From Agaribacterium sp. ZY112 (GTDB lineage: Bacteria; Pseudomonadota; Gammaproteobacteria; Pseudomonadales; Cellvibrionaceae): 64,000 nt of DNA. The translations under genes and the position numbers were made by a program. The stretch's first letter is position 1. Every line of letters starts with the position of its first letter. Positions 1 to 64,000 of the stretch are shown here, piece after piece. The stretch lies in NCBI RefSeq assembly GCF_041346925.1, contig NZ_CP166840.1:372001-436000 (forward strand). The letters run 5' to 3'. Below the pieces are notes generated by a model. That model worked only from the letters and a program-made list of their open reading frames with translations. It did not search any database and had not been told where the DNA came from.

Positions 1-1690
1 CCTGAGGCAGCCAGATATCAAGCATTAACTGGGGACGAGTTGAGGGCGGGAAAAAGCTCTGCTCAACATATTTAAAGCTCCACAAGGAAGAAGCAAATAC
101 CAACAGTACCGCTATCACCGTTAAGCGGCGACGGCGTATGCACATTTCCAAAAAGCGGCGGTACTTGCTATAAAACCCTCCGGCATAGGCATCACCACTT
201 TCTGACTTTTTAGGTGCCTCTAAAAACCATACACACAAGAGAGGCATAATCGTCACAGCAGTGACCCAACTTAGTAATAAAGAGACAAATACAACTTGGA
301 ATAAACTTCGGCAGAATTCACCAGTACTGTCGTTAGACGTACCGATAGCGGCAAAAGCCAAGATGGCAATGAGGGTTCCCCCTAATAAGGGCATGGCATT
401 TTGGGCAACCACTTCACTGGCAGCACGGCGCCGTTCTACGCCTTGTTGTAACTTCATTAGCATGCCATCTACCACCACAATGGCATTATCGACCAGCATA
501 CCTAAAGCAATAATAAGTGCACCAAGACTGATACGCTCAAGTGCTACGCCCCACGGCGCTAGAAAGATAAAACTACCAGCAATGGTAATCAGTAAAATGG
601 CACCAATTAAGAGGGCTGAACGTAACCCCATAAAAAACAAAAGCACAACCACAACAATCACAACGGCTTGCAGTAATGAGCTAGTAAAGCCTTTAATTGC
701 TGTTGCGACCGCTTCACTTTGCATTGAGATAATTCCCACCTCAATCCCTAAAGGAATCCTGCTCTTTAACTCTTCTGCACGCTCCTGCAGGGCCTCACCC
801 ATAACAACAACATTACCACCACTGACTGTACTAATTCCTAAACCGATGGCTTCTTGACCATCGTAACGAATCATACTTTGCTGAGGGTCTTTATAGTCTC
901 TGCGTACAACCGCAATATCTTTTAAATAAATCTGCGCGCTGCCATCCGAGCTAATTAATAAATTTTCAAAATCTTCCTTGGAGCCAATAACACCACTCGG
1001 CTGGATCGCAATATATTCGGTACCCACTTTAACTCGACCTGTATCGGCCACTAAATTCTTACTTTTCAGAGAATTAATCAAGGTATTGGGGGGAATACCT
1101 AGCTGGGTCATGCGCTCGCGATCGAGCTCGACATACATAACTTCTTCACGCTCACCAAAAGTCTCAATTTTGGCGACGTCTTGCACAAGTAATAATTCCT
1201 TGCGCAGCATATCAACAACTTTTTTAAGCTCAGCATAACTATATTCATCACCATAAATGGCAACAAACACACCATAAACATCACCGTAATCATCAATTAC
1301 CATCGAAGAAACGGCGCCAGGTGGTAGCTCTCCCTGGGCATCCCCAACTTTACGGCGTAACTCATCCCAAACCTGCGGTAAGGCAGCCCTATCGTATTTG
1401 TCTTTCATGGTCACGGTAATAGTACTTAAACCACGATCTGACTTAGAGACAACCTCATCGACCTGTCCCATCTGCTGGATGGCTTTTTCAATTTCGTCTG
1501 TTACTTCTTGCTCAACTTCCTGAGCTGTTGCGCCCGGATAGGGGGTAATCACTAAAGCGTCTTTAATGGTGAACTCAGGGTCCTCCAAACGGCTCATGCT
1601 ATTAAAAGCACTTAAGCCACCTAGCAACATCAATACAGCAATAACTGCTGTAACGGTTGATTTACGAATACAAAAATCTGCAATATTCAC
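1..1690 (-). CDS. RND efflux permease, N-terminal part (cut by window edge)
   Basis: An open frame runs on the minus strand from a GTG at 1690 off the window edge, giving about 563 residues. The translation begins with a membrane anchor, continues with the RND porter-domain pattern (SMSRLEDPEFTIKDALV, YPGATAQEVEQEV), and contains the TM4 motif GMLVDNAIVVVDGM with the two Asp-Asn positions used in proton transfer. It ends in FFPPSTRPQ, the start of the second periplasmic loop. It is a proton-driven inner-membrane drug or metabolite exporter. The start lies 10 bp after the stop of the adaptor gene, so the two form an operon. The substrate cannot be inferred. No TolC-type channel gene is in the window. 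Confidence 0.93.
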   Translation of the reverse strand, partial: MNIADFCIRKSTVTAVIAVLMLLGGLSAFNSMSRLEDPEFTIKDALVITPYPGATAQEVEQEVTDEIEKAIQQMGQVDEVVSKSDRGLSTITVTMKDKYDRAALPQVWDELRRKVGDAQGELPPGAVSSMVIDDYGDVYGVFVAIYGDEYSYAELKKVVDMLRKELLLVQDVAKIETFGEREEVMYVELDRERMTQLGIPPNTLINSLKSKNLVADTGRVKVGTEYIAIQPSGVIGSKEDFENLLISSDGSAQIYLKDIAVVRRDYKDPQQSMIRYDGQEAIGLGISTVSGGNVVVMGEALQERAEELKSRIPLGIEVGIISMQSEAVATAIKGFTSSLLQAVVIVVVVLLFFMGLRSALLIGAILLITIAGSFIFLAPWGVALERISLGALIIALGMLVDNAIVVVDGMLMKLQQGVERRRAASEVVAQNAMPLLGGTLIAILAFAAIGTSNDSTGEFCRSLFQVVFVSLLLSWVTAVTIMPLLCVWFLEAPKKSESGDAYAGGFYSKYRRFLEMCIRRRRLTVIAVLLVFASSLWSFKYVEQSFFPPSTRPQLMLDIWLPQ

Positions 1691-1699
1691 AAGTAGCCC

Positions 1700-2764
1700 C
1701 TACTTAAACTCACGCACTTGAGCGCCAGCTTTAAGATGATGTACACCAGATGTTGCAATCACATCACCATTTTTTAGGCCACTTAATATCTCAATATTGC
1801 CTTTCACTAGCTGGCCGACTTCAACAAACTGCTGAGAGACGACATGGCTTGAATCAATAAGCCAAACATAGGCTTTACCATCGGAGTCATAGGCTACGCC
1901 ATTCACCGGCACTTGCATGGCCACACCTTGAACCAGATTGGGTAAATCCACATAAGCTTTTGCCGTCATCCCCGGAAGAATCATCTCATCGCCCTCTGAC
2001 TTAAAAGCCAGCTTAATGGCGTAGGTTCGAGTAGTCGGATTAGCTGTGGTTGATACCTCACGCACAACAGCAGGCACAATTTTCTTTGGAAAACCCGCAA
2101 TTTGAACATGGGGGTCAAGCTCATTACGCGCTTCGCCTTGGCGTGAACGTTCAACACGAGCCCAATCACTTTCAGGGATATTTATGACCACCTCAAGATC
2201 ACTTAAATTGTGCAGCAGTAAAACATCTTGTTTGGCGCGCACATTGGCAAAGTCATCCGCGATTTTCTTCGCAACCATGCCATCAAAAGGTGCGCGTAGG
2301 GTGGCGTCTTCTAAGGCTTTTTCTGAGCGTTCTAAATTAGCTTTGGCGGCACTCTCGCTGGTACGTAAATTGTCATAGTCCATTTGCGAAATAAATTGAC
2401 CTTTAATCAATTCTTCACCGCGATTAAAGTTACTCTTAGCTCTGTCATACTCACTGCGAGCTGCGGCCAAATTACTTTCATAATCACGCAAATCAAGCTG
2501 AGCTAGAACATCACCTTTTCTAACTTCCTGCCCCTCAACCACCGGGAAATTTACGATGCGCCCAGGCACTTCAAACGCCATCGTCGACTCTTGGGCAGCG
2601 CTTACTTGGCCTGGGTATTCAAATCTAACAGTATCGGCGCTATCGACCGTATAAAATTTAACCGGTTTAATGATGTCTTTTATGGGTTCTGGCTCTTTTT
2701 TGCCACACGCACTAACAATAAGTACAAATGCTGAACAAAAAAGAAGAGATGTGAGGCGTAACAT
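1700..2764 (-). CDS. RND efflux periplasmic adaptor (membrane fusion lipoprotein)
   Basis: This 354-residue protein has a lipoprotein signal (lipobox around VSACGKK, Cys about residue 20). It then shows the usual adaptor order: a barrel-sandwich hybrid half-motif (VEGQEVRKGDVLAQLD), an alpha-helical hairpin rich in Ala, Glu and Arg, the second lipoyl half (LRAPFDGMVAKK), a beta-barrel and a membrane-proximal domain. It bridges the RND permease at 1-1690 to an outer-membrane channel. It is the first gene of the pair and is transcribed divergently from the sulfatase at 3074. Family assignment is secure; the substrate is unknown. Confidence 0.93.
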   Translation of the reverse strand: MLRLTSLLFCSAFVLIVSACGKKEPEPIKDIIKPVKFYTVDSADTVRFEYPGQVSAAQESTMAFEVPGRIVNFPVVEGQEVRKGDVLAQLDLRDYESNLAAARSEYDRAKSNFNRGEELIKGQFISQMDYDNLRTSESAAKANLERSEKALEDATLRAPFDGMVAKKIADDFANVRAKQDVLLLHNLSDLEVVINIPESDWARVERSRQGEARNELDPHVQIAGFPKKIVPAVVREVSTTANPTTRTYAIKLAFKSEGDEMILPGMTAKAYVDLPNLVQGVAMQVPVNGVAYDSDGKAYVWLIDSSHVVSQQFVEVGQLVKGNIEILSGLKNGDVIATSGVHHLKAGAQVREFK

Positions 2765-3073
2765 AGGGAATTTCCTTTAGAGCAAACTGTACTTGGCAAG
2801 CACAGAACTTCCATCTGAGGCTAGTAACAGACCATGCTAAGACAAAGTGCGGGCCCTGTCATCACCACACAAAGGAAAAGCCCAGCTAATCACCAGTGAG
2901 CTATGCATTAAACCAACAAAAGAGCTAGTATCAGCTTGTCGTATTGGAATACGGCCAGTCAGCTAGCAACCACTTAAATGTAGATCCATTAAGTGCTCTC
3001 AATAAGCCCTAAACCAATAGCCGGTTTTTTACGTAAAAGCCAAACAACTTATCATCTAGCATGGAATCCGCTT

Positions 3074-5467
3074 ATGAAGCCCTCCCCCCTATCCACTGTT
3101 AAACGAGGCGCCCTACTCGGCCTCTTTGCCTTAGGCTTAAGTGCCTGCGGCGATAAAACCAACAGCGCCGCCGAACAAACAAACACTGCTGCAGATAAAG
3201 GCGCAACCAGCGCCAACACATACAGTACCAATGCCAAGGGCAATCGCATAAAACATGTCGACGGTTTTGGTGGTGTGATTGCTGAGCGTTATGAAGAATC
3301 AAAAGAGTGGTGGGCTCCAGAACCTGAGCCCCCTAAAGACGCGCCTAATGTCATTATCTTTCTACTGGATGACACCGGTTTTGCTCATATAGAAAGCTTT
3401 GGCGGCTTAATCAAAACACCTAACATTGATGCGCTTGCAGGAGATGGCCTGCGTTATAACAACTTCCATACCACGGCTTTATGCTCACCATCACGTGGTT
3501 CACTTATGGCCGGTCGCAACCCGCACAGTATAGGCTTGGGTTCACACGCCTTAACGGCTATGGGCTTTCCCGGTTACAACGCTGTTATGCCGGAATCGGC
3601 CAAATCAGTGGCCAACTACTTAGGTGAGCACGGTTATGTGAACTATGCGCTGGGCAAATGGGATCACACACCACTTTACGAAGTAAGCCAAGTAGGCCCC
3701 TTTGATAGGTGGCCAAGTGGTGAAGGTTTCCACCATGCTTATACCTTTATGGCCGCCGACGTTCACCAGTTTGTTCCGGTTATGTGGAACGACCACACCC
3801 CCGAGCACTATCGCAAAAGTGAGCATTTAGACAAAGACCTCGCTGACCGCGCCATTCATTACATTACCGGTCATAAAAGCATCAAGCCCGATATTCCTTT
3901 AATGATGTTATGGGCTTCCGGCTCTATGCACAGCCCTCACCATGCACCTGATAACTACCTTGATAAATACAAAGGTAAATTCGACATGGGATGGGATAAA
4001 ACACGAGAAATAATCCATCAGCGACAACTTAAGCTTGGCATTATTCCTGAGGGCACCTTGCTTAGCCCGCGTATCGACGAGCTACCCGCTTGGGACAGTC
4101 TTAATACCGATGAGAAAAAGCTATATGCCCGCCAAATGGAAGTCTTTGCTGCCCAGCTTGAATATGTCGATATGCAAATTGGACGTGTTGTAGATGAGCT
4201 CAAACGCATTGGCGAATACGACAATACGCTTATCTTTGTAACCTCAGATAACGGGGCTAGCGGTGAGGGTGGCCTAGCCGGCACCTTTAACGAAACCTAT
4301 GTACTTAATGGTTTACAAACTCCTTTTGAAGCCAATATGCGCCACCTTGAAGACTGGGGCCGAACCAATACATATCCGCACTATCATGCAGCATGGGCTA
4401 TGGCGGGTAATACTCCCTTTAAATACTTCAAACAAAGTGAACACCGTGGCGGTCAAGCTGATGCTCTTATCGTAAGCTGGCCAACAGGTATTAAAGCACG
4501 TGGTGAAATTCGCAATCAGTACCATCACATTAGCGATATTGCGCCAACAATTATGGATGTTGTCGGCATCGAAGTACCTGAGACTTATCACGGCATAGAG
4601 CAGCAACCCATGGATGGCACCTCTATGGCTTATAGTTTTAATAATGCCGATGCACCTAACGCTAAAAAGCGACAGTACTATGAGATGTTTGGCAACCGCG
4701 CTATTTGGGTTGATGGCTGGAAGGCCGTGACCCTTCACGCAAATCGTATGCCGTGGGAGCTCAACGTAACCTTAGACTTCGATAAAGATGTGTGGGAGCT
4801 CTACCACGTCGCCGAAGATTTCAGTGAGAGTAAAAACCTCGCCGATGAAATGCCTGAAAAACTCGAAGAGCTAAAAGCCATCTTTGAAGAAGAAGCGTGG
4901 AAATACAATGTATTCCCTCTCTACGACGATATGATCAAACGCTTAGCATCACAACAAGACAGACTTTTTGGCGACCAAAAAGAATTTGTTTATTTTTGGC
5001 CTGGCGCTGTGCGCATAGCCGAAAAAGCCTCTGCGCCAGTAAAAGACCGAAGCCATACAATCACAACCCGTATTGACTATAACGGCAAAGACGAAGGGGT
5101 CATTGTCGCGGTGGGTGGTATGACAGGAGGCTTTAGCATGTTCATTCAAAACAGCCGCCTGAAATACGATTACAACTACTTAGACGGTGTTTATTACCAA
5201 ATGCAATCACCAAAACTTAAAGCAGGCATAAACGATTTTGAATTTAAGTTCACCCGCTCAGGGCCTTTTGCGGGTACTGGAGAACTCTATGTTAATGGAA
5301 AAAAAGTCGATGAAGTCACCATGCCTAAGATGCACATTTCAACTTACTCACTAGCCGAAACCTTTGATATAGGTCGCGATACCGGCACTCAAGTAAGCAA
5401 ACTCTATGAAGGGCCTTTTATTTACAACGGTAAACTGGATAGGGTTAATATCACCTTAAATGATTAA
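3074..5467 (+). CDS. Arylsulfatase, lipoprotein, Cys-type
   Basis: The ATG at 3074 gives a lipoprotein signal with lipobox LSACGDK (Cys25); the frame extends upstream to 2993 but that extension would hide the signal. The sulfatase core starts near residue 90 (NVIIFLLDDTGF). The activation motif CSPSRGSLMAGR begins at Cys137, the residue converted to formylglycine by a maturase. Later metal-site motifs TSDNGASGEGG and GGQADALIVSWP are present. The last 140 residues form a beta-rich, LamG-like accessory domain. It should hydrolyse sulfate esters at the cell envelope. The protein is long (797 aa) and resembles large arylsulfatases such as Pseudomonas AtsA-type enzymes. The substrate is unknown; no maturase gene is in the window. 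Confidence 0.9.
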   Translation: MKPSPLSTVKRGALLGLFALGLSACGDKTNSAAEQTNTAADKGATSANTYSTNAKGNRIKHVDGFGGVIAERYEESKEWWAPEPEPPKDAPNVIIFLLDDTGFAHIESFGGLIKTPNIDALAGDGLRYNNFHTTALCSPSRGSLMAGRNPHSIGLGSHALTAMGFPGYNAVMPESAKSVANYLGEHGYVNYALGKWDHTPLYEVSQVGPFDRWPSGEGFHHAYTFMAADVHQFVPVMWNDHTPEHYRKSEHLDKDLADRAIHYITGHKSIKPDIPLMMLWASGSMHSPHHAPDNYLDKYKGKFDMGWDKTREIIHQRQLKLGIIPEGTLLSPRIDELPAWDSLNTDEKKLYARQMEVFAAQLEYVDMQIGRVVDELKRIGEYDNTLIFVTSDNGASGEGGLAGTFNETYVLNGLQTPFEANMRHLEDWGRTNTYPHYHAAWAMAGNTPFKYFKQSEHRGGQADALIVSWPTGIKARGEIRNQYHHISDIAPTIMDVVGIEVPETYHGIEQQPMDGTSMAYSFNNADAPNAKKRQYYEMFGNRAIWVDGWKAVTLHANRMPWELNVTLDFDKDVWELYHVAEDFSESKNLADEMPEKLEELKAIFEEEAWKYNVFPLYDDMIKRLASQQDRLFGDQKEFVYFWPGAVRIAEKASAPVKDRSHTITTRIDYNGKDEGVIVAVGGMTGGFSMFIQNSRLKYDYNYLDGVYYQMQSPKLKAGINDFEFKFTRSGPFAGTGELYVNGKKVDEVTMPKMHISTYSLAETFDIGRDTGTQVSKLYEGPFIYNGKLDRVNITLND

Positions 5468-5509
5468 AATCTTAGTTAATAAATAACGTGTAGCTAAACT
5501 CACAAGCTA

Positions 5510-5534
5510 AGGCCCGCATAAAGCGGGCCTTTTT
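5510..5534 (+). terminator. Rho-independent terminator after the sulfatase
   Basis: A GC-rich hairpin (GGCCCGC, loop ATAAA, GCGGGCC) is followed directly by a T run. It lies 43 bp after the sulfatase stop and just before the convergent end of the outer-membrane protein gene. Confidence 0.85.
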
Positions 5535-6336
5535 ATATCTGGTAATTAAATTCTAAGCGGTGATTACCATCAGAAAAGTCGTTTAGCTCAGTCCAATTAG
5601 CAAAATAACGTAAATTAAAACGCGGGGTAAACTGATAACTTGCAGCAAACTCGTGTGTTAATAAATCACTTTGATCTGGCCCATAAGCATTCTCTTGATA
5701 ATTTGTTGCCCCAGAAAGCGTTGTAAACCAGAACGGATTGTAGTTCAGCCAGATTTTATCTGTAACATCAAACTTACTATACATACCTACTAAGCCAAAG
5801 GCCCCATTGACAGAATAACCACTATCGATTCTGCCATCATCTTCTACAATATTAAGACCAAAATTTACTCCACCCCCCAGTAGCGGGTAAAACTGAAAAC
5901 GGCCTAGCTTTGGTAAAGCTTGCATCAACGAGTAAGAGGCTGTACCCGAGCGCTCCGCTAATGCACTTTCTTTAAGAGAGTAACTGACATCAACTTGAGC
6001 ACCGCGACCATTTGTCGTATTCACTTTAAAGTTTCGAAAACGAAAAGAATCAACACTATTATCACGAGGATTGTTACCACTATCCCAACCTAAAGCTTCG
6101 CCATAGATCCCCTTAATCTCGATGATATTCATGGCCATCTGGTTTTCCACACCAGAATCATAAGACTTGCCTAATTTAATATTAAGGCCCTGGTTGGTAT
6201 AACCTGCTCCTGCTTGAGTATAGACTGCAAGCGGATCACTCATATCTTGAAGCTCAGGCTCATCGGCCCACACGGCAACACACAAAGCGCAAGAAACAAC
6301 GCTATAAAAAACACCACTAATAATCTTCATTCTCAT
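5533..6336 (-). CDS. Predicted outer-membrane beta-barrel protein
   Basis: This 267-residue protein has a Sec signal peptide (cleavage near AVWADEPE). The rest is alternating polar/aromatic strands typical of a barrel, ending in HRLEFNYQI. No named family is recognised. It sits between two sulfatase genes with a periplasmic binding protein just upstream on the same strand, so a role in uptake or sensing of a sulfated compound is possible but is only a context guess. Confidence 0.6.
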   Translation of the reverse strand: MRMKIISGVFYSVVSCALCVAVWADEPELQDMSDPLAVYTQAGAGYTNQGLNIKLGKSYDSGVENQMAMNIIEIKGIYGEALGWDSGNNPRDNSVDSFRFRNFKVNTTNGRGAQVDVSYSLKESALAERSGTASYSLMQALPKLGRFQFYPLLGGGVNFGLNIVEDDGRIDSGYSVNGAFGLVGMYSKFDVTDKIWLNYNPFWFTTLSGATNYQENAYGPDQSDLLTHEFAASYQFTPRFNLRYFANWTELNDFSDGNHRLEFNYQI

Positions 6337-6405
6337 AGATTAACACTTACAAATTATTTGAAAGAATGGCCACTCAAGCGTCTAGCCTTATGAGCTCAAT
6401 CCGAG

Positions 6406-7476
6406 TTATTTACTTGGGCTGAAAACTAATTCTTGATATTCACCAAATAGGTCATCGATGCTAAGTTGTTTCTTACTCATTCCCTGATGATAAGAATACT
6501 CTAAGAGTGCCTCAAGAGCTTTTTTGTTTCTCTCAACACCATAAGGCCAAAAATCATTGCCCATCGTATTCCGAGTTTGCTCTAGCGCCTGCGGATACCA
6601 CGGAACACTATTAAAAGCCCAACCCAGGTCCATAGATTTAAAATCATATAACTTAGACTCACTGTAGGCATCATAAATACGCTGAGCTAAGCGTGGGTGC
6701 TTTTTAAGTAAGGACCTTTTCACTGCAACAGCATGCATGATCGGGAAGATACCCGTTTTTTTGTAATATTCTTGTTCGACGGCTACAGAGTCAGTAAAGA
6801 GACGAGCCACTTTAGGGTGACCATCAATATAAGCCTTAGGCTCTGCAGCATGAAACACAGCATCAACCAGCCCCTCTGCCAATAAGTCGGATTCACTCAT
6901 GCCCTCAGGGCCAAGCTTAACGTCGAGTCCCCTAGGTACTAGGCTCTCGTTTTTCGATACCTTACCCACAGCCACAGCTGACGAATCTTGCTGTGATATG
7001 ACCCAATGAATATCGGAAGGTTTAACCCCGTATTCATTCTCTAGTATCCCGCGAATCCAAGTTAGCGAGGTTGAAGAAAAACCTGCGGTAGCAATGGTTT
7101 TCCCTTTCAGGTCTTGTGGTTTTTTAATCCCCCTGTCCGTACGAATAAAAATACTTTTATGGCGAAACACCCTAACTGGATAGATAGGTAATAATTGGTA
7201 GTCATCAAAGCCATCATTAGCTACAGCCAAAATAAACGGATGAAGGCCAATCTCTGTAATATCATAACGTTGGCCACCACTAAAAGCTTCTGTATTTAAA
7301 TCGCCAATCGCTCTTTGCTCAAAGCTAGCTTCTACACCATCGATCTTAACTATTCCATCGAAGAGCGCCCGAACACGATCTACCTTGTACCCAGCTACTT
7401 TAATAGATGTCGGTTTGTCCGCGTAAACAGGGCTTGCAAATACCAATACAAATAAAAAAAACGCCATGTATTTCAT
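6406..7476 (-). CDS. Periplasmic substrate-binding protein, NMT1/dihydroxyphthalate decarboxylase-like
   Basis: This 356-residue protein has a signal peptide (cleavage after SPVYA). The fold pattern matches type II periplasmic binding proteins of the NMT1/SsuA superfamily: an N-terminal strand SIKVAGYK, then FIRTDRGIKKPQDLKGKTIATAGFSSTS with the ligand-side helix. The closest impression is of 4,5-dihydroxyphthalate decarboxylase-like proteins, which lack an ABC partner; none is encoded next to it. A good ribosome site (AAGGAATAAAG) precedes the ATG. It lies between two sulfatases and may bind an aromatic or sulfonated ligand. The ligand is unknown. Confidence 0.7.
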   Translation of the reverse strand: MKYMAFFLFVLVFASPVYADKPTSIKVAGYKVDRVRALFDGIVKIDGVEASFEQRAIGDLNTEAFSGGQRYDITEIGLHPFILAVANDGFDDYQLLPIYPVRVFRHKSIFIRTDRGIKKPQDLKGKTIATAGFSSTSLTWIRGILENEYGVKPSDIHWVISQQDSSAVAVGKVSKNESLVPRGLDVKLGPEGMSESDLLAEGLVDAVFHAAEPKAYIDGHPKVARLFTDSVAVEQEYYKKTGIFPIMHAVAVKRSLLKKHPRLAQRIYDAYSESKLYDFKSMDLGWAFNSVPWYPQALEQTRNTMGNDFWPYGVERNKKALEALLEYSYHQGMSKKQLSIDDLFGEYQELVFSPSK

Positions 7477-7497
7477 CTTTATTCCTTAATACAGATA

Positions 7498-7523
7498 TAA
7501 AAAAGGCCTTCATAAGAAGGCCT
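7498..7523 (-). terminator. Rho-independent terminator after the second sulfatase
   Basis: Read on the minus strand this is a stem AGGCCTTC / GAAGGCCT with a 4-nt loop followed by a T run. It ends the sulfatase transcript (stop at 7530) and separates it from the binding-protein gene that starts at 7476. Confidence 0.85.
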
Positions 7524-7529
7524 CAATAC

Positions 7530-9146
7530 TTATTTTTTAGGACTGTAATTCGAGAGACCAGTAAAGACAGGAGCTTTTCTGGGAGGCGTGTTTTTGTATT
7601 TTTTCATCTGAGCTTCATGACGACCTTTGATTGAATCAAAAGGCTCCCATGCCCATAAGAACTGCCCCATCATGCCTTTTTCTTCACGAGGGTCTTTGTA
7701 CAGATCAAAAAATGATTTACCGACAAGCCCAGGACGTGACGACATCCAATGACGTTTGAATTGCTGTTTTACAGTTGCAGCATAATTCGGACCTGCATAT
7801 ACGTGAACATAATCTCTTCGGCTATGTCCATCGCCATTTAATAGCAGCGCGGTTTGATCAATCCCGTCAATGACACGGTTTCTAGGAATATCGTCTGTAG
7901 CACCACCTAAACGAGCGAACGTAGTAAACAAGTCACTTACGTGCAGAATATCACCAGCAACTGAGCCTGACTCAATGGTCCCAGGCCACCAAGCAAAGGC
8001 AGGTACACGAATGCCTCCCTCTAGGAATGAGCCTTTACCACCAGAGAAGATCGCTTGGAATGCCTCATCTGGGAAAATCTCTTTCATGGGGCCATTATCC
8101 GCCATCAGAATAATCAACGTGTTCTCTTCGATTCCCGCCTTTTTCACTTCGGCAATAACCTCTGACACCAGCTCATCCATATGCTCAACAAAATCGCCAA
8201 ACGCATTATCACGAGCACTGTTAGCTTCCCGACCTCGATCGGTAAATTTCTCTACAAAATTAGGCCCATGAAACCAGTAATCCAAATAAAATGGTTTTTC
8301 ATCATTAGCATGATCACGAATATATTGAAGTGAACGAGCATGAGTTTCATCAGTAAAACGGAGCTGCTCTTCTACAGATAAATCCTTATTCCAACGCTTA
8401 CCAGGCTCTCCTTTCTTACCTTCAACCGCCCAGACGATATCTTCCCCCTTGTAGCGGAATTCCTTATCAATCGCATAACCATGCTGATCCCATTGATCTT
8501 CAGAGTAACCAATGGTCATACGTGAAATTTCGCCTGTCTCATTAAAGAATTGAGACGCAAACTGGTTATAGGTTGAAAATAACGCTTCATCAAAACCTTG
8601 GTTATGTAAATAACTCTCTTCAATATCACCTTGATGGGCCTTACCAAAAAAAGCAGTGCTATATCCATTCTTAGAAAGAATTTCAGCAATAGTTACTTCT
8701 TGTTTGGGTAAACCTAAACCATGAATAGGAAAAATAACCTGAAACATGCCCGAGCGAATAGGATGGCGCCCCGTTAAAGCAGCTGCGCGAGTTGGAGTAC
8801 ATGAGGGTTCGGTATACATGCGGGTAAAGGTCAACCCTTCTTCAGCCATTTGCGCAATATTGGGTGTATCGATACCATGCAATCGAGTCAGAATTGGGCT
8901 TCCCACATCGCCATAACCTGAGTCATCCCACATCAAGTGAATAATATTGGGTTTTTTACCGTATTTCTTTTCTAGAGCGGCTAAACGCTTGTCCAGTTCT
9001 AAATCTTCCTCGGCCCATGCTTCACCGTGCTGTTTCAACAAAACCTGATATTCCGCATCATGCACTATAGGCTTGGCTGACGCTGAAGCACCGAGCAAGG
9101 CAAAAAGCGATGCAGCAGCAATACCTATCCACTTTTGTTTTTTCAT
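7530..9146 (-). CDS. Arylsulfatase, periplasmic, Cys-type
   Basis: The ATG at 9146 is preceded by GGAG at good spacing and yields a Sec signal peptide (cleavage near GASASAKP). The upstream extension to 9344 lacks coding character. The core begins PNIIHLMWDDSGYGDVGSP. The formylglycine motif is CTPTRAAALTGRHP. Later motifs ILMADNGPMKE and EGGIRVPAFAWWPG are typical of S1 sulfatases. At 538 residues the length is normal. It should release sulfate from an unknown ester in the periplasm. It is divergent from the AraC-type regulator at 9608, which may control it. Confidence 0.9.
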   Translation of the reverse strand: MKKQKWIGIAAASLFALLGASASAKPIVHDAEYQVLLKQHGEAWAEEDLELDKRLAALEKKYGKKPNIIHLMWDDSGYGDVGSPILTRLHGIDTPNIAQMAEEGLTFTRMYTEPSCTPTRAAALTGRHPIRSGMFQVIFPIHGLGLPKQEVTIAEILSKNGYSTAFFGKAHQGDIEESYLHNQGFDEALFSTYNQFASQFFNETGEISRMTIGYSEDQWDQHGYAIDKEFRYKGEDIVWAVEGKKGEPGKRWNKDLSVEEQLRFTDETHARSLQYIRDHANDEKPFYLDYWFHGPNFVEKFTDRGREANSARDNAFGDFVEHMDELVSEVIAEVKKAGIEENTLIILMADNGPMKEIFPDEAFQAIFSGGKGSFLEGGIRVPAFAWWPGTIESGSVAGDILHVSDLFTTFARLGGATDDIPRNRVIDGIDQTALLLNGDGHSRRDYVHVYAGPNYAATVKQQFKRHWMSSRPGLVGKSFFDLYKDPREEKGMMGQFLWAWEPFDSIKGRHEAQMKKYKNTPPRKAPVFTGLSNYSPKK

Positions 9147-9607
9147 ATCTAACTCCATTTTGTTAAAAGATTGGCTAATGCTTATGTCTCTTAGCCTAAA
9201 TCCACTAAAACTGAAAGGAAACGTGTTTGTCCCCCAACTCAAAAAACACCAATAAATACAGTACTCGCCTTCCGGAAGGCGCTTAACATGCATAGTGCGG
9301 GCTATGTGATGATAGCCAAGCAACACACAAAATATGTAAAACATTAACCTGAAGTTTTAATCGAACAAATACAATCGAGAGCCCATTCTGGGTGAGCCCT
9401 AAAGCCTTTAGATTTTAAGTTGAAGTTATCTTTGACATGAAAGGTCACTATCCCAACCCCCTTCTAAGAGCCTCAACATTAGAGTTCCCCCCAGCATAGT
9501 GCAATCCGATTTCGGAAATACAACAAAAATAATTCCGATTTAGGACTTGCTGAAGACAAAGCAGTTTCATTACTATGCTATTACTCGCTGTTAAGGGTGC
9601 GAGCCTT
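9147..9607. promoter_or_regulatory. Divergent control region between sulfatase and AraC regulator
   Basis: This 461-bp non-coding stretch holds a 16-bp perfect palindrome, CGCCTTCCGGAAGGCG, at 9265-9280. It also has two direct repeats of the form AwTCCGATTT at 9503-9512 and 9532-9541, 29 bp apart, close to the regulator start. Spaced direct repeats are the usual binding pattern of AraC-family dimers. Binding is an inference; no promoter elements are assigned. Confidence 0.4.
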
Positions 9608-10612
9608 ATGCACAAAAAACACTTTAAATTACAGAACCACCATGTACTGCAGACACACGACTTTGATCAAGCAGCCCAAGCCTTAGAAAACACCTGGCGC
9701 CCCCATCAAGGCTTACAGCGTATAGGTCGTAACGGCTTTAATTTTGATATTTCTGTAGCCAGCACAAACCAGCTTCTTATAGGCCAAGGCACCCTTAAAG
9801 GCTTGGAGATCAAAGGAGGCCGCCTCGAAGACTATTTCACCTTAGCAATCCCACTAAGCGGCTTCTTCCGTTTTACGATGGAGAACAACGCCCACGTAAT
9901 AAGCAAAGGCAAAGCCAGTGTCTATTCTGCAGGCCATGAACACGACATTTGGATTCCAGAGCACTGTGAATTATTCAATGTTCGATTCCCCAAAGCCCAA
10001 CTTCAAGCAGAACTAGAAAAACTACTGGGTCGAAAATTAAGTCAGGATTTGCGCTTCGAAGTTGAGCTTAATTTAAATTGTGATTTTGGACAGAGCCTAT
10101 TACGTCTCTTGAGCTTGATTGTTGACGATGTAAATCGGCAGGGGCTCCTTAGTAAGCCTCGCTCCTTAGCCGCACATCACTTAGAACTAAGCTTGCTCAC
10201 GCTGCTATTAGAGGAGCAAACACACAACTACAGCGCCGAACTAAAACAGCCCCAGCCACAAGCTGGTGCTTGGCAAGTTCAACGCGCAGAAGCTTACGCC
10301 TGCATGCACTTACAGCAAGCAATAAGTGCTGGAGACTTAGCTAAAGCAGCCGGTGTTTCTGAACGCAGCTTAAGCACAAGCTTTCAAAAAGTGCACGCTT
10401 GTAGCCCCACACAATTTGTTCGCAATCTAAAACTTGATGCCATTCGTAAAGACCTAATGCATAAGTCCAAACAAAATATGGACTATGCCAGCATCACCGA
10501 CCTTGCACTGAAATATGGTTTCCAACATATGGGCCACTTTAGCCAGCATTATAAGCAGCGCTTTCATGAAACCCCGAGCAATACCCTTAAAAAAGCCAAG
10601 GATATATTTTGA
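9608..10612 (+). CDS. AraC-family transcriptional regulator
   Basis: The C-terminal 100 residues contain the double HTH of the AraC family (SAGDLAKAAGVSERSLSTSFQK and ASITDLALKYGFQHMGHFSQHYKQRFHETP, read as separate helices). The N-terminal 200 residues are a cupin-like ligand-binding domain of the type in AraC-binding-like proteins. The ATG at 9608, with an AGGGTG site upstream, is preferred to the one at 9575. Its stop overlaps the TTG start of the transporter by 4 bp, so both are co-transcribed, and it faces the sulfatase. It probably controls one or both; the inducer is unknown. Confidence 0.85.
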   Translation: MHKKHFKLQNHHVLQTHDFDQAAQALENTWRPHQGLQRIGRNGFNFDISVASTNQLLIGQGTLKGLEIKGGRLEDYFTLAIPLSGFFRFTMENNAHVISKGKASVYSAGHEHDIWIPEHCELFNVRFPKAQLQAELEKLLGRKLSQDLRFEVELNLNCDFGQSLLRLLSLIVDDVNRQGLLSKPRSLAAHHLELSLLTLLLEEQTHNYSAELKQPQPQAGAWQVQRAEAYACMHLQQAISAGDLAKAAGVSERSLSTSFQKVHACSPTQFVRNLKLDAIRKDLMHKSKQNMDYASITDLALKYGFQHMGHFSQHYKQRFHETPSNTLKKAKDIF

Positions 10613-11487
10613 TCAGTATTTTTCAGTTACTTATACCTCTGCTCGCCTTCGTATTGATGTTTATAGTTGGCACCGGCCTTAGTATTAGAGACTTTCAACT
10701 GGTCGCCTCTAAACCAAGATCATTTGCAGGCATCCTCTTCATTCAAATAACCGTTATCCCGGGTATTGCACTTTTATTATGCCAGTTCAGCGGACTTCCT
10801 CAGCCTATTCAGATTGGTATTTTGCTTATATCTATCTGCCCTGCTGGCGCTGTTTCAAACACCTATACACGTCTTGCCTATGGCAACGCCGCGCTCTCTG
10901 TTGCCCTTACAGGCATAGCATCTCTTATTGCTTTAATCAGTATGCCTGTATTGGCAGCCTTACTGATATCCTCAAAGCTCGACCTAGGGGCAAGCAGTTT
11001 TTATCTCAAGGTTGCCTTGCAGTTAGCTTTATTTTTATGCCTGCCTGTGTGCTTAGGTATGTTAGTGCGCCATAAAAAAACCGATTGGGTGAATAAAAAC
11101 AATCGTCGTTTTGATCAGATTAGTATTGTCGGCATCATCGCCATTATTCTAGCAGCTCTTTTTTCTCATTTAGAACTGCTCAAAACCACAGGGTTAGCAT
11201 TACTTGGGGCAGCACTTATTTTCACCTTGCTGATGATGGGCTTAGGCCTGTTAACAGCTAAGATACTGAAACTCGAACCGCGTGATGGAAAAACCATCAT
11301 GATCGAGTTTCCAGTAAGAAACCTAGCTATTGCAGCACTTATATCCATTTCAGTACTACAAGCCACTGATTATTTATTATTTGCCGCCGTTTTTGCTTTA
11401 GTTCAGGGAGGCATAATGACCATGGTCATTATTAGCAGCCGTTATTCCACCCTGAAACAAAGTAAAATAGGGGGTAACTACTGCTAG
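10609..11487 (+). CDS. BASS-family (bile acid:sodium symporter-like) transporter
   Basis: This 292-residue protein has about nine to ten hydrophobic segments. The pattern of the SBF family is present, including GILLISICPAGAVSNTYTRLAYGNAALSVAL (crossover region) and a second half ending LAIAALISISV. The start is TTG, overlapping the regulator stop. It probably imports or exports an organic anion with sodium. Linkage to a sulfatase and an AraC regulator suggests that the cargo may be a sulfated or desulfated sterol- or bile-like anion, which is speculative. Confidence 0.8.
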   Translation: MISIFQLLIPLLAFVLMFIVGTGLSIRDFQLVASKPRSFAGILFIQITVIPGIALLLCQFSGLPQPIQIGILLISICPAGAVSNTYTRLAYGNAALSVALTGIASLIALISMPVLAALLISSKLDLGASSFYLKVALQLALFLCLPVCLGMLVRHKKTDWVNKNNRRFDQISIVGIIAIILAALFSHLELLKTTGLALLGAALIFTLLMMGLGLLTAKILKLEPRDGKTIMIEFPVRNLAIAALISISVLQATDYLLFAAVFALVQGGIMTMVIISSRYSTLKQSKIGGNYC

Positions 11488-11774
11488 CGCCTCTTCCACG
11501 TTCTATCCTTTTTCTATTTAGTAATCAGTAGGCGAGTGCCATTTGGAGCCCACTTACTGTTCCTAAGAGGCCAAGCTAGGTAACATTAGCAGCAAGCCAG
11601 CCCTAACATCACAAATAAAGTTTTCTCAAAGCGTTTTATCACTGTCACTCTCGTTCGTTACTGACACAGATGTCACTCCCTAAGTTACTATTTAATACTT
11701 ATAAATAGAGAACTTAGCAACAGAAACTCAAACAATAACAATATCTCATGTCTGCACATGACAAGGATTTGCTC

Positions 11775-12503
11775 ATGAAACGTCTAGTCCCCTTGAAACT
11801 TCTAGTATCAGTAAAACACCTAGCACCTATTGTCTTCAGCGCTAGCCTTATTATCGTTAGTGCCTGTAGCACTCCAGAGCCAATTGTTAGCGATAGTCCT
11901 ATCAGTGAAGGGCCTTACGCTGGTATGACCAAAGTAGATAAAAGTCAGTTTGAGATGTTTTACCTACGTGATGGTGAAGACTTAACTCGCTTTAAGGCAG
12001 TTAAATTTGACCCACTAGAATTGGATAATCTAGAAATTAATCAGGGCCGCTTAGAGATGCGCGATAAAAAGTGGGATGTAACAGAAGAGGATAAAGCAAA
12101 CTTACAAAAACGCTTTGCCGATCGTGTGGCCAGTAACTTCCCCAGCGATGGCCCCATCCCTCTTACAGATAAAGCCGGTAAAAACGTCTTATCGGTCTCT
12201 TTTGAGTTTACCAAATTCATTCCCACCGCCTCACCTGACACCGGTAATAATCGCGCAATGAGAGGAAGTGTATGGACCTATAGCGTTGGTGGGCTCTTTA
12301 TGAACGCCAAACTCTATGACAGTGAAACCGGTGAATTAGTCGCTTATTTAGCCGATGCTAGAGAAATAGGAGATCGCCAACAACTGCAGCGTAACGATTC
12401 AGTGAATAATTCGCGTAACATTAACTTGGAAATCAACTCTTGGTTAAATAAACTAAAGAGCACCATGAGTTCCCTTGCAGCGCAACAAGGGGCCGCTAAC
12501 TAA
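11775..12503 (+). CDS. DUF3313-type lipoprotein
   Basis: From the ATG at 11775 (preceded by AAGGAT) the 242-residue product has a long signal peptide with lipobox VSACST (Cys about 31). The body, with DKSQFEMFYLRDGEDLTRFKAV in two short blocks and a later acidic beta-rich region, looks like the DUF3313 lipoprotein family. The function is unknown. It lies 25 bp upstream of the cis/trans isomerase gene in the same orientation. Confidence 0.65.
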   Translation: MKRLVPLKLLVSVKHLAPIVFSASLIIVSACSTPEPIVSDSPISEGPYAGMTKVDKSQFEMFYLRDGEDLTRFKAVKFDPLELDNLEINQGRLEMRDKKWDVTEEDKANLQKRFADRVASNFPSDGPIPLTDKAGKNVLSVSFEFTKFIPTASPDTGNNRAMRGSVWTYSVGGLFMNAKLYDSETGELVAYLADAREIGDRQQLQRNDSVNNSRNINLEINSWLNKLKSTMSSLAAQQGAAN

Positions 12504-12528
12504 ACCCTAAAGATCTTACGGGGACACA

Positions 12529-14871
12529 ATGAAACAAAGCATCCCCGTTATTCTCGTAACCCTGCTGGCCGCTTGTGCCAGCTTGGGTATCGTAAAATTC
12601 GACGAATTATTTGGCCCTGCTCAGGTTCAAGTTCGCGAAGTAAGCGCTCTACCTACAGACAAACACCTCGATTTCTGGACTGAGGTCAAGCCTGTTATCG
12701 ACAACCGCTGCGTTGTCTGTCATGGCTGTTACGATGCCCCCTGCCAAATCAAACTCGGCTCCCCCGAAGGGATAGATCGCGGCGGTAGTAAACAGGTTGT
12801 TTACGATCAAGCCAGACTTAAACCCGCACCTTTGTCGCGCCTATTTGAAGACGCACAAACGACGCAGCAATGGCGTGAAAAAGACTTTTACCCCATTTTA
12901 AATGAGCATATGCAAACACCGCTAGCCAATCGCCAAGCCAGCCTTATGTATCGAGCTCTACAACTAAAAAAACGCCATCCTTTACCCGCGGATAAATTAC
13001 TAAGTGATGACTTTACTCTAGGTATAGATAGAGCGAATACATGCCCTACTGCGGATCAATACGCAAAATTCGAGCGTAAGAACCCGCTCTGGGGTATGCC
13101 CTATGCACTACCGAGTTTAAGTGAAGAAGAGCAAAGTACTATCCAGACCTGGCTTGAACAAGGCGCCTTGCACAGCAAGCGCCCCCCATTAGCGGATCAA
13201 CAATTAAATAAAATCACCCAGTGGGAACAGCTTATTAATGGCGATAGCCTAAAAGAGCAGCTGGTTGCTCGCTATATCTATGAACACCTGTTTCTTGCCC
13301 ACGTCTACTTTATAGACGAGGGTATTAATACCCAATTTTATCGTTTGGTCCGCTCGCATACAGGCCCGGGCGAGACCTTAGACGAAATTGCTAGCAGGCG
13401 ACCTTATAGCAACCCAAAAGTAAATCGAGTCTACTACCGCTTTACCCCTGTACGCGAAACACTAGTAGCCAAAACCCACCTGCCCTATTTATTAGATGAT
13501 ACGCGAGAGAACAACTGGCGAACGTGGTTTTACAATTTGGACTTTGAAGTCAACAAGCTTCCTAGCTACGAACTCGAAGTTGCAGGCAACCCATTTAAAA
13601 GCTTTGCCCAAATTCCTCAAACCAGCCGTTATCGCTTTTTGCTCGATGAAGCCCAGTTCACAATTATGAACTTTATTAAAGGCCCTGTATGCCGAGGCCA
13701 AGTTGCGCTTAATGTTATTCGTGATCATTTTTGGGTGTTCTTTGTTAGCCCTGACCTTGGGGCAAAACCTGAAAAACAACTAGGCGAATTCACTGCAAAA
13801 AACGCCGACATGTTTGAGATGCCCAACGCTAAAGGCGATATTTACGACCCTCTCAGCTGGCGTCGTTACTCAAAAAAACAACGTAAACTCTTAGATGCTT
13901 ACGATCAGTTTTTTAAAGCCCATATCGATGAAATACCTGAAACCGGCATGGACATCGTCTGGGACGGAAAGGGCAACAATAATGCCGCTCTCACCATATT
14001 CCGCCACTTTGATACTGCAACGGTAGAGAAAGGCCTTATTGGCCCTGCGCCACGTACCTCTTGGCTCATAGGCTACAACTTATTAGAGCGAATCCACTAT
14101 TTGTTAGTAGCTGGCTACGATGTTTACGGCAATGTTGGCCACCAGCTTTACACACGTATGTTTATGGATTTCTTGCGCATGGAAGGCGAAGGCAACTTCT
14201 TAATGCTGCTACCCGAACCCCAGCGCAGCGAAGAGCTGGCCGAATGGTATCGCGGTGCCGATGATACCGTATTGGAATACCTTGATTCTGAAACCAAAAA
14301 CAACATTATGATCAAGCTAGGTCTTCCAGAGAAGAACACAAAAAAAGCGCTTTATGCTCAACTGCAATCGCATTTAAACGACAGTCTTGATCACAGCTTT
14401 TCCATGGATAGGCTGCCTCTAAATATACGCAGTGAACTTGAAAAACTTCATCTCGCCAACGGTTTACTCAGCCAATATTTTGCAGAAACAAGCTTTATTC
14501 AAATACGAGACAATGAACAAAGTTGGTGGGCGACCCTGCTTCGCAACAATGCCCACGAGCGACTGACAAGCCTATTTAGAGAGGGGCGTACTCTTGCTCC
14601 TGAAGAAAACACCGTTAGTATTGCTCCCGGACTTATCGGCGCCTACCCTAACGCGCTTTTTCAAGTTGAACTGAGTGAGTTAAGTGCCTTTATAGAACGA
14701 GCCCGCTCACTACATTCAGAGCAGGATTATCAAAAATTGGTTGATGATTTTGGTATACGCCGAACCAATAAAGACTTTTGGCAAATCAGTGATCAATTAC
14801 ACAGCGCACTCAAAAAACAAACACCAATTGAATACGGGCTCTTTGACTACAACCGCTTGGAGAACCGTTAA
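12529..14871 (+). CDS. cti: Fatty acid cis/trans isomerase
   Basis: This 780-residue protein with an N-terminal export signal (LLAACAS, lipobox-like) matches the Cti family. A c-type heme motif CVVCH at residues 61-65 is followed by the characteristic GCYDAPCQIKLGSPEGIDRG segment. Long conserved blocks such as YYRFTPVRETLVAKTH are also present. Cti converts cis to trans unsaturated acyl chains of membrane phospholipids in the periplasm, a fast response to solvents or heat. The next gene starts on the last base of its stop codon, so they are translationally coupled. Confidence 0.92.
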   Translation: MKQSIPVILVTLLAACASLGIVKFDELFGPAQVQVREVSALPTDKHLDFWTEVKPVIDNRCVVCHGCYDAPCQIKLGSPEGIDRGGSKQVVYDQARLKPAPLSRLFEDAQTTQQWREKDFYPILNEHMQTPLANRQASLMYRALQLKKRHPLPADKLLSDDFTLGIDRANTCPTADQYAKFERKNPLWGMPYALPSLSEEEQSTIQTWLEQGALHSKRPPLADQQLNKITQWEQLINGDSLKEQLVARYIYEHLFLAHVYFIDEGINTQFYRLVRSHTGPGETLDEIASRRPYSNPKVNRVYYRFTPVRETLVAKTHLPYLLDDTRENNWRTWFYNLDFEVNKLPSYELEVAGNPFKSFAQIPQTSRYRFLLDEAQFTIMNFIKGPVCRGQVALNVIRDHFWVFFVSPDLGAKPEKQLGEFTAKNADMFEMPNAKGDIYDPLSWRRYSKKQRKLLDAYDQFFKAHIDEIPETGMDIVWDGKGNNNAALTIFRHFDTATVEKGLIGPAPRTSWLIGYNLLERIHYLLVAGYDVYGNVGHQLYTRMFMDFLRMEGEGNFLMLLPEPQRSEELAEWYRGADDTVLEYLDSETKNNIMIKLGLPEKNTKKALYAQLQSHLNDSLDHSFSMDRLPLNIRSELEKLHLANGLLSQYFAETSFIQIRDNEQSWWATLLRNNAHERLTSLFREGRTLAPEENTVSIAPGLIGAYPNALFQVELSELSAFIERARSLHSEQDYQKLVDDFGIRRTNKDFWQISDQLHSALKKQTPIEYGLFDYNRLENR

Positions 14872-15767
14872 TGAGCACGTCAACTAACAGCCGTTTTGCG
14901 ATTGCAGGTGCAGTAAGTTGCCTTGCCGCCGCCATCGCTTATTTCTCATGGACCGTGCATTCAGTGAGTCAGCAATTACCTCTGATACTGAGCGGCTTAG
15001 ATAACAGCGGCGCAACCATTGAGGGTGTTGTAGGGGAAGTAAAACGAGTAAACGATCAAATACCCGACATACTTAAGCGTGTTGATGCCATCAACGAACA
15101 AGTACCAGACATACTCAAGCAAATAGACAGTGTGCAGACACAAATCCCCGCCATTCTTAAACAAGTCGAAGCGGTTGAGCAAAATATTAAGCCGATACTA
15201 GCTGAGAGCGCCGCTTTAAGGGCCGAACTACCCAGCCTACTAAAAGAGGTCGAGCTTGTTAGAAAGAGTCTGCCTAGCATCATAGAAGAAAGCCAAGGTT
15301 ATAGAACTCTAGCCCCACAAATACTTAAAGAAAGCGCCGACATTCGCGCAAGTATACCGCCAACACTGACTCGTGTTGAGGGCATCGTAGCCAGTGCTGA
15401 TCAGGTTGGAAAAAATGCAAGTGAAGCGGCTGTACAAGGCTTTTTTACCGGACTTATTAAAACACCATTTAGAATGGCCAAAAATGCAGGTGAAGCCATC
15501 TTACCTGGCAGCGGTTTAGACCCCGATGATAAACAGGCCATTATTGAAGCTATGAATAAGTTAATGCTTCATCCTGATGCTGGCTCTAGCGAGGCTTGGT
15601 CTAATCCACAAAGTGGTCATCACGGCTATATTGTTTTAAAAGAAATACACGGCTCTTCTAAGGGAGAGTGCCGCGATGTAGAGATTCATCCACAGAGCAT
15701 CGTCAAAGGCCATGGCAACATTACTCTATGCAAAGACAAAAGCGGGATCTGGCAACTCAAGAAATAA
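14871..15767 (+). CDS. Membrane-anchored coiled-coil protein coupled to cti
   Basis: This 298-residue protein has an N-terminal transmembrane segment (about residues 10-30). Residues about 40-165 carry a recurring block of the form (I/V)P-I-LK-V--V (VNDQIPDILKRV, INEQVPDILKQI, VQTQIPAILKQV), then a short linker and a Cys-containing C-terminal domain with CRDVEI and ITLCKDKSGIWQL. That tail resembles the small C-terminal domain of 17-kDa surface-antigen-like proteins. The start overlaps the cti stop by 1 bp. The function is not known; an envelope role alongside Cti is likely. Confidence 0.6.
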   Translation: MSTSTNSRFAIAGAVSCLAAAIAYFSWTVHSVSQQLPLILSGLDNSGATIEGVVGEVKRVNDQIPDILKRVDAINEQVPDILKQIDSVQTQIPAILKQVEAVEQNIKPILAESAALRAELPSLLKEVELVRKSLPSIIEESQGYRTLAPQILKESADIRASIPPTLTRVEGIVASADQVGKNASEAAVQGFFTGLIKTPFRMAKNAGEAILPGSGLDPDDKQAIIEAMNKLMLHPDAGSSEAWSNPQSGHHGYIVLKEIHGSSKGECRDVEIHPQSIVKGHGNITLCKDKSGIWQLKK

Positions 15768-15910
15768 CCTTGAGCTCTGCCCAACGCGAGCTAGAACCGA
15801 GCAACTCAAATCCCCCCTGCACTCTTCTTTAAACATGATATGAGATAGAGGCTGACACTCGCCTTTTGCTGAGGGATAATCCCCCGCCCAGCTCACGACC
15901 GATCTCAATT

Positions 15911-16951
15911 ATGGCCTTACAAACTATTTCCGCGCAAAGTTTCTCTCGTCTTCAACCTGACAGCCCCGCACTGCTGTCTCTTCATGATGACTGGGCCATT
16001 GATGGACGTGTTGATGAACTGTTTCGAGAGCTAAAACAGCAACTGATTAAGCGCAGCGGTAAATTATACGGCCGCTTAAGTGATGACAGTGCTCGACACC
16101 CGACAGCAGCATGGATCAAAGATTGGCGTGAAGGAAAACAGAGCTTTAACAGCCTCTGTAAAAAACTCATGCAACAACTCAAAACCGAGTTTGATGAGAG
16201 CGAGAGCCTCTTCGAAAGTTTTGTCATCTTTGCCCATGAAAAGCTGCAAAACGAAGAACTGCTTTACGTATTTACAGTACAGCACCAAAGCGCCCATTTT
16301 CTAAATAATGAACTTGCACTCGAACCAAGCCTTTATCTTGATAGCAAAAGCCTAGGCTTAAGCGCCAAGCTCAACCTGAGCGAGCTAGAAAGTGACGAAG
16401 CCCACACCGACACTCCTCTGATACTAGTTCGTTCGAGGGGAGAGAAAGAAGTAAGCGATCACTTTAGCAACACCATAGGCTTTAGCGATAAGCGTGATAC
16501 CAGTAAAGAAACCGAAGTGTTTCTTGAAGTAGTGAATGAATTTGCAGAAAAGCTGCCGCCTGTTGAAGCCGCTGTAACCCGTAAGCAAGTCGTCGACTAC
16601 TGCCTAGAGCAAGATAAAGTAGGCAAGTCCGTCAACATTAGCGAGCTCAGCGAAGAGATTGAACAAGGCCGCAAACAAGTCGATAGCTATCAACCTGGCC
16701 CGCGCTTTTCTAACTTTGCAAGCCAAGACCCACGCGTTGAGCAACAAGAGATCATTCCCGACAAAAGCCAGTTGCGAAATTTTGTCCGTATCAGTGGCCG
16801 CAATGAACAAATGAGCATGAGCTTTGCCTCAAGCTGCTTAGGCGAAGCCGTTGTTTACGATGCACAGAGCGATAGCCTGATCATTAAAAACATCCCTACG
16901 GCTTTAAAAAATCGCTTAATCAAACACGTCAGTAAGAGTGGCGAGGAATAA
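15911..16951 (+). CDS. Nucleoid-associated protein NdpA/YejK
   Basis: The 346-residue product from the ATG at 15911 has the NdpA pattern: an acidic N-terminal half, VVDYCLEQDKVGKSVNISELSEEI in the middle, and the C-terminal block FVRISGRNEQMSMSFASSCLGE ending in NRLIKHV. The length fits E. coli YejK (335 aa). Members bind DNA and are part of the nucleoid. It is a single gene upstream of glmR. An in-frame extension to 15866 lacks a ribosome site. Confidence 0.88.
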   Translation: MALQTISAQSFSRLQPDSPALLSLHDDWAIDGRVDELFRELKQQLIKRSGKLYGRLSDDSARHPTAAWIKDWREGKQSFNSLCKKLMQQLKTEFDESESLFESFVIFAHEKLQNEELLYVFTVQHQSAHFLNNELALEPSLYLDSKSLGLSAKLNLSELESDEAHTDTPLILVRSRGEKEVSDHFSNTIGFSDKRDTSKETEVFLEVVNEFAEKLPPVEAAVTRKQVVDYCLEQDKVGKSVNISELSEEIEQGRKQVDSYQPGPRFSNFASQDPRVEQQEIIPDKSQLRNFVRISGRNEQMSMSFASSCLGEAVVYDAQSDSLIIKNIPTALKNRLIKHVSKSGEE

Positions 16952-17040
16952 CCCTAAACGGCCCCGAGCTTGTTTTTTGTTGCAAAGCGATTACAATTAT
17001 CTTTCACTTCGAAACTTAAAAGAGCTATATCTTTCGTTTT

Positions 17041-17826
17041 ATGCATAAACGAAATACTAAGCAGCGCCGCCACCAAATCATCGAGTACGTCAATGAACTC
17101 GGTGAAATAACCGTGGAACAACTTGTCAAACACTTCCATTGCTCTGCTGTCACCATTCGTAAAGATCTTGCAGTACTGGAAGACGCAGGTTTACTGCTGC
17201 GCCGCTTTGGCGGAGCAAAAGCATTGCCACATGAGTCCACAAGCGCACACCTCGATAACGGAAGTTGCGAACATAAACAAGCGATCGCCCAAGTAGCAGC
17301 TAGTTTAATAAAGCCTAATAGCCGCATCATTATTGATAGTGGTGCCACTTGCAGCGCTTTATTACCCTACTTAGACCAAGTATCAGGGCTCGTGATTATG
17401 ACCAATAGCTTATCGACCGCCTCACAACTAAGGGAACTTGAGAACGAAGCGACGATCTTAATGAGCGGCGGAACCTGGGACCAACGCTCAGAAAGCTTTC
17501 AGGGTCAGCAAGCAGAACACATGCTGAGGCAGTACAACTTTGACTTGTTATTTATAGGAGCAGACGGCCTCGACCCAAAACGTGGCACCACTACCTATAA
17601 CGAATTTACCGGCTTAAGCCGCTGCATGGCCGACGTGAGCGAAAAAGTGATCGTTCTAGCTGAAGCAGAGAAAAGCCATAGAAAAATACCTAATTTAGAA
17701 CTTAGCTGGGATCAGGTTGACATACTCATCACCGATGCCGGACTAAGTCCAGAGCAACAACAACAAATTACTAAGCAGGGCAGCCAAGTGCTGATTGCAA
17801 CAGAGGAATCATTATGTGTGGAATAG
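17041..17826 (+). CDS. glmR: DeoR-family regulator upstream of glmS
   Basis: This 261-residue protein has an N-terminal DeoR HTH ([20 protein letters not shown], then [20 protein letters not shown]) and a DeoR C-terminal sensor domain ([25 protein letters not shown]). It overlaps glmS by 13 bp. A DeoR regulator directly upstream of glmS is the GlmR arrangement in Pseudomonas, so it probably senses an amino-sugar phosphate and regulates glmS. The symbol is assigned from family and synteny. Confidence 0.8.
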
Positions 17827-19640
17827 TTGGCGGTGTTGCCCAACGCGATGTAGCTGAAATCCTTATTGAAGGTTTACGTCGTTTAGAATATCGCGGTTAT
17901 GACAGCGCCGGTTTAGCCGTAATAAACAACGGAGAAATCGAGCGATTACGTCGCCTAGGTAAAGTTAAAGAGCTAGAGCAAGCCTATCAATCATCTGAGA
18001 TACGTGGCGGTACAGGTATTGCCCATACACGCTGGGCAACTCATGGCGAACCCAGTGAAATAAATGCACACCCCCATATGAGTGGCGAGCACCTAGCGTT
18101 AGTACACAACGGTATTATTGAAAACCACACATGCTTAAGACGAGAATTACAGGAACAGGGTTACCACTTTAACTCCGATACAGATACGGAGGTCATTGCT
18201 CACTTAATTGACTTAAAACTTCAAGATTCCGAAAGCTTAGTGGAAGCCACGCAAAAAGCCGTTAAAGAACTTGAAGGTGCTTATGGCACAGTTGTTTTTG
18301 ACAGTAATGATTCAGATAGAATTGTTGTTGCCCGATCTGGCAGCCCACTTGTCATTGGTTTGGGCATAGGTGAAAACTTTGTCGCCTCGGATCAACTGGC
18401 CCTCTTACCTGTTACACGCCGCTTTATTTTCCTAGAAGAAGGCGATGTTGCCGAAATTACTCGACGCAGCGTCACCATTTTTAATGAAGATGGCCTTGAA
18501 GTGAAACGAGACGTTCACGAAAGTGACGTTGACTATGACGCCGGAGACAAGGGCCCCTATCGTCACTACATGCTCAAAGAAATCTATGAGCAAGCCCAAG
18601 CTGTTAATGACACCTTAGAAGGCCGCTTAAATAATAACGGCGTTCAGATACAGAGTTTCGGTGCTAATGCAGAGAATTTATTAGCGGAAATACAAAACGT
18701 ACAAATTGTCGCCTGTGGTACCAGTTACCACAGCGGTATGGTTGCACGTTATTGGATAGAGGCCATGTGTGGCATCCCTTGCCAAGTTGAAATAGCATCA
18801 GAATTTCGCTATCGCCAAAGTGTTACCCCTGCAAACTCGCTACTTATCACCATTAGCCAAAGTGGAGAAACAGCAGATACCCTCGCAGCACTTAGAAAAG
18901 CTAAAGAAGAACCCGGTTTTTTAGCCTCACTCGCTATTTGTAACGTCGCCGGATCCTCACTGGTTCGCGAAAGTGATCTCGCATTTTTGACTCGCGCGGG
19001 TACAGAAATTGGAGTCGCCTCGACCAAAGCCTTCACCACCCAGCTAGTTGCGTTTGCCATGTTAGTGTGTGCCATTCGACAAGCCAAAGGTCAAAGCGAT
19101 TGCAGCCACCTGCGCCGCGATTTAGAACAGCTGCCCTCCCTTATTGAGCAAAGCCTAAAACTTGATACCGAGATTGAAACCCTTGCCGAAGAATTTGCGG
19201 AAAAGCATCACGCTTTATTTCTCGGCCGTGGCGATCAATATCCGATCGCAATGGAGGGTGCATTAAAATTAAAAGAGATCAGCTACATTCACGCAGAAGC
19301 CTATGCCGCCGGTGAACTTAAACACGGACCACTCGCCTTAATTGATGCTGATATGCCAATTATTGTGGTTGCCCCCAATAACGAACTGTTAGAAAAACTT
19401 CACAGCAATGTCGAAGAAGTTCGAGCTCGTGGCGGCGTTCTCTATGTCTTTGCCGATGAAGATACCGAGTTTCAAAGCGACGACACGATGCGTGTCATCA
19501 ACGTACCTAGTGCCAACAATTGGTTAAGCCCTATTATTTATACCCTGCCCTTACAGTTACTAAGTTATTATGTTGCGATTATTAAAGGTACGGATGTCGA
19601 TCAACCGAGAAACCTCGCTAAGAGCGTTACGGTTGAATAA
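17814..19640 (+). CDS. glmS: Glutamine--fructose-6-phosphate aminotransferase
   Basis: This 608-residue protein starts MCGIVGG, exposing the catalytic Cys of the class II glutaminase domain. The glutaminase motifs [15 protein letters not shown] and [12 protein letters not shown] follow. Two SIS domains ([37 protein letters not shown]) end in the strongly conserved [12 protein letters not shown]. It makes glucosamine-6-phosphate for cell-wall precursors. The last codons form the TnsD recognition region of attTn7, and a Tn7-like element begins 25 bp after the stop. Confidence 0.98.
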
Positions 19641-19660
19641 ACGCTAAGCCAAATTAATCT

Positions 19661-19665
19661 TACGA
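19661..19665. repeat. Target-site duplication, glmS side (TACGA)
   Basis: The five bases TACGA flank the R end of the element and recur at 47616-47620 after the L end. A 5-bp duplication is diagnostic of Tn7-type transposition. Confidence 0.97.
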
Positions 19666-19730
19666 TGTAGATTGACAATAAAGTGTCATACAAACAATAA
19701 AGTATCACCCTAAACAATAAAGTTTCATAC
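19666..19730 (+). repeat. Tn7-like right end with three TnsB-type sites
   Basis: Three near-identical 17-bp repeats of the form ACAATAAAGTnTCAyac start at 19675, 19694 and 19714, spaced 19-20 bp. They follow the terminal TGTAGATTG. Close packing of TnsB sites is the hallmark of the Tn7 R end, which is proximal to glmS and tnsA, as here. They probably also overlap the tnsA promoter. Confidence 0.9.
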
Positions 19731-19773
19731 TTTAGTCCATTCCGCGCTATACTTGATCAAAATATGAGCGCGG

Positions 19774-20652
19774 ATGGCCTATATGCGGCAAAGATCCTCA
19801 TTCCTCAATCCTCAACCCCGTGAAATAAAAGGGCTTCTCGAGCCAGCTATCATCAAGCGGCTGGAGAAGGAGAAGCGCGGCGATGGCTTTGGCAGAGACT
19901 ACAAACCCTTCCTAACCGTCAGAGACGTCCCCAGCAAAGGCCGTATTCACCGGAGGCCCTCCCTAACTCACAATCGTGTAGTCCATCTCCTCTCTGACCT
20001 AGAACTCGCAGCCTTCCTCCTCTTCGACTGGAATCACACCGTCACCGACATTCGTGAGCAGTTCCCACTAAACCCAGAATCAACCATCAACATAGCTAAG
20101 CGCCTTGGTATCAAGCACCCCACCCACAAGGCCATCCTCCAGATAATGACAACAGACCTGCTCGTCGATTTTGAAATAAACGGCCAGCACTCCTGCCAAG
20201 CAATATCCGTAAAATATACCCAAGACCTTGAGGACGAAAGAACCATCGAAAAGCAGGAGCTGGAGCGACGCTTTTGGGAAAACGAAGGCGTGGAATGGTT
20301 CATATTTACCGAGCATGAGGTGCCACGTATTACGGTACAAAACATACGATGGCTTGCCCCCCATATGCATAGCTATGAACTCGACGCCGAATCCCTTAGA
20401 ACTGTATTTAAAGATATCGTTAAGACGCTGGACGCTCAGCCAGAAGAAAAACTCCCTCCACTTTTAACCGAGCTCGATTCCAGACTAAAGCTCAAACCGG
20501 GAACAAACCTGAAGTATTTCCGGCACTTATCCGCTCAAAATGCCTTTCTATGGGACATCCATAATCAACCCCATACAAAGCTAAAGGCCAAGCACATCAG
20601 TCCATCAGACTACTGGCTCAATGAGGATATCGAATATGTTCATGCCAAATGA
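19774..20652 (+). CDS. tnsA: Transposase endonuclease subunit TnsA
   Basis: This 292-residue protein (Tn7 TnsA is 273) opens like TnsA, with FLTVRDVPSKGRIHRR before the nuclease fold. The restriction-enzyme-like catalytic residues are visible as E77 (LSDLELAAF), D128 (TTDLLVDF) and K147 (AISVKYTQ), close to the spacing in Tn7. It cuts the 5' ends of the element and, with TnsB, gives cut-and-paste transposition. The tnsB frame overlaps its 3' end by about 30 bp. Confidence 0.95.
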   Translation: MAYMRQRSSFLNPQPREIKGLLEPAIIKRLEKEKRGDGFGRDYKPFLTVRDVPSKGRIHRRPSLTHNRVVHLLSDLELAAFLLFDWNHTVTDIREQFPLNPESTINIAKRLGIKHPTHKAILQIMTTDLLVDFEINGQHSCQAISVKYTQDLEDERTIEKQELERRFWENEGVEWFIFTEHEVPRITVQNIRWLAPHMHSYELDAESLRTVFKDIVKTLDAQPEEKLPPLLTELDSRLKLKPGTNLKYFRHLSAQNAFLWDIHNQPHTKLKAKHISPSDYWLNEDIEYVHAK

Positions 20653-22726
20653 TGTCTATTTATGGGATGAAAAGCGAATTCGCATTTTATGGAGTAACAG
20701 CCAAGCGGTCTTTTGGATCGACATCGACGATCCAAAAGCGCTGCCTCAAGTGGAAAGTAAGGTGCAATTCGAACACCTACTCGCAAGTACTGACTTAAAG
20801 CTTATTGATGACCCCTATGAAAAAATAAGCATGACTCCACCAAAACCTGAGTCAAAGTCAGAGAAGATTCAGGAACGAGCATGGGCAGCAATCAAAGATG
20901 CTGTGTACTCAGAACCGGAAATCTACAATCGCAAGAATCGAGGCAAACTCTTAGAGGAAGCGATGCTTATATCCGGAGCAACCAAACAAACCGTGTATCG
21001 CTGGCTAAGGCAGTATTGGCAGTTCGGAAAATGTAAAAATACCCTTGGCGGACGGTACGAGAACTCTGGCGCCCCCGGTAAAGCAAGAACCTTCAAAGAT
21101 AAACGAAGTGGAGCACCTAGAACCCGGGCTCTAGGGGAGGGAATACCGGTCACCAATGAAATAAAAGCACTATTCAGAGTTTGTATCGAAAAGTGCCTTC
21201 TCAACCAAGACCAATACGAATTTGAATACGCCTACAATCAACTACTGATTGCATATGGGATAAAACTCCCCTGTACACCAAAAAAGTTGATCAACGTTCC
21301 AACCGAGCGACAATTTAGATACTTCTACAAGCGAGAGTACACACCACTTGAGGTAACTAAAAAAAGAGAAGGTGAGATTAACTACTTAAAAGACTTCAGC
21401 CCCAGCCTTGGCACGTCAACAGCTGAAGTTCCTGGTCCCGGTTATCTCTATCAAATCGATGCCACCATTGCTGATGTTTATCTCGTTTCAGAAGAAGATC
21501 GCTCTGAAATCATAGGCCGACCAACCTTGTACTTTGTTGTAGACGTCTTTAGTCGGGGCATAGCTGGAATGTACATTGGCCTAGAAAACGCCTCTTGGGT
21601 AAGCGCTATGGAATCATTAGGCAACACCATGGCCGATAAAGTCGCGTACTGTGCTGAATTCGGAATAGAAATCACAGAAGAAATGTGGCCAATACATGGA
21701 CTTCCTGAAAATATTATCGGCGATAAGGGTGAAATGCTTGGCCGCCACGTAGAAGTTTTAAGCGAATCGTTTCACGTAGAAATTCAAAATACACCAGCGT
21801 ACAGAGCAGATTGGAAAGGTGTGGTCGAACGCTACTTTAGAACTGTACAAGCATCCATGAAACCCTTCGTCGAGAGCTATGTAACTAAAAAGCCAATTGG
21901 TAAAAAGCGCCATGGAAAGGACTACCGACTAGACGGAACACTAACCCTAAAAGAATTCACCAAGATGATGATAAAAATTGTCTTGCACTACCTTAACGAC
22001 CATGAGATCCGCACTTATGATATTGACTCTGGCGTACCATTGGATTTACCCAGAATCCCTGTAGAGCTTTGGAATTGGGGAATACAAAATAGAACCGGCC
22101 TATTACGAAGACCCAACCCTGAATTAGTTAAGGTAAATTTATTACCTCACACCAAGGCTACTATCACCGAACATGGACTCAAATTATTTGGCTGTTACTA
22201 CAGTTGTTCACAGGCTTTAGAGTGGGGCTGGTTTGAAGGTAACTACCGAGGCCCAAAAACAGTAACCGTCGCTTACGACCTTTATAGTACCAACCAAATT
22301 TACTTGAGGCACACCGACTCCTATTCCGACTTCATTCCAGCACAATTAACTTCACGAAGTCGCGCGTATGCCAATATCACGGTATGGGAGTTATGGCGCG
22401 CGCAAGATATACGCTTGGACGTTGCTGCAACTTCAAAACTCCGAAAACGCTCTGGGGCAGTAAACCTGACTAACGAGCTAGATAAAATTAAAGAGGAGTC
22501 AAAGCAAAAACAGCCGAGCTACACCCAAAAGCAAAAGTCACAGCGCAGAAAGGGAATTACAGAGAATAAGAGAAATGAAAGGCAGCGTGAACGTAACAAG
22601 AAAACCGCAGAGCGCACACCTAATCCTCAAGAATCTTCAGCAACAGTAACGCCAATACACGGAGCCCAGCCCCAGAAAAAAAGCTTCAAATTGCCTAATC
22701 TTAAAAACCTGCTGAAAGAGGACTAG
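20621..22726 (+). CDS. tnsB: DDE transposase TnsB
   Basis: This 701-residue protein has an rve-type integrase core. The candidate triad is D280 (YQIDATIADV), D368 (IIGDKGEM) and E403 (GVVERYF). The spacing of 88 and 35 residues is the same as in Tn7 TnsB. An HTH region precedes the core, and a basic, Lys/Arg/Gln-rich tail ends it, the part that contacts TnsC in Tn7. It binds the end repeats and makes the 3' cuts and strand transfer. ATG codons at 20636 and 20642 are alternative starts; all overlap tnsA. Confidence 0.96.
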   Translation: MRISNMFMPNDVYLWDEKRIRILWSNSQAVFWIDIDDPKALPQVESKVQFEHLLASTDLKLIDDPYEKISMTPPKPESKSEKIQERAWAAIKDAVYSEPEIYNRKNRGKLLEEAMLISGATKQTVYRWLRQYWQFGKCKNTLGGRYENSGAPGKARTFKDKRSGAPRTRALGEGIPVTNEIKALFRVCIEKCLLNQDQYEFEYAYNQLLIAYGIKLPCTPKKLINVPTERQFRYFYKREYTPLEVTKKREGEINYLKDFSPSLGTSTAEVPGPGYLYQIDATIADVYLVSEEDRSEIIGRPTLYFVVDVFSRGIAGMYIGLENASWVSAMESLGNTMADKVAYCAEFGIEITEEMWPIHGLPENIIGDKGEMLGRHVEVLSESFHVEIQNTPAYRADWKGVVERYFRTVQASMKPFVESYVTKKPIGKKRHGKDYRLDGTLTLKEFTKMMIKIVLHYLNDHEIRTYDIDSGVPLDLPRIPVELWNWGIQNRTGLLRRPNPELVKVNLLPHTKATITEHGLKLFGCYYSCSQALEWGWFEGNYRGPKTVTVAYDLYSTNQIYLRHTDSYSDFIPAQLTSRSRAYANITVWELWRAQDIRLDVAATSKLRKRSGAVNLTNELDKIKEESKQKQPSYTQKQKSQRRKGITENKRNERQRERNKKTAERTPNPQESSATVTPIHGAQPQKKSFKLPNLKNLLKED

Positions 22727-22731
22727 CCCAA

Positions 22732-24375
22732 ATGGCTGACTCAAAACCCAACGCCTTCCCAGAAGCAAAATATAAAGATCAAGGCTTACCTGAATATACT
22801 GAAAACCCTTTAATTTCCGCCCTGCCAAAAATAATGAGCCCTGCTCAAGCGGCCATGGCTCTTGGGAAAAAGCCTACCTACCAGCAGGAGGAACTCAACC
22901 TACCAAACCACATTAGAGCGCATGCCATCAACCGACTTACTCGAGAGTTTTTTGTACCTCAGACAACACACATTGTCATTGAGCAGAAGCTATCCAAGCT
23001 AATTCGTTGCAGTTATCTAAATAGAAACCCAAATAAAGCAACGTTCAAACGAAAACTTAATTCTATTCGGGGCTTAATCCAGGAAAAAGACCTAACAGCC
23101 TACGTTCATGACGAAGTCGACTCTCCAGCATCCTCAATGACTATTGCAGGAATCTCCGGCGCGGGTAAGTCCACTACAACTAATATCGTTCTGAATACCT
23201 ACCCAAGAGTTATTTATCACCCCGACCTTCACATGATTCAGGTCCCTTGGTTGAAAGTGGATTGCCCTCACGACGGCTCTCTATCCGATTTTTGCTTAAG
23301 CTTTTTTATAGCACTAGGGCGCCGCCTAAACATCAACTACCGGGATATGTACGCATCAGGCCGACCAACCATCTCCAAAATGATGGCCGACGTAGCCGAC
23401 CTATGTCTAATACACGCAATTGGCCTTATTGTTATTGATGAGTTTCAGCATATGAGCCTTGCTAAGAGTGGTGGCGAGAAGAAAATGATTAATTTTCTAG
23501 TAACGCTAGTGAACGTCGTTGAGGTATCGGTTGTCTTAATTGGGACACCTAAAGCCCTGAGACTGTTTTCAAACGAATTTAGACAAGCTCGCCGCGCTAG
23601 TGGAGATGGCAGCGTCGTTTGGGACCGACTAAAGAAAGATGAAAGCTGGGAAGACTTTCTAGAAGAGCTTTGGCCGTTCCAATGGCTAAAGAACATAGTT
23701 GAGCGCGATGAACAGCTAACCAATAAACTATACGAACTAAGCCAAGGCGTCCCTGATATTGTTGTTAAGCTTTTTTGCCTCGCTCAATCAAGAGCGATCC
23801 TATTGGCTGATTCTCCGGTGGAAGAGACACTATCACCGGGGCTACTAGATCAAGTATTTGAAGATGAATTTTCAATTGTAAAACCGATGATTGAAGCTCT
23901 TCGCTCAGGAAACAAGCGAAAAATTGAAGACTGCAATGACTTGGTTTTCCCCAAGTTTGAAAGCGATATGATCAATGCGGTCAACCAGCTCGTAGCAAAG
24001 CCAATAGAAAAGCCATCTCAAGTTGAGCTCGGAGACCCTGTTGGAACAAATATAGCCAACTCCGCTATTAAGGCGATTGTAGCCATGGGAATTGCTGAAG
24101 ACATTGCCAAGCCACTTGTCTCTGACGCCCTCACTAAAGACCCCAAGCTCACCCTAATTCAGATCATTCAAATAGCCACTACAGCACTTACACAGTCAGA
24201 AGAAACACCAAGCACTAAGAGTAATGCTAAGCCAGTTTATACCAACCGCAAAAACTGGAGTCAGCTCGCAGATGACGACCTAAGGAAGATGCACGCATCT
24301 AAGTCCGGTTCGATGTATGAAGAGATACAAGGGAAAGGTATCAGCTACCCTGTGAACGAGCTGCTAGCAGGATAA
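22732..24375 (+). CDS. tnsC: Transposition regulator ATPase TnsC
   Basis: This 547-residue AAA+ protein (Tn7 TnsC is 555) has Walker A GISGAGKST at residues 140-148 and Walker B LIVIDEFQHM near 235, followed by sensor-like VVLIGTPKALRLF. It links target selection by TnsD or TnsE to the TnsAB transposase. It starts 5 bp after tnsB and ends 1 bp before tnsD. Confidence 0.95.
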   Translation: MADSKPNAFPEAKYKDQGLPEYTENPLISALPKIMSPAQAAMALGKKPTYQQEELNLPNHIRAHAINRLTREFFVPQTTHIVIEQKLSKLIRCSYLNRNPNKATFKRKLNSIRGLIQEKDLTAYVHDEVDSPASSMTIAGISGAGKSTTTNIVLNTYPRVIYHPDLHMIQVPWLKVDCPHDGSLSDFCLSFFIALGRRLNINYRDMYASGRPTISKMMADVADLCLIHAIGLIVIDEFQHMSLAKSGGEKKMINFLVTLVNVVEVSVVLIGTPKALRLFSNEFRQARRASGDGSVVWDRLKKDESWEDFLEELWPFQWLKNIVERDEQLTNKLYELSQGVPDIVVKLFCLAQSRAILLADSPVEETLSPGLLDQVFEDEFSIVKPMIEALRSGNKRKIEDCNDLVFPKFESDMINAVNQLVAKPIEKPSQVELGDPVGTNIANSAIKAIVAMGIAEDIAKPLVSDALTKDPKLTLIQIIQIATTALTQSEETPSTKSNAKPVYTNRKNWSQLADDDLRKMHASKSGSMYEEIQGKGISYPVNELLAG

Positions 24376-24376
24376 T

Positions 24377-25912
24377 ATGCTGGGCTATTTTCCTACGCCC
24401 TATCCAGACGAACTGCTTTACAGCATGGTGGCACGCTATGCGCTGCACACTGGCCTTAAGACAAATCACAGAGCCGTTGTACGAGAGGTATTCTCCTCCC
24501 CAACGGCAACGGCCATCCCTGATTTACCCAGCCATTTAGAGGCCCTAACACAAAACCTTCAAGCTATATGGGCAGTCGATGCTTGCGAACTTATTCGCTC
24601 CTACACCCTAGCCCCAATATATTTACCATTCCTATCAAACACGCAGGCAGGAAAGATAACGGAAGCTATGTGCTCCAACCGGGGCAATAGCATTCATACC
24701 CGCACAGGCATCGCTGCCAGCGCTATAAAGCAAGTCGAATTGTTTCGTTTTTGCCCAACATGTCTGAAAGAACAATTATCAACCCTCGGGGAGGCCTACT
24801 GGCTAAGACAACACCAATTGCCCGGATTAGACTACTGTAAAGCTCACTCATGTCTTCTCAAACAGTCAGAAGTACCTTTTCACCCTAAAGAGAGGCACTG
24901 TTTTTACTCTGCCACCTCAACTTTAATCACCGCACCCAGCGAGCACTTACAGCTCAGCAAGCTTGAACAACAGATTTATCTCCGATACACAGAATTACTC
25001 ACTCTGGGAAGCCTAAGAGGACTAGGGACGAATCGCTGGACATTGTTCTACCGAGAACTGGCAAGCCAACACGACCTAATACAAAAAAGTAGGGTTCAAC
25101 ATATTGAGCTCTATGAAAGGATAAGATCTTTATGGACCGGCTCTGTTTTCGCCCCCCACTTTGAAAACCACCACGATCAACATTGGCTTGTTGATATCTT
25201 CCGTAAACACCGAAAATCGTTTCATCCACTAAGACATTTACTAGTAATAACATCATTAATCCCAGGCACTCCCATTCAGCAAATAGTCGAAGAGGTAGCC
25301 AAGCTTCCAGTGGAAGGAGCGCAAGGGCGCCCCGTCACCATAAAAAAAACAAGAGATATAAACGACTCTAGCAAGTACAGAAAGGTCTGGCTTAGCCTGA
25401 TAGAGAAGAACCCAAAACTAGGAGTAAAGGCACTAAGAGCCAAACAACATGGAGGCGCAACCTACTCTTGGCTGTACCGAAATGACCGTCGCTGGCTAGA
25501 ACATCACAAACCCCAAAAGAGGCAAAACTTAAATAAGCGCTTTGTCTGCGATTACAATTCTTGGGACAAAGAAAACGCACACCTTCTAGAAGTTGTGTTT
25601 GCAAAGCTTATGACCGAACCACAACGTAAACGTATAACCAAAGCACAGCTCATCAATTCCTTGCCCCGAGCCAGTTCAATCGAAAAGCATCTAAAAGACC
25701 TTCCTTTAACCTCAAACTGGTTAGAGCAGCATGCCGAGTCTGTTGAAGAGCATCAGCTTTACCGTTTACGCTATGCCTACAAAGTAATCAAAGGCCAGCA
25801 TCAACAAATCAAGCGCTGGCGCCTACTCAGATTGGCAAACATTCGGAAGGAGTTGCTAACACCAACTATTGAAACCGAGATACTTCAACTACAAACAAAA
25901 GGCCTATCATAG
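24377..25912 (+). CDS. tnsD: attTn7 target selector TnsD (TniQ family)
   Basis: This 511-residue protein (Tn7 TnsD is 508) begins with the TniQ signature LGYFPTPYPDELLYSMVARYA. It carries the zinc-finger pattern FCPTCLKEQL...YCKAHSCLL near residues 130-160, and continues with the long C-terminal DNA-binding part seen in full-length TnsD but absent from short TniQ proteins. It recognises the 3' end of glmS. The insertion at glmS shows that it, or a close relative, acted here. Confidence 0.94.
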   Translation: MLGYFPTPYPDELLYSMVARYALHTGLKTNHRAVVREVFSSPTATAIPDLPSHLEALTQNLQAIWAVDACELIRSYTLAPIYLPFLSNTQAGKITEAMCSNRGNSIHTRTGIAASAIKQVELFRFCPTCLKEQLSTLGEAYWLRQHQLPGLDYCKAHSCLLKQSEVPFHPKERHCFYSATSTLITAPSEHLQLSKLEQQIYLRYTELLTLGSLRGLGTNRWTLFYRELASQHDLIQKSRVQHIELYERIRSLWTGSVFAPHFENHHDQHWLVDIFRKHRKSFHPLRHLLVITSLIPGTPIQQIVEEVAKLPVEGAQGRPVTIKKTRDINDSSKYRKVWLSLIEKNPKLGVKALRAKQHGGATYSWLYRNDRRWLEHHKPQKRQNLNKRFVCDYNSWDKENAHLLEVVFAKLMTEPQRKRITKAQLINSLPRASSIEKHLKDLPLTSNWLEQHAESVEEHQLYRLRYAYKVIKGQHQQIKRWRLLRLANIRKELLTPTIETEILQLQTKGLS

Positions 25913-25917
25913 TAGAA

Positions 25918-27564
25918 ATGATTGACGACATTTCACTCAAAAACATTCCCACTGACTCCAAGCTGCTCATACTTGGAGACTGGTTTCGTAGGCCGGGGGA
26001 GGGCTGGAAAGTAGTCTGCTATTTCCACAACAAAGAAAAAGGACATTTTCGTAAATCCTTTCCTATCGACCTGCTACCACTCTTAATCTCCGGATTAACT
26101 TTTCCAACCAACTCAAAAGCCAATAAAACTCAGGGGTGGACAGGAACAGCCATGCTTCCCGAACAGGAGCTTTGGGAGAAAGCTAGCTTCACCGACCTGC
26201 CTGATGAGCTCAAACGCTCACAGAACTATTCCGAACAATTCGAGAACAACAAGGTATATCGAATAACAAAAGGCGAAAAAACCTACTGGCTGCCATTGTA
26301 TGAATTAGCTCGTGCACTGTTTTTTCATTCAGCAGAGTGTGTACGTGCAGCAGCGTATCAGGGAAATACCTGGCAGTTAGCAAGATCCTGGTCAGGAAAC
26401 CGAATAGGAGAAATTGAGCTTTCCTCAAATATACCAGTTGGATATTTAAGCAACCCTCAATACAGAAATTTCTTCACATGGTTACTATTTGATGAGTCCA
26501 TCGAAAATAGCTTCAACTCAATATTCCCTGCTATCAATACCAACACACTATTGAACGACGGATCCTACCGCTGGTCTTTTGATTTCACACCGCCGGATTT
26601 AAGCAACTGTGAAATTTCATATTCAGGTTTTTATAGTAAGGTTGACAACCATCAACACATTTTCATCCGAGAAATTAGATCTATTGCTGGCCTTAAGGCG
26701 CCCGATCTCGACAAAGTGTATTTCTCTCACCCGGACGATAAGATCTATCTAGAAAACGAAGAACTATCACCCAGCGAGAACAAGCCTCCAAAAAAGAAGC
26801 GCCCTACTGAAAAGCCTAAGCAACTGGATCCTGATAACAAACCTAAAGCTGAAAAACGCAGACACCTCATAAATATGTCTGGCAGTGGTCTAAGTTTTGA
26901 CTCGGTTTTTGAAACACAGCGCCGCCCCCCGGAGGTCCAAAACCTACCACCAAAGAACGATTCAGAAGAATTGAAAGAGCCGGAACAGAGTGAGAACGGC
27001 AGTTTTCAGCAAGGAGATGACAAAGGAAAACACTCCAGAGCAGATGCCAACAACCTCCCACCACCAAATCCGGTTCAACCCTCAGAAAAGCTAGCTCTTT
27101 TCATGAAGATGCTAGACATGCTCAAAGAGGAACATAACTGGGCAATTACTTCGAAAATCGGCGAAGTACCCAAAGTACGTTGTCGTAGCCTCCATCTAAT
27201 CGATCAAAGAGCAAGACAATACTGCCACGCAATTATCGAGCGTGATAAATCGACCAACATTCATGTACTCGAGATTGAACTATCCTGCAGGACAAATAAG
27301 GAAGGAAACTCAGAGCACGAAAGTTTATCGACTCTTATCTTCCGACCGAAAAACACAAACACAGCACTCCAAACCATCCTTATTGAACTAATGAGTAACC
27401 ATAAAAATGAAGGCCTTAAAGCAATGAGCTGGAAGAAAAAACGAATAACCAAATCGACATCTGTATGTGAATATTTAGGGCATCCAGATAATAAAATACT
27501 CACCGACGAGGACTCCCTAAAATCGTGGATGGAGAGGGCGGTATCAAAGGTTCTCAGAATGTAA
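25918..27564 (+). CDS. tnsE: Target selector TnsE
   Basis: This 548-residue protein (Tn7 TnsE is 538) is the fifth gene of the cluster, 5 bp after tnsD. It has an N-terminal domain, a charged Pro/Lys/Glu-rich linker (about residues 280-380) and a conserved C-terminal domain starting ALFMKMLDMLKEEHNWAI. In Tn7, TnsE directs insertion into lagging-strand DNA of mobile plasmids through the sliding clamp. Its presence implies that the element can move on plasmids as well as to glmS. Confidence 0.9.
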   Translation: MIDDISLKNIPTDSKLLILGDWFRRPGEGWKVVCYFHNKEKGHFRKSFPIDLLPLLISGLTFPTNSKANKTQGWTGTAMLPEQELWEKASFTDLPDELKRSQNYSEQFENNKVYRITKGEKTYWLPLYELARALFFHSAECVRAAAYQGNTWQLARSWSGNRIGEIELSSNIPVGYLSNPQYRNFFTWLLFDESIENSFNSIFPAINTNTLLNDGSYRWSFDFTPPDLSNCEISYSGFYSKVDNHQHIFIREIRSIAGLKAPDLDKVYFSHPDDKIYLENEELSPSENKPPKKKRPTEKPKQLDPDNKPKAEKRRHLINMSGSGLSFDSVFETQRRPPEVQNLPPKNDSEELKEPEQSENGSFQQGDDKGKHSRADANNLPPPNPVQPSEKLALFMKMLDMLKEEHNWAITSKIGEVPKVRCRSLHLIDQRARQYCHAIIERDKSTNIHVLEIELSCRTNKEGNSEHESLSTLIFRPKNTNTALQTILIELMSNHKNEGLKAMSWKKKRITKSTSVCEYLGHPDNKILTDEDSLKSWMERAVSKVLRM

Positions 27565-28013
27565 CCTTGTTAAAGCATCCGCTCTAAACCGGTGCACTTT
27601 TGAACACCAAAGACCAGATATACATCTAATTTTCGGTGTTATAATTGTAACAACTTCAGTCCGATCTGGGAGAGTATTAGAAGTAAGGTGGTTAGCAAGT
27701 AAATGATGTGTCATGAGTGTTTTAAAAGCCCCATTCATCAGTGAGCCAGCTATGCATTATTTATATTCTACTTCTTACAAGTTGTAGTGAAAGTATTGAA
27801 AAGATATGCAAAGATGCATGGGATCAGGCTGGGTGAGTTTAAGTGATGGAGGTGAGTCTTCGCCGTCTAATCTTTTCTAGGATCTGCTATGTGAGCATGG
27901 TCTAGACCATTTCAGAAACTGTTGGTTAGTTTTGTACGACGTTTAATCAAGATAACCGCTTCAATAATAAGGCAATGGTAGCTGTGAGTAATTACAGGAA
28001 ACATTGCTAACAT
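27565..28013. other. Non-coding stretch between tnsE and cargo
   Basis: These 449 bp separate the transposition module from the convergent ApeA-like gene. A 14-bp perfect palindrome, ATGGTCTAGACCAT, lies at 27897-27910. No gene, terminator or known RNA is recognised. It marks the step from chromosome-like composition to AT-rich cargo. Confidence 0.5.
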
Positions 28014-29783
28014 TTAACTATTCGGTCTGGCCCATTTTCTTTCTTTAGCGTTATATTTCCAACATCTGCTCTTATCAATCATCTCATTAGGAGGGTTTAA
28101 AATACATACACCATGAGTGCGGAATGATTGACCTCTATTTTCAATATAGACAGAGCCTAGATAACTTAAGGTGTGTATATTATCTGTGTTCACATGAACT
28201 GTAAGGTGTTCATCTATACTTCTAGATCGATTTTCATCTTTTCCTAAATACCAGGGTTTTATTACTTCCACTAGGTCTTTTCTGTATTTATATTTATTTG
28301 AAGTATTGATGTATTCAAGGATGATCACACCTAGTTCAACACTTTTCGCGTCAATAAAGTCATTATTATTGAGTTGCAAGAAGGTGTAATGGCCGATAGC
28401 TTTATCTAACTTGACTTGATCGAGTGAGGAGGACCATATCATTGGGTGCTGCCAGTTATTCAGAAATAAAATGAAATCCTTTTCTGGAATTCCCAAGTCT
28501 TTAAATGCCCAACAATAAAGAAGAATAAGAAGTTTGTTTTGTAGAGTTTTTTCATAGTTCAGATTGTCTTTGTGCTTTGTCAACGGCGTGTCACCGTGGG
28601 CGATCTTATCCCTCAGCTTCTTTAAGTGATTGAGGTCATCACTGGAAAGATTTAACACTCCAACAAACTTATCGCTCATACTGTTTAATGTAAAGTCAAA
28701 GGATGATTTAAACGAACAAAATCTTGTGTTTTTTAGTTGGTTTATTTGATTTCTTATACTATCTATGACATGTGAGTTCAGGCATATATCATCGTCACAT
28801 TCGGCGTATTCTATTACTGTGTTCCGTAATTGCTTTTTAAGTTTTGAGAACTTTCTGCTCGATATTCTCTCATCAGTATTTAATGAGAAAACATTTGTGT
28901 ATTTATCGATAAGTGATACACAAGCTAGTAGCTCATATTCCCAGTACAAGGAGAAAGATGATAGCCCAGGTAGTCTGGACCATATATTTATAAAATTATC
29001 TTTGTTGTTTTCAAATGCATTCTTGAAAATGACATTCCATCTATCCCCTGAAAATAGATAAGCTGGAGGAGTAAGGCAACTATCTTGATTTTCTATAGGT
29101 TGCGATTTTTCCTGAAAATTGCAGAAGTACATAGGTAACTTTTTATTGCCGACCACCTCTAAACAGTGTTCAATGTGAAGAGGGTATCCAATTAGGATCG
29201 ACAGTAAATTCTTAATCATATGAATATAATTAATGACACTCTTGTAAGAAAACGGCGTATCCGTTGCATCGATAGCGATAGTTGTTTTTTGGGTGATAAT
29301 AAAATCGCCCTGCCTCCTTTCCTCTTTAAGCCAATGGTTCTCAGAGTAAACTGAGATTCTACCGAGGTCGTCGTCGGTTATTGACGTGTTAAATTTATTG
29401 GTATTTAGGTGCTTGGTTATTTTATCTTCACCTATTTGAGTGTGTTTACTATTGTCGAACCACTGTGATATCCCTTGAAGGGATATCTTTATCGTTTTAA
29501 ACATCCCTGTATGAAAATCAGATTTTATGATCATGCTTGGGTATATGCTGCTAAGGCTATACATAGTGCAGCCTAAAAGTGTATACCATGTTTCATTATG
29601 AGAGCATGCATACAATACATCATCAAAAGTTACCTCCTTAGTTATTGGTTCGTTAAAATTAAGCACTGGCAACTTATTGTTTCTTATAATAATTTCACCT
29701 TTACCAATAAAGGTTTTATTTTTAGTGTAAATTAAAACAGCTACATTGAGATCGTGACTAAGACCAAATATATCTCTAAACAT
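28014..29783 (-). CDS. ApeA-like HEPN anti-phage protein
   Basis: This 589-residue protein has an N-terminal half like the ApeA N-terminal domain (short strands, then FKTIKISLQGISQWFD near residues 95-110). A HEPN domain contains the RNase motif R391-DKIA-H396 within LKKLRDKIAHGD, the R-x4-6-H pattern of HEPN ribonucleases. ApeA proteins are single-gene abortive defence factors thought to cleave RNA. After the HEPN domain there is an extra tail of about 140 residues of unknown nature. It is the last of the minus-strand cargo genes and probably its own unit, 121 bp after the cyclase-like gene. The name rests on pattern memory, not a search. Confidence 0.65.
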   Translation of the reverse strand: MFRDIFGLSHDLNVAVLIYTKNKTFIGKGEIIIRNNKLPVLNFNEPITKEVTFDDVLYACSHNETWYTLLGCTMYSLSSIYPSMIIKSDFHTGMFKTIKISLQGISQWFDNSKHTQIGEDKITKHLNTNKFNTSITDDDLGRISVYSENHWLKEERRQGDFIITQKTTIAIDATDTPFSYKSVINYIHMIKNLLSILIGYPLHIEHCLEVVGNKKLPMYFCNFQEKSQPIENQDSCLTPPAYLFSGDRWNVIFKNAFENNKDNFINIWSRLPGLSSFSLYWEYELLACVSLIDKYTNVFSLNTDERISSRKFSKLKKQLRNTVIEYAECDDDICLNSHVIDSIRNQINQLKNTRFCSFKSSFDFTLNSMSDKFVGVLNLSSDDLNHLKKLRDKIAHGDTPLTKHKDNLNYEKTLQNKLLILLYCWAFKDLGIPEKDFILFLNNWQHPMIWSSSLDQVKLDKAIGHYTFLQLNNNDFIDAKSVELGVIILEYINTSNKYKYRKDLVEVIKPWYLGKDENRSRSIDEHLTVHVNTDNIHTLSYLGSVYIENRGQSFRTHGVCILNPPNEMIDKSRCWKYNAKERKWARPNS

Positions 29784-29904
29784 TATTGATTCCGGGTTTA
29801 GTTTCTAGTGAATCACTGAATCAGTACGAAGCGGATATAACTTTCGGTTCTTTGCGAAGTATTGATTAACTGTGCCGAATTAAAGTTGCATGTGATAGGT
29901 AAAA

Positions 29905-30810
29905 TCAAATATTAGCTTCTAATTTTTTGGTAATAGTTTGTTTAAAAGAGTTGAATATTTTTTTGCAAATATCCTCGCTCCTCTCTTTATATCGCTCTTT
30001 GATTCTGTCTTTGCACCCTACCATGATGTTTTCGCACTCAAATTTTAACCCTAAATTTTTGCAAAAGTATTCAGTTTCTTTAGACATGACTTCAATAGTG
30101 CAAGCCAGATGAAGTAAACCGTGTTGAGAAGCTGAGTTCCATAAAAATTTTGGTGAGTATTGAAGCATTGCAATAGCCTTTGCTATTTTATGTAGCGCAG
30201 GGAGTGGGTTGACTGGAATATAGTCAAGTCTTGATGTTATGCGGTCGGGATACCTATACCATAAAAACTCATCTACAATAGAAAAGTCAATAAGGCTCTT
30301 TCTTGGAGTGAATGCATCTGAAGGTATGGAGCTTAGTTTTCCAGGAAGTTCGGTGTTTATAAAAACTCGAGCTCCCTTTCCGGATGACTCTAATTGAACT
30401 GCTTCAGTTGCGGCTCCTCCACATATAAACATCCCTAGTTTTGTGTTAATTTTATCAGGCTCTACAATCTGTCCATATGCTAGACCACCTCTACATAGAA
30501 TCCCTGCAAGGATGCATTCCCACATTAGCTCTCTTGCGGCATTAACGACTAAATTTGGATTTTCAGACCATATGAAGGCGCAATCGGATAATTGAGCTAC
30601 TTTTATTCCTTTATTTATTGCCGTTAGGCCTATAAGAACTCTTCTGAATTTAAGAAGTATTTTTGCACAGAAATGATGTTGAGAATGCTTGTCCTGAAAC
30701 TTGAATCGGTGAGCAGAATAATCCACATCTGAAATTCTGATTTCACCTTTCGTTAATGCTCCAACCCCAAGAATGTCTATAAAAAAAACTGCCCCGCTAT
30801 ATTCTTTCAA
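29905..30810 (-). CDS. Class III nucleotide cyclase-like protein
   Basis: This 301-residue protein resembles class III adenylate/guanylate cyclase-fold proteins. D12 in FFIDILG and D76 in QLSDCAFIW sit where the two metal-binding aspartates are expected. RGGLAYG (about 107-113) and the block GGAATEAVQLESSGKGARVFI (split here as GGAATEAVQLESS and GKGARVFI) follow the family layout. Similar single-domain cyclase-like proteins occur in defence islands, including the Pycsar group. No Pycsar-type TIR or transmembrane effector is adjacent. It starts 55 bp after TcmP-1. It may be a signal-making enzyme, or an inactive relative. Confidence 0.45.
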   Translation of the reverse strand: MKEYSGAVFFIDILGVGALTKGEIRISDVDYSAHRFKFQDKHSQHHFCAKILLKFRRVLIGLTAINKGIKVAQLSDCAFIWSENPNLVVNAARELMWECILAGILCRGGLAYGQIVEPDKINTKLGMFICGGAATEAVQLESSGKGARVFINTELPGKLSSIPSDAFTPRKSLIDFSIVDEFLWYRYPDRITSRLDYIPVNPLPALHKIAKAIAMLQYSPKFLWNSASQHGLLHLACTIEVMSKETEYFCKNLGLKFECENIMVGCKDRIKERYKERSEDICKKIFNSFKQTITKKLEANI

Positions 30811-30865
30811 TGTTCCCTCGACGTCACTTATTAGTCTATCTTTTTTTATAAGGAGATTGCTATAG

Positions 30866-32146
30866 CTAGATAAAAAGCTGGCTTTGTTTGTAGGTTAGGG
30901 TGTCTTTATTATTTATTCTAGTAGATTTGCATCTGCGCTCGCCCTTGCATCCTCTAACTTCAATTTCACCTTGATCTATTGCGGTTTGTAGTGCCTCCTT
31001 TATCTCGCTTGATGATGCTGGAGTGAGGCTTCCATATTGGTCAAGAAGGTCGCTAAAGATGATTGGCCCTGAAGTATCGTAGATTATTTTAGGTATTTCT
31101 GTACTTAGTTTGTCTATACATCGTTTTTTGGTTTCATCTGATAGTATTTTATGGTCTGAAAATTCAAATGAACTCTGACCTGGCGTTTCGTAGGCCCTAT
31201 AACCAATCTGGAAGAACCCCTCATTGAGGTAATGTGAAAACTCCATCGTGTCATTTGCATGATCCCAGTGAATCTTCATCATTACATCACGTGCGATATA
31301 TTTTTTCGATAAGTGTACTAACCAATATGGAGATGAATCCCCTCGTTTCCCACTGATAAAAAATAGGGTCATGTGTGGTGCGCCAGATGCAGCTTTTATT
31401 GCTGCCGCTAGCTGTTCTTGAATTAATGAGTGCCAATGTCCAGTGTCTTTCCACTCCTGAATTCGATCCCAGGCAATATGAGATTCTAGGTTAATGTTTC
31501 TCATGCTGGTTCTCATATTCTGTGTATTTGAGATGTATCGCTGTAATGAATCGTAATTAAATGTGAGTATTACTTCAGGATCAGTTAGTTCATTGAAAAT
31601 AGACGCAACTGAATTAAGGGGAACATCTTTGTAGGCATATTGATCAAGCAAAAATATTGCTCGTTGTGTGCGGGGATTTTTTCTTATGATTTGTTTAATT
31701 ATGCCGGGTAAGGATCGATGAAACTCATTGTTGTGACAGTGAATTGTTGACCCTAAAGCGCTGTTGAATGTAGAATTTTTTATTTCATGGGTTAGGTAGT
31801 TAGTACTTTCAAGGGATTTCTCAACGAAATAAAAATTACAGTTTATCGTTCTGGTTTTTTTCCTCTCGATATTGACTCGTACAATAGCTTCTTCAAGTGT
31901 TTTTAGTGCGAGAAAGGGGGAGCCGTCAACCATACTTCCAGTATGCAGATCTATATATTTACCACCTCCAGCAAACCCATCAACCAAGTGCAAGTCCAGT
32001 CTTTCAATTTGGACACGCTGAAAATAGATGTCGATATACTGCTTTAGGTATGTTGTTGTAATTTTATGTTTTGTTTGGCTGTGCTCATCCAGACTTGGCG
32101 GTGGGGAGCCTATTTGCCATTGATATTTATCTTCTTGCGTCCCCAT
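30866..32146 (-). CDS. tcmP: Three-Cys-motif partner protein (TcmP), copy 1
   Basis: This 426-residue protein has the TcmP opening: KHKITTTYLKQYIDIYF, then DLHLVDGFAGGGKY with a Rossmann/methyltransferase-like glycine loop at residues 56-62, and the GSPFLALKTLEEA block. The C-terminal part looks like a winged-helix domain. TcmP proteins are found beside three-Cys-motif (DUF5131/Gp37-Gp68) proteins, here encoded 90 bp upstream on the same strand. The biochemical role is not established. A second, diverged copy lies at 33404-34507. Confidence 0.8.
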   Translation of the reverse strand: MGTQEDKYQWQIGSPPPSLDEHSQTKHKITTTYLKQYIDIYFQRVQIERLDLHLVDGFAGGGKYIDLHTGSMVDGSPFLALKTLEEAIVRVNIERKKTRTINCNFYFVEKSLESTNYLTHEIKNSTFNSALGSTIHCHNNEFHRSLPGIIKQIIRKNPRTQRAIFLLDQYAYKDVPLNSVASIFNELTDPEVILTFNYDSLQRYISNTQNMRTSMRNINLESHIAWDRIQEWKDTGHWHSLIQEQLAAAIKAASGAPHMTLFFISGKRGDSSPYWLVHLSKKYIARDVMMKIHWDHANDTMEFSHYLNEGFFQIGYRAYETPGQSSFEFSDHKILSDETKKRCIDKLSTEIPKIIYDTSGPIIFSDLLDQYGSLTPASSSEIKEALQTAIDQGEIEVRGCKGERRCKSTRINNKDTLTYKQSQLFI

Positions 32147-32236
32147 TATAATTCCCTTTACTTTGTATGGTTGTTTATCCTGCCATGAAAGGTATGTGAA
32201 TCCAAGTAGTAAACGTGTAATTTAAAGTCTCATTTG

Positions 32237-32980
32237 TCATAGGTTGATAGCAGGTATCATGTCCCATGTAACACCTTCTAATAATCGACCATTCGCAGCT
32301 TTGGATCTTTTAATACCATCCTGCCCCCAAGCCCCCCACTGCTTAAAGAAAAAATCTACATTTTTAGAGTCACACTGATCGCGTAATTGAAGAACCCACT
32401 TTTTTTCCATGGGTCTTGCCTTTTTCCCTGATTCACCGCCGACAATAACCCAGTGGATGCCTTTGAGGCGTATTTGCCCTAGCTCTTCAAGTAACGGTTC
32501 AATTGATAAGAACCGTGTTTTTGCTTTTATTGCTTGTAGCTCAGCGATACGAGGTCGGCCGTATTTTCTATCTTCCACTGAGACACCAAGCCAAGCATTG
32601 TCAGGAACTCTTCTAGACTCGAAATACTCCCTCATCCGTCCTGCTCTTTTTGTAAGTATTTGGTATACGTGCTGGGGGGTTTGGTTGATGGTTTTCATGA
32701 CTCTATCAATGAAGCTGAAGGGGACTTTTTCATGGAAAAGGTCGCTCATAGAATTCACAAAATACATTGTTGGTTTTTTACGAGATAAGGGTTGCTGAAG
32801 CCTATCTTCCATTAAGGAGATTTTAGAGAAACCGCCCTCATACCCTACTGTACCCATGGCCTGAAGTCTCTTAGCCATTGTCTCTGCGTAACAGTGTTTG
32901 CAGCCTGGTGATACCTTAGTGCAGCCTGTTACGGGATTCCAGGTTTGTTCTGTCCATTCGATTTTACTTTTTGTGGCCAT
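32237..32980 (-). CDS. Three-Cys-motif DUF5131 (phage Gp37/Gp68-like) protein
   Basis: This 247-residue protein begins KIEWTEQTWNPVTGCTKVSPGC and continues KHCYAE, giving Cys20, Cys27 and Cys30, the cluster-type motif that names the family and resembles a radical-SAM-like site. Further family blocks are NSMSDLFHEKVPF and HWVIVGGESG. It is the cognate partner type of TcmP. It is divergent from the small HTH gene at 33085 and shares the control region at 33000-33084. Function unknown; RNA modification has been suggested for related proteins but is not shown. Confidence 0.85.
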   Translation of the reverse strand: MATKSKIEWTEQTWNPVTGCTKVSPGCKHCYAETMAKRLQAMGTVGYEGGFSKISLMEDRLQQPLSRKKPTMYFVNSMSDLFHEKVPFSFIDRVMKTINQTPQHVYQILTKRAGRMREYFESRRVPDNAWLGVSVEDRKYGRPRIAELQAIKAKTRFLSIEPLLEELGQIRLKGIHWVIVGGESGKKARPMEKKWVLQLRDQCDSKNVDFFFKQWGAWGQDGIKRSKAANGRLLEGVTWDMIPAINL

Positions 32981-33020
32981 CAGACTTTCCTGTATAGGTA
33001 TACATACATCTTAATGAGTT

Positions 33021-33083
33021 TTGACAGGTAAAACTATATCAAATAGTATTCGTATATTCTACATTAAGCGAATATACGAATAC
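33021..33083 (+). promoter_or_regulatory. Promoter with perfect inverted-repeat operator for the HTH gene
   Basis: TTGACA (33021-33026) and TAGTAT (33044-33049) are separated by exactly 17 bp. A perfect 14-bp inverted repeat, GTATTCGTATATTC / GAATATACGAATAC, occupies 33046-33059 and 33070-33083, overlapping the -10 element and ending 1 bp before the GTG start. This is the expected layout for autorepression by the HTH protein. It also lies between the divergent DUF5131 and HTH genes, so both may be controlled. Confidence 0.7.
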
Positions 33084-33084
33084 A

Positions 33085-33402
33085 GTGATCGATAAAAGCG
33101 CCTTGCAATCTGCTGTTAAAAAGCATTTGAGCGAGAAATCTATCCGGCAGGAAGATTTAGCAAAAGATTCGGGTGTAAGTCAGGCTGTGGTCTCAAGGGC
33201 ATTTAGGGCCGACTGGAAACACTATAGCCCCAAGCTCCGCCGCCTTGGTGAGCATGTTTGCGTAGAGCGCAGCACTGCAGACCCAAGAGAAAGCAAGATG
33301 TTGATGGATGCTTTGGGGCGCTTATGGGATGGCACTCCAGAAAGAGAGAAATTGCTGGCAGAATTATTATTAAATGTAGGTCAGCTTTGGGAGGCGGGGT
33401 AG
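33085..33402 (+). CDS. Small HTH regulator between the TcmP genes
   Basis: This 105-residue protein has an N-terminal helix-turn-helix (RQEDLAKDSGVSQAVVSRAFR, written in two parts RQEDLAKDSGVSQ and AVVSRAFR) and a helical C-terminus ending LLAELLLNVGQLWEAG. The start is GTG with a very short leader. It is the only plus-strand gene in this block and sits inside the two-TcmP/DUF5131 locus with a perfect inverted repeat at its promoter. It is probably the repressor of this locus. Confidence 0.75.
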   Translation: MIDKSALQSAVKKHLSEKSIRQEDLAKDSGVSQAVVSRAFRADWKHYSPKLRRLGEHVCVERSTADPRESKMLMDALGRLWDGTPEREKLLAELLLNVGQLWEAG

Positions 33403-33403
33403 A

Positions 33404-34507
33404 TCACTCGATCATTATTAGGCAGTCGTCGGGGTACGTTAATGCTCTACGTGGTTTGTTTAGTGTTCGTTTTACTGATACAGCTAGCTCGCCTTTATTT
33501 TCAATAACTTTGAGCCCATTTGCCTTCACGTGCCCTCGATGAAACTCTGTTGAATCTGAGTCAATATACTCCAATATCTCCTTGATGCTAACGAAGCCTC
33601 TATCTTTAAGGTAGGAAATTAAAATTTCTTGAAGCGGCTCAAAATTGGGTTTTTCTATATTTATATTTAGCTGCGGGTTGTTTTCAGAGCGGAATGCAAA
33701 ATCTCCCTTTGGCACAACCTTCCATATGGCCTCCTTTATTTTTTGGCTTCCGAGTATATTTTGAGTAGCAAAGAAAACTCCGTATTTTAGTTTATTGCCA
33801 TTATATAGATCGAAATGAACTACCTGCTTAGCGCAGCTTTCTTTTAGCTTGTTTTTATAAAGCTTATAGAGCTCTTTTTTTCTAGCCTCTTTATCATCTA
33901 TCTGTGAGTGCTTCTGCCAATCAGTGCAGCCAAACAACATGTTAAGAGAGGACTCAAATTCTGGCTGTTTTTTAAACCTATTAATAAATTCGTACATGAG
34001 AGATATATACACCTCTGTGCGAGGGAATGACATTATTTTTGTTATAGCGTTGAGCGGGGTTTGGTTTACTCCGAAAGGGTCTATCATGATAAAGCAAGGA
34101 TTCCCCAAGAGGCCCTCTTGAGCTGGAATGATATGTTTATCGGTTGCCTTTTCAAAGGTCTCACAAAAGAAATCTATTCGTATATTTGGGGGTATGTCAT
34201 CTATTTCTGCAAAGACTTTCGCTTGTAGATGTTCTAGACGGGCTTTATCACAATCGATAAATATGTAGCGTATTTTTGTTGATTGAACTTTACTGTGAGT
34301 GTGCTCAATGACAGCCTTTAATGCAACCAATGGAGAGCCGTCTTCACCAGTTTTATATTCCCCAGGGCCCGCAAACCCATCAACAAAAAGCAATTGGTCA
34401 AATCTGTTGGATAGTATCCCGAACCAAGCATTTAAATAAACTCTTAACACAAGATGCTTTCCGGCTGTGTGGCCATCCATTGGCCATAGTTTTCGTTTTG
34501 TTGGCAT
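33404..34507 (-). CDS. tcmP: Three-Cys-motif partner protein (TcmP), copy 2
   Basis: This 367-residue protein shares the family opening with copy 1: GKHLVLRVYLNAWFG, FVDGFAGPGEYKTGEDGSPL (loop at residues 43-49) and LVALKAVIEH. It then has FIMIDPFGVNQTPL. The C-terminal 70 residues resemble a winged helix. It ends 2 bp from the end of the HTH gene (convergent). The two TcmP copies differ in length and much of their sequence, so they are paralogues, not a recent duplication. Only one three-Cys-motif partner is present. Confidence 0.8.
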   Translation of the reverse strand: MPTKRKLWPMDGHTAGKHLVLRVYLNAWFGILSNRFDQLLFVDGFAGPGEYKTGEDGSPLVALKAVIEHTHSKVQSTKIRYIFIDCDKARLEHLQAKVFAEIDDIPPNIRIDFFCETFEKATDKHIIPAQEGLLGNPCFIMIDPFGVNQTPLNAITKIMSFPRTEVYISLMYEFINRFKKQPEFESSLNMLFGCTDWQKHSQIDDKEARKKELYKLYKNKLKESCAKQVVHFDLYNGNKLKYGVFFATQNILGSQKIKEAIWKVVPKGDFAFRSENNPQLNINIEKPNFEPLQEILISYLKDRGFVSIKEILEYIDSDSTEFHRGHVKANGLKVIENKGELAVSVKRTLNKPRRALTYPDDCLIMIE

Positions 34508-34722
34508 TTTTATATTATTGATTAAGTTTTATGCAAAAAATAATTATTTAAGCTGAAGCCACTAGGGAGCAGGGAGCGCCCTCCTCAGCTTCTTTAAGTT
34601 GCAGTAAGAGCAAGAACAAAATGATTTATATTCACACTCTTTCGACGTACGTTGACAATGCACTTTAAGACGTGCCTACAGGATACAAAGTTTATACATT
34701 AAAACATAATTATCACAATAAT

Positions 34723-37700
34723 TTAGAGTTCAACTAATACATTCTCACAAGTTGAATCTAAAATTGCTTTTGGGTTTTGTTCAAAATCATGTCTATCTTT
34801 TGCGTAGAAAGATACACATTTTGTTAAATAATCGCTTAGCTTTCTATCAGTGATATACTTGCTAGACTTAATCACTTCAGTTTCTCGACCACTAAGCGCC
34901 TCATGTAAAAAATAAGTCCAGATCCCATGCCTCAACTCATCGCAAGAATAAGAACTTTGTCCTGGCTGGCAAGATAGAAATGTAGCAAAATGAGGGTGGT
35001 CACTTTTAAACAATTGAAAGTCGTCACCATCTAAATCTGATATCAATGCTCTTTCTCCATCATCTTTAAAACTTTTAGCGCAAGCATCGATAAATACCAA
35101 GCCAGATTTACATTTCGAATTCAACAAGGGGTCAAGTAAAATCTTACGCAGAGAAACTGCTGTTTCAGCTACATTATTAATATGAGTATCATATGTTGAA
35201 AGATAATTTGTCGTACCGTTATGAAACCCATGTCCAACGTAATAAAAAACCAGACGATCATTCTCTGATAAAGAATGAAATAGACCACTTAACCCATATT
35301 CCAAATCACTCTTCAGTGCGTTTTCATTAATATACATATAGATATCATTTTCATCAACTTCAAACTGCTTAAGAAGTATTTCTTTAAATAATAAGGCATC
35401 TTCTTCTGCATACTTTACAGACTGAACTTGGCCGGACCCTCTCGGCTTGTAATTTTCGATTCCAATAATAATAGCTACGGTTTTTTCGTAACCTGAAACA
35501 GCTAAAGATTCTATAGCACAAGAAAAATCATCGCCCTCAACTCTTGTTTGGCAGCCGTCCCTAATATATTTTTGACCTCTAATTAGCAACTCTTCATTTG
35601 ACTTTTTGACCTTAATGATAAAAATACGTTTCCCCCCTAGATCAACCCAATTGTAAGTAATGGCTGGTAACGGAGAAATCATCTTCATAGCTTCCCTTGT
35701 GATCTCATCCATTCTAAAATCCGTACTCAAACCTAAAAGCTGATTCTCAGTTCCATTTTTGGTTATGCCATACACCAACTCTCCGCCTTCAGTATTAGCA
35801 AATGAAGAAATAGTCTGAGCAATTTTGTATGGAGATGAAGGAACTGGATCAAATTCAAAATCAACTGTTTTCTTCTTTTTGACAAATTCTTCGAATTCTT
35901 GGTCTTCAAACTTAAAGTTTGCTATCGGAATTCTATTAATTTTGGTCATCCTCAACAGATGGCCAATCGTTACTCTTTGAGGTACATTCGTACCATCCAC
36001 ACACCAAAACTCAGAATCAACATATTCAAGAACATCAAATTCTGAAGTGTAATATAGAAGTACCGCATCATTATCTGATGGCCGAGCAACGACGGTTATA
36101 TCTCTCCCATTCTTAGTTACACCACCAATGATACTAGGGGCTATTTCGTAGTGATTTGCGCAGTCATATTCATGCAGTTTATCTAAAAATTCAATAACAC
36201 GACTCACAGCCCTTGAGATCAACCCCTCTACAAATACGAGCTTTTGATAATCAGAAGTAGAAATATGAAAAAAGTCCGGTGATGTACCATTACTAATAGC
36301 CGTTTTAACTTCATCAAAAGTTTTAACCACTTTGTCCGAAGATTGTATTTTTGTACTATAAAACTCATTGATGATTTTATCATCTCTTAAGGTGACATCT
36401 ACCGGAAAAGCAATACTCTCTTGCTCAAAGCACTCTTTAATTTCACAAGTTTCAGAGCGCAAAAGAAAGGTAAGTTTTTTATCATGCCCAATCAAACCAA
36501 AGTATCGACAAAGTACGCTAGGAAGTTGCAGAAATACCTTATTACTCTCCCATGGTTTAGTTACAAATAGCTTGCTCCCATCAAGGTGAACATTGACGCT
36601 CTTAGAAAAACCTAGATCTTTATATGTTATTTGAATCGCTTCTGCTTCATAAATACCCAACAAAGAAAACCTATCATCCAGCAATTTTAATGAGGTTAAA
36701 GTGTCAGGGTCATCATTTTCATTCTCAACCCAAGCCTTAAAGAATGGAAGCGAGCTTTCTAGTCTTGCAATGAGCTCCTTCCCATCTTCACTTTTATAGG
36801 ATTCAAGCCTAAAATCACTCTGCCGTAGAATGGTGATCTTAAATGCATTCAGAAACACAACAATATTGCTATGTTGTTTATTCTCAGCACCAATATTTAA
36901 AAACTCATAATACCCCTGAAATACTGCATCATTACCATCTATGAAATATTTTGTAGACGTACATTTTGAAAACTGATTTTTAGTATTCAGTAGTAGTCCT
37001 GAACAAGACCATTCCGAAATAACCTCTAGATCCATCTCCCCCCAATTACCACTCAAATCCAATAGCTGCCTGTATATTAATTGAACCCTATTAATGTTAC
37101 TTTCTTTAACCTTTTCATTTACTGATAAATCAGAAGATATTTCACTAAGCAACTCTAAGTAGTCTGACAGCTCAAGCTTAGATCTAAATTTAAAAAATGA
37201 TCTCCAATCGTCAGATAACTCAACACCGTCAAAAACAGGCAAGTATTCGCCAGCTAAATCTTTTATTTCATCTGTATTGAGTAATACTTCAGATGAGCGT
37301 TTGCACTCTTTCGTTGCTACAGGTATTACACATAAGCTCTTAATAACCCATTGGGTATAGTTTTCTACTAAATCTCCTGTAGTTCGGCCTAGTTTTCTAG
37401 AATTACCCCAAAATGTTGTGGCAGGACTTGAGAGTTCTGAAGAAGAGTGGTTATTGATTACGTCGTGCCAGTATTGTTTCGATAATGGATGATTATTTAT
37501 GGTTTGGTGGATGAAGCGTAGAACTATGAGATTTTTATATTCATCACCAGTAAAAGTTGATAGGAAAGGCTTGAATTTTTTGTCATCTTCGTTGAAGTAG
37601 CCCTCTCTAAATCCATTAGCTACTAATACGGTCTTACATGACTTTTTTTCATGAGTGACCAAAGATATGCCATCAGACACCTTTAAGAACTTAAAAAATC

Positions 37701-39765
37701 TTTTCCATTCATCTTTATCCCTGGAATTGTCCATGTACATTTTGCTTACAAAAACGTCTTCTCCTAATACGGACTCAATCTCTAAGCGAGGAGAATAGGA
37801 ACTAGAAAGAATGCATTTCTTTGCAGCTACAAGGCTCCCGTTGTTTGTAAGTAGCTTCAAATCAGAGAGCTGGGCGAGTATATTTGAATTAAGTTCGTCT
37901 TTTTTATATAGATTGAAGAGGTCTCGTATTGCTTGGATAGCATTTTTTCTATTTATATAGATTTCTGAGTTTGGGATTATTGTTTTAGTAATGAAGCTGA
38001 CATCAGTTTTTTCAACAACACCGAGCTGCTCTATCCATGCCCTCATATCTGGGACTGATGAGATCCATTTTTGTATATCTATATGTAAGAATGCTAGCTC
38101 ACCGCCTGGATCATCCCAGTTGTTGTCATCTGCAGTAGGGAAATATATTTCTGTTGGTTTGTTTAACCTATTTCTATGGTCGAAAATAAATGGCAGCCCC
38201 CTAAGAATTTCATCTGACACTCCGCCAATTGAATCATTTAAAGACAATGATTTTAAGTGCTTTATTAGTTCTATGTTTTTATTTATCGAATGAAGGCAGG
38301 AAAAGCTCTTAGACTTTAATAGCTTAGGTAAGTCTTTCCATTCAAAGCTTTCAGCTCCTAGTGATTTTATTCGACCTCCAAACCCATGATTTATCATAAA
38401 GTACTTAGAGTGGATCACTCTTGCACCGTCAAGATCACTTAAAGCCTTTTTTATTGATTTTTCGCCAACAAATTGTTTCTCAGACAGATATGTAAAGTCA
38501 ACAATAGTGTCCGAGACTTTTACTAAACCGTCGTTTTTTGTTAAAACAAATTCCACAGTATTTATGGCATCATTGACGCCTTCATTAAAGTGCCGGCCCA
38601 GTTCGTCAGCTATCACTTCTCGTGGGATTAATCTATAAGCTTGGAACTTTTCTTCACCTACTACCAGTATTGATATCCATTTAAATATCTCAATCGCAAT
38701 ATTTTTAAACAACCATTGATTCCATTTAGAATCGACATGAAGATGCTCACGGTTTGCATTGGTCAAAAAGCTAGTGTTTACCAGTACGGGAAATTGATAT
38801 TTTGTTTCGTCTGTAGGCAAATAGGAATATATTAATTTTTCACTTGCTTCCAGTTCCGCAACACCATCTTCACCAATTTTTGCAGCTAAAGTTAGCTCAA
38901 TATTATTAGCAGTCAACAATTTTTCTGGTATATTTCTTTCATATTCTAGATCAGAAGTAAGCTCTGGCGGGACATCAAGAACTATTGTATTTACCAACCA
39001 CCTTGCAACAACCTCCCCATTGGTTATTAACTTGACACCACTATTTTCCGATCGATTTATTTCTATTTTGTAGAGTCCATTTACTTCAAAATTTATTTCA
39101 TCAATATTCTTTAAAAAAAGGAACATATCAACATTTTCTGAAAGTTCCTGTACCGCTTGAAATGTACCTCTAGTGTCATCTAGCTTTATTATTGTGGCAA
39201 CCTTAGCATTTATGGATTGGAGATATTGATGAATTGGAGTTAAAACATCCCCATGTTCCGTATATATAGGTATTATCTGCCAAGGGGGAATGAATTCACG
39301 GTTATTGTTTCTCTCCCAATCTTCTTTTTTTTCACCCCATTGCCAAGTAAAAGGAAAGAACGAATCAAATCTAAAATATTCATCGTTTGTGTAAACTGTG
39401 ACCTCTTTAGACTGACCAAATACTGACTTAAACCCGATGCCTTTATAGCCGGTTTTGCTGGCATCACCTTTCTTTGTACCATTGTTTACATTACACAGAC
39501 CTCTTACGTCCCTTTCATTAAAAGCTTTACCTGAGTGGGCTACAATTAATGTCTCACCAATTCTTTTTATCCAAACTTTTACCGTCGAGCCCTGCTCTGG
39601 TGAGTCGTCAGCATTCTGTAAAAGTTCATAGATAAACCGCTTAGAATCAGTATATAAATCTGTTGATAGTGCTTCCAGAGAACTAGCTTGGTTTGTAGCT
39701 TGATCAGGAGTCGTATAGTTTGTATTGTCGTAGAACAATTTTTCAACAACATTTTTTATAGACAT
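34723..39765 (-). CDS. Sacsin-like GHKL ATPase / AlbA_2 / caspase-like fusion protein
   Basis: This is a 1680-residue single frame. The N-terminus is a GHKL ATPase of sacsin type: FIYELLQNADD (residues 44-54) supplies the Glu/Asn of the N box, and GYKGIGFKSVF (106-116) the glycine lid. A long middle part (about 250-1290) has no recognised family. Residues about 1291-1405 look like a Schlafen AlbA_2 domain (ISSFANTEGGELVYGI, QKYIRDGCQTR). The last 254 residues are a caspase-like C14 protease (VAIIIGIENY; YYVGHGF with His1512; VFIDACAKS with Cys1562, 50 residues apart). Sensor-NTPase plus protease suggests an abortive defence protein. The function is inferred from domains only. Confidence 0.8.
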   Translation of the reverse strand: MSIKNVVEKLFYDNTNYTTPDQATNQASSLEALSTDLYTDSKRFIYELLQNADDSPEQGSTVKVWIKRIGETLIVAHSGKAFNERDVRGLCNVNNGTKKGDASKTGYKGIGFKSVFGQSKEVTVYTNDEYFRFDSFFPFTWQWGEKKEDWERNNNREFIPPWQIIPIYTEHGDVLTPIHQYLQSINAKVATIIKLDDTRGTFQAVQELSENVDMFLFLKNIDEINFEVNGLYKIEINRSENSGVKLITNGEVVARWLVNTIVLDVPPELTSDLEYERNIPEKLLTANNIELTLAAKIGEDGVAELEASEKLIYSYLPTDETKYQFPVLVNTSFLTNANREHLHVDSKWNQWLFKNIAIEIFKWISILVVGEEKFQAYRLIPREVIADELGRHFNEGVNDAINTVEFVLTKNDGLVKVSDTIVDFTYLSEKQFVGEKSIKKALSDLDGARVIHSKYFMINHGFGGRIKSLGAESFEWKDLPKLLKSKSFSCLHSINKNIELIKHLKSLSLNDSIGGVSDEILRGLPFIFDHRNRLNKPTEIYFPTADDNNWDDPGGELAFLHIDIQKWISSVPDMRAWIEQLGVVEKTDVSFITKTIIPNSEIYINRKNAIQAIRDLFNLYKKDELNSNILAQLSDLKLLTNNGSLVAAKKCILSSSYSPRLEIESVLGEDVFVSKMYMDNSRDKDEWKRFFKFLKVSDGISLVTHEKKSCKTVLVANGFREGYFNEDDKKFKPFLSTFTGDEYKNLIVLRFIHQTINNHPLSKQYWHDVINNHSSSELSSPATTFWGNSRKLGRTTGDLVENYTQWVIKSLCVIPVATKECKRSSEVLLNTDEIKDLAGEYLPVFDGVELSDDWRSFFKFRSKLELSDYLELLSEISSDLSVNEKVKESNINRVQLIYRQLLDLSGNWGEMDLEVISEWSCSGLLLNTKNQFSKCTSTKYFIDGNDAVFQGYYEFLNIGAENKQHSNIVVFLNAFKITILRQSDFRLESYKSEDGKELIARLESSLPFFKAWVENENDDPDTLTSLKLLDDRFSLLGIYEAEAIQITYKDLGFSKSVNVHLDGSKLFVTKPWESNKVFLQLPSVLCRYFGLIGHDKKLTFLLRSETCEIKECFEQESIAFPVDVTLRDDKIINEFYSTKIQSSDKVVKTFDEVKTAISNGTSPDFFHISTSDYQKLVFVEGLISRAVSRVIEFLDKLHEYDCANHYEIAPSIIGGVTKNGRDITVVARPSDNDAVLLYYTSEFDVLEYVDSEFWCVDGTNVPQRVTIGHLLRMTKINRIPIANFKFEDQEFEEFVKKKKTVDFEFDPVPSSPYKIAQTISSFANTEGGELVYGITKNGTENQLLGLSTDFRMDEITREAMKMISPLPAITYNWVDLGGKRIFIIKVKKSNEELLIRGQKYIRDGCQTRVEGDDFSCAIESLAVSGYEKTVAIIIGIENYKPRGSGQVQSVKYAEEDALLFKEILLKQFEVDENDIYMYINENALKSDLEYGLSGLFHSLSENDRLVFYYVGHGFHNGTTNYLSTYDTHINNVAETAVSLRKILLDPLLNSKCKSGLVFIDACAKSFKDDGERALISDLDGDDFQLFKSDHPHFATFLSCQPGQSSYSCDELRHGIWTYFLHEALSGRETEVIKSSKYITDRKLSDYLTKCVSFYAKDRHDFEQNPKAILDSTCENVLVEL

Positions 39766-40019
39766 ATTAGATCCTAGAAAAAGAGGTTAAGTAAAACGTT
39801 GCGCATTTATCGACACATTAATCAGCCATGAAGGCTACTTCCAACGTTTGTTTTGGGTCGAATAGTGCCCATAGAAACCAGCAATATTAAGTACAAAGGG
39901 CATAACACAGAGGAGCTATAATGCTTTATCTTACCCACATTCCAAACAGACATACACCCTTGAACAAAGGCAAGCTAGTGTACCAAAAACCACCTCTAAA
40001 GCTTAAGGTGCTCTGTGCC
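39766..40019. other. Upstream region of the fusion-protein gene
   Basis: This 254-bp AT-rich non-coding stretch must hold the promoter of the large minus-strand gene. No clear -35/-10 pair or operator was recognised. Confidence 0.4.
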
Positions 40020-40539
40020 ATCCGTATCTGCCTCAAGCTAGCTAAAAAGTCATAGATTTGGCTCTATTTAACCTGACCTTCGACAGTAAGCTTCAGAGTT
40101 ACGACACGATAAAGCTCCAGATAAGAGATTTCACACATGGCAACCAAATATCAAACATTCCATAGTTCTCCACCAAAAAATGTAGCAGACGGTACAATTC
40201 GAAATCACAGAGTAACCACGTAACAAACAGAGGGAATGGATCGATAAATCCGGGCAAAAAAGAGACGATTACCTATTTAAAAACCCAGTTAGTAACTCCC
40301 TCATATCACCACTTGCCATTATCCTCATCTTGTAGAAATGTGGATTACGGAGATCGGGCTCAATCCTACTGAATACTGAACTCACTCATTGAGGTGTGCA
40401 CCAAAGCTACGCTGATATACCGACGCACAAAGAACTTACGTGCCATTCAGATACAGCTCAGGCCACTAAGCTCGAAACCACAGCTCGTTACTTGGGAATA
40501 GAAGTGGATGATGCGCTAGAGTTGGCAGAGAATGCTTAA
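40020..40539 (+). pseudogene. Degenerate tyrosine recombinase (phage-type integrase) relic
   Basis: Fragments in shifting plus-strand frames together follow one integrase: DLALFNLTFDSKLQSYDTIKL then QIRDFTHGNQ near 40055-40145; TVQFEITE near 40190; a frame with DDYLFKNPVSNSL near 40255-40300; LIYRRTKNLRAIQIQL near 40411-40460; and, after another shift, TKLETTARYLGIEVDDALELAENA ending at the stop 40537-40539. The Arg (RRTKNL) and the Tyr (ARYLGIE) of the active site are still visible. At least three frameshifts and internal stops make it inactive. It marks an earlier acquisition now inside the Tn7-like element. Confidence 0.75.
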
Positions 40540-40986
40540 GTGTGATTTCAGTCTGACTGGTATACGCCTAGAAATAGACGATAACCGGCCACAAGCGGCA
40601 CTCCATCAATTGGAAACGTGTGCTAGGTTTTCACACCGTCTGCACGATAGACGGACATACCCCCACTGAATACAAGCAATTCAATTAACTTCAGATGTGG
40701 ATTCGAGATTTTCTGTTTGGCTCACGATGCATTTCCCATGAATCGCCTTAATTACTTTTTAAACTTCTCTAGTTGACCTACGACCCTGTTGGCATTCTCT
40801 ACCGAAGTATGACTTTTTAATTTTGACTGGGGCGCCACTAGATTGGAGATCAATGTACTCTCGCTGCGAGAGAAGCCTCGTGTTCTTTATTGGCTCCGGT
40901 TTCGTGTGCGCTATTTTGTTTTTCATAGATAATGCGAATCTTAACTTTTGGGCTACATGATTAAAACTCAGACTTCCAGTCAATGC
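40540..40986. other. Gene-poor stretch after the integrase relic
   Basis: These 447 bp hold no gene I can support. A 74-codon minus-strand frame at 40759-40983 shows no recognisable motif or clear ribosome site. It is probably decayed junction sequence. Confidence 0.4.
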
Positions 40987-41562
40987 CTAAGACTCAAAAG
41001 ATGTTAAGTCTTTGTTGAAAGTTAACCCTGTTAACTCGGTACTCTCGATTAAAGTTTTGAACGTATCCGAGCAATACATAATTCCGCGCTGGGTATAATC
41101 AGTGGTAAACACCAATTGATCACTCTCTACACCCTCTTTAAAGTGTATTTCACTGACATCAAAATACACGCCGGATTCAAACGATGCTTTACTTCGGCAG
41201 TGATCGACATCAACAACATTTAGGCAATTAAATACATGCCAAGGAGTACCGTCGATTGTTATAGGCAGAAATTCACCATAGGGGGTAAGTATTCCATTTA
41301 AGGCCTCGTAGGCTTTCTCAGAAAGAACTAACCAGCGGCTACGATCCCATACAGCAATATCTGGTGTAATATTTTCATCTGAAATCGAATCCATCCATGT
41401 TGCGGAGCAGTCACTCCACTTTCCATCAAAGCTACCGCCTTTAGTTGTTATTACTTCGAACTCATCCCAGTCCATGTATCGTTCGACTGAATCAAATAGA
41501 TCAAGCTCGCTCAGGTCGAACTGTTTGTATGCTTCAGAGTTGAAGTGTATTCGATAGATCAT
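40987..41562 (-). CDS. Probable immunity protein for the AHH toxin (Imm43/DUF1629-like)
   Basis: This 191-residue acidic soluble protein has no signal. Its start overlaps the stop of the AHH nuclease gene by 4 bp (ATGA type), the usual toxin-then-immunity order. Segments such as WLVLSEKAYEALNGIL and HVFNCLNVVDVDHCRS resemble the DUF1629/Imm43 immunity group often paired with HNH-type toxins. It should bind and neutralise the nuclease in the cytoplasm. The pairing is supported by overlap and order; the family name is less certain. Confidence 0.65.
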   Translation of the reverse strand: MIYRIHFNSEAYKQFDLSELDLFDSVERYMDWDEFEVITTKGGSFDGKWSDCSATWMDSISDENITPDIAVWDRSRWLVLSEKAYEALNGILTPYGEFLPITIDGTPWHVFNCLNVVDVDHCRSKASFESGVYFDVSEIHFKEGVESDQLVFTTDYTQRGIMYCSDTFKTLIESTELTGLTFNKDLTSFES

Positions 41563-42317
41563 GGTGCTAACCCGAATTTTTTATTGTAGGCATCTGTAGT
41601 TACACTCAAAGGTTGTCGGCCATACTTAAGCTCATTTCGAATGAAAATTAGTTTATTCCGGATATGTTGTTCTGAAGGTTGGCCTATCACTTCATCTCTA
41701 ACCCATTCTTCATATTTCTTAGTATGAATTCTACTATGAGGAGGGCATTTCGGCATTGCCCAATGACCTCGGTCATCATCAGTCATTGGCATCCAAACAC
41801 CATTATCTGGGTCATTTATACGTATATTGTATTTCGCTAGGTGTAACCTAACCCTCTTAGTATCAGCCAGCTTACCCTTTCCCTCAACAATGTGGTGTGC
41901 ACTATAACGTGGACTAGGCTGAGCTCGTCCCGCGAGTCGCAAATTTGTTTCAAGGGTATCGGTTGGGTGGTGAGCTTCTTTGTCCATCGCCCTCAGTTTC
42001 TGAGGTGTCTTAAGGTCACTAAATTCATTGCGGTAGTTCTCTAATTGCTCTTCCACAGATACTAGCGCCATTAAGCGACTGAATTCGCGATCTAGCTGAC
42101 TCTTTGCAGTCTTTAGCTCACCTAGACGGCTTTTTCGTTGCGCCTCAGTTTCATTCTCAGGCTTTGCCTTCCGGCAGTAAAAGTCCTTACATTTTCTCTC
42201 GTATTCGTAAATTGACAGATCTAGGGGAGATAGCTCCCAGACCTCCGGAGTTACTCGCCTACCGTGATCGTATTCCATTTTCCACATGTCCTTTGCATTA
42301 CATACGTTATTTTTCAT
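41559..42317 (-). CDS. AHH-type HNH/endonuclease VII-fold toxin
   Basis: In this 252-residue protein, residues 135-215 carry the AHH nuclease signature: PRYSAHHIVEG (A140-H141-H142), NDPDNGVWMPMTDD (Asn and Gly of the HNH core) and HSRIHTKKYEEW (His195, His198). The first 110 residues are charged and helical, coiled-coil-like. There is no signal peptide and no recognisable delivery domain (VgrG, PAAR, Rhs). It could be an orphan cassette carrying the toxic tip of a polymorphic toxin, a T6SS cargo effector, or a defence nuclease. The immunity-like gene follows directly. Confidence 0.75.
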   Translation of the reverse strand: MKNNVCNAKDMWKMEYDHGRRVTPEVWELSPLDLSIYEYERKCKDFYCRKAKPENETEAQRKSRLGELKTAKSQLDREFSRLMALVSVEEQLENYRNEFSDLKTPQKLRAMDKEAHHPTDTLETNLRLAGRAQPSPRYSAHHIVEGKGKLADTKRVRLHLAKYNIRINDPDNGVWMPMTDDDRGHWAMPKCPPHSRIHTKKYEEWVRDEVIGQPSEQHIRNKLIFIRNELKYGRQPLSVTTDAYNKKFGLAP

Positions 42318-42649
42318 TCTTTATTGTTAATTGTCGAGGATCTCCCATGCTTTTCATTTCACTATTTATCAGCTACATGTGGTACTTCAAAAAATATATG
42401 AATATAGATCCGATAAACCTTTATCTCTAACGCAAAATAGGCGCCATTTACAACGGTAATTGGAAATGGATATTGAGAATCACTAGCATCTCCCCCCTTA
42501 ACGCTATCGACTAACCATTTGATCAATCGACTAGAGGAATGCGTGACAGTTTTGACTCATGCTACGCTTATAATATGCGTGAAAAGTATTGATTACTATG
42601 CTTTCAAATCTTTATTAAAGATCAATCCAGATGTTTTATTGAGGATGAT
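42318..42649. other. Divergent intergenic region
   Basis: These 332 bp lie between the AHH toxin (minus) and the small zinc-ribbon gene (plus). A TATAAT box is at 42569-42574, with only weakly placed -35 candidates. No operator or RNA is recognised. Confidence 0.35.
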
Positions 42650-42928
42650 ATGAAATTAATACTGTGTAGAGATTGTGGTGACGTTGTTAAGCTGATGCAC
42701 AACCCAAGACAATGCTTTTGTAGCGCGTCTGGAGGTAGATATACAGGAGTTACTGGAAATGCCGAAGTCTGGGGGCCGATCATTCCTATAGGTTTTCATA
42801 ACACCAGCTTCTCCACCGCTTTAGAAAACCAACCAGAAAGCGGTCTTGGTAGGGATTTTGTTGCTTTCGTGATACCCAAGGAATGTGATTCCGTTAAGTC
42901 TATTGGGGAGGGAAATCCTAAATCATAA
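42650..42928 (+). CDS. Small CxxC zinc-ribbon-like protein
   Basis: This 92-residue protein begins MKLILCRDCGDVVKL and has CFC at about residues 23-25, giving a CxxC...CxC arrangement that could bind one zinc. The remainder is Gly-rich with no motif I recognise. Similar small proteins of this opening occur scattered in bacterial accessory regions. It lies 86 bp upstream of the csrA-like gene in the same direction. Function unknown. Confidence 0.55.
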   Translation: MKLILCRDCGDVVKLMHNPRQCFCSASGGRYTGVTGNAEVWGPIIPIGFHNTSFSTALENQPESGLGRDFVAFVIPKECDSVKSIGEGNPKS

Positions 42929-43014
42929 TTAGTATTCTGTTTTGAAGCCCTATTTACCCCAGGTTCAACTATATTAAACTAATCGTAACCTAAACAAGCC
43001 GCAAGGACGCACGC

Positions 43015-43200
43015 ATGTTAACTCTAACCCGAAAACCCTATATCGAAGACTCCTCGGAAGATAGCTCTCAAATTGAGCTTCATACTAATAATGGGCTCGT
43101 TGTTATTGAACTCCTTAGTTCAAAAAACGGGCAAGCCAAGATAGGTATTGATGCACCAGAATCGGTGCTAATTCTAAGGTCTGAACTAGCTGGCAGTTAA
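43015..43200 (+). CDS. CsrA/RsmA-family RNA-binding protein, transposon-borne
   Basis: This 61-residue protein has the CsrA frame: MLTLTRKPY at the start (canonical MLILTRR), VVIELLSSKNGQAKIGIDAPESVLILRSEL in the core (matching the G-Q-V-R-I-G-I-x-A-P block, with A-K in place of V-R), and a short tail. The GID-AP core and the first strand are kept; the second strand region is unusual (EDSSEDSSQIELH). An AAGGA site precedes the ATG. CsrA controls translation by binding GGA in leaders. A copy on a mobile element could modulate cargo or host genes. Confidence 0.8.
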   Translation: MLTLTRKPYIEDSSEDSSQIELHTNNGLVVIELLSSKNGQAKIGIDAPESVLILRSELAGS

Positions 43201-43599
43201 TATTGTAAAAGGGCGATGTCAGGCCGACATATAGAGGACTTAAAACATCGATAGGCGCTAAATCCTACCATTAATGTAGTGTTTAAAAGGGCTTTTTATA
43301 TGTTTTCTCAAGCTTATGCTTTAACGTAAGGTGTAGTAGCTCAGATTTGGCCTGAACTACTACACGTAAGACCCAGTTCAAAAGCATGTCCACTTAGTGA
43401 AGTGCCGTGTAAGCTGGTTGAATAGCATCTTGAGCCACCACTTTGGTAGCCCAGCCTCCTCTTTAAGCAATCGATAAGCCTTCTTTATAGCCTTAGGATT
43501 GCTATAGTCTTTTCAGGCTGCCTCTACTGATCCCCCTGACGGCGAAAGCAATAAAAGTTAACTTGGAAGGCCTTTATAATACTCCTAAGCCACCTTTAA
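43201..43599. other. Intergenic region with a long imperfect hairpin
   Basis: This 399-bp stretch has no gene. At 43331-43365 it holds a hairpin with 14-bp arms and one mismatch (GTGTAGTAGCTCAG / CTGAACTACTACAC, 7-nt loop). No T run follows on either side, so it is not an obvious terminator. The remainder shows nothing I recognise. Confidence 0.5.
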
Positions 43600-44058
43600 T
43601 CACTCAAAAATTCCCGCAGATCTTTTAAGCTTCAGAATTAAATATTCCTCGAAGTTATTTGCTGCTCTTTGCAGATCACCGTCAAATGGGTCAAAGGAAT
43701 AGACCACGCCAGAATTATTGTCCAAGATTTCCCACCATTCATTACTTTCATTAATAAGCACTAAATAGTTGTGACCTAAATTAGGATGAAGCTTACGAAA
43801 TGCCAGGGTCTCTCCTAGGACAGTTCCTTCTGCATCTGATTTAGGGTTTCCAGCCTCAATTCCGCAGTAAGCGGTATTCGAAATAAGGAGGCTTCCATAT
43901 GTCTGTAAAAACCACTTGTAATCATCAACAAAACTTAGATTCAAGGAGCCTTCAACAAACGTAATATCTTCAAGATCTGTAATCGGTGCCCCATAATCAA
44001 TCCCCAATCCATCGCTGGCCACATCTTGTAGTAATTTATCAAATGTTATTTTATTCAA
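43600..44058 (-). CDS. SMI1/KNR4 (SUKH)-family immunity-like protein
   Basis: This 152-residue protein has the SUKH pattern: an N-terminal helix, LNLSFVDDYKWFLQTYGSLLI, an acidic middle, then NYLVLINESNEWWEILDNNSGVVYSFDP with the conserved tryptophans and aspartates, and FEEYLILKL at the end. SUKH proteins neutralise diverse nuclease and deaminase toxins. No toxin gene is adjacent. It overlaps the 3' end of the broken glycosylase-like gene by 8 bp. It is an orphan antitoxin, or a decoy immunity protein against incoming toxins. Confidence 0.75.
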   Translation of the reverse strand: MNKITFDKLLQDVASDGLGIDYGAPITDLEDITFVEGSLNLSFVDDYKWFLQTYGSLLISNTAYCGIEAGNPKSDAEGTVLGETLAFRKLHPNLGHNYLVLINESNEWWEILDNNSGVVYSFDPFDGDLQRAANNFEEYLILKLKRSAGIFE

Positions 44059-44585
44059 GTTCTAAAGCCCTTTGTTTCGCCTTCATTGCCATTTCTACAA
44101 TAGCGCAAAGTGCATAATAGCTCATAGCGCTTGATGATCTATTAGATGGATGCCAGAAGTTTACATATATGATTTTATTAGAAACATATGCGCGGTCACT
44201 AACTTTGACTTTATTAACAAGCTTGTTACAAATTAATGGCCACGTTTTTCCGCACACAACTATTTGAGGGGCAATGCTATTGATCTGTCAACTAATAAGA
44301 CCCCAATCTTCATCGACGTATTTCATAAGATCTTTCTGACTAGAAGATTTTGCGCCACTGCTTTTTTTGAGATTAACAATTGATGATGAAAGCAGAGCTT
44401 TTTCAACATCATCATTATTCTCCACAAATGATGTAGGTAGGCCTCGTTTCTTAAAGGACTTAGGCGCCAACGCAATCCAGTAGGATTCGCCCTGGAAATG
44501 ATTACGCGAAGCACCGAGATAACCAAGATCATGCACAGTGGCTGCTGGACAGCCATTCGGATGCTTAAGCGACTCACCGAAACCC
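44051..44585 (-). pseudogene. Uracil-DNA-glycosylase-like gene, broken by one TGA and truncated
   Basis: One minus-strand frame runs from about 44585 to 44051, interrupted only by a TGA at 44290-44288. It reads ...KYVDEDWGLIS, stop, QINSIAPQIVVCGKTW... The combined protein matches a UDG-superfamily-like layout: NHFQGESYWIALAPK, SIVNLKKSSGAKSSS, QIVVCGKTW and a late YVNFWHPSNR. The N-terminus is cut at an in-frame stop near 44585, next to IS-derived sequence. A single change such as CGA to TGA would explain the inner stop. The two halves could be mis-annotated as separate genes of 82 and 68 residues. Confidence 0.65.
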
Positions 44586-45024
44586 TAAAATAACTTGAAC
44601 ACTTAAGCTACATCAAGCTATCCTCGGCACATAGTCATTTTCGACCAACCGAAAAAATGCCAACCACACGTGACTTATTAATGGGGTACGCCCTCAGCGT
44701 GTGGCTCTGGCACCCTCTTCAAGCTCGTTACCAATGAAATTGCAGCCCTGATCGATGCCGGCTTTACAAAACAAAAGCTAAGCAGTCGCGAACACCCAGA
44801 CCCAGCTACGGCTAATCACATCATCGATCTCGTTAATAAAGTAAAAGCACCCCCATTCTTACGCGTAAGCGTCTATATCGAGTGTTTTACTATGATACAC
44901 CACCATTTAAAAAGTCTCTTTCACGCCAAGGGTCTGAAAAACTACATCGGGGATGCATGGCGCCTGCTTGGGCTTAGAGTTGGCATACAAGAGGTAGAAA
45001 CGGGTTCAGATGGATGGGGCACTA
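44586..45024. other. Junk/junction sequence between glycosylase relic and IS3 remnant
   Basis: The stretch contains short open pieces with no recognised family (for example a frame encoding TNEIAALIDAGFTKQKLSS). It also has a near inverted repeat CCACACG / CGTGTGG around 44662-44703. No intact gene is supported. It looks like debris from successive insertions. Confidence 0.4.
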
Positions 45025-45299
45025 AGAAGCACTATCGCAAGCTGATGGCGAGTTATAGTATACGAGCTAGCATGGGTGACGTAGGCGCGTGTTGGGATAA
45101 TGCGGTAGTGGAAAGGCTCTTCGGGAGCCTCAAGTATGATTGGCTATTGAAAGTGCCACAGCTCACAAGAGAGCACATGAAAAACGATGTCGCAGCTTAT
45201 ATGCGATATTACAATTTAGACAGGCTGCATACCGCTAACAACGATATGTCGCCAATTACCTATGAAAATTCCTTTAGGAAAGTGTCCGGTTTAACTTGA
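45025..45299 (+). pseudogene. IS3-family transposase OrfB, C-terminal remnant
   Basis: The last 90 residues of a 135-codon frame (open from 44892) match the end of an IS3-family DDE transposase: YRKLMASYSIRASMGDVGAC, then WDNAVVERLFGSLKYDWLL (third catalytic Glu) and YMRYYNLDRLHTANNDMSP. The first two catalytic aspartates and orfA are missing, and the upstream 45 codons are unrelated, so it is a dead fragment fused to other sequence. Confidence 0.8.
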
Positions 45300-45402
45300 G
45301 CAGAACACTCCAAGCATTTTCCATTTTTTTGTCAGGTTTCGTAGTTACATTTTCCGATTGTCGTACTATTTTAAGGTGTACCCTACAAAACTTGCGTTAA
45401 GT

Positions 45403-46662
45403 TTACTTACACTTAACACTAGGTATGTCGTACCATTGTGTTAAATAATTAGACGACAATCTTTCTTGGCGCATTGCAAATTTCTGTGACGCTTTTTGTC
45501 GTGCTAACTTTACTGTGCCCCTTGAAAACCTCTTATCAATATCATCCATAATACGCATAAGTGCGGCGCTTTTATTATTTTCCTCGATGGAAAATAAATC
45601 GCCCTGCCAGCTACTTGCTGGGCGTAGTTCGATAAGACCTACACCCGCCTTGGCGTAGCGATAACCTTCTTTGTAAATGCGCTCAACTATTTGGCATGCA
45701 AGGTTTGCGATTCTGCGACTGTCGTTACTTCCACCAGGTATCTTTTCGCTGTATTCATCGGCAAATACGTTCGCATCAAAACGGCTAGTTAGAATAAACA
45801 CGCTCAAGCGCCCTGCATATAGCTCTTGAGATCTAAGTTTTTCACATGCTCGAGCAACAAAGTTAGCGACAGCGGCTTTCAGGTCATCTACAGATGTGAC
45901 TTTTTCTCCAAAGCTTCGACTGCAAACTACGGTCTGCCGCACTTCAGGTACCAACTCCATCGGTATACACGACTGGCCATTTAGCTCTTTAATCGTTCTA
46001 GCTAGGCAAACACCATTTAAAGCTCGAGCCTGTTCTTCCGACATAGCTGCAAGCTGTGCAGCAGTCTGAATACCCATCGCCGTAAGTTTCTTATTCAGCC
46101 TCCGCCCCACACCCCAGACTTCCGAAACAGGTACCCGCTCACTTAACCAGATACGCTGACGTAAGTTCTCGATAATACAAACGCCATTTAAGCTTGGGAT
46201 TTTTTTGGCGGCATACTGACCGAGCTTCGCTAATGTTTTGGTAGATCCAACTGACACACCCATAGGAATTCTCTGCTCACGATATACGCGCTGACGTAGG
46301 TGCTGAGCCAATGGCTTAAGCTCCCCCTCTGGCACAGCAGTAAAATCGCAAAACCCTTCATCTATACTGTAGACCTCTAGGCTTGGTACCTCTGATTCAA
46401 GAGTGCTCATTATGCGGCGGCTGATCTCGCCATAGAGGGCATAGTTCGAGCTAAAGACCTCGACTCCCGCTTTTTGAATCAAGGCTTTATGCTTAAAGAA
46501 TGGGGCAAATGACGGAATACCTAAATCTTTGGCTTGCTGATTAAGAGCGACAACGCAGCCATCGTTATTGCTCAAGACAACGATGGGTTTTCCTCGAAGA
46601 TCAGGACGAAACACCGTTTCACAACTAGCGTAGAAAGAGCGTTGATCGCACAAAGCAAACAC
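45403..46662 (-). CDS. umuC: Error-prone DNA polymerase V catalytic subunit UmuC
   Basis: The GTG at 46662, 2 bp after the umuD stop, gives a 419-residue protein starting FALCDQRSFYASCETVFRPDL, like E. coli UmuC (422 aa). The Y-family catalytic block YSIDEGFCDF is present, as are the HhH and little-finger regions (WGVGRRLNKKLTAMGI, SRSFGEKVTSVDDL). With processed UmuD it performs translesion synthesis. It is in an SOS operon near the L end of the element. Confidence 0.95.
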   Translation of the reverse strand: MFALCDQRSFYASCETVFRPDLRGKPIVVLSNNDGCVVALNQQAKDLGIPSFAPFFKHKALIQKAGVEVFSSNYALYGEISRRIMSTLESEVPSLEVYSIDEGFCDFTAVPEGELKPLAQHLRQRVYREQRIPMGVSVGSTKTLAKLGQYAAKKIPSLNGVCIIENLRQRIWLSERVPVSEVWGVGRRLNKKLTAMGIQTAAQLAAMSEEQARALNGVCLARTIKELNGQSCIPMELVPEVRQTVVCSRSFGEKVTSVDDLKAAVANFVARACEKLRSQELYAGRLSVFILTSRFDANVFADEYSEKIPGGSNDSRRIANLACQIVERIYKEGYRYAKAGVGLIELRPASSWQGDLFSIEENNKSAALMRIMDDIDKRFSRGTVKLARQKASQKFAMRQERLSSNYLTQWYDIPSVKCK

Positions 46663-46664
46663 AA

Positions 46665-47105
46665 CTATACCTGCATCGTGTTCTTGATCACCCAAATCAC
46701 AATGCCTTCGATAATGGTATCAAGGTCTTCGGTAATGGGTATGGGAGGAAAGCTAGAGTTTGCCGCCAGTAAGCGCTGTTGCTTTAAGTCGAGTTGTTTG
46801 CAGGTTAATTCACCGCATACACTGACAATTGCTATAGCGCCTTGAACATAGGGCTGAGCTCTATCCACCACTAATAGATCGCCGTCGTTTATGCCCGCGC
46901 CATGCATAGACTCCCCCTCGGCCCGCGCAAAGAAGGTCGATGCTGGGTGCTTAATCAGGTACTCCGAGAGATTGAGTGTCTCTTCACTAAAGTCATCTGC
47001 AGGCGAAGGAAAGCCACAGGGTACTTTTGAGCTGTACAGGGCATAGCGGTGAAGCTTGGTATTAGGCTCTTCTGGGATAAGATCGTGGGCGATGAAAACA
47101 GGCAT
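46665..47105 (-). CDS. umuD: SOS mutagenesis protein UmuD
   Basis: This 146-residue LexA/S24 protease-fold protein starts at 47105 (MPVFIAHD); the frame extends to 47159 but would run through the LexA box. The self-cleavage site is Cys-Gly in KVPCGFPSPADD. The catalytic Ser is in EGESMHGAGI and the Lys in CGELTCKQLD. RecA-stimulated cleavage makes UmuD', which joins UmuC to form Pol V. E. coli UmuD is 139 aa. Confidence 0.95.
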   Translation of the reverse strand: MPVFIAHDLIPEEPNTKLHRYALYSSKVPCGFPSPADDFSEETLNLSEYLIKHPASTFFARAEGESMHGAGINDGDLLVVDRAQPYVQGAIAIVSVCGELTCKQLDLKQQRLLAANSSFPPIPITEDLDTIIEGIVIWVIKNTMQV

Positions 47106-47122
47106 AATTTCTAACAACACAA

Positions 47123-47138
47123 CTGTATATATGTACAG
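47123..47138 (-). promoter_or_regulatory. LexA (SOS) box for umuDC
   Basis: CTGTATATATGTACAG has the CTGT...ACAG ends and A/T-rich core of the gammaproteobacterial LexA box, 17 bp upstream of the umuD start. It implies LexA repression and induction by DNA damage. Confidence 0.92.
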
Positions 47139-47261
47139 CATAGCACAAAATAAGCTCACGCCTAAGAGCTTGCCTTCCCTACTTTTTATAGCTCTAAACT
47201 AGGTTAAGCTTATAGAGAAGTTCGACGGTAAAATAATACAAGCACCCACAAACTCAAAAGA

Positions 47262-47319
47262 TTCACCTTAATTCACCGCGCACCGATGAATTAATCATGA
47301 GGCGGTGAATTAAGGTGAA
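47262..47319. repeat. Perfect 18-bp inverted repeat near the L end
   Basis: The arms TTCACCTTAATTCACCGC (47262-47279) and its exact reverse complement (47302-47319) surround a 22-nt loop. No T run follows. The region between umuD and the L-end repeats (47160-47466) has no gene. The function is unknown. Confidence 0.8.
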
Positions 47320-47466
47320 ACAGATAAAGCTAAATAACCCTTGGCCATCTTCTATAAAGTAATGGCTTAAAATAGGTGCTGCCACTTGCCCTTGCAGAAA
47401 ATAAATACCTGATGGAACCACTGCATAGACAACTAAGCCATTGATTTATATTAAGACTCAAGAAAA

Positions 47467-47615
47467 GGATGAAACTTTAATGTCACCCAAAATCAGAGTA
47501 GTACCTGCTCTCATCGCGCAAAGTATGATACTTTAAGAAATCGACATTATAGCCTGCCCAGTAAACACGGGGGCTCCAGAGCAGGGAAAGTATGATACTT
47601 TATTGTCAATCTACA
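47467..47615 (-). repeat. Tn7-like left end with three spaced TnsB-type sites
   Basis: Inverted copies of the R-end repeat lie at 47467-47483, 47523-47539 and 47590-47606, about 56 and 67 bp apart, and the end finishes in ...ATTGTCAATCTACA. Wide spacing of three sites over about 150 bp is the Tn7 L-end pattern. The middle and terminal sites contain AAAGTATGATACTTT, a palindrome around its central base. Confidence 0.9.
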
Positions 47616-47620
47616 TACGA
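47616..47620. repeat. Target-site duplication, distal side (TACGA)
   Basis: An exact copy of 19661-19665, directly abutting the L-end terminus. Confidence 0.97.
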
Positions 47621-47624
47621 AAAA

Positions 47625-47648
47625 GGGCATACATACATGCCCTTTTTT
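47625..47648 (+). terminator. Probable original glmS terminator, displaced by the transposon
   Basis: GGGCAT, a 6-nt loop and ATGCCC are followed by six T. It lies 5 bp after the duplicated target site, so before insertion it would have been about 30 bp after the glmS stop. Confidence 0.88.
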
Positions 47649-47665
47649 ATTCCCAAGTGATACCC

Positions 47666-48682
47666 ATGAAAAAACTATTATTATCATTAAGCCTATGCGG
47701 CCTATGTACCTCAGCGCTGAGCCAAGATAAGTCTGAGCAAGACGATAACAAAGAAGGTAAGCGCTGGTATGCGTTTACTTTTGAAAATGATTTATTCGCA
47801 TTTAGTGACGACGGTTTTACCAATGGTGTTGCATACGCTTGGGGTTACGGTTCGTATGACAAACTAGAAGAGCAACCCGCACCTAAATGGATTAAGGGAT
47901 TCAACTCTAAGCTGGGTCTTTATGGCAAACACGCTGACAAGTTTGCTGTTGGTTATGGCCTTGCTCAAGGCATGTATACCCCTGACAACATTGAAACCAG
48001 TGAATTAGTGGAAGACGACCGACCTTATGCCGGCACACTTTTATGGAATACTCGTTCTCGAGCGTACGACAACAAGATCGCGAATAGCCGAGGTTTGACC
48101 CTGGGAATTATTGGTCCCGCCGCTATGGCCGAGCAGGCCCAGAAATTTATTCACGACATCACCAATGGCACGGAGCCAATGGGCTGGGATCATCAAATAC
48201 AGAACGAAGCTGTGTTTCGCTTAGATGCCGAACACACAAGACGCCTGTATGCGAGTCACTCCGACTTTTTTGATGTCAGCTCTTACTCTATTGGTGGTCT
48301 TGGTAACTTGCGCAGTGATATTGGTACAGGTTTGATTTTCCGCCTAGGGGACTCACTTGCCGAAACCTACGCGTATGTTGATCCGGACCCTGCACGCTCT
48401 ATCAACACCTCAGCCGCGCGCTTTGGCTCAGAGTTCCAATGGCAATTTCAGTTTGCCATGCACGCGCTTTATGTCTTTAACGATATCACCATTGATGGCA
48501 ATACATTTAAAGACAGCCATTCAGTTGATTTAATTAATGAGCAGGCAATAGCGAGTATCGGTTTAAGTGCGACGTGGCATGATTGGTCCGCAACATTTGC
48601 AATGATGCGCGGAACAGATACATTTGAAGGGCAGCTAACTGATACACAGTTTGGTGCAATCAGTATTGGATATCATCACTAG
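47666..48682 (+). CDS. LpxR-like lipid A deacylase (DUF2219)
   Basis: The ATG at 47666 gives a 338-residue protein with a signal peptide (cleavage near TSALSQDK). The longer frame to 47603 would start inside the transposon end and read through the terminator. The LpxR family signature is clear: WYAFTFENDLFAFSDDGFTNG (Asn-Asp of the active site; split FENDLFAFSDDGFTNG) and EDDRPYAG. It is an outer-membrane barrel that removes the 3'-acyloxyacyl group from lipid A in a Ca-dependent way. Confidence 0.85.
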   Translation: MKKLLLSLSLCGLCTSALSQDKSEQDDNKEGKRWYAFTFENDLFAFSDDGFTNGVAYAWGYGSYDKLEEQPAPKWIKGFNSKLGLYGKHADKFAVGYGLAQGMYTPDNIETSELVEDDRPYAGTLLWNTRSRAYDNKIANSRGLTLGIIGPAAMAEQAQKFIHDITNGTEPMGWDHQIQNEAVFRLDAEHTRRLYASHSDFFDVSSYSIGGLGNLRSDIGTGLIFRLGDSLAETYAYVDPDPARSINTSAARFGSEFQWQFQFAMHALYVFNDITIDGNTFKDSHSVDLINEQAIASIGLSATWHDWSATFAMMRGTDTFEGQLTDTQFGAISIGYHH

Positions 48683-48728
48683 CTCAAAGCATATTAGTCG
48701 TTAATTAACACAGTTATTAATAGGAGTA

Positions 48729-49376
48729 TTAACGAGCTGTGTTCAATGCGGCAACAAAGCTTGCTGCATTTTCACGAAGTTGAGTCATGCTCATACCCGC
48801 ACTATAAAGGGCTGCACCCAAACCGAAACCATTAGCACCAATATCAAGCCACGGCTTCATGCTCTCACTTTGTGCATTAATACCACCAACAGGAAAACAC
48901 AAAGTTCCTACAGGCAATACTGATTTTAAGGCTTTAAAACCAGCATAAGCTACTTGTGACGCAGGAAATAATTTCAAGCCACTTGCACCTGCAGCCAATG
49001 CTGAAAAGGCCTCGCTAGGTGTGACAATTCCGGGAAAACAAACACAATTAGCCTGTACAGCAGCTTTTATCACGTCAATATTTAAATTAGGGGTCACCAC
49101 TAAATTGGCCCCAGTATCGATGACCGCTTCTGCCTCGGCTAAGGTTGTTACCGTACCCGCACCAACTAAATATTTATTTGAGTCGGTATCGACATAACTA
49201 TCGGCAAGTAATTTAATGCTGTTAAGCGCCTCGGGGCTATTTAAGGGCACTTCAATCATCGTAAACCCTTCTTCAGTTAAAACTTTGGCAGCATCAAGCA
49301 CCTCTGCGGGCTCTATACCACGTAAAATGGCAATAAGCGGTAGGTGGTTTTCTAGTTCAAGCTTTTTCAGCATCAA
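48729..49376 (-). CDS. dgoA: 2-dehydro-3-deoxy-6-phosphogalactonate aldolase
   Basis: This 215-residue class I KDPG/KDPGal aldolase has LPLIAILRGIEPAEV, GFTMIEVPLNSPEAL, GAGTVTT and LKLFPASQ, with the Schiff-base Lys in GLKLFPA. The IEVPLNSP form favours the galactonate enzyme over Eda. It cleaves KDPGal to pyruvate and glyceraldehyde-3-phosphate. Its start overlaps the dgoK 3' end by 20 bp, so the two form an operon. Confidence 0.9.
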   Translation of the reverse strand: MMLKKLELENHLPLIAILRGIEPAEVLDAAKVLTEEGFTMIEVPLNSPEALNSIKLLADSYVDTDSNKYLVGAGTVTTLAEAEAVIDTGANLVVTPNLNIDVIKAAVQANCVCFPGIVTPSEAFSALAAGASGLKLFPASQVAYAGFKALKSVLPVGTLCFPVGGINAQSESMKPWLDIGANGFGLGAALYSAGMSMTQLRENAASFVAALNTAR

Positions 49377-50283
49377 AACGCTCCTTTGATAAAACTTTCA
49401 TGCCCGCCAAAAAGCACTGATCACCACTATAGTATTGGCACAGTAAGCTTAAGTGCTCGGCAGCTAATAAATAACGCTGGCAGAGTGACTGCCCACCAAC
49501 AACATAATGTAAATCAGTGCCAATAGTTTTTAATTCTGCACCAATTAACATGCCACTTAAATAATCGAGTACCTCATCGGGCTTTAGATTATTGAACAAG
49601 CGATGCGTCCACGAACGAAATAGCACGGCCATTAACTCTTCAGAGCAATACCCTTCTGACACACCACGCAAAAAAGCACTATCCGATGAGCCAATTGTTG
49701 CCTGGTTTAAGTCACGAGAAAAAAGCATTTGCTTACTTAGCACAGAAAATAGCTCACCTGTCATATAGGTTTTAAAAGCATTAATCTGGCCCTGAGACAT
49801 CAACGCATGCTTAGAGTGCGTTCCAGGTAAAATAACCTTTAACTGATTTTCGCCAAGTAAAGCCTGCAAGCCAATTAATTGAACCTCTTCACCACGCATA
49901 ACATCATAAATACCTGCCTCCGGTTCATGACTAAGGCCCGGTATAATGTAAGCTTTGGCGCCCCAAGGTAACGTTAAAGCATGTGCCGCGGCAGACAACT
50001 CAGCAGCACCGGCCGAGCTTGAAACATAAGGCACATTCACCCAGCCCTTTAAGGAACCAACCATACCTGCCATGAGTATCGGCATGGCTTTGTATGAAGC
50101 TAAATGTTCTTCCAGCAAACTCTGCAAGGTAGAGGAAAAAGCACCAGATTCCACACTCAATAAGCCCCGCTCACTTGCAAAGGAGTCTACGAGTTCATCC
50201 TCAGCATCCACGACAAAGGCTCGAAAGTTGGTTGTGCCCCAATCAATAAGAAGACGCTGACCGCAGGATTCTTTTTTATCCAT
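49357..50283 (-). CDS. dgoK: 2-dehydro-3-deoxygalactonokinase
   Basis: This 308-residue member of the DgoK family has LLIDWGTTNFRAFVVD (phosphate loop of the actin-like kinase fold), MLMAGMVGS-like PILMAGMVGSLKGW, and LPGTHSKHALM. It phosphorylates KDGal for the aldolase encoded downstream. No dehydratase, transporter or galactonate regulator is in the window, so the rest of the pathway lies elsewhere. Confidence 0.92.
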   Translation of the reverse strand: MDKKESCGQRLLIDWGTTNFRAFVVDAEDELVDSFASERGLLSVESGAFSSTLQSLLEEHLASYKAMPILMAGMVGSLKGWVNVPYVSSSAGAAELSAAAHALTLPWGAKAYIIPGLSHEPEAGIYDVMRGEEVQLIGLQALLGENQLKVILPGTHSKHALMSQGQINAFKTYMTGELFSVLSKQMLFSRDLNQATIGSSDSAFLRGVSEGYCSEELMAVLFRSWTHRLFNNLKPDEVLDYLSGMLIGAELKTIGTDLHYVVGGQSLCQRYLLAAEHLSLLCQYYSGDQCFLAGMKVLSKERFDAEKA

Positions 50284-50512
50284 CTTAAATCTCTAACAAT
50301 TAATACTTAAACAGAGCTTAGAAACACACCTACATTAACATTTTAATAAGCAGTGCAAACGGAGCTTCTACATACAAATGACTAAATCTTACTTCTTAAG
50401 CCTCTCACTATTTACGCCAAAGCGGCCTATTCCAAGATTAATCTATCTAACACACTGAACAACTTAGCCATGAGTTGCTACAATGCCACACAAGGACCGT
50501 TAAGGATAAACT

Positions 50513-51091
50513 ATGAAGCACATAAAACAACTTGCCTCTGCCGCACTATTGCTCTCTATCGCAGGCCAGAGTTACGCTCAAGACCCTAGCTGGGACTTTC
50601 TCCAATTTAGCTATGAAAATGTCAGTGATAACGAGAATAACAGCGATTACCGCCCCTCAGGTTTAGGCATTGCCGGCGCAAGCAGTATCAATGACAGCGG
50701 CCTACTTTATATTCGTTATCAACGCGCCACAGATGAAATTGGCGAAGATAAATTTGAGCTTGAAAACCTAAATATCTCAGCAGGTGGTCGTTTCAACGTT
50801 TGGAAACAAACAGATCTATATGGCTTGGTAGGTTATGCTAATCGCCAACTAGAAGGTGTGGTTGATCGCAGTGATGACGGCATTGTCCTAACCTTAGGTG
50901 TGCGATCAGTCTTAATTGCCGACTTAGAGCTTGGTCTCTCAGGGAGCCAGATCAACTATGCCCAAGGCGCAGAAACAGAATTTAACCTTAGCGCACAATA
51001 CTATTTTGCCCCCAGTTTCTCCGTTGGTGCCGCCTATATTTCAGCCGACACCACCGATACAACCCAAGTACAAATGAGCGTTCACTTTTAA
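50513..51091 (+). CDS. Small outer-membrane beta-barrel protein
   Basis: This 192-residue protein has a signal peptide (cleavage near GQSYAQDP) and eight or so amphipathic strands, ending VQMSVHF with the C-terminal aromatic used by the BAM machinery. It resembles generic outer-membrane beta-barrel (OmpA-transmembrane-like) proteins. Function unknown. It is transcribed alone, divergent from dgoK. Confidence 0.7.
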   Translation: MKHIKQLASAALLLSIAGQSYAQDPSWDFLQFSYENVSDNENNSDYRPSGLGIAGASSINDSGLLYIRYQRATDEIGEDKFELENLNISAGGRFNVWKQTDLYGLVGYANRQLEGVVDRSDDGIVLTLGVRSVLIADLELGLSGSQINYAQGAETEFNLSAQYYFAPSFSVGAAYISADTTDTTQVQMSVHF

Positions 51092-51125
51092 TCAGCCCCA
51101 GCCTCTCTAGCAGGGCTTATTCACT

Positions 51126-51863
51126 CTACATAGAGCGCTGATCAATTCGATTTCTAAATTGCTCAGCGCTTTCCTTACGCTCAGAGTAACGATCAGTTAA
51201 GTAACCAACTTTACCGCGCAGTAGATGCGTGAACTTTAGTAGCTCTTCACATACATCAAACACCCTGTCGTAATACGACGAGGCTTTCATACGATCATTA
51301 TCGTCAAATTCCAACCACGCTTTGGCAACCGAGCTTTGATTAGGGATGGTGTACATGCGCATCCAGCGCCCGAGTATACGCATCTGATTAACCGCATTAA
51401 ATGACTGTGAGCCACCGCATACTTGCATCACCGCCAACACTTTACCCTGTGTTGGTCGCACAGCCTGCAAAGCCAAGGGAATCCAATCTATCTGACACTT
51501 CATAATACCGGTCATCGCACCGTGACGCTCAGGGCTACACCAAACCATGGCCTCAGACCATAAAACCAAAGAGCGCAGCTCATCAACCTTGGGGTGATCA
51601 GCTTCCGCATCATCAGGTAGCGGCAATCCACTTGGATTAAAGGTTCGGCATTCGGCGCCGAGTGTAGTCAATATTCTTGCCGCTTCTTCGGTCACCAAAC
51701 GACTAAAAGAACGCTCTCTTAACGAGCCATAAAGTAAAAGAATCTTAGGTTTAGAGCCTGTGGCTACGCGCTCACTAAGCGCATCCAAATCAATCGCCTG
51801 AAAACACTCAGCATCGACATTTGGCATATCACTAACAAGGTCAGCGGAATCTATTTTTGACAT
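51126..51863 (-). CDS. arsH: ArsH-type NADPH-dependent FMN reductase
   Basis: The ATG at 51863, with AGGTG 6 bp upstream, gives 245 residues. The flavodoxin-like opening [22 protein letters not shown] and [22 protein letters not shown], with [18 protein letters not shown], are close to ArsH. ArsH oxidises trivalent organoarsenicals and reduces quinones. No other ars gene is nearby, so the arsenic role is uncertain. Confidence 0.85.
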
Positions 51864-52054
51864 CAAAAACACCTAGGATGTGTACAGTTACAAGATCAAG
51901 TAAACTTAACACAACAACGGCTTTAACACTGCCCGCAACACAGGCCTAAGGTCTATACGATAAGAAAATACCCGCTTTTGAAAACCGAAAAATAGGGGTA
52001 GATATGCTATAAAACTGCCTCGCTTAGCTCCACCATATCTAGCATAAGCACATG

Positions 52055-52966
52055 CTAGATATTCACAATTTCACCGCTAGCAGATACAACAGCATCACCT
52101 GCTGTACGCAAGCTAAGCGCGCCACTTTCACCTTTTTCTACATCTAGATGAATAAAGCTTTGCCGCTTATTAAGCTCCCCACGCATGACTGTGAGACTGT
52201 GTGTGCCTTGAGGAACTTGCTCATGCTCACAAAGGTAAGCGGCAAAAGCAGGCATCGCCTCTCCTATAGCAGGGTCGGCATGAGCCGCGTCACCACGGCG
52301 TAGAAGACGAGCATGGAAGTCAGCCGCCAAGCCCCCTGTGCTTGGCACATGCAATAAGATACGATCAACCAGCGCTTCTGGTAGCGATGATTCGGCCCAG
52401 GCTGTCGTATTTAACTCAGCCGCTCTCAAAGCCTCATAGCTTTTCAACGCAATAATAAGATAGGGCAAACCGCAGGCAGCAATAAAACACTGATAACTCG
52501 TCGTATTCACATCATCAGGATTCACACGAATAATACGAGCTAAGTCCGCAATATCAGGTACAAAGTGATCAAACTCGGGACTTAGGCTCTGACGCCAAAG
52601 AAAAGGGTATTTGTGCTCCCCAGTATCAATCGCCGCTTCAAAGCTACTATCACCAGCATCGATCTTCACTTGCTCTAATTTAGCTCCGGCGCCTGCACCA
52701 TGCACATGTTTTAAGGCAGCAAGACCGGCAATAATCGTATGACCACCAGCCCCGCAAGAGCCCTGCGCATTAAAAAAACGAAAGCCATAGCAGCCTGAAC
52801 TCGCCTCAGCTGAGTCAATAAACACCGTATCACTTGGCATAATTTCCTCAGCCAAATGCTGGCACTGCCCTGAAGATATGTCTCCAGCATCGGTAAACAC
52901 TGCAACTGGAACACCACCAAAAACAGAATCACTAAACGCATCGACAACCAAATAATTAGCACTCAT
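52055..52966 (-). CDS. PhzF-family isomerase/epimerase
   Basis: This 303-residue protein is read from the ATG at 52966, with AGGAGG at good spacing. It has the two-lobed diaminopimelate-epimerase fold of PhzF: LVVDAFSDSVFGGVPVAVF, EEIMPSDTVFI with the catalytic-type Glu, FRFFNAQGSCGAGGHTIIAG and later RRGDAAHADPAIGEAM. Substrates of most members are unknown; no phenazine genes are present. Confidence 0.85.
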   Translation of the reverse strand: MSANYLVVDAFSDSVFGGVPVAVFTDAGDISSGQCQHLAEEIMPSDTVFIDSAEASSGCYGFRFFNAQGSCGAGGHTIIAGLAALKHVHGAGAGAKLEQVKIDAGDSSFEAAIDTGEHKYPFLWRQSLSPEFDHFVPDIADLARIIRVNPDDVNTTSYQCFIAACGLPYLIIALKSYEALRAAELNTTAWAESSLPEALVDRILLHVPSTGGLAADFHARLLRRGDAAHADPAIGEAMPAFAAYLCEHEQVPQGTHSLTVMRGELNKRQSFIHLDVEKGESGALSLRTAGDAVVSASGEIVNI

Positions 52967-53099
52967 CACCGCCTCCTCGACATATACAAACTGTCAAAGC
53001 CAAACGCGACTTAACATTAAAAGGCCACGACAGATCTTTATTCAGTGTAGATCTTGTACGGTTTATTTCCTGCCAAAACGTAGAGAGCAGTAAAAGCGC

Positions 53100-53651
53100 T
53101 TACTCATGCGCCTTGCTTTTATGCTCACATAATTTTAAAGCTGTGACTTTCGCATCAACAACGCCTGTTGCAACCAAGGCCAAAGATCGCTGGGTACCAT
53201 CATGCTGTATCAGTAATTGCTCGTGTTGCGCATCTAAGCGCGCCAACTGTAAACGGCTTTGATAGGCGTCATTAACCATATCAACCACCAATAAGACCGA
53301 TGTCAACAACAGCAATAACGGTAATAACCAGCTCGAGCTTTGCTCAGAGAAGAAACGCTGAGGCTTTGAAGATGCTGCTTCATCACAGTCTTTAGCTATA
53401 GCGCTGCAATTAAAAGTATTGAAGATGGGAGTGCCTTTAGCTATTGAGCTTACAGAATCCAAATTGACATCTTGCATGGCTATCGATTGCCCCAAAACAA
53501 TAAAATCAGGGCTATTCATAGAGAGGTAAACGGCCAATTCTGCTTCGCTGTGTAGCACATCAATGCAAAGTTCTGAACCAACAACTGACTTTTTAAGCTG
53601 TTCAGATTCAACCTCATTCGCACTAACAATAAGCACACGACTCATACTCAC
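53100..53651 (-). CDS. Receiver-like protein with one transmembrane segment
   Basis: In this 183-residue protein, residues 1-75 look like a degenerate response-regulator fold (RVLIVSANEVESEQLKKSV, PDFIVLGQS) with no obvious acidic pocket. Residues about 108-128 form a hydrophobic membrane helix (WLLPLLLLLTSVLLVVDMV), and the tail is a short coiled coil. No family is recognised. It stands alone. Confidence 0.5.
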   Translation of the reverse strand: MSMSRVLIVSANEVESEQLKKSVVGSELCIDVLHSEAELAVYLSMNSPDFIVLGQSIAMQDVNLDSVSSIAKGTPIFNTFNCSAIAKDCDEAASSKPQRFFSEQSSSWLLPLLLLLTSVLLVVDMVNDAYQSRLQLARLDAQHEQLLIQHDGTQRSLALVATGVVDAKVTALKLCEHKSKAHE

Positions 53652-53870
53652 CCCTTACCTATTAGCTGCTTGTCACTCAACTAATTAATACGCTGTTCAA
53701 GAAAGAATATTTATAACGATAGTCTGCATATCAAGGCTGTCTAACTTTAGGGCTACTCAATAAGAAGAGTCAGCAGCTAGAACACCGTGACTTGCAATAA
53801 CAAATTTAGGTCGCATTATTAGCAGTGGCTTACAAACAAAGCCTGCCGACATTCATTGATTGAGAAGCTC

Positions 53871-55922
53871 ATGACAAACAACGTCCTATTAGAAACCCAT
53901 ACCCTGCCTCCATTTAAGGCCATTAAAGCGTCACAAGTTGTTGAGGCTGTTCAGACCCTCACTCAAAATAACAATGCGGCTTTAGAGAGCCAGCTAAGTG
54001 AGCTGGATTCGCCAGAATCTATTAGCTGGCAAAGTCTTGCCGAAGCCTTAGAACAGCGTGAAGACCAACTTAGTCAAGCTTGGTCCCCCGTCAGCCACTT
54101 AAACCTTGTTTGTAACAGTAATGAACTTCGAGATGCTCATGAGCAAGCCCTCGCCTTATTAAGCCCCTATTACACAGGTATGGGGCAAAACAAAAAGTTA
54201 ATGCAAGCCTGGCAAGCCCTAAAAACAAGCAGCGAGGCCAATAGCTACAGCCAAGCTCAACTCACTACTATTGAACACGCCCTACGAGATTTCCACCTAA
54301 GTGGTATCGACCTAGAGTCGGAGCAACAACAACTTTTCGCCGACAATCAAGCCAAGCTATCTCAGTTAAGCAGCCAATTTAGTAATCATGTTTTGGATGC
54401 GACTCAAGGCTGGCATTACCACTGTGACGATGAAAGCGAACTGGCAGGCTTACCCGACAGTATTATTGCAGCGGCCAAAGCGGCAGCCACAAAAAAAGAG
54501 CTGGACGGGTGGGTGCTTACATTAGACGGCCCTGTTTATGTGGCAGTCATGACCTTTGCAGATAAACGCGAATTACGCCAAGCATTCTACCAAGCCTACA
54601 ATACCCGAGCTTCAGACCAAGGCCCCAACGCAAATAAGTGGGACAATAACCCGCTTATTGAGGAAACACTGCAACTGCGCCATGAGCAGGCCCAGCTGCT
54701 CTCATTTAATAACTTCGCCGAACTCAGCCTTGCCACCAAAATGGCTCAAAGCCCCGACCAAGTATGCGAATTTTTACGTGATATCGCCAACAAAGCTAAA
54801 CCCGCAGCCTTAGAAGACTTACAAGAACTAACACAGTGGGTAAGTGCCAACTATCAGAAAAAAACGCTAAAGCCTTGGGATATAGGTTATTACAGTGAAA
54901 AACTTCGCCAAGCTAAATACGATGTAAGCCAAGAAGAGATCCGCCAATACTTCACTCTTCCAAAAGTACTACAGGGCTTATTTCAAGTAGCCTCCAAGCT
55001 CTACAACATTGATGTCATAGAACGCAGCGAAGAGGTTGAGCTCTGGCATGAAGACGCGCGCTATTTTGACATTGAAAAAGACGGCCAGAAAATCGCCGCT
55101 TTTTACCTCGACTTATATGCCCGTGAAGGCAAACGAGGTGGGGCCTGGATGGATGTTTGTCGCACACGCCGTCAAACCGCAAATGGCCTGCAACTACCTG
55201 TTGCCTACCTAGTATGTAATTTCAATCCAGCAAGCGCAGAACAACCCGCCTTACTTAGCCACAGCGATGTCACCACCCTCTTCCACGAATTTGGCCACGG
55301 CTTACACCATATGCTAACTCAAATGGATCTTGCTTCTGTAAGTGGTATTGCAGGCGTAGAGTGGGATGCTGTTGAGCTACCTAGCCAACTTATGGAGAAC
55401 TGGTGCTGGCAAGCCCCTGTACTCAAAGAACTCAGTGCTCATGTCGATACAGGGGAAGCCCTAAGTGATGAGCTCATTGAAAAAATGATCGCAGCTAAAA
55501 ACTTTCAAAGCGGCTTATTTCTGGTCAGACAAGTTGAATTTGCCTTATTTGATATGGAGCTACATCGCCATTTTTCCAGCGACAACTACCAAGGTGTGCA
55601 AGCCTGCCTCGACCAAATCCGCAAAGAAGTCGCCGTCATTCAGGTTCCCGAATGGAACCGTTTTCAATGTGGCTTTAGTCATATTTTTGCAGGTGGCTAT
55701 TCAGCGGGCTATTACAGCTATCTATGGGCCGAAGTCCTCAGTGCTGATGTCTTTTCTGCTTTTGAAGAAAAAGGCCTATTTGACCAAGAGACAGGGCAAC
55801 GTTTTTTGCAATGCATACTCAGCCAAGGCGGCAGCCAAAGTGCAGCCACCTTGTTTAAAAACTTTAGAGGCCGCGACGTTAGTCCAGAAGCTTTTTTACG
55901 CCACAAGGGTATTGCTAACTAA
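53871..55922 (+). CDS. prlC: Oligopeptidase A (M3 metallopeptidase)
   Basis: This 683-residue protein from the ATG at 53871 (the frame opens at a TTG, 53856) has an M3A zinc site HEFGHGLHHM with the downstream Glu in GVEWDAVELPSQLMENW. The family end block GYYSYLWAEVLSADVFSAF is present. The N-terminus LPPFKAIKASQVVEAV is typical of OpdA/PrlC. It degrades peptides, including cleaved signal peptides, in the cytoplasm. Confidence 0.95.
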   Translation: MTNNVLLETHTLPPFKAIKASQVVEAVQTLTQNNNAALESQLSELDSPESISWQSLAEALEQREDQLSQAWSPVSHLNLVCNSNELRDAHEQALALLSPYYTGMGQNKKLMQAWQALKTSSEANSYSQAQLTTIEHALRDFHLSGIDLESEQQQLFADNQAKLSQLSSQFSNHVLDATQGWHYHCDDESELAGLPDSIIAAAKAAATKKELDGWVLTLDGPVYVAVMTFADKRELRQAFYQAYNTRASDQGPNANKWDNNPLIEETLQLRHEQAQLLSFNNFAELSLATKMAQSPDQVCEFLRDIANKAKPAALEDLQELTQWVSANYQKKTLKPWDIGYYSEKLRQAKYDVSQEEIRQYFTLPKVLQGLFQVASKLYNIDVIERSEEVELWHEDARYFDIEKDGQKIAAFYLDLYAREGKRGGAWMDVCRTRRQTANGLQLPVAYLVCNFNPASAEQPALLSHSDVTTLFHEFGHGLHHMLTQMDLASVSGIAGVEWDAVELPSQLMENWCWQAPVLKELSAHVDTGEALSDELIEKMIAAKNFQSGLFLVRQVEFALFDMELHRHFSSDNYQGVQACLDQIRKEVAVIQVPEWNRFQCGFSHIFAGGYSAGYYSYLWAEVLSADVFSAFEEKGLFDQETGQRFLQCILSQGGSQSAATLFKNFRGRDVSPEAFLRHKGIAN

Positions 55923-56062
55923 AGCAAACAAGGAAAGTATTAGCGTTCCGCCCGCACTCTGTACTTAAGGTTAGCGCCATAACGAGGCTAGCCTTAAGCA
56001 AGCGCTAAAAAACTAAGCTATAAGGAAAGAATACAAATAAGAAGTAGCAGGAAGGCTACGCC

Positions 56063-56833
56063 ATGCTTATACACGCAAGCTACAACCTCTTTTTAGTAGC
56101 GCTTTCTTTTATTATTGCGGTATTTGGCTCTTATACCTCTCTGCAATTAATGCATGTTATTCGCCTAAGGCCTCAACAAGCGCGCAACAAGTGGATTTAT
56201 GCATCCGCTCTTTGTCTAGGCGGAACCATTTGGAGCATGCATTTTATAGGTATGATCGCTTATAACAGCGAGATTGAAATCGCTTATGCCCTAGGCCCCA
56301 CCCTTGCTTCTCTGATCATTGCCGTTGTACTCACCGGCCTAGGCATCAACATATTTAGCAAGGCCCCAGACTCAAATGCCGCTTTGGCTGCTGCGGGTTT
56401 TATTACCGCCTTAGGTATTACGTCCATGCACTATATGGGCATGGAAGCGATGATTATGGCGGGCACAATGCACTACCGTACAGACCTTCTCATTCTATCG
56501 ATACTTATCGCTATTATTGCGGCAACAATCGCTCTGTACTTGGCTTTTAAGCTCGAGAACGGCTCCCATAAATTTATCGCCGCTATCGCTATGGGGCTTG
56601 CGGTTTGCGGCATGCACTATACCGGCATGGCGGCAATGAGCATGAAAATGGATATGGAAAGAATCATAAACCTAGAGCCCGGTATCTCACCGATGACACT
56701 AGGCTTAGTTGTATTTTGTATCAGCACCTTATTATTAGCATGTTCGCTTACAATAAGCCTCAACCGGCTTCATCAACATATGTATGAAGAGGTTAAAGAT
56801 AAGGGTAACTTAAAGCCCTTAGACCCAAACTAG
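56063..56833 (+). CDS. MHYT-domain membrane sensor
   Basis: This 256-residue protein has seven predicted membrane helices and the three MHYT signatures MHFIGMIAY, MHYMGMEAM and MHYTGMAAM. The domain is proposed to sense O2, CO or NO through copper. Here it is free-standing, without the GGDEF/EAL or kinase module often attached, so its output must be a separate protein or it is itself a transporter-like factor. Confidence 0.9.
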   Translation: MLIHASYNLFLVALSFIIAVFGSYTSLQLMHVIRLRPQQARNKWIYASALCLGGTIWSMHFIGMIAYNSEIEIAYALGPTLASLIIAVVLTGLGINIFSKAPDSNAALAAAGFITALGITSMHYMGMEAMIMAGTMHYRTDLLILSILIAIIAATIALYLAFKLENGSHKFIAAIAMGLAVCGMHYTGMAAMSMKMDMERIINLEPGISPMTLGLVVFCISTLLLACSLTISLNRLHQHMYEEVKDKGNLKPLDPN

Positions 56834-56854
56834 ACGCTGCATCTGAAGTTAAAG

Positions 56855-57223
56855 TTAATCCTGCTGGTTCTGCATTGCATCTAAATACGCATCCATTTCA
56901 CCCCAACTAGCAAAAATCTGTAGATCGGGAATGGCTTTCACAATATCAAAAACTTTTTCGATATGCGCCTTGCGATTAACAACTGCAACTCGGCCACCAT
57001 GGCCCTGCATTTTTTTCAGCGCCATAAAAATTGACCGCAAACCAGCCGAACTAATGTATTCGAGTTCAGCCATATCAAACACCAAGGTACTTAAACTAGC
57101 TAAGTCTTGCTCTGCAACCAGAGCGTCTAATTCAGAAGATGTATCTCCATCTAGGCTTCCACCTAAATGCACACGCAATACACCTTGCTCATTCACTAAA
57201 TCAACTTTACTTGTAAGAGGCAC
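56855..57223 (-). CDS. STAS-domain anti-sigma factor antagonist
   Basis: This 122-residue SpoIIAA-like protein has LVFDMAELEYISSAGLRSIF, where the Ser of the SSAGL motif is the phosphorylation site. It uses a GTG start preceded by AAAGGAG. It begins 17 bp after the stop of the sensor-phosphatase gene, which should dephosphorylate it, forming a partner-switching pair. Confidence 0.92.
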   Translation of the reverse strand: MPLTSKVDLVNEQGVLRVHLGGSLDGDTSSELDALVAEQDLASLSTLVFDMAELEYISSAGLRSIFMALKKMQGHGGRVAVVNRKAHIEKVFDIVKAIPDLQIFASWGEMDAYLDAMQNQQD

Positions 57224-57239
57224 AACCTTTCTCCTTTGA

Positions 57240-59654
57240 TCAGTTTGCTCTATTTACATTAGCTAGCAAACTCAAACTAATAATGTTTTTATTTTGTTGC
57301 CGACAATAGTTTAATGTATCAGCACTTTCTTTAATTAACTCGATACCCAGACCACCAATTAACACCTCACCTTCAGCTGCCTCAGCACGCTGATACTGTA
57401 GAGGGTTAAACTCAGGCCCAGAGTCCCTACACTCAAGCAAGAACTCATTGTCATGATACGCAAGCAGCAGGTCAATTGGTGATTTGGCATAATTACGTAC
57501 ATTCAAAAAGAGCTCTTCGACAATAAGCTTCAATCTAAAGCCTACCTCCAAGTCTACCGTCAATTCCTGTAAATAATGATCGACTTGGGCTAATAATGTC
57601 GTTAACGAATAATGCTCAGGATCAACCTCAAGTAAGGAAAAACCTGGACTCAGCAAAGGCTTAGACACAAAAAACACTTGTGGTTTCCACTCAATAACCA
57701 ACAGGGTTCGGTCATCATTTTGCAGCGCTCCTTGCGAATGCTGAGCTATTTTTTCTAATAGCGCAGCACCAAGACCCGCTACTGAAGCCCCCTGAACTTG
57801 AGCCAAAACGTCTAACATAGCGGCTAAGCCAAAACAGCGCTTCTGCGTATCAAAAGCTTCATCTAAGCCATCACTATAAAGGATCAACTGAGAGCCTGGC
57901 TTTAAATCAAACTTATTAAGTGGGTACTTAGCCCCCTCATAAAGACCCATGGCTGGGCCACCATCCAGCTCTAAAGGCAAGCAGTCATCCGCCAGTAAAA
58001 TAGGTTCTTGATGGCCTGCACTAACCACGCTTAATGCACCACTTTGTAAATCGAGTTCAAGTAAAGAAAGCGTGACAAACATACACTCTGGGTTATCTTG
58101 GCTTAGCTCCTTGTTTAACGTTTCTAAAAGCTCATCAAGCTGTTCATATTGGTGACCAAAAGCCGATAGCAACGATAAGGTCTTGGCCATAAATAAAGCA
58201 GCGGGCATGCCCTTGCCACTCACATCACCGACCGCAGCAAGTAGACGGCCATCACGCTCTAACCAATAATAAAGATCACCCCCGACTTTACTAGCCGGTG
58301 TAAGCTCTGCCCATAGTGCAAATGCTGAGCTGGCCAAGCTAGCCCGGCCTTCAGAACCGGCCAGCAAGGCCATTTGAATATCCCGAGCGGCACCAAGCTC
58401 CGCCTCTAACTGGCTGCGAGCCGCCGTTTGCGATTCAAGATCCTGCAAGTACGTCACTAAACGCCTTTGCATAGAATTAACAGCTTCATTTAATTGAATC
58501 ACTTCACGAGAGCTTGCAGCTACATCGATATCACTATCAAAATTACCCTCACCAATATGGCGAGTATGCTCCGCAAGCTGAGCCAAAGGACGTGTTAATG
58601 AGGAGATCAGCATCCAGACGATGCCAATTAAAGCCAGTAGAGCGACAAGCGCTACAAATACAATGCGCAACAAATACGCTTTTAAGGGTGCAAATAATTC
58701 ATCTTCTGGATAAACAACCACCATAGGCCAAGCATTCGTTGAAAGTGCCTTGCCCGCGACAAAACAGCTGCGCTGTTGATGTAAACAAGGTGCCTGCAAA
58801 ATGCCCCGCTCACCTTCAAAAATCTGCTGCTGAACCTGCAGCCAAGAATCTCGCCTTTCAACATCTAAGCCGTAATCAAAAGCCTTCATTACGTGGCTCT
58901 GCTTAGGGTGGCTAATAATTAAACCATCGACACTAAACAACATGCCGTAACCACTCTCACCCAGCTTAATCTGCGAGATAATTTCTTGAAGGTTACTTAA
59001 GGCAATATCAGAAGTGACGACCGCAAGTAATTGCGACTCGCCATTAACGGGCACAAACACAGGCACGGAATACGTTGCCATCAGAATATTCCCGCCACCT
59101 TCATCAAAATAAGGTTCAGACCAACGCGATTTTTTACTTTTTACGACTTCGCTATACCAGCGCTGTTGCCGATAACTGTAGTTCGGCGCTGCTAAATTTT
59201 TATAGCTTAAGCCCGCCGTTTTTAACTCTCCGTGAGGCTTACTTGATTTAGATGCAAGCCCCGAGTGAACCGTGTCACGATGCATATAAGGAGCAAATTC
59301 ATAGTCGACCTGTGGATGCTCTGGGTTAAATGCTATCGCCGCGCCATAAAGGCGTTTATTACTTTGCAGGTAGGACTCAAGGCTTTGTTTAAGTGCTTGG
59401 GAGCTGTGAACTTGATAAGGTAGCAAGGCGGCCAAGGCCTCAACAGAGTGCTCGGCATTTGACAGTAATTCTTCAACCTGCAAATCGACATCAGTAACAA
59501 CGCTGCGAGCCTCTAACTGAGTTGCTTTAAGAATATAGGCGCGAGCCTCTTTGTATTCAAAAGCCAAAAGCACCAAGATAAAAACCGTTGCTACCAAGCA
59601 CAGCCAAAGTGATAAACGGGTAACAATGGAAGGGGCGGGTTTAGGTGTATCCAT
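57240..59654 (-). CDS. Cache-HAMP-SpoIIE phosphatase with HATPase (RsbU/RsbW-like) domain
   Basis: This 804-residue protein has, in order: a transmembrane helix (about 13-30), a periplasmic double Cache domain (about 40-320), a second helix (about 327-350), HAMP, a PP2C/SpoIIE phosphatase (KVGGDLYYWLERDGRLLAAVGDVSGKGMPAALFMA read in parts; LILYSDGLDEAFD) at about 440-650, and an RsbW-like kinase domain (KLIVEELFLNVRNYAKSP) at the end. It holds both phosphatase and kinase activities for the STAS protein, so one membrane protein could set the switch. Confidence 0.93.
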   Translation of the reverse strand: MDTPKPAPSIVTRLSLWLCLVATVFILVLLAFEYKEARAYILKATQLEARSVVTDVDLQVEELLSNAEHSVEALAALLPYQVHSSQALKQSLESYLQSNKRLYGAAIAFNPEHPQVDYEFAPYMHRDTVHSGLASKSSKPHGELKTAGLSYKNLAAPNYSYRQQRWYSEVVKSKKSRWSEPYFDEGGGNILMATYSVPVFVPVNGESQLLAVVTSDIALSNLQEIISQIKLGESGYGMLFSVDGLIISHPKQSHVMKAFDYGLDVERRDSWLQVQQQIFEGERGILQAPCLHQQRSCFVAGKALSTNAWPMVVVYPEDELFAPLKAYLLRIVFVALVALLALIGIVWMLISSLTRPLAQLAEHTRHIGEGNFDSDIDVAASSREVIQLNEAVNSMQRRLVTYLQDLESQTAARSQLEAELGAARDIQMALLAGSEGRASLASSAFALWAELTPASKVGGDLYYWLERDGRLLAAVGDVSGKGMPAALFMAKTLSLLSAFGHQYEQLDELLETLNKELSQDNPECMFVTLSLLELDLQSGALSVVSAGHQEPILLADDCLPLELDGGPAMGLYEGAKYPLNKFDLKPGSQLILYSDGLDEAFDTQKRCFGLAAMLDVLAQVQGASVAGLGAALLEKIAQHSQGALQNDDRTLLVIEWKPQVFFVSKPLLSPGFSLLEVDPEHYSLTTLLAQVDHYLQELTVDLEVGFRLKLIVEELFLNVRNYAKSPIDLLLAYHDNEFLLECRDSGPEFNPLQYQRAEAAEGEVLIGGLGIELIKESADTLNYCRQQNKNIISLSLLANVNRAN

Positions 59655-59817
59655 TTACAAGCAGGCGTTCCAGTTAACAAATGACAGCATTGATGCTTGA
59701 GCAACAACACAACCTTGAAGCTCAGTGTATCACGTCTATTTTTAAGCACCGTGGTGATCTCGTCACAACAAAATGCTAGGCTTGCTCAGCATTAATCACA
59801 GAGCAAGGAAAGCCTCA

Positions 59818-62211
59818 ATGCCCACGACCAGAAACATCTTTATCAAAACACTCGCCTATGTCGTGGCTACTGTAGTCGTTTTGCTGATACTTCTAACAAC
59901 AGCTCTATTTCTGGTTGATTTTGGCCACTTCAAAGAAAGCATCACCCATTACCTCAGCACTGAACTCGAACGCGACGTTCGCATTGATGGCCAGCTTAGA
60001 ATCAAGCTATTGCCTAGGCCAACTCTAAGTATTAATGAACTCAGCATTGCCAACCCAAGCTGGGCAAAAGAGACCGAACTACTACAACTAAAAGAGCTCA
60101 ACTTTGCAGCCAGTTACCAAGAGCTACTGCAAGGCCAAAGCATCATCCGCCATATCGCTGTTCACGGTTTGAACCTTCACCTAGAAAGCAATGCTAAAGG
60201 CCAAAACAGCTGGGACTTTCCCACTCTACAAAGCGCAGAACAAACAAACTCAGAAAATGAACATCAAGATAACCCATCTGCGCCCCTAGATCATCTGCCC
60301 GTTCTATTACAGAGCCTTGAAATTAGTGATGTTAAGCTCAAGATAGATCAAGCCGGTAACGAACCCCGAGTACTGACACTAAGCTCTTTACAGCTACAGC
60401 TTGAAGCAGAGCAGAACTACCAAATACAAGCCCAAGCCCAGCTTGATCATTACAAGCTAAAGCTAAAACTTATGCTTAGTGATATACACGCATTTAGCTA
60501 TGGCAAAACCAGTGATTACCAACTTGAGCTAAAGCTCAATGAGCATCAGCTAAACTCCAAGGGCGAAATATCAAACATTTTTGACGAAATTAGCAGTACA
60601 GGGCACAGCAAAGCCCAAATAGCCAGCAAGATTTTATTAGATGACTTAGGTATTGATGTGCTCAAGAATGAGCAATATATGCAATTGCGCCTTGAACATC
60701 ATTACCAAAATAAGCAACTAAAACTGCAGAGCCAAGTCGAACAAGCTAAAGCAAAATTAAATATCGAAACACAGCTATCTACATCAACGATAACTAACAC
60801 TATCGATCTTAACGACCTTGATGCACTAGGCCAGCTCTTTGCTTTAGAGGGTCTACCCAAACAAGCTCTAAACTTAGACAGCCAAGTAAACTTAGGCAAA
60901 GAGCACATAGATATTCAAAAACTAAACATCAAAACAAAGGATCTTAGTGCTGAGATTCAAGCAAGTATTGGTGACACAAGCAACGCCGATATAAAACTAA
61001 ACAGTCCTTCTTTAGAAGGCTTATTAGAAGGTTTTGTTGCAGCCGAGTCGATACCTAAACTACCACTTAGTTTAAACGCCAAACTGAGCCAAGATGGGCA
61101 GACCAGCAGCGCCGATATTCAAAACTTGAGTTTTGGAGACACAACACTTAAAGGACTGATCAAGTTTGTTAACGCTGATACAGCAAGCATTCACGCAGAT
61201 ATTCACGCAGCTCTTGTAGATGCTCGACCATGGTTAAAAACAGAAGACACTGAAACCGACAATAAAGAGCAGGACAACAAAAACAGCAAAGATAAAAACC
61301 AATCACGCTACGTATTTACTGAAGACAAGCTAGATCTAAGCCCACTAAAACAAATTAATGCGGATCTCAATATTGAGATTGAGCGCCTGCTACTAGAGCA
61401 TAATGAACTCTCAGATATTCAACTCAATACCCAACTGTCAGATGGTGACCTAAGTAATAAATTGAAGTTGACTGGTCCCAAAAGCAGCAGCATAAATTCA
61501 GAGATCAATTTATTACAACGCGATAAAGCCGAACTTTCACTGATCTTAGATCTCGACAACATCAGCTACGAGCTCAAAGATAAAAACGGCAAAGAACTAC
61601 AAAGCCCTTTAACCAATGTTGATATTGCCTTAAAAAGCCAAGGACTTAGCGCTAGAGAGCTCGCGGAAGAAAGTAACGGCAAGATCGTTATTACCCAAGG
61701 CAGCGGTAAAGTCGACAATAAACTAATGTCTCGTTTCTCTAGTGACATCATTGAGCAACTATTAAACGCACTCAACCCTTTTGCTAATAAAGAACCTTAT
61801 ACCAACTGGGAATGCACTGTATTTACCTTAGACATCACTCAAGGCGATGCCCAAATTGGAACGATGCTCGCACAGACAGACAAACTACTTGTTGTTGGAG
61901 GGGGAGATATCAACCTCAACAATGAAAAGCTCAACATCGAATTCAATACTAAACCTCGCAAAGGGGTCGGTGTTAGCGCTGACATGTTTGTCACGCCTTT
62001 TGTTCGGGTGGCTGGCACGTTAAAATCACCAGCTCTTGGCTTAAATAAATCTGGGGTATTACTAAGTGGTAGTGCCGCTGTCATGACCGGCGGTATGTCG
62101 TTACTAGCACAAAGCATGCTAGATAGAGCTACAGCTAACAGTGATCATTGTGCCGATGCTATGGCCACACTCAGCCTTGAAGAGCAGAAAAAAATGAACG
62201 TAAAAGAGTAA
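59818..62211 (+). CDS. AsmA-family protein
   Basis: The ATG at 59818 has AAGGAAA upstream. The 797-residue product has one N-terminal membrane helix, then the AsmA opening (LSTELERDVRIDGQLRIKLLPRPTLSINELSIANPSW in parts), a long beta-rich periplasmic body and the conserved C-terminal block with NPFANKEPYTNWECTVF. AsmA-like proteins are bridge-type factors in phospholipid traffic to the outer membrane. Confidence 0.88.
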   Translation: MPTTRNIFIKTLAYVVATVVVLLILLTTALFLVDFGHFKESITHYLSTELERDVRIDGQLRIKLLPRPTLSINELSIANPSWAKETELLQLKELNFAASYQELLQGQSIIRHIAVHGLNLHLESNAKGQNSWDFPTLQSAEQTNSENEHQDNPSAPLDHLPVLLQSLEISDVKLKIDQAGNEPRVLTLSSLQLQLEAEQNYQIQAQAQLDHYKLKLKLMLSDIHAFSYGKTSDYQLELKLNEHQLNSKGEISNIFDEISSTGHSKAQIASKILLDDLGIDVLKNEQYMQLRLEHHYQNKQLKLQSQVEQAKAKLNIETQLSTSTITNTIDLNDLDALGQLFALEGLPKQALNLDSQVNLGKEHIDIQKLNIKTKDLSAEIQASIGDTSNADIKLNSPSLEGLLEGFVAAESIPKLPLSLNAKLSQDGQTSSADIQNLSFGDTTLKGLIKFVNADTASIHADIHAALVDARPWLKTEDTETDNKEQDNKNSKDKNQSRYVFTEDKLDLSPLKQINADLNIEIERLLLEHNELSDIQLNTQLSDGDLSNKLKLTGPKSSSINSEINLLQRDKAELSLILDLDNISYELKDKNGKELQSPLTNVDIALKSQGLSARELAEESNGKIVITQGSGKVDNKLMSRFSSDIIEQLLNALNPFANKEPYTNWECTVFTLDITQGDAQIGTMLAQTDKLLVVGGGDINLNNEKLNIEFNTKPRKGVGVSADMFVTPFVRVAGTLKSPALGLNKSGVLLSGSAAVMTGGMSLLAQSMLDRATANSDHCADAMATLSLEEQKKMNVKE

Positions 62212-62308
62212 GCTGTTTCACAGCAGAACAAGCGGTATAAACATGGGTGCTTAATTTTCTTAAGGCTCCAGTGTTATAGTGCTCACACTCACTTAACCAT
62301 GTCCCTCA

Positions 62309-62935
62309 ATGCCAATGGATTTGCATTACCTGATCTCTGTCTTTTTTGGTTTTTTTGCCATTATGAATCCGATAGCCAACACTGCGGTGTTTATCGGTTT
62401 AGTCGGTGCTATGCCCGCAAAAAAGCAAAAGCAAACGGCACTCAAAGCCCTACTACTCACCTTTGGTATCATTCTCTGCTTTTCTTTATTGGGAAAAGCC
62501 ATTTTCCACCTATTTGGTATTAGCCTACTGGCTATGCGTCTGACAGGCGGCATTCTGATTTTTATTGTTGGCTATCAGATGCTGCACGGTGAAAGTTCCA
62601 AACTACACACACATAACAGTGGTGATGAAGAAGGTGACTTAAGCATTACCCCACTAGCGGTTCCGATCTTAGCGGGGCCAGGCACAATTGCGACGGCCAT
62701 GAATTTTAGCGCCGACGGCGGCTGGACTAACATTCTGATCTGCATCGCAGGCTTTGCCCTACTCTGCCTAATTACCTATATCGCCTTTATTAATGGCCAG
62801 CGTATTATTCGCTTGCTAGGACAAAGTGGGCTAACCGTGGTCACTCGCTTGATGGGCCTAATACTTGCAGTTATTGGCATGCAAATGCTAATCGAGGCAA
62901 GCATCGAACTTTCTAAGCTTTGGTTACCAGCCTAA
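62309..62935 (+). CDS. MarC-family membrane protein
   Basis: This 208-residue protein has six hydrophobic helices and MarC family blocks: FFGFFAIMNPIANTAVFIGL, AMRLTGGILIFIVGYQML and PLAVPILAGPGTIATAM. The family is of unknown transport role (the old link to drug resistance was withdrawn). Single gene. Confidence 0.9.
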   Translation: MPMDLHYLISVFFGFFAIMNPIANTAVFIGLVGAMPAKKQKQTALKALLLTFGIILCFSLLGKAIFHLFGISLLAMRLTGGILIFIVGYQMLHGESSKLHTHNSGDEEGDLSITPLAVPILAGPGTIATAMNFSADGGWTNILICIAGFALLCLITYIAFINGQRIIRLLGQSGLTVVTRLMGLILAVIGMQMLIEASIELSKLWLPA

Positions 62936-63028
62936 ACCAAAGCAACATAGAAAAAGAACAATAATAAAAACGCAAAGCTAGGCACATTTACAACCTATTT
63001 ATTAACAACCTAATTTTTGGGGTAGAAC

Positions 63029-63541
63029 ATGAAAAAGATAAGCTCAATTTTAGTCGCAAGCGGCTTAGCCCTTGCCGCAGCTAACGCCTCAGCAGGCAAA
63101 GATACCGGCCTTTACGCAGGTGCATCACTTGCATCTTCTTCTTATGAAGTTGCCAAAGAAGGCGGCGATATCAAAGACAGTGATACAAGCTACAAACTCT
63201 TTGGTGGCTATAACTTTGGCATCATCCCTTTAATTGATGTCGCAGCTGAAGTCAGTTACATCGATTTTGGTAGCGTCAAAGTTGTCAACGACGACTTAAA
63301 CTCTACAGGACTTGTTGCCTCAGGCTTAGCTGCTTTTAACATGGGTCCATTGGGTATCTTTGGTAAATATGGTGTGGCTAAATTTGATGGTGATGTCAGT
63401 GATGAAACCAACGGCGCTTACGGTATAGGTGCTCGTATTCAGCTTGGCTCTCTTGCTGTTCGTGCTGAGTATGAAGTCTTTGATATGAACGACGCTGTTG
63501 ATGTCGACTACGCCTCTATTGGCGCATCTTGGACGTTCTAA
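63029..63541 (+). CDS. Outer-membrane beta-barrel protein
   Basis: This 170-residue protein has a signal peptide (cleavage near ANASAGKD). The eight-stranded pattern (SYKLFGGYNFG, VAAEVSYIDFG, YGIGARIQLG) ends IGASWTF with a terminal Phe, like OmpA/OmpX-type small barrels. Its terminator follows at 63554. Function unknown. Confidence 0.8.
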   Translation: MKKISSILVASGLALAAANASAGKDTGLYAGASLASSSYEVAKEGGDIKDSDTSYKLFGGYNFGIIPLIDVAAEVSYIDFGSVKVVNDDLNSTGLVASGLAAFNMGPLGIFGKYGVAKFDGDVSDETNGAYGIGARIQLGSLAVRAEYEVFDMNDAVDVDYASIGASWTF

Positions 63542-63553
63542 ATAAGAATATCT

Positions 63554-63579
63554 AAACCCGCTACTCAGCGGGTTTTTTT
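63554..63579 (+). terminator. Rho-independent terminator after the barrel gene
   Basis: The stem AAACCCGC / GCGGGTTT with a 6-nt loop is followed by a T run, 13 bp after the stop. Confidence 0.88.
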
Positions 63580-63702
63580 AAAACAATGGAAATAACCACA
63601 ATAAAAAAAGGGTTAAATATGAGTCTAATGTACACACTAAAGAGCACTTAATACACAGATCTCACTGCATTGAACTAGGCTTAATAGCAGCTACAAATTC
63701 TT

Positions 63703-63716
63703 TTGACTCAAATCAA
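63703..63716 (+). promoter_or_regulatory. FNR/Anr-type box upstream of nap
   Basis: TTGACTCAAATCAA matches the FNR consensus TTGAT-N4-ATCAA at nine of ten defined positions. It lies about 130 bp upstream of napE, which is consistent with anaerobic activation of a periplasmic nitrate reductase operon. Confidence 0.65.
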
Positions 63717-63842
63717 AAACACTATGCAGAGCTACACGTCTAATGTGCGCTAACACAGTCTCTTAACAGGAAGTTACTAGACTGAATGCCAAGCAGCCTC
63801 TCCGGCGCAATAAAAAATACTTCTAATAAGAGCAGGGCTCCT

Positions 63843-64000
63843 ATGGAAAACGAAACAAACGAAGAAACTCGTGGGCAGGAACTGCGTTCCTTTCTATTAA
63901 TTACTGTTGTCTTATTCCCAGCACTAAGCGTGGCCTTAGTAGGCGCCTTAGGTTTTGGCCTGTGGATGAGCCAAATCATTTTTGGCCCACCGGGAGTGTA
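63843..64000 (+). CDS. napE: NapE, small membrane protein of periplasmic nitrate reductase operon (3' end at window edge)
   Basis: Fifty-two codons from the ATG at 63843 reach the edge, where the last two bases TA probably begin the stop codon. The product has an acidic start (MENETNEETRGQELRSF), one membrane helix (LLITVVLFPALSVALVGALG) and the family end FGLWMSQIIFGPPGV. NapE is the small inner-membrane protein that opens many nap operons. napD/A/B genes would be expected beyond the window. Confidence 0.8.
   Translation, partial: MENETNEETRGQELRSFLLITVVLFPALSVALVGALGFGLWMSQIIFGPPGV

Follow-up and report, generated by a model that had tools for sequence, protein, structure and literature searches.

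A Tn7-borne gene of Agaribacterium sp. ZY112 encodes a predicted sacsin/Hsp90-type ATPase joined to AlbA_2 and caspase-like domains, in a family whose C-terminal part varies

A 64,000-nucleotide stretch of the Agaribacterium sp. ZY112 chromosome (hereafter, the window) was found to contain a gene for a 1680-residue protein in which a sacsin/Hsp90-like sensor is followed by a linker module, a SLFN AlbA_2 domain, and a caspase-like domain (Table 1). Comparison of the sequences of its close relatives revealed a constant sensor and, behind AlbA_2, a part that differs from one relative to another. The sensor family is present in PADLOC and caspases are known from other conflict systems; this modularity is the new finding. 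We consider it probable (roughly two chances in three) that the gene encodes a single-protein, abortive-infection-type defence system with interchangeable effectors, which is spread by a Tn7-like element.

Table 1. Features of the window discussed in the text (position 1 is the first letter of the window).
Feature	Residues	Positions	Strand	Basis or remark
Gene of the sacsin/Hsp90-like – AlbA_2 – caspase protein	1680 residues	34723..39765	minus	Start 39765, stop 34723; open frame and translation
Sacsin/Hsp90-type ATP-binding domain (predicted)	1-240	39046..39765	minus	
Hsp90 middle-domain-like segment	241-410	38536..39045	minus	
Conserved central region, proposed recognition part	about 411-1115	36421..38535	minus	PADLOC TmtA coverage, 12/12 aligned rows
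Linker module	1165-1285	35911..36273	minus	Terminates the sensor protein in split relatives L006, L010, and L011
SLFN AlbA_2 domain, proposed effector-side adaptor	1291-1408	35542..35895	minus	Pfam and Foldseek
C14 caspase-like protease (predicted)	1425-1680	34726..35493	minus	Pfam, fold, invariant dyad
Complete Tn7-like element		19666..47615		27,950 bp; the gene is cargo; TACGA duplicated on both outer sides
TnsA, TnsB-like (Mu-transpos_C), TnsC-like (AAA_22/TniB), TnsD/TniQ, and TnsE genes		19774..27564	plus	Pfam
Chromosomal glutamine amidotransferase and SIS-domain gene (GlmS-like)		17814..19640	plus	Pfam

The gene is present in one copy in the 4.28-Mb, one-contig genome, and its G+C content is 35.8% versus 44.5–44.7% in the flanks. 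The single uninterrupted frame that an initial annotation, made from the sequence alone, had described is indeed open; its strand was corrected to minus, the plus strand of the same interval being packed with stops. Immediately upstream of the gene lies a 1.2-kb stretch (39766–40986) without any ORF of 100 amino acids or more. An Rfam scan of positions 27500–47700 revealed no RNA family at gathering score. Between positions 34450 and 41000, there are 20 promoter-like sites (21.0 in shuffled sequences) and seven terminator-like sites (3.2 in shuffled sequences, sd 2.0).

The N-terminal part was matched by Pfam SACS (residues 38–134, 1.3e-8, above the curated cut-off) and by the NCBIfam sacsin N-terminal ATP-binding-like domain (residues 42–125, 2.1e-23). 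Two AlphaFold models were of medium quality (mean pLDDT, 73 and 62; pTM, 0.48 and 0.45), and Foldseek TM-scores over these multi-domain models were low (query-normalised 0.29 or less). The closest solved fold to the N-terminal domain was the SR1 domain of sacsin, with Hsp90 also among the best matches. The Hsp90 match continued into the middle domain, to about residue 408. Residues E47, N51, and D54, and G106, G109, and G111 of the ATP site, which we take to be those of the N-box and of the glycine-rich box, respectively, are invariant in 12 of the 12 aligned rows. Together, the sacsin profiles, the fold matches, and the ATP-site residues bear out the GHKL sensor-type ATPase initially assigned to the N-terminus. 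We conclude that this part is a predicted GHKL ATPase of the sacsin/Hsp90 type, a prediction supported by both sequence and fold, and that it may hydrolyse ATP.

Residues 1–1165 were matched by the PADLOC candidate-defence family TmtA (model PDLC03972, 1.3e-284, 945.8 bits, profile positions 1–1145 of 1302), and thus the sensor is already catalogued, in entries that carry no description. This match does not extend to AlbA_2 or to the caspase. In the split relative L006, described below, profile positions 1–1299 are covered. The last part of PDLC03972 is also matched by three distant loci, L046, L051, and L055, whose EVK-type C-termini are unlike the linker module, and thus the tail of the profile may stand for another C-terminal domain than that of L006. 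In the literature searched, which was without most subscription papers and all bioRxiv preprints, no paper was found on TmtA when the name was paired with a further term, nor on the combination of sacsin, AlbA_2, and caspase. The initial annotation held that some 1000 central residues match nothing recognisable; this stands, as regards fold, for residues of about 411–1115, but not for those up to about 408, over which the fold match to the Hsp90 middle domain extends, and the TmtA profile matches up to residue 1165. Residues from about 411 to 1115 may form the recognition part. About five internal repeats suspected there by eye received no support from HHalign of the units or from a sliding scan; the sole high HHalign value (r4/r5) spans 11 columns in which the two segments chosen overlapped.

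At the other end of the protein, Pfam Peptidase_C14 was matched at residues 1429–1628 (4.1e-12, above the curated cut-off), and a PADLOC caspase model gave 1.2e-9. H1512 (in GHG) and C1562 (in DAC) are invariant in all eight caspase-bearing sequences, as are acidic residues D1456 and D1560. The His1512/Cys1562 caspase site proposed at the outset is therefore found where it was placed, within a C14 profile match and a caspase fold, and the C-terminus is, with good support from sequence and fold matches, a caspase fold of the C14 type with an intact catalytic dyad, that is, a predicted protease. D1456 and D1560 are presumably the acidic residues of the S1 pocket; by the metacaspase/MALT1 rule, Arg or Lys would then be the residue preceding the cleavage site. 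Among plasmids, the closest caspase found outside the family (36.5% identical) is encoded by an Agrobacterium plasmid alongside genes for a pPIWI-associated nuclease, AbiE, and a DNA methylase; at positions 7078–9500 of L062, an Agrobacterium plasmid locus, a predicted pPIWI-associating nuclease gene overlaps a caspase gene, and the two are clustered with genes for AbiE and a methylase.

Caspase components are carried by the bacterial conflict systems EACC1-caspase and vWA-MoxR-VMAP (Kaur et al. 2020, PMC7159879, available part). They resemble the present family in using a caspase-superfamily peptidase as an exchangeable component, but the caspase described here missed the cut-off of the EACC1-associated model (NCBIfam NF047832) with 38 bits versus 140, and the available part of PMC7159879 contains no occurrence of sacsin, Hsp90, or AlbA.

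AlbA_2 domains are named after a nucleic-acid-binding fold. The domain itself was recovered by Pfam (SLFN_AlbA_2, residues 1303–1408, 2.3e-12, 47.9 bits versus a cut-off of 25.3) and by Foldseek, which matched DIP2311 (3lmm) and SLFN13 (5yd0). Thus, the AlbA_2 module of the initial annotation stands, whereas the nucleic-acid contact ascribed to it follows from the name. The RNase of SLFN13 needs E205, E210, and D248 (PMC5862951, in the part available). In the AlbA_2 domains of the caspase branch, no conserved acidic pair could be seen before the FANT-GG motif. This gives no support to an RNase role, the test being a weak one in that SLFN13 residues 205–210 lie outside the alignments. The available part of PMC12839542 cites a preprint on phage defence by bacterial Schlafens. 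The linker module in front of AlbA_2 was considered as a divergent NOV_C/DUF3883 nuclease domain, a reading that HHalign did not support, since no match to an alignment of two NOV_C sequences was obtained.

To find relatives, genome contigs of 84,980 species were scanned; with an exact-pattern first step, the counts are lower bounds, and comprise at least 27 pattern matches, of which at least 12 encode relatives. Seven of these (L002, L003, L004, L005, L007, L008, and L013), from Pseudomonadota, Myxococcota, and Bacillota, share the domain order from end to end, and so homologues with the three-part order of the initial annotation do exist. Since they span the full length with 47–68% identity in the best segments, the long frame is not due to chance. 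Among the 13 close members, including the protein from the window, the part behind AlbA_2 is a caspase in eight, a retron-type TOPRIM in one, and a domain left unassigned in a separate overlapping gene in two; in another, a separate gene of this kind encodes a domain with weak similarity to LmuA, and one member is truncated.

The exchanged parts are as follows. In L009, the sensor and AlbA_2 are kept, and the last 235 residues match PADLOC RT-Toprim_I-C at 4.7e-32; against NCBIfam retron Ec67, the same C-terminus scored 1.6e-5, far under the whole-protein cut-off. In L010 and L011, the sensor protein ends at the linker module, and the next gene, which overlaps it by ATGA, opens with AlbA_2 and continues into another C-terminal domain. 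The gene boundary falls between the linker module and AlbA_2, and AlbA_2 is therefore on the polypeptide of the effector there. The sensor protein of L006 also ends at the linker module and is overlapped by the next gene, in this case by GTGA; the companion starts with a weak AlbA_2 (Pfam 4.3e-4, 21.2 bits versus a cut-off of 25.3), and its C-terminus weakly resembles that of Lamassu LmuA (7.6e-4). With this match and by eye, the L006 companion is tentatively a PD-(D/E)XK nuclease. No profile identified the companion effectors of L006 or of L010 and L011 at a convincing score. An RxxxxH motif is typical of HEPN domains; a HEPN domain tentatively suggested by eye in the L010/L011 companion (RHLFSH) was not confirmed by Pfam (L010), by PADLOC and NCBIfam (both), or by PDB and plasmid searches (L010). 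Retron TOPRIM domains are attached to a reverse transcriptase and LmuA works with an SMC-type partner, whereas here the TOPRIM and LmuA-like parts are downstream of a sacsin-like sensor and AlbA_2. In these sequences, AlbA_2 marks the joint: effectors differ behind it, and the gene splits in front of it. The linker module would then be the sensor-side half of the joint, and AlbA_2 the effector-side half.

Family alignments and a tree of the sensor (12 rows) were built from 11 of the 12 loci and the sequence from the window; L012, which is in several pieces and ends at a contig end, was left out. The sensor of L006 groups with those of L003 and L007, both of which bear a caspase (support 100/98), and shares 79 and 81% identity with them. 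The linker module of L006 is 45% identical to each of theirs, which are 81% identical to one another. A similar sensor with a divergent module is the pattern that recombination somewhere from about residue 1115 to about residue 1165 would leave, and, from these sequences, this exchange of effectors looks recent. At least two changes of the caspase label are forced by well-supported branches of the tree. At the strict level, effector labels were not more clustered than chance (34 of 500 shuffles were as low), which says nothing against effector exchange. At the L007 locus (6041–15058), a 690-aa gene and an LmuA gene (Lamassu LmuA, 1.3e-52) immediately precede the caspase-bearing relative, which begins 223 bp after the LmuA gene; the LmuA-type protein of this locus clusters with the companion protein of L006.

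In a more distant set of 32 loci with TmtA-type matches, 29 were matched by the sensor profiles of the family, and none was matched, even at E 10, by its linker-module, AlbA_2, or caspase profiles; companions may be missed in this set, in which flanks are short, many genes are cut, and a single gene is in some cases represented by two loci. The arrangement therefore seems to be confined to the subfamily, with the exception of a linker module on a Calothrix plasmid (L063, 2157–5363), where a 1068-aa sacsin-like protein (TmtA PDLC03967, 2.8e-153) ends in this module with no effector attached.

The distribution of the family is patchy. The full-length gene was found only in the genome studied here among 398 sampled from the phylum (any match at 1e-3 in 42) and among 100 sampled from the family (any match in three), the latter sample including three others of the same genus. 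The TmtA profile at 1e-20 was matched in 16 of 369 genomes of the class, and at 1e-30 in 6 of 398 genomes of the phylum of L003, 1 of 298 of that of L010, and 13 of 198 of that of L002, the genome at the centre of each sample being counted; none of 14 control genomes had a match. In phage records, the sole match was a short one to the sacsin domain; viral contigs gave two pattern matches that were not relatives, and E. coli genomes gave no match at the DNA level. Among plasmids, 28 records were matched, none with a place covering 80% of the query, and the same was true of 21 records matched with the C-terminal 391 residues as query.

Within the window, the gene is cargo of a Tn7-like element, as the initial annotation had it: both ends were mapped, the terminal inverted repeats match, a 5-bp duplication is present, and TnsABC and TniQ are encoded. 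The element begins 25 bp past the stop of the GlmS-like gene, a position like that of the classical Tn7 site. Its cargo also includes an ApeA-like protein with an ApeA N-terminal domain and an Apea-like HEPN (Pfam; 28014–29783), adjoined by a 301-aa gene without Pfam or PADLOC match; two TcmP-type genes (GMT-wHTH in one, TIGR04474 at 2.9e-50 in the other) flanking a DUF5131 gene, which form PADLOC candidate PDC-M30 (30866–34507; PDC-M30A 3.9e-50, PDC-M30B 7.9e-112); AHH nuclease, Imm11-like (22.0 bits, just below the cut-off of 22.1), and SUKH genes resembling toxin-immunity cassettes (40987–44058); and, near the far end, a UmuDC-like pair of S24 peptidase and IMS polymerase (45403–47159).

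The neighbours of relatives were compared with control DNA of the same genomes at 6 of the 12 loci, those with contigs long enough for a control, and in 6 of 12 control regions, using proteins of at least 150 aa and PADLOC at 1e-10. Eighty neighbouring proteins matched 151 profiles, versus 28 for 92 control proteins, in a comparison that counts profiles, not proteins; among both neighbour and control profiles, there are some to which housekeeping genes can also give a match. The 25 neighbour profiles listed, of the 151, include type I restriction, LmuA/LmuB, IetA/IetS, SspA, DndA, DrmD, and PDC-S01/S03; RmrA, mad2/3/8, subtilase, GlgB-type, AriA, capP, TIR-PNTD Argonaute-type, and PDC-S66 are among 25 of the 28 control profiles listed, the RmrA profiles being 14 with one member each, probably one protein. 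On this count of profiles, the six relatives lie in a defence-rich setting.

Several other explanations were weighed against that of a single-protein defence system. It is very unlikely that the protein works as part of a larger multi-gene system with its TcmP/DUF5131/TcmP neighbours instead of alone. The genes are on the same strand, with a gap of 215 bp, and match PDC-M30A and PDC-M30B, but in none of the 12 loci of relatives, in flanks of up to 10 kb (shorter for L002, L010, and L012), did an ORF cluster with the TcmP or DUF5131 proteins of the window when all were compared against all, which argues against such a system. A stress or protein-quality-control machine, in which the Hsp90/sacsin part would recognise misfolded host proteins and the caspase would remove them or stop growth, with defence at most a side effect, is unlikely: while sacsin SR1 and Hsp90, the best fold matches, belong to the chaperone family, and a chaperone role is ascribed to animal sacsin (PMC3710099, in the part available), the very patchy distribution, carriage by Tn7, defence-rich neighbours at the six loci tested, and a C-terminal part in L009 that is common to retrons point elsewhere.

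The protein could instead defend against plasmids or other mobile DNA, or serve the Tn7-like element in competition between elements, phages not being its target. Carriage on a mobile element beside AHH, Imm11-like, and SUKH genes, and the nucleic-acid-binding fold behind the name AlbA_2, would agree with this. We consider it quite unlikely, however, as the sensor is listed in PADLOC as a candidate for phage defence and, next to relatives, there are genes with matches to Lamassu, type I restriction, and IetAS profiles, although several of these systems also act on plasmids. Against the reading as a single-protein defence system, control DNA also matched 28 defence profiles, Hsp90-like proteins also do housekeeping, and the Tn7 cargo includes genes of other kinds (the UmuDC-like pair and the AHH/Imm11-like/SUKH genes).

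For a single-protein defence system, the anti-phage function, the trigger, and the protease target are what we infer, and the following sequence of events can be proposed. The Hsp90-like part would act as an ATP-driven clamp, and the central region would sense a phage product or damage caused by infection. Closing of the clamp, or assembly, would bring C-terminal caspase domains together and switch them on; other caspases and MALT1 are activated when their domains are brought together. AlbA_2 would couple the sensor to the effector, and may bind nucleic acid as a second signal. Once active, the protease would cut proteins after basic residues, and not after Asp, if D1456 and D1560 are read correctly, and would stop or kill the cell before the phage spreads.

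Animal sacsin, which combines Hsp90-like modules with a DnaJ domain, is described as a chaperone with a C-terminal HEPN domain, and sacsin-HEPN and sacsin-DEATH architectures, the latter in some paralogues, have been described (PMC3710099, available part); sacsin is mentioned for its HEPN domain only in the available part of PMC11077055. The N-terminal fold described here is closest to sacsin SR1, but animal sacsin has three Hsp90-like units versus the one found here, and HEPN in place of a caspase, while the present family is bacterial, mobile, and includes split variants. A broader and rather doubtful proposal is that the sacsin/Hsp90-type ATPase acts in bacteria as a pattern-recognition receptor, comparable to NLR/STAND proteins but with the fold of a chaperone, which would sense infection directly and fire exchangeable effectors (caspase, TOPRIM, and others) through the AlbA_2 joint, the animal HEPN and DEATH sacsins being descendants or parallels.

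If the reading as a defence system with interchangeable effectors is true, Hsp90/sacsin-type ATPases would, like STAND/NLR proteins, be immune sensors whose killing parts can be exchanged, and abortive infection by caspases would gain a one-gene form transferable to laboratory strains. Among close relatives, the exchange of effectors behind sensors that are 79–81% identical offers a natural experiment in which the constant part would be the one that senses and the changing part the one that kills. The immune-looking architectures of animal sacsins (HEPN and DEATH; PMC3710099, available part) would then be placed in a bacterial context.
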